The notes under the pieces are model-generated. The model did no database searches. It had not been told where the DNA came from and saw only the letters and a list, made by a program, of their open reading frames with translations. Of a stretch of 32,719 bases of DNA, positions 1 to 32,719 are shown one piece after another. The translations under genes were made by a program, and so were the position numbers. This DNA is from Gemmatimonadota bacterium (GTDB taxonomy: Bacteria; Gemmatimonadota; Gemmatimonadetes; Longimicrobiales; RSA9), in NCBI GenBank assembly GCA_017881445.1, contig JADGQX010000022.1, positions 1 to 32,719 on the forward strand. The letters are read 5' to 3'. Numbering within the stretch: the first letter of the stretch is position 1; every line of letters starts with the position of its first letter.

Positions 1-1
1 C

Positions 2-838
2 GGCGTGATCGTGCGGGTGGCGCTGCAGCCGCTGGCGGACCTGGAGCAGACGGCGGCGCGGGTGCAGGCGGGGGACCTGGGAGCGCGGGCGCCGACGTCG
101 CCGCTTTCGGACCGGAAGCTGGAGCACCTGATCTCGACGTTCAACGGCATGCTGGAGGCGCTGGCCGGTTACCGGCAGCAGCTGCGTCGTCTGGCCGCGC
201 AGGCGCTGGGCGCGGAGGAAGAGGAGCGGAAGCGGATCGCCCGGGAACTGCACGACGACACGGCGCAGATCATGGCGTCGCTGCTGATCCGGCTGCGGGT
301 GGCGCAGCGGGCACAGGAAGCGGCCCAGCGGGATTCGATCCTGGAGGAAGTCCGGGAAGGTCTGGCGCAGGCGCTGGACGGGGTGCGGCGCTATGCCCGG
401 GGCCTGCGGCCGCCGGCGCTGGACGAGCTGGGGCTGTTGCCGGCGATCGACGCGTACGCGCGAGAGATCACGGAGGCGGCGGGGCTCGCGCTGGAGGTGC
501 GCGAGGAGCCGATCGAGGGGCTCTTGACGCCGGAGGCGGAGCTGGCGCTGTATCGCATCGTGCAGGAGGCGCTCACCAACGCCTGCCGGCACGCGCACGC
601 GTCGCGCGTGCGTGTGAGCGTGGGGCGCTCGGACCATCGGGTGGTGGCATCGGTGGAAGATGACGGCCGAGGCTTCCGGGTGGAGGATGCCATTGGCGCG
701 GGGCACCGTCTGGGCCTGTTCGGCATGCGGGAGCGCGCGTCATACGTGGGTGGGAATGTGGAGGTAACCAGCGAGCTGGGGGTCGGAACCCGCGTCACCG
801 CGGCGATTCCCACTCGTGAAGGAGAGCGCTATGCCTGA
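2..838 (+). CDS. NarL-family sensor histidine kinase, 5'-truncated by the window edge
   Basis: C-terminal part of a two-component sensor kinase; the reading frame is open to the left edge, so the N-terminal sensor and membrane segments are missing. Numbering from the GTG at position 5: a HAMP-like linker covers residues 5-60 (PLADLEQTAARVQAGDLGAR), followed by a HisKA_3 dimerisation/phosphoacceptor domain with the motif RIARELHDD, putting the phosphorylated His at about residue 83. The HATPase_c domain follows with N-box (QEALTNACRHA), G1 (DDGRGF) and G2 (GLFGMRERA). HisKA_3 kinases pair with LuxR/NarL response regulators, and such a gene follows with an 8-nt overlap, so the two are almost certainly a cognate pair. 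The signal sensed cannot be read from the visible part. Confidence 0.93.
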   Translation, partial: GVIVRVALQPLADLEQTAARVQAGDLGARAPTSPLSDRKLEHLISTFNGMLEALAGYRQQLRRLAAQALGAEEEERKRIARELHDDTAQIMASLLIRLRVAQRAQEAAQRDSILEEVREGLAQALDGVRRYARGLRPPALDELGLLPAIDAYAREITEAAGLALEVREEPIEGLLTPEAELALYRIVQEALTNACRHAHASRVRVSVGRSDHRVVASVEDDGRGFRVEDAIGAGHRLGLFGMRERASYVGGNVEVTSELGVGTRVTAAIPTREGERYA

Positions 839-1487
839 CCTGATCCGGATCCTGCTCGTGGACGACCACGCCGTGCTGCGCGCGGGCCTCAAGGCGCTCC
901 TCGATGCCGAGGACGACCTGCGCGTCGTAGGCGAGGCGGGCACGGGCGAGGAAGCCATTGACAAGGTGAAGCTGGTGAAGCCCGATGTCGTCATCATGGA
1001 CCTGTCCATGCCCGGCATCGGCGGCCTGGAGGCCACCAAGAAGATCGCCGAGCTCGGCCTCGGCACCAAGGTGCTGGTCCTCACCGTCCACGCCGAGGAG
1101 GAGTACCTGCTCCCGGTCCTCGAGGCGGGCGGCAGCGGTTACGTCACCAAGACCAGTGCCGACATCGATCTCATCCAGGCCATCCGCACCGTCGCCCGCG
1201 ACGAGGTCTTCCTCTACCCCAGCGCAACCCGTCTCCTGCTGCGTCGCTACAAGCAGGCGGAGGAGGACCGCAAGGAGAGCCCGGTCGCCCTGCTCAGCGA
1301 GCGCGAGCGGGAGGTGCTCGCGCAGACCGCCGAAGGCTTCAGCTCGGCCGAGATCGGCAAGCGCCTTTTCATCTCGCCCAAGACCGTGGACACCTACCGC
1401 TCGCGCATCATGGAGAAGCTCAAGCTGAACCACCGCTCGGAGCTGGTTCGCTTCGCCCTGCGCACGGGCCTGCTCAAGGTCGAGTAG
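831..1487 (+). CDS. NarL/FixJ-type response regulator (REC + LuxR HTH)
   Basis: A 218-residue DNA-binding response regulator. The receiver domain (about residues 5-120) has the acidic pair Asp11/Asp12 and phosphoacceptor Asp57 in VVIMDLSMPG, plus a conserved Lys in YVTKTSA. The C-terminal LuxR/GerE helix-turn-helix (about 150-213) shows LSEREREVLAQTAEGFSSAE and the recognition-helix region SPKTVDTYRSRIMEKL. I chose ATG 831 over a GTG at 816 because AAGGAG lies at 819-824 with six bases of spacing and the protein then begins directly before the first receiver strand. It overlaps the kinase stop codon, implying translational coupling. Target genes are unknown. Confidence 0.95.
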   Translation: MPDLIRILLVDDHAVLRAGLKALLDAEDDLRVVGEAGTGEEAIDKVKLVKPDVVIMDLSMPGIGGLEATKKIAELGLGTKVLVLTVHAEEEYLLPVLEAGGSGYVTKTSADIDLIQAIRTVARDEVFLYPSATRLLLRRYKQAEEDRKESPVALLSEREREVLAQTAEGFSSAEIGKRLFISPKTVDTYRSRIMEKLKLNHRSELVRFALRTGLLKVE

Positions 1488-1500
1488 CCGGCCGGCGCCC

Positions 1501-1529
1501 TTTTCCCGGGCCGGTCGCGCGGCTATATT
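1501..1529 (+). promoter_or_regulatory. Putative promoter of the small gene at 1619
   Basis: TATATT at 1524-1529 is a good -10 element, rare in this G+C-rich sequence. Seventeen bases upstream is TTTTCC (1501-1506), a weak -35 matching TTGACA at three of six positions. It lies between the response regulator and the next small gene, so that gene could be transcribed on its own. Confidence 0.45.
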
Positions 1530-1618
1530 TCACCGGCTGAAAGCCGTCATGCACGGCAGCACCAACGCCGCGGCGGGGCCATGGCTCACGCGGCTGGAAA
1601 CCAATACAAGGAGGCCTT

Positions 1619-1909
1619 TTGGCTCGTAGACGGACCGATAAGAAGCCGCAGCGCCCGAAGTCCAGCTTCGAAACCGCCCGCGATGAGTTGTTCCGCGTGA
1701 TCCGCGAGTGCGGCGTGATCGACGCCCACGAGGAGGACAAGGGTCCGTGGATGGAGGAGACAGTGGCGTTCATGGCGGAGCGCTATCCGGACCTCAGCCC
1801 GGCCGAGCTGGGCGCCCTGCGGGACCTGGGGCTTCGTTTCTGCCAGCCGGTGATCCCCCACGGCAAGGAACACGCGCCGCGCTCCAACGAGGAAGCGAAC
1901 GCGGCCTGA
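1619..1909 (+). CDS. Small conserved-looking protein of unknown function
   Basis: A 96-residue protein I do not recognise. It has a basic N-terminus (MARRRTDKK) and then a mainly helical acidic body containing FETARDELFRVIRECGV and DLSPAELGALRDLGLRFC; there is no signal peptide or membrane segment. The start is a TTG at 1619 preceded by AAGGAGG at 1608-1614; the four-base spacing is short, so the start is not certain. Strong third-position G/C bias and the good ribosome-binding site support coding. It stands alone between a candidate promoter (1501-1529) and a non-coding gap of more than 400 bases. Confidence 0.7.
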   Translation: MARRRTDKKPQRPKSSFETARDELFRVIRECGVIDAHEEDKGPWMEETVAFMAERYPDLSPAELGALRDLGLRFCQPVIPHGKEHAPRSNEEANAA

Positions 1910-2216
1910 CCTGCCCGTGGAAGCCCGCGCCCCGGTTCCGGAGGCGCGGCGGCGCCGGCCGTTCGGCGGGCGCTGATCCCACGCACTTCATCGACCCTGC
2001 CGCGCGACGATCGCGCTTGTGGCCGCAACCAGTCCGCGCCCACGAGAAACCCATCCAGCCAGCTACTCATCCCGCCCGACCCGCGCCCGACGGCCGCGGC
2101 AGCCGGAAAGTGGGCGCGCCGGTGCGCTGAGCCACTCCCGGGGGCCAGCTCGCCGCTCGCCCGCGGCCCCTGGCCCCGCGCTGCCCGCAAGCGGGCCCAC
2201 CTACGACCCGTAGGGG

Positions 2217-2245
2217 TGGCAACGGGTATAGGTACCCATTACATT
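2217..2245 (+). promoter_or_regulatory. Weak candidate promoter of the TPR/zinc-ribbon cluster
   Basis: TGGCAA (2217-2222), 17 bases, then TACATT (2240-2245). The -10 matches four of six consensus positions and the -35 three of six. It sits in a local A+T-richer pocket, 78 bases before the start codon of the TPR gene. A KpnI-like GGTACC palindrome lies in the spacer. Confidence 0.35.
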
Positions 2246-2247
2246 GT

Positions 2248-2273
2248 GGTCGTCGCCAGTCGCGGCGACGACC
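2248..2273 (+). other. Perfect 10-bp inverted repeat in the TPR gene leader
   Basis: GGTCGTCGCC (2248-2257) and GGCGACGACC (2264-2273) are exact reverse complements around a six-base loop. No T-run follows, so it is not an intrinsic terminator. It overlaps the expected transcription start of the candidate promoter, so it may be a DNA operator or a 5' RNA stem. Confidence 0.55.
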
Positions 2274-2290
2274 TCCTTCCCAGGATCCCG

Positions 2291-2314
2291 TTTTCTCTCG
2301 AAGTAGAGAGGAGG
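2291..2314 (+). promoter_or_regulatory. Hairpin masking the Shine-Dalgarno sequence of the TPR gene
   Basis: CTCTC (2295-2299) pairs exactly with GAGAG (2306-2310) across the loop GAAGTA. T2291-T2294 can extend the stem with two A-U-type or wobble pairs on each side (T-G, T-A, T-G, T-G) through G2314. The paired strand AGAGGAGG (2307-2314) is the whole ribosome-binding site of the gene at 2323, so folding would block initiation. The extension relies on G-U wobbles. Confidence 0.45.
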
Positions 2315-2322
2315 CGCCGACC

Positions 2323-3381
2323 ATGCCCGCACCGTTCCTCAGCTCCGAGGAGTACGATGAACGCGCGCATCGCCAGTACGACTGCGGCGACTACGACGCC
2401 GCCCTGGAAACGCTGAAGGAGGGGCTTCACCTGTATGCGAGCTCCGTAGAGCTCCACGTGGGGATGGGGTACACGCGGCTGGCGCGGGAGGAGTTCGCGC
2501 TGGCCAGGCAGGCGTTCGAGCGGGGCCTGGTGCTGGACCCGGAGCACGACGACGGGCTGGTGGGGCTGGGAGAGACGCTGCTGCGGTTCGGCCGGCACGC
2601 GGAAGCGCTCAGCCTGTTCGAGCAGGCTCGCCGTCTGGGTTGTAGCGAGGACGTGGACCTGCTGCTGTCGATGGGGCGGGGGCTGTACCGGGAGCGGCTG
2701 TACGAGGAGGCACGCGAGGCCTTCGACGAGGCGATCTCGGCGAGCCCGACCAACGCGGAGGCGGAGGCGGCGCTGGGGTACACGCTGCACCGCCTGGGCG
2801 AGGAGGTGGCGGCGCGGCGACACCTGCGCCGTGCGCTGCACCTGGACGGGGACCTGCACGAGGCGCGAATCTACCTGGGTCATCTGCTCTACGACCGGGG
2901 GGAATGGCGGCGAGCGCTGGAGCAGTTCGAGGGCGTGCCGGTGGAGGAGCACTTCGACACGCTGGCGCTCTGGCGGGTCCTGGAGCTGAAGCGGGCGATC
3001 CGCGGCGAGGAGCTCGGCGGTGCGAAGCTGGCGCCGTGGGAAACGCGACTGGAGGAGATCGAGTCGGATTCGGACCCGATCGACGCGCTGCTGGCGGAGA
3101 TCGAGGCGGGCTCGGCGGACGATGGGGACCAGGAGGAGGAGGAGGACGGCGTCGCACACCGGGTACAGACGCCGGAGGGCCACGTTTACGTGGGCAGCTG
3201 GCGGGACATTCTCCGGCAGATCCGGGACGTGCGCGGCGACGATGGTGAGAGCATCGCACAGTTCATGCGTAGGGAAGCCGAGAGAGAGCGGGCGCGCACC
3301 GGAGTTCGCATCCCGGTGGACGATCCGGAGGCGTTCCTGAGAGCCAGTGCCCGCGCGGGACTCCTGCGCATCGAGTGTTGA
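2323..3381 (+). CDS. Soluble tetratricopeptide-repeat protein, unknown partner
   Basis: A 352-residue protein without signal peptide or membrane segment, probably cytoplasmic. Roughly residues 10-215 form tandem TPR helix pairs with the usual Gly/Ala/Ala spacing, for example YDCGDYDAALETLKEGL, ARQAFERGLVLDP, YEEAREAFDEAISASP and GEWRRALEQFEG. The C-terminal third is not TPR: a strongly acidic stretch (DDGDQEEEEDG, about 266-276) and then a possible small domain containing VYVGSWRDILRQIRDVRG. TPRs bind other proteins, so it is probably a scaffold or adaptor. The start has AGGAGG at 2309-2314. The next gene follows within five bases and is also TPR-bearing, suggesting a shared complex. Confidence 0.88.
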   Translation: MPAPFLSSEEYDERAHRQYDCGDYDAALETLKEGLHLYASSVELHVGMGYTRLAREEFALARQAFERGLVLDPEHDDGLVGLGETLLRFGRHAEALSLFEQARRLGCSEDVDLLLSMGRGLYRERLYEEAREAFDEAISASPTNAEAEAALGYTLHRLGEEVAARRHLRRALHLDGDLHEARIYLGHLLYDRGEWRRALEQFEGVPVEEHFDTLALWRVLELKRAIRGEELGGAKLAPWETRLEEIESDSDPIDALLAEIEAGSADDGDQEEEEDGVAHRVQTPEGHVYVGSWRDILRQIRDVRGDDGESIAQFMRREAERERARTGVRIPVDDPEAFLRASARAGLLRIEC

Positions 3382-3385
3382 TCGG

Positions 3386-4402
3386 ATGATCGACTCCTCA
3401 CGCGTGCTCCGGCCGTTATCCGAGGCGGGAGACGCGACAGACAGGCTGGTGACATACGAGCGGCCCGCCGAGTTGGCGGAGGCGCTGGAGGCGACGTGGA
3501 GCGCGGTAGAGCGGTCCCTTCGCCTCTTGCTGCGTTCGCACACGGCGGTGGCGGAGTCGGAGCGGCTGGGCGCGTTCTCGCCCGAGGAGATGCCGCTGCC
3601 GCGACTGGTGGAGGCGCTGCGCAAGCACAACCTGGTGAGCATGGAGTTGGCCGGGCGGGTGCACGAGCTGGCGCAGGCGGCGCAGCGGGCCGCGAGCGGC
3701 GATGTGCGGGCCTCGGACGCGGATGTGGCGCGCCAGGCGGTGATGGACCTGCGCCGGGATGTGATGACGGCGGCGGACAGCCCGATCCAGGAAGTGGCGC
3801 ATCGGGCGGTAGAGACGGGGGCGGTGGAGGAGCCGGTGCAAGCGGTGCGGTCTCCCCGACGCCGGCCGCCGCTGATCCTGGGCCTGATCGGGCTGATCCT
3901 GTTGGCGGTGGCGGGGACCCTGGTCTACTTCTTCTTCCGTGGCGGCAGCGAGGACGCGGCGGGTATGGCGGCGTTCCAGGAGCAGCGGCTGGGCGTCGCG
4001 GAGGAGAAGTTCCGGCAGTCGCTCGACCGCAAGCCGGACGACCTCCTGGCTCTGCTGTACCTGGGCCGGATCTACCGGCGGCAGGGGCGGCTGGCGTCGG
4101 CGGACAGCATGCTCGGGATGGCGATGCACTACGCTCCGGAAGACCCGGATGTCCGACGGGAGCGGGGTCACCTGCTGATGGCTGCCGGGCAGCCGTCCAA
4201 GGCGGCCATCGAGTACGATGCCGCCATCCGCGCGGACCCGAGCGAGAAGCTGAACTGGCTGGCGCTGGTGCAGGCGCTGCGGGCGGCAAACGACCCGCGG
4301 GTCGAGGACGTGATCCAGCGTGCGCCGGCGGACGTCCAGGCGGCGCTCCGCTCCTCGGTGGTGGCGCCCGCGCCGGGGCCGCTTCCCGCGAACCCGCGCT
4401 AG
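3386..4402 (+). CDS. Membrane-anchored TPR protein
   Basis: A 338-residue protein with an N-terminal, mainly helical region of about 160 residues, one transmembrane segment at about 163-185 (LILGLIGLILLAVAGTLVY), and a C-terminal TPR region at about 195-300 (GVAEEKFRQSLDRKPDDLLA, YLGRIYRRQGRLASADSMLG, AAIEYDAAIRADP). The basic patch SPRRRPP just before the membrane helix suggests the N-terminal part is cytoplasmic and the TPRs face the periplasm. The ATG at 3386 is preferred over an upstream start at 3347 that would overlap the previous gene by 35 bases. It is in an apparent operon with the soluble TPR gene before it and the zinc-ribbon gene after it. Function unknown. Confidence 0.85.
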   Translation: MIDSSRVLRPLSEAGDATDRLVTYERPAELAEALEATWSAVERSLRLLLRSHTAVAESERLGAFSPEEMPLPRLVEALRKHNLVSMELAGRVHELAQAAQRAASGDVRASDADVARQAVMDLRRDVMTAADSPIQEVAHRAVETGAVEEPVQAVRSPRRRPPLILGLIGLILLAVAGTLVYFFFRGGSEDAAGMAAFQEQRLGVAEEKFRQSLDRKPDDLLALLYLGRIYRRQGRLASADSMLGMAMHYAPEDPDVRRERGHLLMAAGQPSKAAIEYDAAIRADPSEKLNWLALVQALRAANDPRVEDVIQRAPADVQAALRSSVVAPAPGPLPANPR

Positions 4403-4427
4403 GCCTTCAACCCCAGGCGAGCGATTC

Positions 4428-5267
4428 ATGGACAGCGTAGTCCAGCGGCTGCACCTGGCTCTGGCGGAGGCCCTCGGGCGGCGGCGTCCCGACTTCGAGA
4501 CGGAGCCAGTCACCGTGGCGGAGGTCTACCAGGAGCTGGTGCCGTACCGGAGCGCGCGCACCACGGTGGGCTTCGAGATGAACGCCGACTACGAGCACGC
4601 GCTGCTGCGGCTGCTTTCGGGCGAAGATGGCCTCGTCCGGCTGGAGCCGGAGGAAGTGCGGGACGAGCTGCGGCGCGAGCTGGCCACGCCCAATCCGGAC
4701 GTGACGCTGTTCCGGCGCTATGCGGCCTGCGACGTGTGGGTGTACCAGCCGCCCGCAACGCCGGGAGCCGCTGAGGAGATCGGCCCACCCGAGCCCGAGC
4801 AGCCGACCGACTGGACGCCCGACTGGCTGGAGGCGGCGGCGAGCGAGAAGCTGGAACACGCCGGGAGCCGGCCCTGGCTGGACCCCGAGCCGGAGCCTCC
4901 CCCCGCCGCCGCCGCGCCCGAGCGGGCGGCCGAGCCGAGCCCGGCCGATGCCCCCGCCGACGCCTTCGCGCCCTCCTATTCCGACCTGGACGGGTCCACG
5001 CCGGCCTGGGCGGATACGGCGCCGCAACCCTTGTCGCTGGAACGGGATGTGTCCCCCGGCGCCCCCGGGCGAACGGGTCCGGGCGCCGCCCAGTGCGCCT
5101 TCTGCCGGGGCGCGCTTCCGGCCGACCGGCCGGTCCGGTACTGTCCGTTCTGTGGCGTGGATCAGCAGCTCCGGCCCTGCGAGCGCTGCGGCGAGGTACT
5201 GGAGCGGGGCTGGCGCTACTGCGTGACCTGTGGAGCCGCGGCGCCGGAGCGCGCCGGCTCCGCTTGA
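4428..5267 (+). CDS. Double zinc-ribbon protein of unknown function
   Basis: A 279-residue protein, start at ATG 4428, just after the membrane TPR gene. The N-terminal 115 residues look like a compact helical domain (VAEVYQELVPYRSARTTVGF, EPEEVRDELRRELATPNPDV) I cannot name. A Pro/Ala/Glu-rich low-complexity linker of about 100 residues follows. The C-terminus carries two CxxC-x12/10-CxxC zinc ribbons: Cys223/226/239/242 and Cys251/254/265/268. Such paired ribbons usually act in protein-protein or nucleic-acid contacts. Its stop codon lies inside the -35 element of the next promoter, so the operon probably ends here. Confidence 0.83.
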   Translation: MDSVVQRLHLALAEALGRRRPDFETEPVTVAEVYQELVPYRSARTTVGFEMNADYEHALLRLLSGEDGLVRLEPEEVRDELRRELATPNPDVTLFRRYAACDVWVYQPPATPGAAEEIGPPEPEQPTDWTPDWLEAAASEKLEHAGSRPWLDPEPEPPPAAAAPERAAEPSPADAPADAFAPSYSDLDGSTPAWADTAPQPLSLERDVSPGAPGRTGPGAAQCAFCRGALPADRPVRYCPFCGVDQQLRPCERCGEVLERGWRYCVTCGAAAPERAGSA

Positions 5268-5292
5268 CGGCTCGGAGGACGCGGCCTATCTT
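5264..5292 (+). promoter_or_regulatory. Strong sigma-70-like promoter of the cytochrome c gene
   Basis: TTGACG (5264-5269), exactly 17 bases, then TATCTT (5287-5292). Matches to TTGACA/TATAAT are five of six and four of six with ideal spacing. The -35 overlaps the TGA stop of the zinc-ribbon gene. The cytochrome c start codon is 82 bases downstream of the -10 box. Confidence 0.75.
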
Positions 5293-5373
5293 CGCCGCCC
5301 GCTGGCCAGGGACAAAAGGAAGCGCGGGCGCCCGAGGTGCCCGCCCGGATGCCACGTTCCAGGGAGGACATCC

Positions 5374-5883
5374 ATGCGCAGGGAGCTGGGGAGCGTTCTG
5401 GCGATCGTGTTCGTCGCGGCATTGGCGACGGCCGCATGCGGCCAGAAGGACAACGGGTCGGCGAACGCGGTAGCGGACAGCACGGCGGCGGCGGCCCCGG
5501 CGGCCACCACGCCGGCGGCGGCGCCGGTCGCGGGCGTCACGGCGCCGGTCGCGGTTCCGCCGAACCTGCCGGCCGGCGTGACCGGTGACATGATCCAGCA
5601 GGGCGCCCAGATCTTCCGTGGGCAGTTGGCCGGGGGCACCTGCTACACCTGCCACAACATGGACGCGAGGGGCACGGCGCTCGCGCCGGACCTGACCACC
5701 AAGCCGCACCTCTGGGTCACCGACTACCCGTCCTACGTGGCGCTGATCACCAAGGGCGTGCCGACGCCGAAGAAGCACCCGGCTCCCATGCCGGCCATGG
5801 GCGGTGCCCAGCTGACGCCGGACCAGGTCAAGGCGGTCGCCGCGTACGAGTGGTCGCTGAGCAATCCTCAGGGCGGCAAGTAA
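5374..5883 (+). CDS. Lipoprotein monoheme c-type cytochrome
   Basis: A 169-residue exported electron carrier. The signal peptide ends in the lipobox ATAAC with lipidated Cys22, so the mature protein should be anchored to a membrane on the periplasmic side. An Ala/Pro/Thr-rich flexible tether follows (about 30-65). The heme-binding motif CYTCH is at 90-94, and the likely axial Met is in PMPAMGG (139-142). The fold is class I cytochrome c (Cytochrome_C domain, about 70-165). The start ATG 5374 has AGGGAGGA at 5361-5368. It has its own promoter (5264-5292) and is followed without a gap by a second lipoprotein gene, so the two may share electron-transfer work. The redox partner is not in the window. 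Confidence 0.92.
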   Translation: MRRELGSVLAIVFVAALATAACGQKDNGSANAVADSTAAAAPAATTPAAAPVAGVTAPVAVPPNLPAGVTGDMIQQGAQIFRGQLAGGTCYTCHNMDARGTALAPDLTTKPHLWVTDYPSYVALITKGVPTPKKHPAPMPAMGGAQLTPDQVKAVAAYEWSLSNPQGGK

Positions 5884-6387
5884 ATGCCCGGCTGGACCCC
5901 GGCGCCGGGGCGCCCCGATTGGGGGCGCCCCGGCGTTCTTCTTTTGTCGGTATTGTTGCTGTGCGCGCTCGCGGCGGCTTGTGGCCGGGACCGCCGTGCG
6001 GCCGGGGCGGGGAAGCACCGGCTTCCGCTCGACGGTGATACGCTCGACCTGGGAAGCGAGGTCACGGTCCACGACGTGCGCCTGGGCGGTGCCGGCGCGA
6101 GCGCGGCCATCCGGCCCGCCGCCCTGACGGTGCGCTCGGGGGACGTGATCCGTTTCGTGGCCGCCGACGCCCGCGGCCACGCCGTCGTCTTCGGGGACAG
6201 CACGCTGGCGCCGGACGTGCGCAGCTTCCTGGAGCGGACGCGCCAGCTGCAAGGGCCGCCACTGGTCAGCACGGGCGCGAGCTGGGTCGTGTCGCTGAAG
6301 GGTGCGCCGGCGGGACGGTATCCGTTCCGCTCGTTGACGCAGGACGCCGCCGGTGTCGTGGTCGTGCAACCCGCCCCCGCCAGATAG
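5884..6387 (+). CDS. Cupredoxin-like lipoprotein apparently lacking copper ligands
   Basis: A 167-residue predicted lipoprotein: hydrophobic segment LLLSVLLLCALAAAC with lipidated Cys33, then a beta-rich domain resembling plastocyanin/azurin-type cupredoxins (LTVRSGDVIRFVAADARGHAVVF; GRYPFRSLTQDAAGVVVV). The first ligand position fits His99, but where type I copper proteins have Cys-x-x-His...Met near the C-terminus this protein has Ser150, Gln153 and no Met, so it probably does not bind copper in the usual way. Its ATG follows the cytochrome stop directly (TAAATG), suggesting coupled translation; a TTG at 5944 is an alternative start. A terminator hairpin lies within the first 60 bases of the frame. 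Family assignment is moderate. Confidence 0.72.
   Translation: MPGWTPAPGRPDWGRPGVLLLSVLLLCALAAACGRDRRAAGAGKHRLPLDGDTLDLGSEVTVHDVRLGGAGASAAIRPAALTVRSGDVIRFVAADARGHAVVFGDSTLAPDVRSFLERTRQLQGPPLVSTGASWVVSLKGAPAGRYPFRSLTQDAAGVVVVQPAPAR
5903..5946 (+). terminator. Intrinsic terminator hairpin inside the start of the cupredoxin ORF
   Basis: CGCCGGGGCGCCCC (5903-5916) and GGGGCGCCCCGGCG (5922-5935) form a perfect 14-bp stem with loop GATTG, followed at once by the T-rich tract TTCTTCTTTT (5936-5945). This is a textbook rho-independent terminator for the cytochrome c transcript, yet it lies within the first 21 codons of the following reading frame. It could end most transcripts and let a fraction read through. 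Confidence 0.85.
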
Positions 6388-6427
6388 CCGGGGGCCGTTA
6401 CCCTCGAGCTCCGTCAGGCCCGGCTCC

Positions 6428-7486
6428 ATGCCCAGGATCGCTCTCATACCCGGTGACGGCATCGGCCCCGAAGTGACCGCGGAGGCCCGGAAGGTCCTGG
6501 AGTCCGTGGCGGCGAGCGAGGGGCTGGCGCTGGATCTGGTGCAGTGGCCGCACGGCGCCCAGCGCTACCTGGACACGGGGGCGACCATCACGCCCGAGGA
6601 GATGGCGGAGCTGGAGCGGGACTACGACGCCATTATGCTGGGCGCACTGGGCGATCCGCGCGTGCCCGGCAACGAACACGCCCGCGACATCCTGCTCGGC
6701 CTCCGCTTCAAGCTCGACCTCTACATCAACCTCCGGCCGGTCAAGCTCGTGGATGCCCGGTTCTCGCCGCTGAAGGGCGTGGCGGCGGCCGACGTGGACA
6801 TGGTCATCGTGCGCGAGAACACGGAGGGCGTCTACGTCGGGCTGGGAGGGACCTTCAAGCGGGGGACGCCGGACGAGCTGGCGATCGAGGAAGACGTCAA
6901 CACGCGCAAGGGCGTGGAGCGAATCGTGCGAGCGGCGTTCGCTTACGCGCGCGAGCACGGCCGCAGGCGTGTTACCCTGGCCGACAAGGCCAACGCCATG
7001 CCGAACGCGGGCGGACTGTACCGGCGGGTGTTCGCGGAGGTCGCCCGGGAGTATGGCGAAATCACATCCAGCGCCATGTACGTGGACGCCATGGCCATGG
7101 ACATGGTGCTGCACCCCGCGAAATACGATGTGGTGGTGGCGTCCAACCTGTTCGGCGACATCCTGAGCGACCTGGCCGCGGCGCTGGCCGGCGGGCTGGG
7201 CATCGCACCCTCGGCCAACCTGCACCCGGGCAAGCCGGGGCTGTTCGAGCCGGTCCACGGGTCCGCGCCGGACATCGCGGGGCAGGATCGCGCCAACCCG
7301 CTGGCGTCGGTCCTGACGGCGGCGCTCATGCTGGAGCACCTGGGGAACGCGGGCGCGGCGGCGCGCGTCGAGGCCGCCGTCGACGCCTCCATCCGTGCGG
7401 GGGCGACGACGCCCGATCTCGGCGGAACCCTGGGCACCGGGGCCGTCGGGGATTGGATTTGCAGGGAACTCGAGAAAGGCCGCTGA
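6428..7486 (+). CDS. Isopropylmalate/isocitrate-type beta-decarboxylating dehydrogenase
   Basis: A 352-residue cytosolic NAD(P)-dependent enzyme of the LeuB/Icd family, which oxidises a 2-hydroxy acid and decarboxylates it using Mg2+. Visible family marks: IPGDGIGPEV (6-16), the substrate Arg region LYINLRPVK, the metal-binding segment NLFGDILSDLAAALAGGLG, and the cofactor loop EPVHGSAPDIAGQDRANP. Asp in SAPD is the usual mark of NAD preference; NADP isocitrate dehydrogenases have Lys there. The substrate loop reads VRENTEGVYVG (128-138), like isocitrate, homoisocitrate and tartrate dehydrogenases rather than the typical LeuB RELTGG. No leuC/leuD genes are adjacent. The substrate is therefore unsettled: 3-isopropylmalate, isocitrate and tartrate/malate are all possible. 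Start ATG 6428 precedes the first beta strand directly. Confidence 0.88.
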   Translation: MPRIALIPGDGIGPEVTAEARKVLESVAASEGLALDLVQWPHGAQRYLDTGATITPEEMAELERDYDAIMLGALGDPRVPGNEHARDILLGLRFKLDLYINLRPVKLVDARFSPLKGVAAADVDMVIVRENTEGVYVGLGGTFKRGTPDELAIEEDVNTRKGVERIVRAAFAYAREHGRRRVTLADKANAMPNAGGLYRRVFAEVAREYGEITSSAMYVDAMAMDMVLHPAKYDVVVASNLFGDILSDLAAALAGGLGIAPSANLHPGKPGLFEPVHGSAPDIAGQDRANPLASVLTAALMLEHLGNAGAAARVEAAVDASIRAGATTPDLGGTLGTGAVGDWICRELEKGR

Positions 7487-7524
7487 CGGGCCCGTTTGTT
7501 CCGAACTCAACACGGGAGCGCACC

Positions 7525-8733
7525 ATGGGCACTCAGGGCAATTCCAGGGACGTCGTCTTCCTGTCCGGGCGGCGGACTCCCTTCGGTACATTCGGTGGCA
7601 GCCTGAAGGACTTCAGCGCGACGGACCTCGGGGTGGTGGCGGCGAAGTCGGCGCTGGAGCAGGCGGGCGTACCGGCGGATGCGGTCGGCCACGTCGTCTT
7701 CGGCAACGCGCTGCAGACCTCGGCGGACGCCATCTACCTCGCCCGCCACATCGGGTTGCGGGCGGGCGTGCCGGTGGAGGTGCCGGCGCTCACGGTGAAC
7801 CGGCTGTGCGGCTCGGGATTCCAGGCCATCGCGTCGGGCGCCGCCGAGATCCTGATGGGCGAGACCGACGTCGCGCTCTGCGGCGGGGCGGAGTCCATGA
7901 GCCAGGCGCCGCACGTGCTGCGCGGCGCCCGCTTCGGCGCGCTGCGCCTGGGCGAGGTGGGCGGCCTGTTCGAGGACCTGCTCTGGACGGCGCTGACCGA
8001 CACGCAGTGCGGGCTCTCCATGGCCCAGACCGCGGAGAAGCTGGCGGACCAGTACGGCATCACGCGCGAGGCGGCGGACACCGTCGCACTGCGCTCACAG
8101 CAGCGGGCGCGCGCCGCCTGGGACGAGGGGCGCTTGGACGCCGAGATCGTGCCCGTCATGGTGAAGACGCGCAAGGGCGAGCAGGAGTTCAGGACCGACG
8201 AGCACATGCGCCCCGAGACGACGATGGAGGCGCTGGGCGCGCTTCGCCCGTACTTTAGGAAGGACGGGCTGGTCACGGCGGGGAACGCCAGCGGCATCGG
8301 CGACGGTGCCGCGGCGGTGGTGATCTCCTCGGCCGAGTGGGCCGAGCGTAACGGCGTCAGACCGCTGGCGCGTCTGGTCTCGTGGGGCATCGCGGGGGTG
8401 GACCCGTCCATCATGGGGATCGGCCCCGCGCCCGCGGCCCGGCGGGCGCTGAAGCGGGCGGGGCTGTCGCTGGCGGAGATGGACCTCGTGGACGTGAACG
8501 AAGCCTTCGCGCCGCAGTTCGCCGCGGTGGCCAAGGAGCTGGAGCTGGACCCCGAGAAGACCAACGTGAACGGCGGCGCCATCGCCATCACGCACCCCCT
8601 GGCGGCGTCCGGCGCACGCATCACGGTGAACCTGATCCACGAGCTGCGCCGCCGCGGCGCCCGCTACGGGATGGGCGCGGCCTGCATCGGGGGCGGACAG
8701 GGCATGGCGGTGGTCGTGGAGGCGCTGAAGTAG
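7525..8733 (+). CDS. Thiolase (acetyl-CoA C-acetyltransferase)
   Basis: A 402-residue cytosolic thiolase, either condensing two acetyl-CoA to acetoacetyl-CoA or cleaving 3-ketoacyl-CoA. Catalytic residues are visible: nucleophile Cys95 in NRLCGSGFQ, the VNEAFA motif, His357 in the segment around ITHPLAASG, and Cys387 in [10 protein letters not shown]. Length is normal for the family. The usual HPLG[AG]SG is HPLAASG here, a mild departure close to the active site. RBS GGGAG lies about seven bases before ATG 7525. A 3-hydroxyacyl-CoA dehydrogenase is encoded 2.5 kb downstream, so both may serve acetoacetyl-CoA/3-hydroxybutyryl-CoA metabolism (polyhydroxybutyrate or short-chain oxidation), but they are not in one transcript. 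Confidence 0.95.
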
Positions 8734-8756
8734 AGGGAAACCAAAGGAGGCGTTAC

Positions 8757-9653
8757 ATGTCGCCGTTGTTCTTCTCGATCGCGGCCCTCGTGGCCGCGGC
8801 TGTGCTGACGAGCCTGCGCGTGCTGCGCGAATACGAGCGCGGGGTGGTGTTCCGGCTTGGCCGCATCACCCAGCCGAAGGGTCCGGGGCTGATCTTCCTG
8901 CTGCCGTTCGGCGTCGAGCGCATGGTCAAGATCCCGCTGCGGATCGTCACCATGGACATCCCGCCGCAGGACGTGATCACCCGGGACAACATCTCGGTCA
9001 AGGTCAACGCCGTGATCTACTTCCGGGTCAAGGACCCGGTGAAGGCACTGGTCGAGGTGCAGGACTACCTGTACGCCACCAGCCAGCTCGCGCAGACTAC
9101 GTTGCGCAACGTGGTCGGCCAGGCGGAGATGGACCAGCTGCTGGCCGAGCGCGAGCACATCAACGGCATCGTGCGCAAGATCGTGGACGAGCGCACGGCG
9201 CCCTGGGGCATCGACGTGACCTCCGTCGAGATGAAGGACATCGACCTGCCGCAGGAAATGAAGCGCGCCATGGCCAGGCAGGCGGAGGCCGAGCGCGAGC
9301 GCCGCGCCAAGATCATCGCCGCCGAGGGCGAGTTCCAGGCGGCCGAGAAGCTGGCCCAGGCCGCGGCCATCATCGGGCGCGAGCCCGCCGCCATCCAGCT
9401 GCGCTACCTGCAGACGGTCACGGAGATCGCCACGGAGAAGAACTCGACCACCCTCTTCCCCATCCCCATCGACATCTTCCGGCCGTTCCTCGAGCGCTCG
9501 ATCGCGACGCTGTCGGCGCCGCAGGCGACACCGGCGCCCCCGGCCTCCCCGGCGGGCCTCCCGGATCCAGGCGAGTCGAAGCTGCTCGCGGGCGCGGCCC
9601 CGGGCGCGAACGTTGACCCCCGGCGGGTCGAAGACGCCGCCAAGGTCCGCTGA
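8757..9653 (+). CDS. SPFH/stomatin-like membrane protein (slipin)
   Basis: A 298-residue membrane-associated protein of the stomatin/prohibitin family. One N-terminal hydrophobic segment (about 3-20, [19 protein letters not shown]) is followed by the SPFH core with typical strings [35 protein letters not shown] and VNAVIYFRV, then a charged coiled-coil helix ([29 protein letters not shown]), and a Pro/Ala-rich tail of about 55 residues. Slipins oligomerise in lipid microdomains and often pair with a membrane NfeD protein; no nfeD gene is next to this one. The start ATG 8757 has a strong AGGAGG. The next gene starts four bases after the stop. Confidence 0.93.
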
Positions 9654-9657
9654 GCCG

Positions 9658-10212
9658 ATGGTCCGCAGCGCCCTGCTCCTCCTTGCCCTGACGATGTCCG
9701 CCGGCTGCGGGGCCGCCCCGCCGGCGGACCCGCCGGCGGCGACGGTGACGGCGCCGGCTGCGCCCCCGCTGCAGGGCAGGAGCACGGCGGGTGGCGAGTT
9801 CTCCCTGCAAGACGTGGCGGGGGCGCCCGCGGTGGTGCTCTTCGTACGCGGGTCGTTCTGCCCGGTCTGCCGCGAGCGCCTGCGGGCGCTCGCCGCCTCA
9901 GCGGGCGCGTACCGCGACGCGGGGGCGCGCGTGGTGGCGGTGACGCTCGACCCGCCGCCGGTCGCCAGCGGCCTGGCGCACGAGCTCGGGCTGGCGCTGC
10001 CGCTGGTGTCGGTCGATGCGGCCACGTTCCGGCGCTGGGGCGTCTGGAGCCCGGGGCAGCCAATGCCGCACCCCGGCGACTTCGTGCTCGACCCGTTGGG
10101 CCGGATCCGCTATGCACGGATCGGCACGGTCGCCGCGGACCGGGTATCCGACGTCGCCCTTCTGGGCATCCTCGATTCCCTGCACGCCGCCGGGGCCCTC
10201 GCCCGCCGCTGA
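9658..10212 (+). CDS. Thioredoxin-fold (AhpC/TSA redoxin) lipoprotein
   Basis: A 184-residue predicted lipoprotein. The signal peptide ends at SAGC (Cys17), then a Pro/Ala-rich tether, then a redoxin domain from about residue 40. The active-site CxxC is Cys68-Pro-Val-Cys71 in RGSFCPVCRERL. DFVLDPLGRIRYARIG near the C-terminus matches the beta strands of AhpC/TSA and TlpA-like proteins. It is probably a periplasmic thiol-disulfide oxidoreductase or peroxiredoxin; the two-Cys motif also allows a role in cytochrome maturation, though the nearest cytochrome c gene is 4 kb away. It starts four bases after the SPFH gene. Confidence 0.85.
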   Translation: MVRSALLLLALTMSAGCGAAPPADPPAATVTAPAAPPLQGRSTAGGEFSLQDVAGAPAVVLFVRGSFCPVCRERLRALAASAGAYRDAGARVVAVTLDPPPVASGLAHELGLALPLVSVDAATFRRWGVWSPGQPMPHPGDFVLDPLGRIRYARIGTVAADRVSDVALLGILDSLHAAGALARR

Positions 10213-10234
10213 CCGTCCCGGTTAGATTCCGCCC

Positions 10235-11104
10235 GTGAGCGACCAACCCGATCCCAAGCCGACCTCCAGGGCGGTCACCCGCCGCGACCTCGAGCTCGTC
10301 ATTCGCCGCGCCCTCGACCTGGCCGGGGAGCAGGCAGACGGCGGCGACGCCATGTCCGAGGACGAGGTGGTGCGCGTCGCGGGAGAGGTGGGACTGCCGG
10401 CGAGCTACGTGCGCCAGGCGCTCTTCGAGCTGCCGGCCCTGCGCCAGGAGGAGCAGCCCACACTCGCTGCCCGTACGTTCGGCCCCGCCGAAGTGAGCGC
10501 GGCACGCACAATCTCCGCCGACGCCGACCGGCTGCTGCGGGTGCTCGAGGACTACCTCACCACCCGGGAGTACCTGCGCCTGCAGCGGCACCAGCCGGGG
10601 CAGGCGTGGTTCGTCCCGGCCGAGGACCCGCTCTCCGCGTTCTTCCGCGCGTTCCGGGGCAAGAAGCGCTTTCAGCTGGCGCGAGCCACCCGGGTGGGCG
10701 TGGCGGTGAACGCCCTGGAGGCGGGGCGAGTCCACGTGCGGCTGGACGTCGCTCTCGACGAGCAGCGGCATGACGCGTTCGTGGGCGGCGGTGTGGGCGG
10801 GTCCGCGCTCGGACTCGTGCTGGGCGGCGGGCTGGCCACCGCCGGCGCCCTGGCCGGGGCGGCCGTGGCCGGTCCGGCTTTGGCCGTCGCGGGCGGCATC
10901 GTGCTGGGCGCCGCCGGCCTGGCGACGGGGATCGCGGCGGGGATCCGGTTGGCGCGCAACGCGTTCCAGCGCCGGCTGGGACAGGGCCAGGCCACACTGG
11001 ATGAGCTGCTGGACCGGCTGCAGTCGGGCGAGCGGCTGGAGCCGCCGACGTCGCCCGTGCTGCGCCGCCTGCGTGATCGGTTCATCGGCTCGCTGCCGCC
11101 CTGA
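10235..11104 (+). CDS. Unknown protein with a glycine-rich hydrophobic segment
   Basis: A 289-residue protein I do not recognise. Residues 15-70 form a helical region (TRRDLELVIRRALDLAGEQ ... DEVVRVAGEVGLPASYVRQA) like the regulatory N-terminal helices in many uncharacterised proteins. A mixed middle region follows, then a long Gly/Ala-rich hydrophobic segment at about 188-240 (GSALGLVLGGGLATAGALAG, AGGIVLGAAGLATGIAAG) that can span the membrane twice as a hairpin. The tail is charged and helical. The GTG start at 10235 has no visible ribosome-binding site; TAGATT (10223-10228) lies seven bases upstream, so a leaderless transcript is conceivable. Confidence 0.75.
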   Translation: MSDQPDPKPTSRAVTRRDLELVIRRALDLAGEQADGGDAMSEDEVVRVAGEVGLPASYVRQALFELPALRQEEQPTLAARTFGPAEVSAARTISADADRLLRVLEDYLTTREYLRLQRHQPGQAWFVPAEDPLSAFFRAFRGKKRFQLARATRVGVAVNALEAGRVHVRLDVALDEQRHDAFVGGGVGGSALGLVLGGGLATAGALAGAAVAGPALAVAGGIVLGAAGLATGIAAGIRLARNAFQRRLGQGQATLDELLDRLQSGERLEPPTSPVLRRLRDRFIGSLPP

Positions 11105-11205
11105 GCGCAGCCGGGCGACGCCGGCGCGTCCGCCGACATGCTGGATCGCAACAACCCCATCCCGCCGAACGGGCGCAAGCGCGCCCCCTGGTCGCTTCCG
11201 CCGCG

Positions 11206-11233
11206 TTGACGCCGGCGCCGCCGCCACCATATT
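11206..11233 (+). promoter_or_regulatory. Promoter of the 3-hydroxyacyl-CoA dehydrogenase gene
   Basis: TTGACG (11206-11211), 16 bases, CATATT (11228-11233). Five of six and four of six consensus matches. It lies 46 bases before the start codon, which gives a short leader containing the palindrome at 11253-11264 and the ribosome-binding site. Confidence 0.65.
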
Positions 11234-11252
11234 CCCGCCCGTCGGCAGGACC

Positions 11253-11264
11253 ATTCCCGGGAAT
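11253..11264. promoter_or_regulatory. 12-bp perfect palindrome, candidate operator
   Basis: ATTCCCGGGAAT is a perfect 12-bp palindrome between the promoter -10 box and the ribosome-binding site (GGAGG 11270-11274) of the dehydrogenase gene. With no loop it would not fold well as RNA, so a dimeric repressor site downstream of the transcription start is the simplest reading. Confidence 0.5.
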
Positions 11265-11279
11265 CGAGCGGAGGCAGCC

Positions 11280-12167
11280 ATGGCGGACATCCGCGGCGTG
11301 GGCGTGCTGGGGTGCGGGTTGATGGGGAGCGGCATCGCCGAGGTGGCGGCGAAGGCGGGATACGAGACCTGGGTCCGGGAGGTGACGCCCGAGCTGGGGG
11401 AGCGCGGGGCGAAGAGCATTCGCAAGAGCCTGGACCGGGCCGTGGAGAAGGGGAAGCTCGAGGGCGGCGCCCGCGACGAGGCCCTCGCCCGGCTCCATTT
11501 CACCAGCGCCCTGGAGGAGCTGGCCGACTGCGACATCATCATCGAAGCCGTGACCGAGGACCTGGCCGCGAAGAACGAGATGTTCCGCACGCTGGACGGC
11601 GTCTGCCCGCCCGGGACCATCTTCGCCAGCAACACCAGCTCGCTGCCCATCGCGGCCATGTCCGCCGTCACCCGCCGGCCGGAGCGCTTCGTGGGGCTCC
11701 ACTTCTTCAACCCGGTCCCGGTGATGAAGCTGGTCGAGGTGGTGCGCACCATCGCCACCAGTAGTGAGACCTTCGACACCGCCATGGCGTTCGCGCGCTC
11801 GCTCGGCAAGGATGCCGTGGTCGCCAAGGACACGCCGGGCTTCATCGTGAACCGGCTGCTCGTACCCTACATGCTGGACTGCATCCGCGCCCTGGAGCAG
11901 GGAATCGGCACCATCGAGGACGTGGACAAGGCGATGGTGCTCGGGCTCGGCTACCCGATGGGACCCTTCACCCTCGCCGACTTTGTCGGCATCGACACGC
12001 TCCACCGCATCGGCGAGATCATGTTCGCGGAATACCGCGAACCGCGCTTCGCGCCGCCACCGCTGCTCCGGCGCATGGTCGAGATGGGGTATTTCGGCCG
12101 CAAGAGCGGCAAGGGGTTCTACGACTACTCGGGCGAAAAGCCGGTGCCGGTGAGCTTCGGGATCTGA
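11280..12167 (+). CDS. 3-hydroxybutyryl-CoA (3-hydroxyacyl-CoA) dehydrogenase
   Basis: A 295-residue cytosolic NAD(P)-dependent dehydrogenase interconverting 3-hydroxyacyl-CoA and 3-ketoacyl-CoA. The Rossmann glycine motif GCGLMGSG is at 11-18. The catalytic segment has Ser120/Ser121 (SNTSSLPI), His141 in GLHFFNPVP and Glu153 (KLVEVV), and Asn in TPGFIVNRLL. The C-terminal dimerisation domain ends with the characteristic GRKSGKGFYDY. Length is typical of the stand-alone Hbd/PaaH type, not the fused FadB type. Its own promoter and palindrome suggest separate control. With the upstream thiolase it can make (S)-3-hydroxybutyryl-CoA from acetyl-CoA or run in reverse. It is convergent with the antiporter gene, with 40 bases between stops. 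Confidence 0.95.
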   Translation: MADIRGVGVLGCGLMGSGIAEVAAKAGYETWVREVTPELGERGAKSIRKSLDRAVEKGKLEGGARDEALARLHFTSALEELADCDIIIEAVTEDLAAKNEMFRTLDGVCPPGTIFASNTSSLPIAAMSAVTRRPERFVGLHFFNPVPVMKLVEVVRTIATSSETFDTAMAFARSLGKDAVVAKDTPGFIVNRLLVPYMLDCIRALEQGIGTIEDVDKAMVLGLGYPMGPFTLADFVGIDTLHRIGEIMFAEYREPRFAPPPLLRRMVEMGYFGRKSGKGFYDYSGEKPVPVSFGI

Positions 12168-12207
12168 GACTGCGTCGAGGCTGTGAGGCGCTGTTTTCTG
12201 CCTTCGC

Positions 12208-13251
12208 TCAGTAGAAGAAGAACGCTGCCGCGAGAATGAGGTAGACGGCGACGAGCTGCGCGCCCTCGAACCAGTTGGACTCGCCATCGCGGGCGATGAT
12301 GCTCACGATGGCCGAGGCCGCGGCGACGGCGAGCACCTCGAGGGGAGTGAAGACGAAGTTCATGCGCCGGCCGAGTGCCAGCGCGACGAAGACCAGGACC
12401 GGGGCGACGAAGAGCGCGACCTGCATCGAGGAGTTGATCGCGATCCCGAACGCCAGGTCCGTCTTGTTCTTCATGGCCATCCAGACCGCGGACGCATGCT
12501 CGGATGCGTTTCCCACCAGCGGTACCACGATGATGCCCACGAACAGCTGGGTCAGTCCCAGCCCCCGCGTCGCGGCCTCCGTCGCCCCCACCAGCAGCTC
12601 GCTCATGGCCGCCACGCCCACCGTCGCCAACGCCAGCGCCGCCGCCGCCCGGCGCACGGACCATTGCGGCCGCTCCTGCGCGTCCTCGGTCGCCGCGGCC
12701 AGGAGCCTGGCGTGCGTGCGCAGGGTGAACAGCAGGCTGGCCGCGTAGATCACGATCAGCACCGTCGCCACCGCGACCGACAGGTCCACATGGGCGGAGC
12801 GGGCCGGGTGCGTCATCTCGACCACGGAGGGAATCACCAGGGCCGTGACCGAGAGCGCCATCATGGAGGACGCCACGCCCGCCACCTGCTTGTTGAAGCG
12901 CAGCGTGGGTCGCATGACCCCCCCGGCGAAGAGCGAGACGCCCAGCACGAGCAACAGGTTGCCGATGATCGATCCGGTGATCGAGGCCTTGACCAGGTCG
13001 ATGAGCCCCGCCCGCAGCGCCACGACCGTGATGATCAGCTCCGCCGCGTTGCCCAGGCTCGCGTTCAGCAAGCCGCCGATCGTCGGCCCGGTGTGCGTCG
13101 CCATCTCCTCCGTGGCCCGGCCCAGCACGCCCGAGAGCGGCACGATCGCCGCGGCGGAGGCAAGGAAGACCCAGGTCGCGGGCGCGTGCAGCCACCAGCC
13201 CAGCACGCCCGCGACGGGGACGAAGAGCAGAAGCCAGTAGAGGTAGCGCAT
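12208..13251 (-). CDS. Ca2+/H+ antiporter (CaCA/CAX family)
   Basis: A 347-residue integral membrane protein with about 11 hydrophobic segments. It shows the two inverted alpha-repeats that define the cation/Ca2+ exchanger superfamily: GGLLNASLGNAAELIITVVA in the first half and VVPLVGNASEHASAVWMAMK in the second, each with the conserved acidic residue (GNAAE, GNASEH). It should export Ca2+ (possibly other divalent cations) from the cytoplasm in exchange for protons. I place the start at the ATG whose complement is at 13249-13251; the longer frame upstream adds 58 Arg/Pro-rich residues unlike a membrane-protein N-terminus. It ends convergently with the 3-hydroxyacyl-CoA dehydrogenase gene. Confidence 0.93.
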   Translation of the reverse strand: MRYLYWLLLFVPVAGVLGWWLHAPATWVFLASAAAIVPLSGVLGRATEEMATHTGPTIGGLLNASLGNAAELIITVVALRAGLIDLVKASITGSIIGNLLLVLGVSLFAGGVMRPTLRFNKQVAGVASSMMALSVTALVIPSVVEMTHPARSAHVDLSVAVATVLIVIYAASLLFTLRTHARLLAAATEDAQERPQWSVRRAAAALALATVGVAAMSELLVGATEAATRGLGLTQLFVGIIVVPLVGNASEHASAVWMAMKNKTDLAFGIAINSSMQVALFVAPVLVFVALALGRRMNFVFTPLEVLAVAAASAIVSIIARDGESNWFEGAQLVAVYLILAAAFFFY

Positions 13252-13340
13252 GGGGGCGGGAGCGTAGGGAGAGGAAAGGGCGCGGGCAAGGGGGAAGGGC
13301 AGCGGCCCCAGCGGCCGGCCCCTGCCCCGGGACGACGTGG

Positions 13341-14087
13341 CTAGGGAAGCTCGCTTTCCCGCTGCAGGGCGTGGGAGTAGACGTGGTAGACGTCGGGGTC
13401 GCGCAGGTAGTCCTCCAGCCAGCACTCGAAGGGGGGCAGAGGCAGCCGTCGCTCGAGCTCCTGCACCACGCCCATGGCGAGCTGGAAGCGGTCGCGGGCA
13501 CGGAAGTCGATCTCGCGCCCGTCCAGCAGCTGCTCCACCAGCGCGCGGAAGTCGTCGGGGTGCACCAGCCCGATCAGGTGCATCACCTGCTCGAGCCGGT
13601 ACGAGTCATAGAGGGAGTGCAGGTGCGCCAGCGACCGCTCCTCCGCGGGCGTGCCCGCCACCGGGACCGTGCCGGCCGCGTGTCGCGCCAGCAGTTCGCG
13701 GAACCAGCGCCGAAGGTCCGGGGAGAAGCCCTTCCGTCGCTCCTGGGCATGCAGCGCGGAGTCCAGCAGAGCGCGCACCAGCGGCTTGCCCAGCCCTCGC
13801 GCCCGGGTATCCACGGCGCCTTCGCTCTCCTCTATGAAGAGCACGGCCGTTCGGACGTCTTCTTCTCCGGCCTCGGCCTCGCCGCCCCGCCGGAAGGTGA
13901 TGTGCCCCCGCCAGCCGCCCTCGGTCGCCGGATACGTGCACAGATAGGCCGTCCAGCGCTCCCCCCCACGCTCCAGGAAGCAGAAGGACCTCCGCCGCTC
14001 CCGGGCACCGGACGATACAGCCACCATGGCGGCGACGGGCACCGCGCTCGCGGGTTCGCCGGGATCTTCCCTTCGTTGGGCCGACAT
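13341..14087 (-). CDS. Unknown 248-residue soluble protein
   Basis: I do not recognise the family. It has no signal peptide or membrane segment. The N-terminal half has beta-like stretches (RSFCFLERGGERWTAYLCTY, GWRGHITFRRG, VRTAVLFIEES) and the C-terminal half is helical and rich in charged and aromatic residues (HLHSLYDSYRLEQVMHLIGL, PFECWLEDYLRDPDVYHVYS). The start has GGAGAG about eight bases upstream on the minus strand. A good promoter sits at 14126-14154. It is divergent from the small ribbon-helix-helix-like gene at 14551 and is followed by the antiporter after 89 bases, so the antiporter may be co-transcribed. Confidence 0.8.
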   Translation of the reverse strand: MSAQRREDPGEPASAVPVAAMVAVSSGARERRRSFCFLERGGERWTAYLCTYPATEGGWRGHITFRRGGEAEAGEEDVRTAVLFIEESEGAVDTRARGLGKPLVRALLDSALHAQERRKGFSPDLRRWFRELLARHAAGTVPVAGTPAEERSLAHLHSLYDSYRLEQVMHLIGLVHPDDFRALVEQLLDGREIDFRARDRFQLAMGVVQELERRLPLPPFECWLEDYLRDPDVYHVYSHALQRESELP

Positions 14088-14125
14088 GCTTTTCTCTCCG
14101 GTGTCACCCCTGCCTTCCTCACCCC

Positions 14126-14154
14126 ACGGTAGTGCGGTGCGGCAGGCGGGTCAA
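14126..14154 (-). promoter_or_regulatory. Promoter of the minus-strand gene ending at 13341
   Basis: On the minus strand: TTGACC (complement of 14149-14154), 17 bases, TACCGT (complement of 14126-14131). The -35 is strong (five of six), the -10 weak (three of six). It lies 39 bases before the start codon. Confidence 0.5.
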
Positions 14155-14404
14155 GCGGATCGGTGGCGGTCCCCCTCGGCGCAAAACAGATGTTTTTGAC
14201 CGCGCCCGCACCCGGCCATAACCGCCCGAAGCTCACTCCCCAACCGTCTGGAACGGCGGCACTTCACACCCGAAGGCGTTCGTCACGCGCGCCCGCGCCA
14301 AATCCCGTCTTTTTGGGTCAACGCCCGTCGGGGCGGTCGTGTAAACCGTTGCGGGAGAATAGCTTCCGCGTAAGGGCTTGGCGCGCGGCACGTTACGGTA
14401 AACC

Positions 14405-14433
14405 TTGACGGAGAGGCGGCTTGCTTCTATCTT
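14405..14433 (+). promoter_or_regulatory. Strong sigma-70-like promoter before the small RHH-like gene
   Basis: TTGACG (14405-14410), 17 bases, TATCTT (14428-14433): the same hexamers and spacing as the cytochrome c promoter at 5264-5292. An A+T-richer segment with TAAACC repeats lies just upstream. Confidence 0.75.
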
Positions 14434-14550
14434 CTCGGGGCCGGTCAGGGGGGCGCGGACCGGGCGATGCCGGTGCCGGATGACGAGCTTCTCGGCTTGA
14501 CCAATATACCACATTTCTGTCGCACTTTGCGAAGGCGCGAGGGGATTCGT

Positions 14551-14730
14551 ATGTGGGACACGTGTGCCGTCGATCTGCGGGTCACCTTGCCGCGGCCACT
14601 GGCGGCGGAGGTGGAGGAAGTGCAGCGACGGGATCCAGAGATGCTCAGTCGCCTGGTGCTGTACATGATGACGCGGCGCACGATCTTCGACCACCTCTCG
14701 CAGAGCAAGGCGACAGCAGTCGAGCGCTGA
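14551..14730 (+). CDS. Small ribbon-helix-helix-like protein
   Basis: A 59-residue protein when started at ATG 14551, with GAGGGG about nine bases upstream; an in-frame ATG at 14467 would add 28 residues. After a short strand (VDLRVTLP) come two predicted helices (RPLAAEVEEVQRRD and EMLSRLVLYMMTRRTIFDHL). This strand-helix-helix order resembles Arc/MetJ/CopG ribbon-helix-helix DNA-binding proteins, usually dimers that control their own gene. The resemblance is by pattern only. A strong promoter (14405-14433) lies upstream. It could equally be an unrelated small helical protein. Confidence 0.6.
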   Translation: MWDTCAVDLRVTLPRPLAAEVEEVQRRDPEMLSRLVLYMMTRRTIFDHLSQSKATAVER

Positions 14731-14756
14731 GGCGGAGCGGAGCTGTCAGGGAAGGC

Positions 14757-14786
14757 TTGACCGGAGGGGGCGCGGGGGGATAGCCT
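14757..14786 (+). promoter_or_regulatory. Promoter of the gene at 14912
   Basis: TTGACC (14757-14762), 18 bases, TAGCCT (14781-14786). The -35 is strong, the -10 weak and the spacing one base long. It would give a leader of about 120 bases. Confidence 0.45.
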
Positions 14787-14911
14787 TAAGCTGTCCGCGG
14801 ACGCGGAGTTGTGGTCTCGGGCGGCTCTGAGGAAGGGGCGACGGAGAGCAGGCACCGGGCGAGAGCGGCCGCGTCCGGCAGAGACCCCGACCCGACCCTC
14901 GAAACGGAACA

Positions 14912-15247
14912 ATGGCCTTCGACCCCGAGGCAGGGCGAATACTGCGGGCGAAGTATCTCGACTGGTGCTCAGCGCGGCTGGCGGATCGGTTCCTGCGCCT
15001 GACACCGGAGGAGATCTACGAACTGGCGGAGCGCGCCTCGGAAGGGACGGGCGAAGTGGGACCGCCGGTGGCGGGGGAGTCGGGGGTGGGCACGGAGCTG
15101 TCGTATCGCGCGCTGGTCGAGCGGGTGACGGAAGCGCTGGCCGCTCGCATCAACCTGCCTGACTTCGCCGAGTGGTCTGCGGCCTACCTGGAGTCGCCCG
15201 AGCGGTTCGACGAGGATCTGCTGGGGTTCTGGCGGGAAGAAGCTTGA
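14912..15247 (+). CDS. Small acidic protein of unknown function
   Basis: A 111-residue, probably cytoplasmic helical protein I do not recognise. Segments such as ILRAKYLDWCSARLADRFLR, LTPEEIYELAERAS and YRALVERVTEALAARINLP read as amphipathic helices; there is no signal or membrane segment. No strong ribosome-binding site is visible before ATG 14912. It has its own promoter (14757-14786) and a good terminator (15271-15300), so it is a single-gene unit. Strong third-position G/C bias supports coding. Confidence 0.72.
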   Translation: MAFDPEAGRILRAKYLDWCSARLADRFLRLTPEEIYELAERASEGTGEVGPPVAGESGVGTELSYRALVERVTEALAARINLPDFAEWSAAYLESPERFDEDLLGFWREEA

Positions 15248-15270
15248 GCGGGCGGGGGTTGAGGAAGGTG

Positions 15271-15300
15271 GGGCGAGACCGATGAGGTCCCGCCCTTTTT
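15271..15300 (+). terminator. Intrinsic terminator after the gene at 14912
   Basis: GGGCGAGACC (15271-15280) and GGTCCCGCCC (15286-15295) pair over ten positions with one A-C mismatch around the loop GATGA, followed directly by five T residues (15296-15300). It begins 24 bases after the stop codon. Confidence 0.8.
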
Positions 15301-15345
15301 CGTTTGGCGTACCGGACGACGCGGTCGGGCAGTGCCGCTCGCCGG

Positions 15346-15594
15346 TCAGTGGCCGCCGGCGGCCGGCTTGACCTTGAACTGGTGCCAGAGGGTGGCGCCG
15401 ATGGCGGCGAGCCCCGCGGCGCCCAGGAGCACGCCCACGAGGAACCAGGCGAGCCACCAGTCGGTGCGGTGGTTGGCCAGCCCCTGGAAGGCGCTGACGA
15501 GCGCTGCGGTGGCCAGGGCGAGCCAGAGCACGCCCACGAGCGTGCCGGCGGCGATGGCGATCACGTTGGGCCTGACGTCGTGCTCCCTGTCCAT
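15346..15594 (-). CDS. Small two-helix membrane protein
   Basis: An 82-residue protein with two hydrophobic helices, about residues 11-33 (AIAAGTLVGVLWLALATAAL) and 46-68 (WWLAWFLVGVLLGAAGLAAI), joined by a short polar loop (GLANHRTD). The tail is basic (HQFKVKPAAGGH). Function unknown. GGAGGA lies about eight bases upstream of the start on the minus strand, and a promoter with TATATT is at 15632-15659, so it is an independent unit divergent from the gene at 15746. Confidence 0.78.
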   Translation of the reverse strand: MDREHDVRPNVIAIAAGTLVGVLWLALATAALVSAFQGLANHRTDWWLAWFLVGVLLGAAGLAAIGATLWHQFKVKPAAGGH

Positions 15595-15631
15595 CGCGGC
15601 TCCTCCGGGCGATCACGCTGAAACGCGGCGC

Positions 15632-15659
15632 AATATACCGCGGGTCGCGGGCGCGGCAA
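15632..15659 (-). promoter_or_regulatory. Promoter of the small membrane protein gene
   Basis: On the minus strand: TTGCCG (complement of 15654-15659), 16 bases, TATATT (complement of 15632-15637). It is 38 bases before the start codon. The A+T-rich -10 stands out in a G+C-rich gap. Confidence 0.6.
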
Positions 15660-15745
15660 GCCCCGGCGCGCGCGTGCGGGGCATTGCGCGGGAACGGCTC
15701 CGGCCGCATCCTGTCTCCGGACGCAACGTCAACCGGGGCAAGCGA

Positions 15746-16003
15746 ATGACGGTACCGATCACGGTGATCCCCTTCGGGGCGCGGGTGCGGGTGAAGCGGG
15801 GCCAGATGCCCGTCGATCCGGCGCTCCTCGGGCGTGCGGGCACGGTGGTGGAGGCGAGCGAGTACACCCCGGCGCGCTTCGGCGTCACGCTGGACGGGGA
15901 GGCGCAGGTCCGGGTTTTCGCCCTGGGCGAGCTCGAGCTGCTGGCCTCGGATCCGCTGCCGCCCGAGCGGCGGGAGGCCAGGGGCAAGCGCGCGCTCCCC
16001 TGA
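15746..16003 (+). CDS. Small SH3/KOW-like beta-barrel protein
   Basis: An 85-residue protein. The pattern FGARVRVKRG ... GRAGTVVEASEY ... RFGVTLDGEAQVRVFALGEL fits a small SH3-type barrel like KOW motifs or the nitrile-hydratase beta-type fold, in which the Gly-rich turn and alternating hydrophobics recur. Family membership is inferred from pattern only and the partner is unknown. Start ATG 15746 is preceded by a weak GGGGC. It is convergent with the ROK gene, with a strong hairpin between them. Confidence 0.7.
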   Translation: MTVPITVIPFGARVRVKRGQMPVDPALLGRAGTVVEASEYTPARFGVTLDGEAQVRVFALGELELLASDPLPPERREARGKRALP

Positions 16004-16020
16004 CCGCCGATGGTGAAACG

Positions 16021-16052
16021 GCGGCCGGGCGCCCGCAGGGGCGCCCGGCCGC
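16021..16052. terminator. 14-bp hairpin between convergent genes
   Basis: GCGGCCGGGCGCCC (16021-16034) and GGGCGCCCGGCCGC (16039-16052) are exact reverse complements with a four-base loop (GCAG). No T-run follows on the plus strand; on the minus strand CGTTTCACC follows, with three T residues. It probably ends transcripts of both the gene at 15746 and the ROK gene, perhaps with Rho or processing. Confidence 0.6.
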
Positions 16053-16080
16053 GCGCGTTGCAGCCAGGGCCGGCGCCGGC

Positions 16081-17331
16081 TCAGCCGCCGGCCACGGCCC
16101 AGGACGCGTTCAGCGCCGGCGCCTGGTTCCGCCCCTGCTTCAGCAGCACGTGCGGCGCGGGGGCGAAGGACTCGTAGATCGGCAGCGTGGCCACGCCCAG
16201 CGCAGCCGCGTCCGCGCCCGCGGTGGCCAGCAGGTACGCGGGCGTGGGCGGCTTCTCGCCCAGCCGGCGCTTGGGCAGGCGCTCTCCCAGCCGCCCCATC
16301 AGTCCCTCCAGGATGCGGTCGGGGAGTCGGCCCCCGAAGAAGATCGCCTCGGGGTCGATCAGGTACTCGATGGCCAGCGCCAATCCACTCAGGTGCCGGG
16401 CGGCGATGTCCATCCATTCCAGCAGGCGCGGGTTCCCCTCGCAGAGCAGGCGCTCCAGGTCCTCGGGCGTGCGGGCGCAGGCCCCATCGGCACGCAGCTT
16501 CTCATACAGCCGCGGCAGGTTGAAGTGCAGCCCGACGTGCGGCTTGTCGTCTCCCCAGCGCGCTTCCCGGGATGCCGCCAACGGCATGTACCCGAGCTCG
16601 CCGGCGTTGCCCGTGAAGCCCTCGTACGGCTGCCCGTTCATCACCAGCCCGCCGCCCAGACCGCTGCCGAAATAGAAGTAGAAGAACGTCTTGATCTGCT
16701 GCCCACCCCCGTACCAGCGCTCGCCCACCGCGGCGGCCGTCGCGTTGTTCTCCAGGAACACCGGCATGCTCAGCCGCTCCCGCACCCAGCCCGCCAGCGG
16801 GATGTCGTGCCAGCCCGGGAACGCCCTCGGGTTCACCATGTAGTCCCTGCCGTCCTCCGACAGGTGCATCGGCCCCGGAACCCCGATCCCGACGCCTGAG
16901 ACCTCCTCCGGCCTCAACTGCTGCCGCTCCATCAGGGTATTCGCCGTCTCCACCAGCAGCTCCAGCGCTTCTGCCGGCGTGGGGAAGTCCAGCTCCACGT
17001 GTATCCGTTGCCGCGCCGTCCCCGACAGATCCACCAGCACCCCCGTCAGGTGGTCCCGGTCCAGGTCCAGCCCGATAGCGTGCGCGCCCCCCGGGTTCAG
17101 CGCCAGCGTAGTCGACGGCGCCCCCCGCCCCTCCTGCCGGCGCTCCGCCTCGTACACCAGCCCTGACGCGATCAGCTCCTTCGTCAGGTTCGACACCGTC
17201 TGCACCGTCAGCTCCGTGTGCCGCGCGATGTCCGAGCGCGACAACGGCCCGAACACGCGGATCACCTCGTGCACGATGCGCAGGTTGTACTGCTTGGTGT
17301 ACACCAGGTTGGTGCCCGTCAACATCGACAT
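16081..17331 (-). CDS. ROK-family transcriptional regulator, kinase motifs degenerate
   Basis: A 416-residue regulator: winged helix-turn-helix at about 15-75 (SRSDIARHTELTVQTVSNLT) followed by a ROK sugar-kinase-like domain. The domain looks catalytically dead: the first phosphate motif is LDLDRDHLTGVLVDLSG without the usual DxGxT; the ENDA catalytic Asp is Asn196 (ENNATA, 194-199); and the zinc site (GHxxx...CxCGxxGC) is missing, with Tyr248 in place of His and no Cys cluster. GSGLGGG (222-228) is kept, so sugar binding remains possible. Start is at 17331 with GGAGGAGGA eight bases upstream. It is divergent from the mannan-type operon, which it most likely represses until a sugar binds, as XylR/NagC relatives do; that role is inferred. 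Confidence 0.93.
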   Translation of the reverse strand: MSMLTGTNLVYTKQYNLRIVHEVIRVFGPLSRSDIARHTELTVQTVSNLTKELIASGLVYEAERRQEGRGAPSTTLALNPGGAHAIGLDLDRDHLTGVLVDLSGTARQRIHVELDFPTPAEALELLVETANTLMERQQLRPEEVSGVGIGVPGPMHLSEDGRDYMVNPRAFPGWHDIPLAGWVRERLSMPVFLENNATAAAVGERWYGGGQQIKTFFYFYFGSGLGGGLVMNGQPYEGFTGNAGELGYMPLAASREARWGDDKPHVGLHFNLPRLYEKLRADGACARTPEDLERLLCEGNPRLLEWMDIAARHLSGLALAIEYLIDPEAIFFGGRLPDRILEGLMGRLGERLPKRRLGEKPPTPAYLLATAGADAAALGVATLPIYESFAPAPHVLLKQGRNQAPALNASWAVAGG

Positions 17332-17427
17332 GCTCGCAGATCCTCCTCCGTAGGCCGCGCCGTCGCTTCCCCGCCGTGCGCTGTCGCCGCCGCCCGGGTG
17401 TCACAGCCGACTCCGCCCGCGCGTTCC

Positions 17428-17456
17428 ATGGTACGAAGTCGGATTTCGAAAATCAA
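17428..17456 (-). promoter_or_regulatory. Promoter of the ROK regulator gene
   Basis: On the minus strand: TTGATT (complement of 17451-17456), 17 bases, TACCAT (complement of 17428-17433). Four of six matches each. It lies about 97 bases before the ROK start codon and back to back with the plus-strand promoter, with one base between the two -35 boxes. Confidence 0.6.
17442..17454. promoter_or_regulatory. Candidate ROK operator palindrome
   Basis: GATTT and AAATC flank the centre CGA (17442-17454), containing the perfect 8-bp palindrome TTTCGAAA (17444-17451). It lies inside the ROK promoter spacer and abuts the -35 of the opposite promoter. A+T-rich palindromes in this position are typical for ROK repressors. 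The assignment is inferred. Confidence 0.5.
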
Positions 17457-17457
17457 C

Positions 17458-17485
17458 TTGACTAAATAAACCCGACCCCTAAATT
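17458..17485 (+). promoter_or_regulatory. Promoter of the mannan-type operon
   Basis: TTGACT (17458-17463), 16 bases, TAAATT (17480-17485). Five of six and four of six matches in a conspicuous A+T-rich pocket, 49 bases before the GH5 start codon. Confidence 0.65.
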
Positions 17486-17534
17486 GGGGGCCACGTCGGC
17501 AGGTGCCCGGCTGTCCTCCACCGAGAAGATCCCC

Positions 17535-18863
17535 ATGCAGTCACGAGCCCGCGCGTGGGCCGCACTCCTGTCCTTGCTGCTTCCGGCGACGGCGGTCCGG
17601 GCGCAGGCGCGGGACTTCGTGCGGGTGCGGGCCGGCGGCTTCGTGGTGGGTGAGCGGTCGTACCACTTCGTGGGTGTGAACTACTGGTACGGGATGAACC
17701 TGGGGGCGGAGGGCCCGACGGGTGACCGGGCGCGGCTGGTCCGGGAGCTGGACGCGCTGCAGCGGCTGGGGATCACGAACCTGCGACTGACGGCGGCATC
17801 GGAAGGCCCGGTGACGGAGCCCCAGCGGGTGCGGCCGGTGACGCAGCCGGCTGCGGGGGAGTACGACGAGTCGGTGCTGCGTGGGCTGGACTTCCTGCTG
17901 GCGGAGATGAGCAAGCGGGGGATGAGGGGTGTGCTCATCCTGAACAACTTCTTCCAGTGGACTGGCGGGATGGCGCAGTACGTCTCGTGGGCGACGGGAG
18001 AGCCGATCCCGTACCCGGAGCGGGACGGTCACAGCTGGGACGAGTTCCAGAACTACTCGTCGCGCTTCTACACGCTGCCGGCAGCGCAGAGGCTGTTCGA
18101 GAAGTACGTGGCGATGGTGGTGAACCGTCACAACCACGTGACGGGCGTCCGGTACAGTGACGACCCGACGATCATGGCGTGGCAGTTGTCGAACGAGCCG
18201 CGCGGGCGGGTCAACTCGGATGCCTACGTGTCATGGGTAGACCAGGCTGGCGCGTTCCTTAAGAAGGAGGCTCCTCACCAGCTTGTCTCGCTGGGTGGTG
18301 AAGGCAAGCTGGTGCTGGCGGACAGCACGCAGTTCGCGCGCGTCAGCGGATCGCGGTACCTCGACTACCTGACCATTCATCTCTGGATCGAGAACTGGGG
18401 CTGGTTCGATCCGACGCGGCCGGAAGCGACGTTCAATCGCTCTGTGGGCCGCAGCATGGGCTACCTGTCCGATCACGTGGCGATCGCGGAGGCGCTGCAC
18501 AAGCCACTGGTGCTGGAGGAATTCGGCGTCGCGCGCGACGGCCGTGGCTTCGATCCGGGCTCGGGCGTGAGCTACCGGGACCGTTTCTTCGAGAGCGTGC
18601 TCGAGGCGGTGGACTATCTGGCCCGGGAAGGGTCGGTGGTGGCGGGGGCGAACGTGTGGTCGTGGTCGGGGGAGGGGCGGCCGGTGCGGCCGGGGGCGAA
18701 GTGGAACCCGGGTGAGCCCTTCACGGGAGACCCGGCGCACGAGCGGCAGGGCTGGTACTCGATCTACGACGGCGATACGAGCACGGTGGCCATCGTGGGC
18801 CGGTACGCGCGTCGGCTGGCGGAAATCGGGCGGCCGGGCCGGGGGGCGGGGGGCGGGAACTAG
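17535..18863 (+). CDS. Secreted GH5 glycoside hydrolase, probable endo-beta-mannanase
   Basis: A 442-residue exported enzyme of glycoside hydrolase family 5 (clan GH-A), first gene of the locus. Signal peptide at about 1-25 with cleavage after AVRAQA. TIM-barrel landmarks: YHFVGVNYWYGMNLG, LGITNLRLTAASEG, GVLILNNFFQWTGG, acid/base Glu221 in WQLSNEPRG, and nucleophile Glu329 in LVLEEFGV. The long insert with NNFFQWTGGMAQYVSW, and the SNEPRG/LEEFG motifs, fit subfamily-7-like mannan endo-1,4-beta-mannosidases better than typical cellulases; glucanase activity is not excluded. No carbohydrate-binding module and no lipobox, so it is probably periplasmic or released. Start chosen at ATG 17535 because the signal peptide then begins with Met-Gln-Ser-Arg. 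Confidence 0.88.
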   Translation: MQSRARAWAALLSLLLPATAVRAQARDFVRVRAGGFVVGERSYHFVGVNYWYGMNLGAEGPTGDRARLVRELDALQRLGITNLRLTAASEGPVTEPQRVRPVTQPAAGEYDESVLRGLDFLLAEMSKRGMRGVLILNNFFQWTGGMAQYVSWATGEPIPYPERDGHSWDEFQNYSSRFYTLPAAQRLFEKYVAMVVNRHNHVTGVRYSDDPTIMAWQLSNEPRGRVNSDAYVSWVDQAGAFLKKEAPHQLVSLGGEGKLVLADSTQFARVSGSRYLDYLTIHLWIENWGWFDPTRPEATFNRSVGRSMGYLSDHVAIAEALHKPLVLEEFGVARDGRGFDPGSGVSYRDRFFESVLEAVDYLAREGSVVAGANVWSWSGEGRPVRPGAKWNPGEPFTGDPAHERQGWYSIYDGDTSTVAIVGRYARRLAEIGRPGRGAGGGN

Positions 18864-19592
18864 CGCTTGTTGTTCCGGCGCGGGCGGAGGTGCTCGCGCT
18901 GTGCCCCATGGGCGGACCGGCGGCGTGGCCGCGGTCTGCCGGTCAGGGAGTGGCATGACTTCACGAAGGTTCGCCGGCGAGGTTCTGTACCCGGGTGGCA
19001 CGCCGGCAGCTTCGGCCGCCTCCTCGGCGCAGCCGGGCCTTTCCCCGATCATCGGCGGTGGAATGGTCACCCGGCGCGTTGCCCGGGTACGGGCGGGCGG
19101 GCTGTCCCGTGCCGGCGAGGTGCAGTTGGCAGAGTCGCTTCCGACCTGTCCGCTACTGGAGTATCGGGCCGGGCACGCGCTCCGGCACCCGGCCGAGTGG
19201 AACCCCGGCCTGACGGCGACGGCGCTGGGTCTGCGTGCGCTGGCTTCCACGCTGGTGCAGCGGCAGCGCGCCGGCCGGGACTCCCCCGATCTCTCCTTCC
19301 TCGACTCTCGACTCCCCCACAACACGCAGCCCGCCGACGAGGCCTTCGCGGCCAGGGAGGTGGTCCATGGACAGGATCCGAGTCATTCGGGGTCCACCCC
19401 GCCGCGATCCGGCCTGAGCCGGGCCGCGGTCGGGCTCGAGCGGGGGGGACTCTCCAACCGGGGCGGGCCTTACCGCGGCCGCCTTGCGCATCAAGTCGTG
19501 GTGGGGCGGGCGCCCGGCCGCGAGGGTCGTCACATGATGGAGCCTTTACGGCGGGATGTTGCTCACTTCCTACGCTTCGGAGGGCGCACACC
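18864..19592 (+). other. 729-bp leader before susC, no secure gene
   Basis: Several frames stay open but none is convincing. The frame in phase with susC is Arg/Trp/Pro-rich and has no family features. A second frame (ATG 18956 to TGA 19596) has about 80% G/C at third codon positions by my count, against about 95% in a sampled stretch of susC. Two short ORFs are better placed: a 16-codon one at 19367-19417 with AGGGAGG six bases upstream, and a 20-codon one at 19534-19596 whose stop overlaps the susC start (ATGA). A small hairpin, CCGGC/GCCGG with loop CTGA, is at 19409-19422. No clear promoter was found. Confidence 0.5.
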
Positions 19593-22500
19593 ATGAAATT
19601 CAGTCGCTTCCTGATGCTGCCGGCCGTGCTGGCTGGGCTTCTCTGGGCGGGCACGGCTCGCGCCCAAGGGCCTACTGGCACCCTGGCCGGCAGGGTGCTG
19701 GACGCGCAGACCAACCAGCCGGTGGCGAGCGCGCAGGTCGTGGTCGTGGGGAGCCGCCAGGGCGTGATCAGCGGCCAGGACGGCAGGTTCGTCCTGAACG
19801 GCGTGCCCGTCGGCGCGCACCGCGTGCGCGTTGTTCTGCTGGGCTACGGGGACGCGGAGCAGGCGGTGACCGTGACAGCAGGCCAGATCGCCACGGTCAA
19901 CTTCGAGGTGCAGCCGCAGGCGATCGCCCTGAAGGAAATGGTGGCGGTCGGCTACGGCAGCACGAGGCGCGCGGACGTCACCGGCTCGGTGGCCTCGGTC
20001 AAATCCGACGCCATCGATAAGGTGGCGGTGGCGAGCTTCCAGACCGGGTTGCAGGGGAACGTGGCGGGCGTGCACGTGGTGCAGGGTGACGCGGCCCCCG
20101 GCGGCGGCATCCGGGTTCAGATCCGGGGCGTCAACTCGATGAACTCCGGTAGCGCCGAGCCTCTGTACGTGATCGACGGCATCCCGGTGGCGAGCACCAA
20201 CGTTTCCAAAGGCCAGATCGGTCCGGTCACGTCCGGCGGGGGCTCCTCGCTGACCTCCACCAATCCACTGTCGGAGTTGGCGCCTTCGGACATCCAGTCC
20301 ATCGAAATCCTGAAGGACGCGTCGGCGACGGCGATCTACGGCAGCCGGGGGGCCAACGGCGTGGTCATGATCACGACCAAGCGCGGGCGGGCGGCGGGCG
20401 GCAGCCTGACCTTCTCGGCCTCGCAGGGCTACCAGTCGGTCATCAGGCAGATCCCGGTGCTGAATGCGTTCGATTACGCCAGCTACCAGAATGCGGCCTA
20501 CCTGAACGTGGGCTCGGGCGCGGACATGCCATACGGCGGCGCGAACCGCTCCGGCAGCCTGACCCCCGACAGCATCCGCGCGCTGCGCGGCAACGGCATC
20601 AACTGGCAGAACGAGATCCTGCACACGGCGCCGGTCAGCGACATGACGCTCAGCATGGGCGGGGCGGACGACCAGGGCGATTACATGGTCTCCGGCAACC
20701 TGCTGCAGCAGGAAGGCGTGGTCAGGGGCTCGATGTTCCGGCGTGGCGGCATGCGCCTGAACCTGAACCGCACGGTCGTGAATCCGCGGCTGCGCTTCTC
20801 CAGCAACGCCGCGGTGACGCGTTCCATCAACAACATGGTGCGCAGCTCCACGGAGAGCGGCTATCAGTCGGTGGGCGTGATCCGGCAGGCGCTGGCCTAC
20901 GCGCCCTGGCTGCGGCTGGACACCACCAAGACCAACGATCCGCGGGCGGAGGACCCGTCCGTGATCGGGACGCTCGGCTCCAACCCGCTGCGCTACACGG
21001 ACGAGGTCAAGGAGCTGGACCAGATCACCCGCGCCATCGGCGGCAGCAAGCTCACCTTCTCCATGGGGCGGGGCTTCGCCATCGACCTGAGCGTGGACGG
21101 CAACTACGAGGGGCGGACATACGGCAACTACTTCCCGCGCACGGTTTCGGAGGGCATGGGGAGCCAGGGCGACGCCATCCAGGCGCGCACCGAGTTCGGC
21201 AACATCGTGAACGAGAACCTGCTGCGCTTCCAGCGCGAGTTCGGCGACAAGCAGCGCCTGGACGCGGTCGGCGGCTTCACCTACGAGTACGATCGCAGCT
21301 ACTACGAGAGCCAGGAGGCGCGCACCTTCCCGGACGACCTGCTGGGCTACAACGTCCTGCAGAACGCCACGGACATCCAGAAGCCGCAGTCGGGCGTCTA
21401 CGTCTGGCAGCTGGCCTCGTGGCTCGGCCGCGTGAACTACGCGCTCATGGACCGCTACCTGTTCACGGCCACGGTGCGCGCGGACGGCTCGTCCAAGTTC
21501 GCCGAGAACAACAAGTGGGCGACCTTCCCGGCCCTCGCCTTCGCCTGGCGGGCGAGCGAGGAGCCCTTCTTCAAGAACCAGACGGCGGTGAACGACCTGA
21601 AGGTGCGCCTGAGCTGGGGCGCGTCGGGCAACCAGGCGATCGGGCCGTACCAGTCGCTGCCCTCGGTGGGCGGCGTGGGCGGCACGCCCTTCTACCTGGG
21701 CGGCACCCAGAACGCGGCTTACGCGCTGACGGCGCTGGGCAATCCCAACCTGCGCTGGGAGACGACGAAGCAGACGGACATCGGGATCGACATGGCGGCC
21801 TTCAACAGCCGCTTCACGGCGACGGCCGACTACTACGCCAAGAAGACGACGGACCTGCTGCAGCAGATCCAGCTGCCGAGCAACACCGGCTTCAGCAATG
21901 CCTGGCTGAACTCGGGCGAGGTGTCCAACAAGGGTATCGAGCTGCAGGCGAGCTACCAGATCCTCACGGGGAAGTCGCTGCACGGGCTGAACTGGACGAT
22001 CTCGGCCAACGCCGCGCACAACCAGAACCGGATCGAGTCGCTCGGCCCCATCACGCAGCAGTTCGCGGGTCGGCTGGGCGCCGGCGGTAACCTGGAGGTC
22101 CAGCCCTTCCTGCAGAAGCCGGGGCAGCCCATCGGCGTCATGTATGGCTATAAGACGGACGGGCTGATCAAGACGGTGGCGGACTCCACCGCCTACTCCA
22201 ACGCGATCGGCCGTCCCGCGTCCATGGGCTTCTACAAGTTCCAGGACGTGAACGGCGACGGGAAGATCAACTCGGACGACCAGACCCTCATCGGGGATGC
22301 GAACCCGAAGTGGGTGGGCGGGATGACGAACACCTTCACGCTCGGCCGCTTCGACCTGAGCTCGCTTGTCACCGCCGTGAGGGGCAACAGCATCATCAAC
22401 ACGGCGCTCATGACCTACCTGGTCATGGCGCCGAACCAGAACTTCACGAACATCCCCGAATACATCTACAAGAACAGCTACAACCCGAAGACGAATCCCA

Positions 22501-22802
22501 ACGGCACGTATCCGATGCCGAACATCAACAGCATGTCCTTCAGCAACACGTTCGCCGATGTGTTCATCGAGGACGGGAGCTACATCCGGCTGAAGAACGT
22601 GCAGCTCGGGTACCGGCTGAGGCTGCCAATGGCGCAGTCGGCGCGCATTTACGTGAACGGCACGAACCTGTTCACCAGCACCAAGTACAAGGGCTTCGAT
22701 CCCGAGGTGAGCGCCTTCGGCGGCACGGACCGTCCCGGCGTGGACCAGGCCAGCTATCCGGGCCAGCGGCAGGTCACGTTCGGCGTGAGCGCCACATTCT
22801 AG
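19593..22802 (+). CDS. susC: SusC/RagA-type TonB-dependent outer-membrane transporter
   Basis: A 1069-residue outer-membrane receptor importing oligosaccharides with TonB energy. Signal peptide at about 1-24 (ending TARAQ). Then a carboxypeptidase-regulatory-like beta-sandwich (GTLAGRVLDAQTNQPVASAQ, about 29-105) typical of the SusC group, the TonB-box/plug region with IRGVNSMNSGSAEPLYVIDG and IQSIEILKDASATAIYGSRG (both hallmark strings), and a long beta-barrel. The C-terminus ends in Phe (VSATF), as needed for outer-membrane assembly. Length is normal for the family. I start at ATG 19593 (GGAGGG at 19578-19583); the frame continues upstream but those residues are not protein-like. It is followed after 73 bases by susD, the invariant partner. 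Substrate is inferred from neighbours to be beta-manno-oligosaccharide. Confidence 0.96.
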   Translation: MKFSRFLMLPAVLAGLLWAGTARAQGPTGTLAGRVLDAQTNQPVASAQVVVVGSRQGVISGQDGRFVLNGVPVGAHRVRVVLLGYGDAEQAVTVTAGQIATVNFEVQPQAIALKEMVAVGYGSTRRADVTGSVASVKSDAIDKVAVASFQTGLQGNVAGVHVVQGDAAPGGGIRVQIRGVNSMNSGSAEPLYVIDGIPVASTNVSKGQIGPVTSGGGSSLTSTNPLSELAPSDIQSIEILKDASATAIYGSRGANGVVMITTKRGRAAGGSLTFSASQGYQSVIRQIPVLNAFDYASYQNAAYLNVGSGADMPYGGANRSGSLTPDSIRALRGNGINWQNEILHTAPVSDMTLSMGGADDQGDYMVSGNLLQQEGVVRGSMFRRGGMRLNLNRTVVNPRLRFSSNAAVTRSINNMVRSSTESGYQSVGVIRQALAYAPWLRLDTTKTNDPRAEDPSVIGTLGSNPLRYTDEVKELDQITRAIGGSKLTFSMGRGFAIDLSVDGNYEGRTYGNYFPRTVSEGMGSQGDAIQARTEFGNIVNENLLRFQREFGDKQRLDAVGGFTYEYDRSYYESQEARTFPDDLLGYNVLQNATDIQKPQSGVYVWQLASWLGRVNYALMDRYLFTATVRADGSSKFAENNKWATFPALAFAWRASEEPFFKNQTAVNDLKVRLSWGASGNQAIGPYQSLPSVGGVGGTPFYLGGTQNAAYALTALGNPNLRWETTKQTDIGIDMAAFNSRFTATADYYAKKTTDLLQQIQLPSNTGFSNAWLNSGEVSNKGIELQASYQILTGKSLHGLNWTISANAAHNQNRIESLGPITQQFAGRLGAGGNLEVQPFLQKPGQPIGVMYGYKTDGLIKTVADSTAYSNAIGRPASMGFYKFQDVNGDGKINSDDQTLIGDANPKWVGGMTNTFTLGRFDLSSLVTAVRGNSIINTALMTYLVMAPNQNFTNIPEYIYKNSYNPKTNPNGTYPMPNINSMSFSNTFADVFIEDGSYIRLKNVQLGYRLRLPMAQSARIYVNGTNLFTSTKYKGFDPEVSAFGGTDRPGVDQASYPGQRQVTFGVSATF

Positions 22803-22875
22803 CGGAAGCGCCCGGGGCGGCGCCTGCCGCCCCCGCGCCCGTGAGACCAACGACTAAATGGCAGGGATCAACGAT

Positions 22876-24654
22876 ATGAGATTCCATTCTCGAGAGAATA
22901 CGGGTTGGGGGCGGGCTCTGCGGTGGGCCCTCCTCCCGGCGCTTGCCGTCGGCCTGGCGGGGTGCCAGACCGACCTGACGGAGACGTCCACGAACTTCAT
23001 CTCGCCTGACAAGTTCTACCAGAACGACACCCAGGCGCAGATCGCGGTGAACGGTGTTTTCCAGCCGCTGATGGACTGGAACGGCTGGAGGCAGCCGGCG
23101 CAGCACAGCGTGATGTGCGACGAAGACGAGACCGGGTGCGAGAGCTGGCTGGGCGGCGGCCGCAACGGCAGCGGCCTGGCCAGTCAGTGGTACGGCAACG
23201 GCAACGCCCCGTGGGGCGGCGACTATACGATCATCAACCGCGCGAACCAGGTGCTGCAGTACATCGGCGCCTCGGCGGGGGTGACCGCGACCGCCAAGGC
23301 GCAGTCCCTCGCCATGGCCAAGTTCGGACGCGCCTACGCTTACTTCGACCTGGTGCGCCGCTACGGCGGCGTGCCGCTGCGCACGGTGATGTACACGCCC
23401 GACGCCCAGCTGGGGGAGCAGGCGCGGGCTCCGGTCGATTCCATCTGGAACCAGATCGTGGGCGACCTGCGGGCGGCCGCGACGGACCTGCCGACGGCGT
23501 TCAACGCCGCCAACGGCTCGGGGCTGCCGCGCCAGGCCTCGGCCTACGGGCTGCTGGCCAAGGTCTACCTGCATATGGCGGGCGCCGAGGCGAGCACGGC
23601 TATGCAGGCAAAGAAGAGCCAGTACCTCGACTCGGCGTCCTATTACGCGCAGAAGGTGATGAGCGACGGGTCCACCGGGCTCGAGCCGAAGTACATGGAC
23701 ATGTTCAACGTGAACACGCAGAACGGCAGCAAGGAGATCCTGTTCGCGGTGCAGGGCAACCGCGGCAACGGCTCCAACATCCCGCCCTTCTTCAGCCCCG
23801 CCGGCGACTGCTCGCTGGTGGGCGGCTGCGGCCCGGCGGGCCCCGGCTTCGTGAAGATCCGCTGGGACTTCGCCAAGTCGTTCGACCCGTCGGACAAGCG
23901 CTGGGAGCACAACGTGGCGGTGGCCATGGCCTGGAACTCCATGCCGCCGGCGCAGTCGGTGCTGAAGGACTTCACCACGCCGGTGATCCACGTGGACTCC
24001 TTCACCACGCTGGTGAACAAGGGGCTGGCCCGCGTCGTCCAGAAGAAGGGTCCGGCGGACTGGGCCTCGGGCATGGACAGCGTGGTGGCGGGTGAGGGCT
24101 GGTCGGAAGCCTGCGAGACGAACCGGCTCTTCCCCGGTTTCGAGTTCGTGCAGATGAAGAACTCGAACGGCGACTGGGTGAATGACACGATCGCCATCCC
24201 GCACGCCTACTACACCCTCAAGTACGTCGACAGGGGCAACACGGGCGGCGAGTACGGCAACGCCAACAACTTCATCATCCTGCGCTACGCCGACGTGCTG
24301 CTGGTGCTGGCGGAAGCGGAGGCGCTGAAGTCGGGGCAGACGCCAGCGGCAATGCAGGCGCTGCACCTGATCCGCCAGCGTGCCAACCTGCCCGACATGA
24401 AGAGCGGGCTCAGCCAGGCCGCGTTCATCGACTCGGTGCGCGTGGAGCGCGGGCACGAGCTGTATGCCGAGTTCCAGCGCCGCTTCGACCTCATCCGCCA
24501 GGGCAAGTACCTGGACGTGATGAACGCGTCGGTGCCGACGGAATACCAGGGCAGCCAGGTCTGCCGGCCCCGGGCCCTGTACCAGCTCCTGCAGCCCATC
24601 CCCTCGGGGGAGCTGGCCGCCAACCCGTTGCTCAAGCAGAACACGGGCTGGTAA
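22876..24654 (+). CDS. susD: SusD/RagB-type surface glycan-binding lipoprotein
   Basis: A 592-residue lipoprotein that caps SusC and captures glycan at the cell surface. Signal peptide ends at GLAGC (Cys30). Family landmarks: TDLTETSTNFISPDKFYQND after the lipid anchor, the TPR-like helical body (AKFGRAYAYFDLVRRYGGVP is the classic SusD string), QASAYGLLAKVYLHMAG, and the C-terminal NNFIILRYADVLLVLAEAEA followed by ERGHELYAEFQRRFDLIRQG. I prefer ATG 22876 over ATG 22858 because AGGGA sits eight bases before it and the signal peptide then has a normal basic n-region. A stem-loop follows the gene. Substrate is not readable from sequence alone. Confidence 0.96.
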   Translation: MRFHSRENTGWGRALRWALLPALAVGLAGCQTDLTETSTNFISPDKFYQNDTQAQIAVNGVFQPLMDWNGWRQPAQHSVMCDEDETGCESWLGGGRNGSGLASQWYGNGNAPWGGDYTIINRANQVLQYIGASAGVTATAKAQSLAMAKFGRAYAYFDLVRRYGGVPLRTVMYTPDAQLGEQARAPVDSIWNQIVGDLRAAATDLPTAFNAANGSGLPRQASAYGLLAKVYLHMAGAEASTAMQAKKSQYLDSASYYAQKVMSDGSTGLEPKYMDMFNVNTQNGSKEILFAVQGNRGNGSNIPPFFSPAGDCSLVGGCGPAGPGFVKIRWDFAKSFDPSDKRWEHNVAVAMAWNSMPPAQSVLKDFTTPVIHVDSFTTLVNKGLARVVQKKGPADWASGMDSVVAGEGWSEACETNRLFPGFEFVQMKNSNGDWVNDTIAIPHAYYTLKYVDRGNTGGEYGNANNFIILRYADVLLVLAEAEALKSGQTPAAMQALHLIRQRANLPDMKSGLSQAAFIDSVRVERGHELYAEFQRRFDLIRQGKYLDVMNASVPTEYQGSQVCRPRALYQLLQPIPSGELAANPLLKQNTGW

Positions 24655-24669
24655 GCCCCACCGATCGAG

Positions 24670-24713
24670 ACCCGGTCCACGGGAGCGGCGTGAGCCGCCG
24701 CCGTGGACCGGGT
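24670..24713 (+). other. Two-tier stem-loop with GUGA tetraloop between susD and the symporter gene
   Basis: ACCCGGTCCACGG (24670-24682) pairs perfectly with CCGTGGACCGGGT (24701-24713), 13 bp. Inside, a 2x2 internal loop leads to a second 5-bp stem (GCGGC 24685-24689 / GCCGC 24694-24698) closed by GTGA, which as RNA is a stable GNRA tetraloop. No T-run follows, so it is not an ordinary terminator. It may stabilise the susCD part of the message or reduce read-through into the cytoplasmic genes. Confidence 0.75.
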
Positions 24714-24798
24714 GCCCCGGCGGGTCCCGGCGGACTGCCAGCCGAGCTTTTGAGTTCGAACTTGCCGCTGGTCGCCGTACGGCCGGAACGGGAGAGCG

Positions 24799-26682
24799 AT
24801 GAACCTGCAGCTGGTGGACATCCTCATTATCGTCGCCTACGTCGCGGCGACCCTCGCCGTGGGCTTCTGGATCTCCAAGCGCGCTTCACGGAGCCTGAAG
24901 AGCTACTTCCTCGGCGGGAATGAGATTCCCTGGTACATGCTCGGGGTGTCGAATGCGTCGGGCATGTTCGACATCAGCGGGACCATGCTGCTCGTATACT
25001 GGCTGTTCGTCTACGGCCTGAAGAGCATCTGGATTCCCTGGGTCTGGCCGGTGTTCAACCAGATCTTTCTGATGGTGTTCCTGTCCACGTGGCTGCGCCG
25101 GTCGGGCGTCATGACCGGCGCCGAGTGGATCCGCTTCCGCTTTGGCAACAGCCGGGGTGCCCAGCTGGCGCACCTCATGGTGGTAGTCTTCGCCATCGTG
25201 AGCGTGATCGGCTTCCTGGCCTACGGCTTCATCGGCGTGGGCAAGTTCGCGGCGACGTTCCTGCCCTGGCACCTGTCGGCGGACCCCCAGACGAACGTCA
25301 AGCTGTGGGGGCTGCTGATCACGGCCGTCACCACGCTCTACGTGGTGAAGGGCGGGATGTTCAGCGTGGTCTTCACGGACGTCATGCAGTACGTCCTCAT
25401 GACGGTCTCGTGCATCGCGGTGGGCATCATCGCCATGATGCGCATTTCGCCGGACACGCTGAGCCACGTCATCCCGGCCGGCTGGACGAACCCGTTCTTC
25501 GGCTGGACGCTGAACCTGGACTGGTCGCACCTCCTGCCGGCCGTGAATCGTCGCATCTCCGAGGACGGCTGGTCGCTGTTCGGGCTGTTCTTCACCATGA
25601 CGCTGTGGAAGGGCGTGCTGGTCAGCGCCGCGGGCCCGGCGCCCAACTACGACATGCAGCGCGTGCTCTCCGCCCGCACCCCGACGGAAGCGGCGAAGAT
25701 GAGCGGCGTGGTGTCGCTCGTGCTGATGTTCCCGCGCTACATGCTGACGGCCGGCCTGACGGTGCTCGCGCTCGTCTTCTTCTCGCCGCGGATCCAGGCG
25801 CTGGGCGCAGGGGCGGACTTCGAGCTAGTGCTGCCGTGGGCGCTCCAGAATTACGTGCCCGCCGGACTGCTCGGCCTGCTCATCGCCGGACTGCTGGCCG
25901 CGTTCATGTCCACGTACTCGGCCACCGTAAACGCCGCGCCGGCGTACATCGTCAACGACATCTACAAGCGCTTCGTCAATCCGGACGCCAGCGAGAGGAC
26001 GTACGTCCGCGCGAGCTACGTCGTTTCCGTCGCGGTGGTCATCATCGGCACGTTGATCGGGCTGTACGTCGGCTCGCTCGAGAAGATCGTGCAGTGGATC
26101 GTGACTGCGCTCTGGGGCGGGTACACCGCGTCCAACGTGCTCAAGTGGTACTGGTGGCGTTTCAACAGCTACGGCTACTTCTGGGGCATGGTGCTGGGAA
26201 TCGTCGCCGCGCTCGTGTTCGCCCTCTTAACCGGGATGAACGCGATCTTCTCCTTCCCGATCATCCTCGGCGTCTCGCTCGTGGGCTGCATCGCGGGCAG
26301 CCTGCTGACCGGTCCCGACGACGAGGAAGTGCTGAAGCGGTTCTATCTGAAGGTCCGGCCCTGGGGCTTCTGGAAGCCGATCCATGACAAGCTCGCACTG
26401 GAGCGGCCGGGGCTGGTGGCCAACACGGCCTTCGGGCGGGACATGTTCAACGTGGCGGTGGGCACGATCTGGCAGACCGCGCTGGTCGCCGGCGGCATCT
26501 ACTTGGTGCTGAAGGACTTCCGGGCGCTTGCCCTGTGCGGAGCCATCGTGCTGGTCACCGTCGTCATCCTCAAGTACAACTGGTACGACAAGCTGGAGGA
26601 CTACCCGGCCGACCTGGCGCCGGCGGAGCGGGGCGGGGCGGAACAGGCCGCGCCGGCGCTCGCCGCCACGGTGGGCGACTGA
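24799..26682 (+). CDS. Sodium:solute symporter (SSS family) for sugar uptake
   Basis: A 627-residue inner-membrane protein with about 14 hydrophobic helices, of the SLC5/SSS family. Typical features are the first helix VDILIIVAYVAATLAVGFWI, the SYFLGGNEIPWYMLGVSNAS loop and helix 2, VVKGGMFSVVFTDVMQYVLM, and LLIAGLLAAFMSTYSATVNA (the conserved sodium-site helix). An extra C-terminal portion (about 500-627) includes two more hydrophobic stretches and ends in an Ala/Glu-rich tail. It probably co-transports the disaccharide (mannobiose or mannosylglucose) with Na+ into the cytoplasm, where the next two genes act. The substrate is inferred from position. RBS GGGAGAG just before ATG 24799. Confidence 0.93.
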   Translation: MNLQLVDILIIVAYVAATLAVGFWISKRASRSLKSYFLGGNEIPWYMLGVSNASGMFDISGTMLLVYWLFVYGLKSIWIPWVWPVFNQIFLMVFLSTWLRRSGVMTGAEWIRFRFGNSRGAQLAHLMVVVFAIVSVIGFLAYGFIGVGKFAATFLPWHLSADPQTNVKLWGLLITAVTTLYVVKGGMFSVVFTDVMQYVLMTVSCIAVGIIAMMRISPDTLSHVIPAGWTNPFFGWTLNLDWSHLLPAVNRRISEDGWSLFGLFFTMTLWKGVLVSAAGPAPNYDMQRVLSARTPTEAAKMSGVVSLVLMFPRYMLTAGLTVLALVFFSPRIQALGAGADFELVLPWALQNYVPAGLLGLLIAGLLAAFMSTYSATVNAAPAYIVNDIYKRFVNPDASERTYVRASYVVSVAVVIIGTLIGLYVGSLEKIVQWIVTALWGGYTASNVLKWYWWRFNSYGYFWGMVLGIVAALVFALLTGMNAIFSFPIILGVSLVGCIAGSLLTGPDDEEVLKRFYLKVRPWGFWKPIHDKLALERPGLVANTAFGRDMFNVAVGTIWQTALVAGGIYLVLKDFRALALCGAIVLVTVVILKYNWYDKLEDYPADLAPAERGGAEQAAPALAATVGD

Positions 26683-26718
26683 GGTCCCTCGTCTCCTCAA
26701 CCGAACAGCGGTGAACGC

Positions 26719-27933
26719 ATGCAGACGATCGATGCAGTGGTCCAGGGCACGCCGGGATGGGCCGCGCGCCTGGGGGTGCTGGAGAAGACGCACGAGGCGC
26801 TGCTGAACCAGCCAAACGAGGCCGTGGGCGGTGGGTGGGGCGTCTTCGAGCGCTATCGCTATCCTGTCCTGACGGCGGAGCACGTCCCGCTGCACTGGCG
26901 ATACGACCTGAACCCGAGGACCAATCCGTTCCTGATGGAGCGGATGGGCGTGGACGCGGTCTTCAATTCGGGGGCGATGAAGTTCGAGGGGCGGTACGTG
27001 CAGGCGGCGCGCATCGAAGGCGCGGACCGCAAGTCGTTCTTCGCCATCGCCGAGAGCCCGAACGGGATCGACAACTGGCGCTTCTGGGATTGCCCGATCC
27101 GCATGCCGGAGACGGAGCGGCCGGACGTGAACGTGTACGACATGCGGCTGGTCGAGCACGAGGACGGCTGGATCTACGGCGTGTTCTGCACCGAGCGTAA
27201 GGACGAGGCGCACCCGCATGACCTGACGGCGGCGGACGCACAGGTGGGGATCGCGCGCACGCACGACCTCGTGACCTGGTACCGGCTGCCGGATCTGAAG
27301 ACTCGGGCGGCGCAGCAGCGCAACGCGGTGCTGCACCCGGAATTCGTGAAGGGCAAGTATGGCTTCTACACGCGGCCCCAAGACGGCTTCATCGACATCG
27401 GCTCCGGCGGCGGCGTCGGCTGGGGCGTGTGCGACGACATCACGCACGCGGAGATCGGTGAGGAGGTCATCGTCTCCCCCAAGCGGTATCACACCATCAC
27501 CGAGGTGAAGAACGGCGAGGGCCCGGCGCCGCTTAAGACGCCGGAGGGCTGGCTGCACATGGCGCACGCGGTGCGCAACACCGCCGCGGGGCTGCGCTAC
27601 GTGGTCTACGTCTACGTCACGGACCTGAAGGAGCCCTGGCGCGTCACATACGCGCCGGCGGGCTACCTGATCTCCCCCAGGGGCCCCGAGCGCGTGGGCG
27701 ACGTGTCCAACGTCATCTTCTGCGGCGGCTGGATCCTGGACGACGACGGCACCGTCTTCATCTACTACGCGTCCTCGGACACCCGCATGCACGTCGGCAG
27801 GTCCGACCTCGACCGGCTGCTGGACTACTGCAAGAACACGCCGCCCGACCCGCTGCGCTCCGCGGCCTGCGTGGAGCAGCGCTACGAGCTGATCGGTCGC
27901 AACCTCACGCGCGGGAACGGCGCCCGGGCATGA
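26719..27933 (+). CDS. GH130 phosphorylase, probable 4-O-beta-D-mannosyl-D-glucose phosphorylase
   Basis: A 404-residue cytoplasmic enzyme (no signal peptide) of family GH130. It should split beta-1,4-mannosyl-glucose with inorganic phosphate into alpha-mannose-1-phosphate and glucose, saving ATP. The N-terminal segment [39 protein letters not shown] and the catalytic-acid motif VNVYDMRL (Asp141) follow the subfamily 1 pattern known from the Bacteroides fragilis mannosylglucose phosphorylase; [20 protein letters not shown] holds phosphate-binding basic residues. Length agrees with subfamily 1. Its stop overlaps the start of the 2-epimerase by ATGA, supporting a joint pathway. Specificity for Man-Glc rather than mannobiose or longer chains is inferred. 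Confidence 0.93.
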
Positions 27934-29150
27934 ACCGCGACCGGGCGCTGCGCGCGCTTGGCGACCAGCTCCGGCACGAGCTCGAGCACGGCATTCTGCC
28001 CTACTGGCTCGAGCACGGGCCGGACCAGGAGCACGGGGGGTTCGTCGGGCTGGTCTCGGGCGACGACGTCGCCTCGGCCGCGGCTCCCAAGGGAGCGATC
28101 CTGAACGCCCGCATCCTCTGGACCTTTTCTGCCGCCTACAGGGCGCTGCGGCGGGGGGAATACCGCTGCACGGCGGAGCGGGCGGCGGCATATCTCCAGG
28201 GCCATTTCCTCGACCCCGAGCATGGCGGCGCCTACTGGATGCTGGACGCGGGCGGCGCGCCGCTGGACGACCGCAAGCACGTCTACGCCCAGGCCTTCGC
28301 CATCTACGGGCTGGTCGAATACCACCGGGCCACGGGCGACGAGGCGGCGCTGACCGCGGCGCGGCAGCTCTACTCGCTGGTGGAGCGCCACGCCGCCGAC
28401 GCGGTGCGCGGCGGTTACCTGGAGGCGTTCTCCCGGGACTGGACGCCGCTGGAGGATGTGCGCCTGAGCCCGGACGATCCCGACGAGCGCCGGAGCATGA
28501 ACACGCCCCTGCACCTGCTGGAGGCGTACACGGCACTGTCGCGGGTCTGGCCGGACCCCGGGCTGCGCGAGCGCCTGCATGCCCTGATCGAGCTGTTCCT
28601 GGATCGCATCATCGATCCGGAGTCGGGGCACCTGCACGTCTTCTTCGACGACGACTGGGTCGCGCGCTCGGGGGAAGTTGCCTTCGGCCACGACATCGAG
28701 GCCAGCTGGCTGCTGGTGGAAGCGGCGGGGGAGGCGGGCGACGCCGGCCTGAGCGCGCGCGTGCGCGCGGCGTCGCTCCGGCTGGCGGAGGCGGTGCTCG
28801 AGACCGGCATCGATGCCTGCGGCGGCATCTTCGAGTGGGGCGGCGCCGTGACCGATACCGACAAGGAGTGGTGGCCGCAGGCGGAGGCGATCGTCGGCTT
28901 CCTGAATGCCTACGAGCTGACCGGCCGCGGCCCCTTCCTGGACGCGACACTCCGTACCTGGGACTTCGTCAGCCGCCACGTGGTGGACGCGGAGCACGGC
29001 GAGTGGTTCCGGCGAGTGGCCCGCGATGGGACGCCGCGGCCCGGGCACGAGAAGGCGGGGCCATGGAAATGCCCCTACCACAACTCGCGCGCGTGCCTCG
29101 AGGTCATGGCCCGGGTCGAGCGGCTCGCCCCCCTCGCCCCGGCTTGCTGA
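27930..29150 (+). CDS. Cellobiose/mannobiose 2-epimerase (AGE superfamily)
   Basis: A 406-residue cytoplasmic (alpha/alpha)6-barrel epimerase. It inverts C2 of the reducing-end sugar in beta-1,4-disaccharides, for example mannobiose to mannosylglucose. Visible family residues: Arg61 in [14 protein letters not shown], His195 in [11 protein letters not shown], His254 in [11 protein letters not shown], the Trp pair in [10 protein letters not shown], and His384 in [13 protein letters not shown]; the last two His match the acid/base pair of characterised cellobiose 2-epimerases. Length fits the family. The start overlaps the GH130 stop (ATGA), so translation is coupled. N-acylglucosamine 2-epimerase is a related alternative but the locus favours disaccharides. 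Confidence 0.93.
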
Positions 29151-29255
29151 GTCGCGGGCGGAGACCCACGCCAGATGACGCAGACCGCCCCGCGCCCCTC
29201 TCTTCTGCGCTCCCTGTCCGCCGCACTCCAGAGACAACCGTCGAGGCGAACGCCC

Positions 29256-31553
29256 ATGAAGATCCACCGTCGTTCTGTCGTGCTGGCCGCGCTGGCCGCG
29301 GTCGCGCTGCCGTGCACCCGCGCCCCGCTGGCGGCGCAGCAGGCGCCGGCCCGGGCGGTCCGCGCGCGCGTCGATTCGCTCCTGGCCCGCATGACGCTGG
29401 AGGAGAAGGTCGGCCAGATGACGCAGATCGACCTGCCCAACTTCCTGGCAGCGGGCGCGCAGTCGCCGGACAGCGTGCGGCTGGACCTGCAGAAGCTGCG
29501 CACGGGCATCGTGCAGCGGCACATCGGTTCCATCCTGAACAGCCCCGGGTCCGCGCCCACGGTGAAGGGGTGGAACGGCCTGATCCGGCAGATCCAGGAC
29601 GTGGCCACGCGGGAAACGCGGCTCCGCATCCCGGTGCTCTACGGCGTGGACGCGGTGCACGGCGTGAACTACACGGTGGACGCCACCATCTTCCCGCAGA
29701 ACATCGGCATGGCGGCCACCTTCGACAGCGCGCTGGCGCGGCGGGAGGGCGAGATCGTGGCCGCCGAGCTGACGGCCGCGGGCACTCCCTGGAACTTCGC
29801 ACCGGTGCTGGACGTGGGCCGGCAGCCCCTCTGGCCTCGCTTCTACGAGACGCTGGGCGAGGAGCCGTTCATCGGCCGCCGGCTGGGGCGGGCCCAGGTC
29901 GAAGGCATGCAGGCGAGCGGCCACGTGGCCGTGTCGCTCAAGCACTACCTGGGCTACGGCGGTCCCGCCTCGGGCCACGACCGCACACCGGCGCTCATCT
30001 CCCGCCGCATGGTGCGGGAGCTCTACCTGCCGCCCTTCGCGGAGGCGGTGAGGGCAGGCGCGAAGACGGTCATGGTCAACTCGAGCGAGATCGACGGCGA
30101 GGCGCTCCATGCCAGCCGCTACTGGCTGACGGACGTGCTGCGGGGCGAGCTGGGCTTTCAGGGCGTGATCGTCACGGACTACCAGGACATCATCTACCTG
30201 CACACGCGCCACCACGTGGCGGCCACGCTCAAGGACGCCGTGCGCATCGCGGTCCAGGCCGGCGTCGACATGAGCATGACGCCCAACGACTACCAGTTCG
30301 CGGACGATCTGCTCCAGCTGGTGCGGGAGGGCACGATCCCCGTGAGCCGCATCGACCAGTCCGTGCGCCGCATCCTCACGCTCAAGGCGGAGCTCGGGCT
30401 CTTCGACCGACCTTACCCGGATCCCGCCGCCCGGGCCGGCTTCGCCACGGCGGGCGCCCGGGAGGCGGCCGCGCAGGCGGCGCGGGAGTCCATCACGCTC
30501 CTGAAGAACGACAGCGTGCTGCCGCTACGCCCGGGCGCCCGCGTGCTGGTGACCGGGCCGGCGGCGAATTCGCTCACGGCGCTGAATGGCGGCTGGACCT
30601 ACGTCTGGCAGGGCAACGACGCCTCGCGCTTCCCCGCGGGCGTGCCGACGATCTTGGACGCCATCCGCAAGCAGAGCGCGGACGTGCGCTACGTCCCGGA
30701 CTCCAGCTTCACCGAGCTGGGCGACATGGCCGCGGTCACGCGCGCCACGGCGGGCGCCGACGCCGCCATCGTGGTCCTGGGGGAGGACGCCTACGCCGAG
30801 GGCGTGGGCAACATCGACGACCTGACGCTCCCCGAATCGCAGCTCATGCTGGCGGAGGCGGTGCAGGCGACGGGCATCCCCACGATCCTGGTGCTGGTGG
30901 AAGGCCGGCCGCGCCTGATCGAGCGCGTGGCCGGGCGGGCCCGGGGCATCGTCATGGCCTACTGGCCGGGAATGCAGGGCGGGACCGCGGTGGCGGACGT
31001 GCTGTTCGGCCGGGTGAACCCGAGCGGCCGGCTGCCCTTCACCTACCCCCGCCGGCCCAACGCGCTGACCACCTACGACCACAGGTTCACGGAAGAGCTG
31101 AGCACGGGCGACGGCGGTGGCGCCACGGGCGGCTTCGACCCACAGTTCCAGCTGGGCGAAGGGCTCAGCTACACCACCTTCGCCTACAGTGACCTGAAGC
31201 TGGGCGCGGACACCGTCGGCCTGGCCGACGGGGTGAGCGCGCAGGTGACCGTGCGCAACACCGGCGCCCGCGCCGGCGACGACGTGGTGCTGCTCTTCAC
31301 CCACCAGCAGTACGGGTCGCTGACGCCGGCCGTGCGCCGGCTGCGCGGCTTCCAGCGCGTCGCGCTGGCCCCGGGCGAGTCCCGCACGCTGCGCTTCGCC
31401 CTGGCGCCGGAGGATCTCGCCTTCGTCGGCCAGGATGGCCACCCGGTGCTGGAACCCGGCGCCTTCGATATCATGGTGGGGTCGCTGAAGGCGACGTTCC
31501 AGGTCGTGAATCGGGGCCGGTCCGCCGCGGTGCGCGCGGCCCCACAGCGCTGA
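29256..31553 (+). CDS. Secreted GH3 beta-glycosidase (beta-glucosidase type)
   Basis: A 765-residue exported glycoside hydrolase of family 3. Signal peptide at about 1-28 (VVLAALAAVALPCTRAPLAA). Domains: N-terminal TIM barrel (LLARMTLEEKVGQMTQIDLP, VLYGVDAVHGVNY, AVSLKHYLGYG with the substrate-binding Lys-His), nucleophile Asp308 in GFQGVIVTDYQDI, the alpha/beta sandwich from about 395 (ESITLLKNDSVLPLRPGARV), and a C-terminal fibronectin III-like domain (about 665-750). It should release single glucose or mannose residues from oligosaccharide ends in the periplasm, complementing GH5. I start at ATG 29256 because the signal peptide begins there; the frame extends 27 codons upstream. Substrate (glucoside, mannoside or xyloside) is not decided by sequence alone. 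Confidence 0.93.
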   Translation: MKIHRRSVVLAALAAVALPCTRAPLAAQQAPARAVRARVDSLLARMTLEEKVGQMTQIDLPNFLAAGAQSPDSVRLDLQKLRTGIVQRHIGSILNSPGSAPTVKGWNGLIRQIQDVATRETRLRIPVLYGVDAVHGVNYTVDATIFPQNIGMAATFDSALARREGEIVAAELTAAGTPWNFAPVLDVGRQPLWPRFYETLGEEPFIGRRLGRAQVEGMQASGHVAVSLKHYLGYGGPASGHDRTPALISRRMVRELYLPPFAEAVRAGAKTVMVNSSEIDGEALHASRYWLTDVLRGELGFQGVIVTDYQDIIYLHTRHHVAATLKDAVRIAVQAGVDMSMTPNDYQFADDLLQLVREGTIPVSRIDQSVRRILTLKAELGLFDRPYPDPAARAGFATAGAREAAAQAARESITLLKNDSVLPLRPGARVLVTGPAANSLTALNGGWTYVWQGNDASRFPAGVPTILDAIRKQSADVRYVPDSSFTELGDMAAVTRATAGADAAIVVLGEDAYAEGVGNIDDLTLPESQLMLAEAVQATGIPTILVLVEGRPRLIERVAGRARGIVMAYWPGMQGGTAVADVLFGRVNPSGRLPFTYPRRPNALTTYDHRFTEELSTGDGGGATGGFDPQFQLGEGLSYTTFAYSDLKLGADTVGLADGVSAQVTVRNTGARAGDDVVLLFTHQQYGSLTPAVRRLRGFQRVALAPGESRTLRFALAPEDLAFVGQDGHPVLEPGAFDIMVGSLKATFQVVNRGRSAAVRAAPQR

Positions 31554-31571
31554 ACCCGGGAGGGCCGCCAG

Positions 31572-32558
31572 GTGTCGCGTTACGAGGGAATGACCTATCG
31601 CCGCTGCGGCCGCAGCGGGCTGGTGCTGCCCGCGCTCTCGCTCGGGCTGTGGCACAACTTCGGGAGCGTGGACCCGTTCGATACCGGCCGCGCCATCGTG
31701 CGGCGGGCCTTCGACCTGGGCATCACGCACTTCGACCTGGCCAACAACTACGGCCCGGAGCCCGGCTCCGCGGAAGAGAACTTCGGCCGCATCCTGCGCA
31801 CGGAGCTGGCCGGGCACCGGGACGAGCTGATCATCTCGACCAAGGCCGGCTACCTGATGTGGCCGGGGCCGTATGGCGACGGCGGCTCGCGCAAGTACCT
31901 GCTGGCCAGTCTCGACCAGAGCCTGCGACGGCTCGGCCTCGACTACGTGGACATCTTCTATCACCACCGGCCCGATCCGGCGACCCCGCTGGAGGAGAGC
32001 ATGGGCGCCCTCGCCCAGGCCGTGCGCCAGGGGAAGGCGCTCTACGTCGGGCTGTCGAACTACCCGCCGGAGCGAACGCGGGAGGCGGCCGCGCTGCTGC
32101 GGGAGCTGGACGTTCCCCTGGTGATCCACCAGCCCAAGTACAGCATGTTGGAGCGGGGACCCGAGGAGGAGCTGCTGGACGTGCTGCCGATCGAGGGCCT
32201 CGGCTGCATTGCCTTCTCGCCGCTGGCGCAGGGGCTGCTCAGCGCCCGCTACCTGGCGGGGGTGCCCGCCGACTCGCGCGCCGGCAAGCCGCACGGCTTC
32301 CTGCGCCCCGAGGCCATCACCGAGGCCCGGCTGGCGCAGCTGGCGCGGCTGAACGAGATCGCGGGTGCGCGCGGCCAGACGCTGGCCCAGCTGGCCCTCG
32401 CCTGGGTGCTGCGCCAGCCGGCCATGACCTCGGCGCTGGTGGGCGCGAGCCGGGTGTCGCAGCTGGAAGAGAACGTGGCCGCGCTGGACCGGCTGGCGCT
32501 CTCCCCCGAGGAGCTGCAGGCGATCGACCAGGTGCTGGCCACGGAGGGACAGCCATGA
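31572..32558 (+). CDS. Aldo/keto reductase, YghZ (L-glyceraldehyde-3-phosphate reductase) type
   Basis: A 328-residue cytosolic NADPH-dependent aldehyde reductase. The sequence closely follows E. coli YghZ/Gpr along its length (LPALSLGLWHNFG, FDLGITHFDLANNYGP, GSGGSRKYLLASLDQS-like GDGGSRKYLLASLDQS). The tetrad is intact: Asp55, Tyr60, Lys91, His131. GTG start at 31572 with GGGAGGG seven bases upstream, 18 bases after the GH3 stop, so it belongs to the locus. YghZ reduces L-glyceraldehyde-3-phosphate and methylglyoxal; why such an enzyme is tied to mannan use is unclear. It may detoxify aldehydes from rapid sugar catabolism or act on a sugar aldehyde. Confidence 0.92.
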   Translation: MSRYEGMTYRRCGRSGLVLPALSLGLWHNFGSVDPFDTGRAIVRRAFDLGITHFDLANNYGPEPGSAEENFGRILRTELAGHRDELIISTKAGYLMWPGPYGDGGSRKYLLASLDQSLRRLGLDYVDIFYHHRPDPATPLEESMGALAQAVRQGKALYVGLSNYPPERTREAAALLRELDVPLVIHQPKYSMLERGPEEELLDVLPIEGLGCIAFSPLAQGLLSARYLAGVPADSRAGKPHGFLRPEAITEARLAQLARLNEIAGARGQTLAQLALAWVLRQPAMTSALVGASRVSQLEENVAALDRLALSPEELQAIDQVLATEGQP

Positions 32559-32719
32559 GGCGACGCGAGTTCCTCGGATTCACGGCGGCGGGCGCCGCCG
32601 GCCTGGTGCTGGCGCAGTCGGGCTGCGGCGCGGCCAGGGTGGCGGCCGCCCCGGGCGACCTGCTCCGGCGCCCGCAGCCGAGGGTCCCCCGCCGGCGCGG
32701 CTTCAACCTGACCGAGCTG
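32555..32719 (+). CDS. Tat-exported lipoprotein, 3'-truncated; possible glycoside hydrolase
   Basis: Only 55 codons are in the window. The N-terminus MRRREFLGFTAAGAAG has the twin-arginine pattern RRxFLG, then a hydrophobic segment and a lipobox-like QSGC (Cys24), so a folded protein is exported and lipid-anchored. A Pro/Arg-rich spacer follows and the last visible residues are RGFNLTEL, which resembles the first strand of many GH5-type hydrolases (RGFNL/RGVNL). The start overlaps the aldo/keto reductase stop by ATGA, so it is part of the same transcript. The hydrolase guess rests on eight residues. Confidence 0.75.
   Translation, partial: MRRREFLGFTAAGAAGLVLAQSGCGAARVAAAPGDLLRRPQPRVPRRRGFNLTEL

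Follow-up and report, generated by a model that had tools for sequence, protein, structure and literature searches.

A conserved TPR, membrane-TPR and double zinc ribbon gene trio of Gemmatimonadota: a near-constant A-B pair with a separable third gene

Three consecutive genes of a Gemmatimonadota bacterium, here called A, B and C, were analysed in the window, that is, the whole stretch of 32,719 nucleotides. The comparison across the phylum revealed that A and B form a near-constant pair and that C is separable from it; the trio is not one obligate unit. It is conserved and more modular than was first read, and beyond the general TPR and double zinc ribbon (DZR) families no tested family was matched. 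The adjacency of A and B together with the kinds of domains led to the reading that A-B is a cross-membrane adaptor of Gemmatimonadota with C as its separable partner, to which we assign a probability just short of even.

Gene layout and genomic source

All features described here lie on the forward strand. Gene A (2323..3381) encodes a TPR protein of 352 aa, gene B (3386..4402) a protein of 338 aa with one membrane span and gene C (4428..5267) a protein of 279 aa in which a variable linker joins an N-terminal domain to a double zinc ribbon. The open reading frames were re-read, and the three consecutive frames of the original prediction were recovered with the same coordinates and with gaps of 4 bases between A and B and 25 bases between B and C. 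Since the proteins A, B and C are each conserved across many genomes, the trio is more than a chance succession of frames. The genome assembly that holds the window consists of 420 contigs. Among the best 80 of 90 matches to C, 78 of the 80 named loci encoding a relative belong to Gemmatimonadota or to groups within the phylum. The remaining two carry the labels 'Bacterium HR33' and Gammaproteobacteria, the latter probably being a mis-binned contig.

A small conserved protein of 96 aa is encoded upstream of A (1619..1909); searches of Pfam and NCBIfam-type libraries found no known family for it, and a relative is present in 13 of 20 loci of other families, for which 17-18 kb around A were fetched. 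On the 3' side of C lie the genes of a c-type cytochrome (5374..5883), of a plastocyanin-like protein of the cupredoxin type (5884..6387; 28 bits against a cut-off of 88) and of what we take to be a LeuB-like dehydrogenase (6425..7486). One promoter-like match, with 0.3 expected, was found at 5264-5292, at the end of C and 5' of the cytochrome gene. This match would fit A-B-C as a unit; a consensus match does not by itself indicate function, and the phylum may use other promoters.

Domain architecture of protein A

The TPR region of A covers about residues 9-205 (2347..2937) and passed the PF07719 cut-off of 27 bits with 69.6 bits. The protein has no membrane segment, the maximum 19-residue hydropathy being 0.43. 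A had been described as a soluble TPR protein with an acidic tail; the TPRs and the lack of a membrane segment were confirmed, while the tail has to be revised. The acidic variable stretch at about residues 249-277 (3067..3153) is followed by a conserved domain of 75 residues (278-352; 3154..3378), predicted to be of strand-strand-helix-helix-helix-strand type and modelled by AlphaFold2 with a pLDDT of 91.2, and the stretch is therefore a linker. The C-terminal domain occurs as a single copy in its own genome. It gave no convincing match in Pfam, PDB sequences or solved folds. A Pfam search with every one of the 42 members of its alignment (A2) returned scattered weak matches, any of them shared by at most 4 members, and Foldseek with the model gave no match at E<=0.001. 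The best VIA value was Z 3.2 over 58 residues; values below 8 may mean a common arrangement only, and such weak fold matches do not make the folds of A and C new. Viral relatives of the domain were also sought, and none of 39 pattern-matching stretches encoded one.

Domain architecture and orientation of protein B

B consists of a soluble N-terminal domain, a single membrane span and a TPR region. The N-terminal domain (about residues 1-130; 3386..3775) is weakly conserved and probably cytosolic. The transmembrane segment (residues 163-181; 3872..3928) is followed by TPRs at about residues 191-290 (3956..4255), which scored 37.4 bits with PF07719 against the same cut-off of 27 and are probably periplasmic. 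Exactly one hydrophobic segment was present in all 32 B homologues examined, and none in A or C. Within 15 residues of the span, these 32 proteins carry on average 3.2 K+R before it and 2.5 after it; 15 have more K/R before the span, 10 have equal numbers and 7 have fewer. The hand-summed D+E means for the same 32 rows are 0.9 before and 2.3 behind. Taken together, K+R and D+E make the net charge lean towards N-in, which is a weak indicator, and an N-in/C-out orientation of B is proposed on these sequence features. The description of B as a single-span protein with TPRs on the opposite side thus holds for the span and is plausible for the side.

No family was found for the N-terminal domain of B, either in Pfam with each of the 28 members of its alignment (A4) or with PDB sequence profiles. 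HAMP was matched by 4 of the 28 members (best E 0.0022) and was set aside as weak. A resemblance of this domain to HEPN domains is not supported by the profiles, HEPN families being absent from the weak Pfam matches of the 28 members and from the PDB sequence search.

Domain architecture of protein C

The double zinc ribbon of C (residues 223-270; 5094..5237) contains four CxxC motifs and exceeded the Pfam DZR (PF12773) cut-off of 27.3 bits by 0.1 bit, at 27.4 bits. Of 99 distinct C proteins, 97 keep the four motifs; shortened or cut-off proteins had been excluded beforehand by length. The earlier view of C as a linker-rich protein ending in two zinc ribbons is in accordance with these results, zinc binding being predicted from the sequence. 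The two exceptions (L124 and L136) are contigs of one assembly, and the end of C there appears by eye as a coiled-coil-like segment.

The N-terminal domain of C (about residues 1-110; 4428..4757) is acidic and winged-helix-like at most. It was modelled with an AlphaFold2 pLDDT of 92.7, and no convincing Pfam family or solved structure was found for it. Pfam searches with all 62 members of its alignment (A3) gave scattered weak matches, none common to more than 4 members, and PDB sequence profiles for the domains of A, B and C without a family returned nothing better than E 0.017. In VIA the model reached Z 5.6 with viral topoisomerase II (rmsd 3.2, 90 aligned) and Z 5.6 with ORC1 (rmsd 3.1-3.2, 85 aligned), with gyrase and LexA lower. 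The winged-helix regions among these fold neighbours, and the position of C before leuB or thiolase genes in loci without A, would suit a DNA- or RNA-binding regulator of the leuB-thiolase region that has nothing to do with A and B. This explanation is hardly probable: a Z below 8 may again reflect a common arrangement, Foldseek gave no match at E<=0.001 (best E 0.73), and the domain is acidic, with a median pI of 5.0 and a net charge of -6 over 62 sequences. The acidity makes simple DNA binding less likely.

The statement that no known family explains all three proteins holds for the Pfam, NCBIfam, PDB-sequence and fold libraries searched. Judging by titles and the starts of abstracts, no literature on these Gemmatimonadota TPR/zinc-ribbon genes was found. 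A defence-system reading was set aside, as A, B and C had no match in PADLOC-DB 2.0.0 (anti-phage defence) at E<=0.01 and are widely conserved.

Distribution across the phylum

A search of 61 genomes, the own genome included, matched A at E<=1e-40 in 47 and C in 41, two of the latter (G035 and G048) through the zinc ribbons only as printed; these two loci were left out of the fetched C loci. Domain profiles were then applied to 298 genomes of the phylum. The C-terminal domain of A was recognised in 250 of them, with one match each except for two in G214 and G303, the N-terminal domain of C in 220 and that of B in 72. A and C were present together in 207 genomes, A only in 43, C only in 13 and neither in 35. 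Their co-occurrence lies above independence (Fisher p 7e-14, a value overstated because kinship is ignored). The 72 genomes with B include 71 with A, 66 with C and 65 with all three, and 6 had no C match. The one genome with B and no A match (G277) is fragmented.

Conservation of gene order

The gene order was examined in 39 loci from 38 genomes. Having been selected by a match to C, these loci give no measure of the frequency of A or B on its own. The order A-B-C was found in 22 of the 39 (7 in family f1 and 15 in f3, besides the window), A-C without B in 14 (12 in f2, one in f1 and one in f3) and C only in 3, all of them at contig ends. The trio thus occurs together in other genomes, conserved in families f1 and f3. 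Among the 80 named C loci (best 80 of 90 matches), which overlap with the 39 fetched ones, A precedes C on the contig in 63, with B between them in 8. Of the 17 without A, four short or odd loci (L102, L109, L122 and L124) were set aside. In the other 13 the gene behind C is leuB-like in 11, a thiolase gene in one (L128) and neither in one (L144); two of the 13 (L145 and L149) start near a contig end, where A is possible.

The pair counts are based on 113 places of A, 59 of B and 98 of C among the matches listed, together with seven further pairs. Among the matches listed, 40 of 41 genomes carry B immediately after A and in the same direction, and the matched domains are 3-178 bases apart in these 40. 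In the exception (G275) B is represented by a weak match (E 6.9e-4) that lies on a different contig. Another weak match to B (E 1.7e-4) was seen in G139, off the contig of its A. For A and C, again among the matches listed, the genes are adjacent in 44 of 101 genomes, every one of them from f1-f3, whereas the 57 genomes with separated genes all belong to other families of the class; six of the pairs counted as apart (G280, G250, G082, G090, G194 and G278) lie on different contigs, which is no strict proof of distance when a genome is fragmented.

In the 20 A loci of other families, BLAST aligned A near full length in 19, with 42-51% identity. In the remaining locus (L162) A was aligned over residues 117-350, and the locus holds a stretch that reads as unknown. 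A homologue of B adjoins A in 9 of the 20 loci, A there being 44-49% identical to that of the window. One locus of family f7 (L164) starts with the genes of the small protein and a CorC-like protein, continues with A and C and then has LeuB-like, thiolase and SPFH-like genes, the flanking genes having been named by eye; A and C overlap by four bases, and C was confirmed by its profile (E 6.4e-15). This is the order of the window without B; it points to A-C-leuB-thiolase as the older arrangement, from which the other families would have split A, with or without B, from C. The adjacency of A and C is probably old.

Losses and evolutionary rates

Five genomes, three of a single genus (G012, G022, G026) together with G034 and G186, jointly lack A, C and the cupredoxin gene. 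These loci are syntenic on both sides, with the small protein, c31 and c19 before and leuB and thiolase after, and only 2-86 bases lie between c19 and leuB. The joint loss may represent one or few deletions in related genomes. Other genomes have lost or lack C: A-B-cytochrome-cupredoxin is kept in G010 and G003 with C not detectable, A-cupredoxin is kept in G042, and a diverged A lies between c31 and leuB in G016. C is thus not needed for keeping A. Likewise, B is missing in all 12 f2 loci that have A and C, so that A can evidently be kept without B.

Rate correlation was uninformative as evidence of an A-C link, A-C being no better than other neighbour pairs. Given leuB, the A-C correlation was 0.46, and that of the cupredoxin with the small protein 0.49; with thiolase as the control the A-C value was 0.25. 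Fragments and stop-containing matches had been dropped, and some genomes are in the loci twice.

These results bear on the strongest competing explanation, old synteny, in which A and B cooperate, C has a job of its own, and C, the cytochrome, the cupredoxin and leuB merely stayed beside them because the genomes rearrange slowly. The loss of C while A-B stays, the missing special A-C signal in the rates and the 13 named loci in which C lacks A and is mostly followed by a leuB-like gene all agree with it. The overlap of A and C genes in the distant family of L164, the 207 genomes with both among 298 and the joint loss of A and C in five genomes speak for a closer tie, and we regard old synteny as rather unlikely, while giving it more weight than any other competitor of the adaptor.

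Comparison with known systems

LapB is anchored in the membrane. LapB (YciM) combines TPRs with a small rubredoxin-like metal domain in a scaffold that recruits an enzyme, LpxC, for proteolysis (PMC7730581), and the A/C set resembles it in pairing a TPR scaffold with a small metal-binding domain. It was considered whether A and C together do the job of LapB, delivering LpxC to the FtsH protease, while B serves as the membrane anchor. LpxC is present in the genome and no gene exceeds the LapB cut-off (NF008757, 363 bits), the best match in the whole genome being A with 25-27 bits; such a job is therefore possible, but no observation speaks for it in particular. Matches of this kind are common to TPR proteins, as a control matched in 13 of 14 genomes and passed the cut-off in 1. 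Moreover, C is without a match in 43 of the 250 genomes that carry A, and the metal domain of C matches a double zinc ribbon. Where LapB has TPRs and a rubredoxin-like domain in one chain, here three separate chains are found: A and B carry the TPRs, which probably lie on either side of the membrane, C carries the zinc ribbons, and there are extra domains without relatives. A split LapB-like adaptor is accordingly judged very unlikely.

CcmI and CycH are periplasmic TPR proteins. B is similar in being membrane-anchored, in having probably periplasmic TPRs and in standing near a c-type cytochrome gene in this bacterial order. Its TPRs could in principle handle the neighbouring cytochrome and cupredoxin during the assembly of envelope electron carriers. 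In seven of the 22 trio loci the contig runs out at C, and the cytochrome gene lies behind C in 14 of the other 15, with a cupredoxin match in 5 of these 14; the joint absence of A, C and the cupredoxin in five genomes points the same way. The match of B to the CcmH/CycH TPR family (PF23914) is weak, 22.3 bits against a cut-off of 42, with A at 30.8 bits. The neighbours of B also change between families: all nine A-B loci of other families lead to M16 peptidase genes, in four of them via an ABC transporter, and the cupredoxin is found in 9 of the 12 f2 loci although B is absent there. This assembly role is as improbable as the LapB-like one.

MamA is a TPR scaffold of magnetosomes. A is also a soluble TPR protein and has MamA (NF040959) as its best NCBIfam match, at 77.1 bits against a cut-off of 200. 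C resembles DZR proteins, its ribbon being above the PF12773 cut-off, and differs from them in its N-terminal domain, which lacks a convincing Pfam match.

Proposed adaptor

The adaptor reading, given slightly less than an even chance, is built on the observed gene conservation, A-B adjacency, single span and zinc-ribbon cysteines and on the predicted domain folds. A would act as a cytosolic TPR scaffold ending in a domain of its own, and the cytosolic N-terminal domain of B would bind A and hold it at the inner membrane. The periplasm-facing TPRs of B may pick an envelope client. Where the genes are joined, the winged-helix-like domain and zinc ribbons of C might attach to A or recruit a further client. 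In its favour are the presence of the A domain in 250 of 298 genomes, A in 71 of 72 genomes with B, the near-constancy of A-B and the lack of a span in A and C. Against it are the separation of A and C in 57 of 101 genomes among the matches listed, the absence of B in f2 and the weak charge bias.

The original prediction of a membrane-spanning assembly platform is consequently retained in part. The trio is conserved and its topology plausible, and it may serve as such a platform; the three do not make up a single obligate unit, C being separable and f2 being without B.

Significance

A bolder extension, which we consider improbable and only slightly less so than the competing roles of B and C, is that A and B belong to a trans-envelope adaptor specific to Gemmatimonadota and made from new domain families (the C-terminal domain of A and the N-terminal domain of B), with C as the third component; this adaptor possibly replaces a control described in other bacteria, such as that of LapB in FtsH-driven LpxC turnover. 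The A domain, kept in 250 of the 298 genomes searched in the phylum, was recognised by none of the libraries used. Through widely kept genes without an assigned function, such as these, an under-studied phylum may carry out basic envelope tasks in its own way.

Small proteins in the neighbourhood of A

The gene of a small conserved protein of about 90 residues was located at positions 1619-1909 on the + strand of the window, upstream of A; the protein carries the motif ARDELF..HI.RCGV...ERYP. Of the 20 loci from other families, each retrieved as 17-18 kb of sequence surrounding A, 13 hold a relative (L161, L163, L164, L166, L167, L169-L173, L177, L179 and L180), and the protein occurs near A even where A and C stand apart. 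The Pfam search gave no match for it. A second small protein (MFDWLRRRRLS...) is encoded divergently from A in 14 loci of families f1 and f3, among them L052:10663-10977, L062:11306-11611 and L043:6618-7028; none was seen in the window, and the one member searched against Pfam had no match.

Variant loci and the PilT-like ATPase

The order small protein, A, C was also observed on contig L137, labelled Gammaproteobacteria (Ww582), which is probably mis-binned. In L109 the small protein and C are present, and the approximately 900 bases between them hold no A above threshold. In L039, L040 and L055 the A frame is 270-287 residues long and lacks the C-terminal domain; that of L040 (genome G007) has stops, and B is absent there as well. 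The C relatives of L124 and L136, two contigs of one assembly, lack the zinc ribbons and carry instead a C-terminal segment that by eye resembles a coiled coil.

A PilT-like ATPase is encoded in seven loci (L045:11921-13003, L034:5928-7238, L032, L036, L041, L053 and L069), mostly directly downstream of the leuB-like gene, and in four of the seven it is accompanied by an MshEN-domain protein.

Follow-up and report, generated by a model that had tools for sequence, protein, structure and literature searches.

The window analysed here is one whole contig of 32719 bases (C109 of G000, the genome carrying it). Its left part (5-14000) had ordinary content, namely a two-component pair with a LuxR-type regulator, a TPR protein, a cytochrome c, a thiolase, a 3-hydroxyacyl-CoA dehydrogenase and a Na/Ca exchanger. 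In the right half, a gene for a ROK-family regulator on the minus strand was followed on the plus strand by genes for a GH5, SusC, SusD, an SSS-family symporter, a GH130, a 2-epimerase, a GH3, a YghZ-type aldo/keto reductase and a last gene that is truncated where the contig stops. The family matches behind these assignments were far above chance level. SusC and SusD were adjacent and accompanied by carbohydrate-active enzymes, which is the arrangement of a SusCD-type polysaccharide utilisation locus. The first-pass annotation had placed the genes from ROK to reductase as they were found here, while the type of the GH5, the start of SusC and the reading of the last gene as a Tat lipoprotein had to be corrected. 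Since the gene run ends at position 32719, the end of C109, the window holds only part of the locus. No Rfam match was found over the whole window, and promoter and terminator scans gave results close to chance level. Signal peptides, assessed by eye, were seen in the GH5 and the GH3 and in neither the GH130 nor the epimerase.

The GH130 protein (26719..27933, +) scored 579 bits against the mannosylglucose phosphorylase (MGP) of Bacteroides fragilis (3was) and 521 bits against another MGP (5ay9), compared to at most 105 bits for the other characterised GH130 enzymes. It was therefore assigned to subfamily 1 (GH130_1), and a position outside this subfamily, named in the first-pass annotation as evidence against mannan use, was not found. 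Phosphorylases of GH130 are marked by a tyrosine next to the catalytic aspartate, in place of which the hydrolase group has a glutamate (PMC4599007). This tyrosine was present in the window enzyme (NVYDMRL at 138, aligned to the B. fragilis MGP). The substrate of GH130_1 is Man-Glc (PMC4599007), and phosphorolysis of Man-beta-1,4-Glc is the predicted activity of the window protein.

The 2-epimerase gene (27930..29150, +) overlaps the GH130 gene by 4 bases and encodes a putative cytoplasmic cellobiose/mannobiose 2-epimerase (PF07221, GlcNAc_2-epim, E 2.7e-48). It matched the solved cellobiose 2-epimerases 9l8i and 3wkf with 438 and 434 bits and kept the histidine motifs SMNT..LH, FGHDIE and YHN. 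In the NCBIfam EpiA equivalog model, which has a cut-off of 800 bits, it scored 379; it is a member of the same family and not necessarily an EpiA equivalog. The GH130_1 and epimerase assignments together back the route that had been proposed for beta-1,4-mannan or glucomannan, consisting of an epimerase and a mannosylglucose phosphorylase. Upstream lies the gene of an SSS-family sodium:solute symporter (24799..26682, +; PF00474 E 1.2e-34), a probable disaccharide importer. A gene 65-71% identical to it was found directly upstream of GH130 in two genomes of the same class (G115 and G222) and in loci L009 and L011.

For the in-line GH5 (17535..18863, +), Pfam gave no cellulase match. In phmmer searches the exo-beta-mannosidases CmMan5A (1uuq) and RmMan5B (4lyp) scored 352 and 299 bits, and endo-mannanases at most 110 bits. 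The match to CmMan5A covered almost the full length, and the catalytic motifs NEP (220-222) and EEFG (328-331) were present. A steric-block loop causes exo action in GH5 enzymes (PMC8233224). Across the region of this loop (CmMan5A 379-410) the window protein aligned through to both CmMan5A and RmMan5B with at most small gaps, and the region was also kept in seven GH5 relatives located near GH130_1 genes. The identity as a GH5_7 endo-mannanase was rejected, since the endo-enzymes with their low scores aligned only up to ORF residue 399 and the block-loop region was kept. As judged from its sequence, the window GH5 is of the exo-beta-mannosidase type and falls in the CmMan5A group of GH5_7. Placement of the GH5 in a non-mannan group, which had been considered as a possible objection to mannan use, was thus not obtained. 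The phosphorolytic catabolism claimed for the locus is backed by the GH130 and the epimerase; because the GH5 is of the exo-mannosidase type, the route appears to be a mixed hydrolytic and phosphorolytic one. Free mannose released by the GH5 could circumvent phosphorolysis.

A 729-bp spacer (18864..19592) without recognisable gene follows the GH5. None of the ORFs listed across it looked protein-like, and the idea of an overlooked gene such as an esterase was rejected; the spacer might be what is left of a gene, or a leader region. Given its length, GH5 may be transcribed separately from SusCD. The ORF running into SusC opens at 18867, and its first 242 residues were not protein-like, so a SusC start at 18867 was rejected; the signal peptide and the gene start were found at 19593. 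The SusC/RagA TonB-dependent outer-membrane receptor (19593..22802, +; TIGR04056 744 bits) is followed by the SusD/RagB surface lipoprotein (22858..24654, +; PF07980 E 6.7e-31, PF14322), in which a lipobox LAGC was recognised by eye. Among the plasmid relatives of SusC listed, the two best (566 and 553 bits) both have a GH130_1 gene at a distance of 2.7 kb, which ties the window SusC to mannan. The SusC gene of a Gemmatirosa plasmid had 66-75% DNA matches in five genomes of the order, G000 included, an indirect pointer to Gemmatimonadota as the probable phylum of this high-G+C genome.

The GH3 gene (29175..31553, +; start may be 29256) encodes a beta-glucosidase-like, probably exported protein (PF00933, PF01915, PF14310). 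It scored 577 bits against the GH3 8va3 and 567 against BoGH3B and was below the cut-off of all NCBIfam models. The reductase (31572..32558, +) reached 471 bits with NF007388, where the cut-off is 448, and a 64% identical gene occurs in the GH130 locus of Gracilimonas (L015).

The ROK regulator (16081..17331, -) has the composition of a ROK sugar regulator, with a ROK domain (PF00480 E 5.8e-35) and an N-terminal winged helix (PF12802). ROK genes beside the same cluster elsewhere were 65% (G115), 60% (L009) and 48% (L015) identical to it. In the divergent spacer between ROK and GH5 we noted a 14-bp element, TTGACTAAATAAAC (17458..17471, +), which was single copy within one mismatch in the 4.75-Mb genome and overlapped a promoter-like match from the near-chance promoter scan. 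At two mismatches it was found in the divergent ROK spacer of L009, where 0 of 500 shuffled sequences did as well, and in that of L015, where 7 of 500 did, and no such copy was found in the ROK spacers of G115, L057 and L020. No 8-mer was shared by four or more of the ROK spacers. The element was picked by eye before testing and its support is therefore weak; we take it as a lead, a candidate ROK operator or promoter element.

The gene at the contig end (32555..32719, +) had been called a Tat lipoprotein. The start of a Tat-signal lipoprotein is indeed present, but the gene is cut after just 55 codons and is probably the N-terminus of another GH5. By itself, the 55-residue piece had no meaningful PDB match. 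Contig C174 opens partway through a GH5 gene whose product scored 226 bits against 1vjz (an endoglucanase) and 211 bits against 3w0k (a bifunctional endomannanase/endoglucanase). When the window piece, 42 X and the C174 GH5 were joined, the score to 1vjz rose from 226 to 236 bits, and VPRRRGFNLTEL aligned with IPRWRGFNLLEA in register. No exact end overlaps were found between C109 and the candidate contigs, and no relatives of the C174 GH5, sought as proof of the join, were found in plasmids or in the phylum. None of the other GH5 pieces found in the genome fitted better as the continuation; the one on C195 starts at a much later point of the domain and makes a better pair with C319. Judging from these alignments, the Tat piece likely continues as the C174 GH5, an enzyme of endomannanase/endoglucanase type.

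Downstream of this GH5, C174 carries on the same strand genes for a 2-epimerase-family protein, an RraA-like protein, a GH9-like protein, two secreted tandem paralogues and a GH27 alpha-galactosidase. The 2-epimerase-family protein, a second one beside the window enzyme (C174, L100, 9876-11321, -), has an apparent signal peptide and the histidine motifs. Its relatives in the GH130_1 loci L052 and L011 (56% identity) have a signal peptide or lipobox; another in L039 was 45% identical. A sugar 2-epimerase outside the cytoplasm would be unusual. The two paralogues (3889-5178 and 5175-6386, -), adjacent between the GH9-like gene and GH27, are about 400 aa long and about 52% identical, and had no match in Pfam. 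A further contig, C379 (L095), encodes a secreted, mannanase-like GH5 of 620 aa without Pfam match (6186-8048, +), which scored 102 bits to an endo-mannanase versus 60 to exo-mannosidases. Its relatives (44-51% identity) occur in the GH130_1 loci L019, L006, L071 and L075, and their hosts, with GH130/epimerase loci, are Neomarinimicrobiota, Planctomycetota, Verrucomicrobiota and Arenicella. GH26 was looked for in this genome and not found.

A full-length GH130_1 was present in one of the 61 nearest genomes, G000 itself, and, across the phylum, in 3 of the 395 genomes sampled; the 60 nearest other genomes gave one weak partial match with 25% identity. The other two carriers in the phylum, G115 and G222, have SSS, GH130 and epimerase in the same order with 50-69% identity, followed by a GH26. 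G115 additionally has the ROK, a GH27, a SASA-type carbohydrate esterase and a GH3. In a sample of 82 GH130_1 loci (80 from named genomes plus G115 and G222), 25 had the SSS-GH130-epimerase triple within 4.5 kb, most of them in Bacteroidota; a ROK gene was nearby in 6 and a reductase gene in 4. A tree of GH130 sequences placed the window protein with G115, G222, L009, two Ignavibacteriota, a KSB1 bin and one Saprospiraceae sequence (SH-aLRT 98). ROK and reductase also accompany the triple in Balneolota. The sodium symporter, the ROK control and the YghZ reductase had been presented in the first-pass annotation as special features, which is not supported, since all three recur with GH130_1 in other phyla, the reductase in Balneolota among them. 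A symporter is also part of the Muricauda PUL (PMC9860051), and ROK control is known in Thermotoga (PMC3750489).

In the locus of Gracilimonas mengyeensis (L015), ROK and a TonB receptor gene point away from each other, and the receptor is followed by a secreted CBM35 protein, SSS, GH130, epimerase, GH5, GH26 and reductase; the L009 locus is similar. Both share with the window the divergent ROK, the SSS, GH130_1 and epimerase in the same order and a similar 14-bp element in the ROK spacer; L015 also has the GH5 and the aldo/keto reductase. In contrast to SusC/SusD of the window, they have a TonB receptor that was not found as a SusC relative and a secreted CBM35/beta-helix protein with a sorting tail. 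The two loci thus have the inner part in common with the window and differ from it in the outer-membrane part. One tentative extension, which we consider rather doubtful, is that a modular, ROK-controlled mannan regulon is common to Balneolota, L009 and this phylum with the outer-membrane uptake module exchanged, and that in some loci, including C174, the exported 2-epimerase relative isomerises sugars before import.

Taken together, the locus is very probably a beta-mannan/glucomannan utilisation locus working in the following order. Manno- and glucomanno-oligosaccharides would enter through SusC/SusD at the surface. Once in the periplasm, they would lose mannose to the exported GH5 and glucose to the GH3, both acting at non-reducing ends and trimming the chains towards disaccharides. 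CmMan5A favours substrates of DP above 2 (PMC9232400), and if the window GH5 shares this preference for more than two units, disaccharides would be left for the symporter. The SSS symporter would carry Man-Man and Man-Glc over the inner membrane. The 2-epimerase would convert Man-beta-1,4-Man to Man-beta-1,4-Glc, from which GH130_1 and phosphate would yield mannose 1-phosphate and glucose. The ROK regulator would repress the genes until mannose or a mannoside is present. Further backbone and side-chain enzymes probably follow on C174 (GH5, GH27), with the second mannanase-like GH5 on C379. The GH26 adjoining SSS-GH130-epimerase in both class relatives (G115 and G222) also backs mannan as substrate.

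The locus might instead scavenge short oligosaccharides (mannobiose, Man-Glc, cellobiose) freed by other organisms, with no polymer degradation of its own. The window contains no complete endo-acting mannanase, its GH5 being exo-type, and the genome is without the GH26 that both class relatives have beside the epimerase. We nevertheless consider this unlikely, because the C379 GH5 scores higher with endo-mannanases than with exo-mannosidases and C174 combines an endomannanase/endoglucanase-type GH5 with a GH27. Far less probable is a beta-glucan or cello-oligosaccharide as the main substrate, with the epimerase acting mainly on cellobiose. The GH3 is beta-glucosidase-like, C174 has a GH9-like gene and cellobiose is a substrate of epimerases in this 2-epimerase family, but GH130_1 works on Man-Glc (PMC4599007) and not on Glc-Man, the epimerase product of cellobiose; moreover, the GH5 is of mannosidase type and GH26 and GH27 accompany SSS-GH130-epimerase in relatives. 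That the contig is a bin contaminant and the locus foreign to the lineage is equally hard to credit: GH130_1 is absent from the 60 nearest genomes apart from the weak partial match, as is the C174 GH5, and the estimated contamination is 3.98%, but the 3-hydroxyacyl-CoA dehydrogenase encoded on this contig shares 70-74% identity with genes from several genomes of the same family and less with those from other families, which argues that the contig is native, and the G+C content is similar throughout (69-71%).

Titles and abstracts of the open literature searched here, which covers few subscription journals, contained no account of a locus of this kind for Gemmatimonadota. Beta-mannan/glucomannan use by the epimerase-phosphorylase scheme is already known from Bacteroidota, and the window is a rare carrier in its phylum. 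The route with SusCD uptake is now extended to a group in which few genomes have it (3 of the 395 sampled), in a clear example of how one conserved inner part goes with different uptake parts at the outer membrane, and the locus yields specific enzyme predictions open to testing. The two cytoplasmic enzymes are the same as in the MGP/epimerase route of B. fragilis (BF0772, 3was, 579 bits). However, that route is fed by a GH26 enzyme, reportedly a mannobiose-forming exo-mannanase in the work of Kawaguchi in 2014, whereas the exported in-line enzyme of the window is an exo-mannosidase-type GH5. The latter resembles CmMan5A, the GH5_7 exo-beta-mannosidase of Cellvibrio mixtus, in its 352-bit match, catalytic motifs and block-loop region; it differs in locus context.

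In Thermotoga maritima, the ROK protein ManR controls mannan and mannoside genes with mannose as effector (PMC3750489). Control by a ROK regulator is the likeness to the window; an ABC transporter serves that regulon, unlike the SusCD and symporter found here. The mannan PUL of Muricauda sp. MAR_2010_75 and other marine Bacteroidetes, upregulated in Muricauda on three mannans, has SusCD, a symporter for manno- and manno-gluco-disaccharides, a GH130 MGP, an epimerase, GH5 and GH27 as here (PMC9860051). It also has GH26 mannanases and an AraC-type regulator (PMC9860051), whereas the window has a ROK regulator, with GH3 and the YghZ reductase in line, in a genome without GH26.
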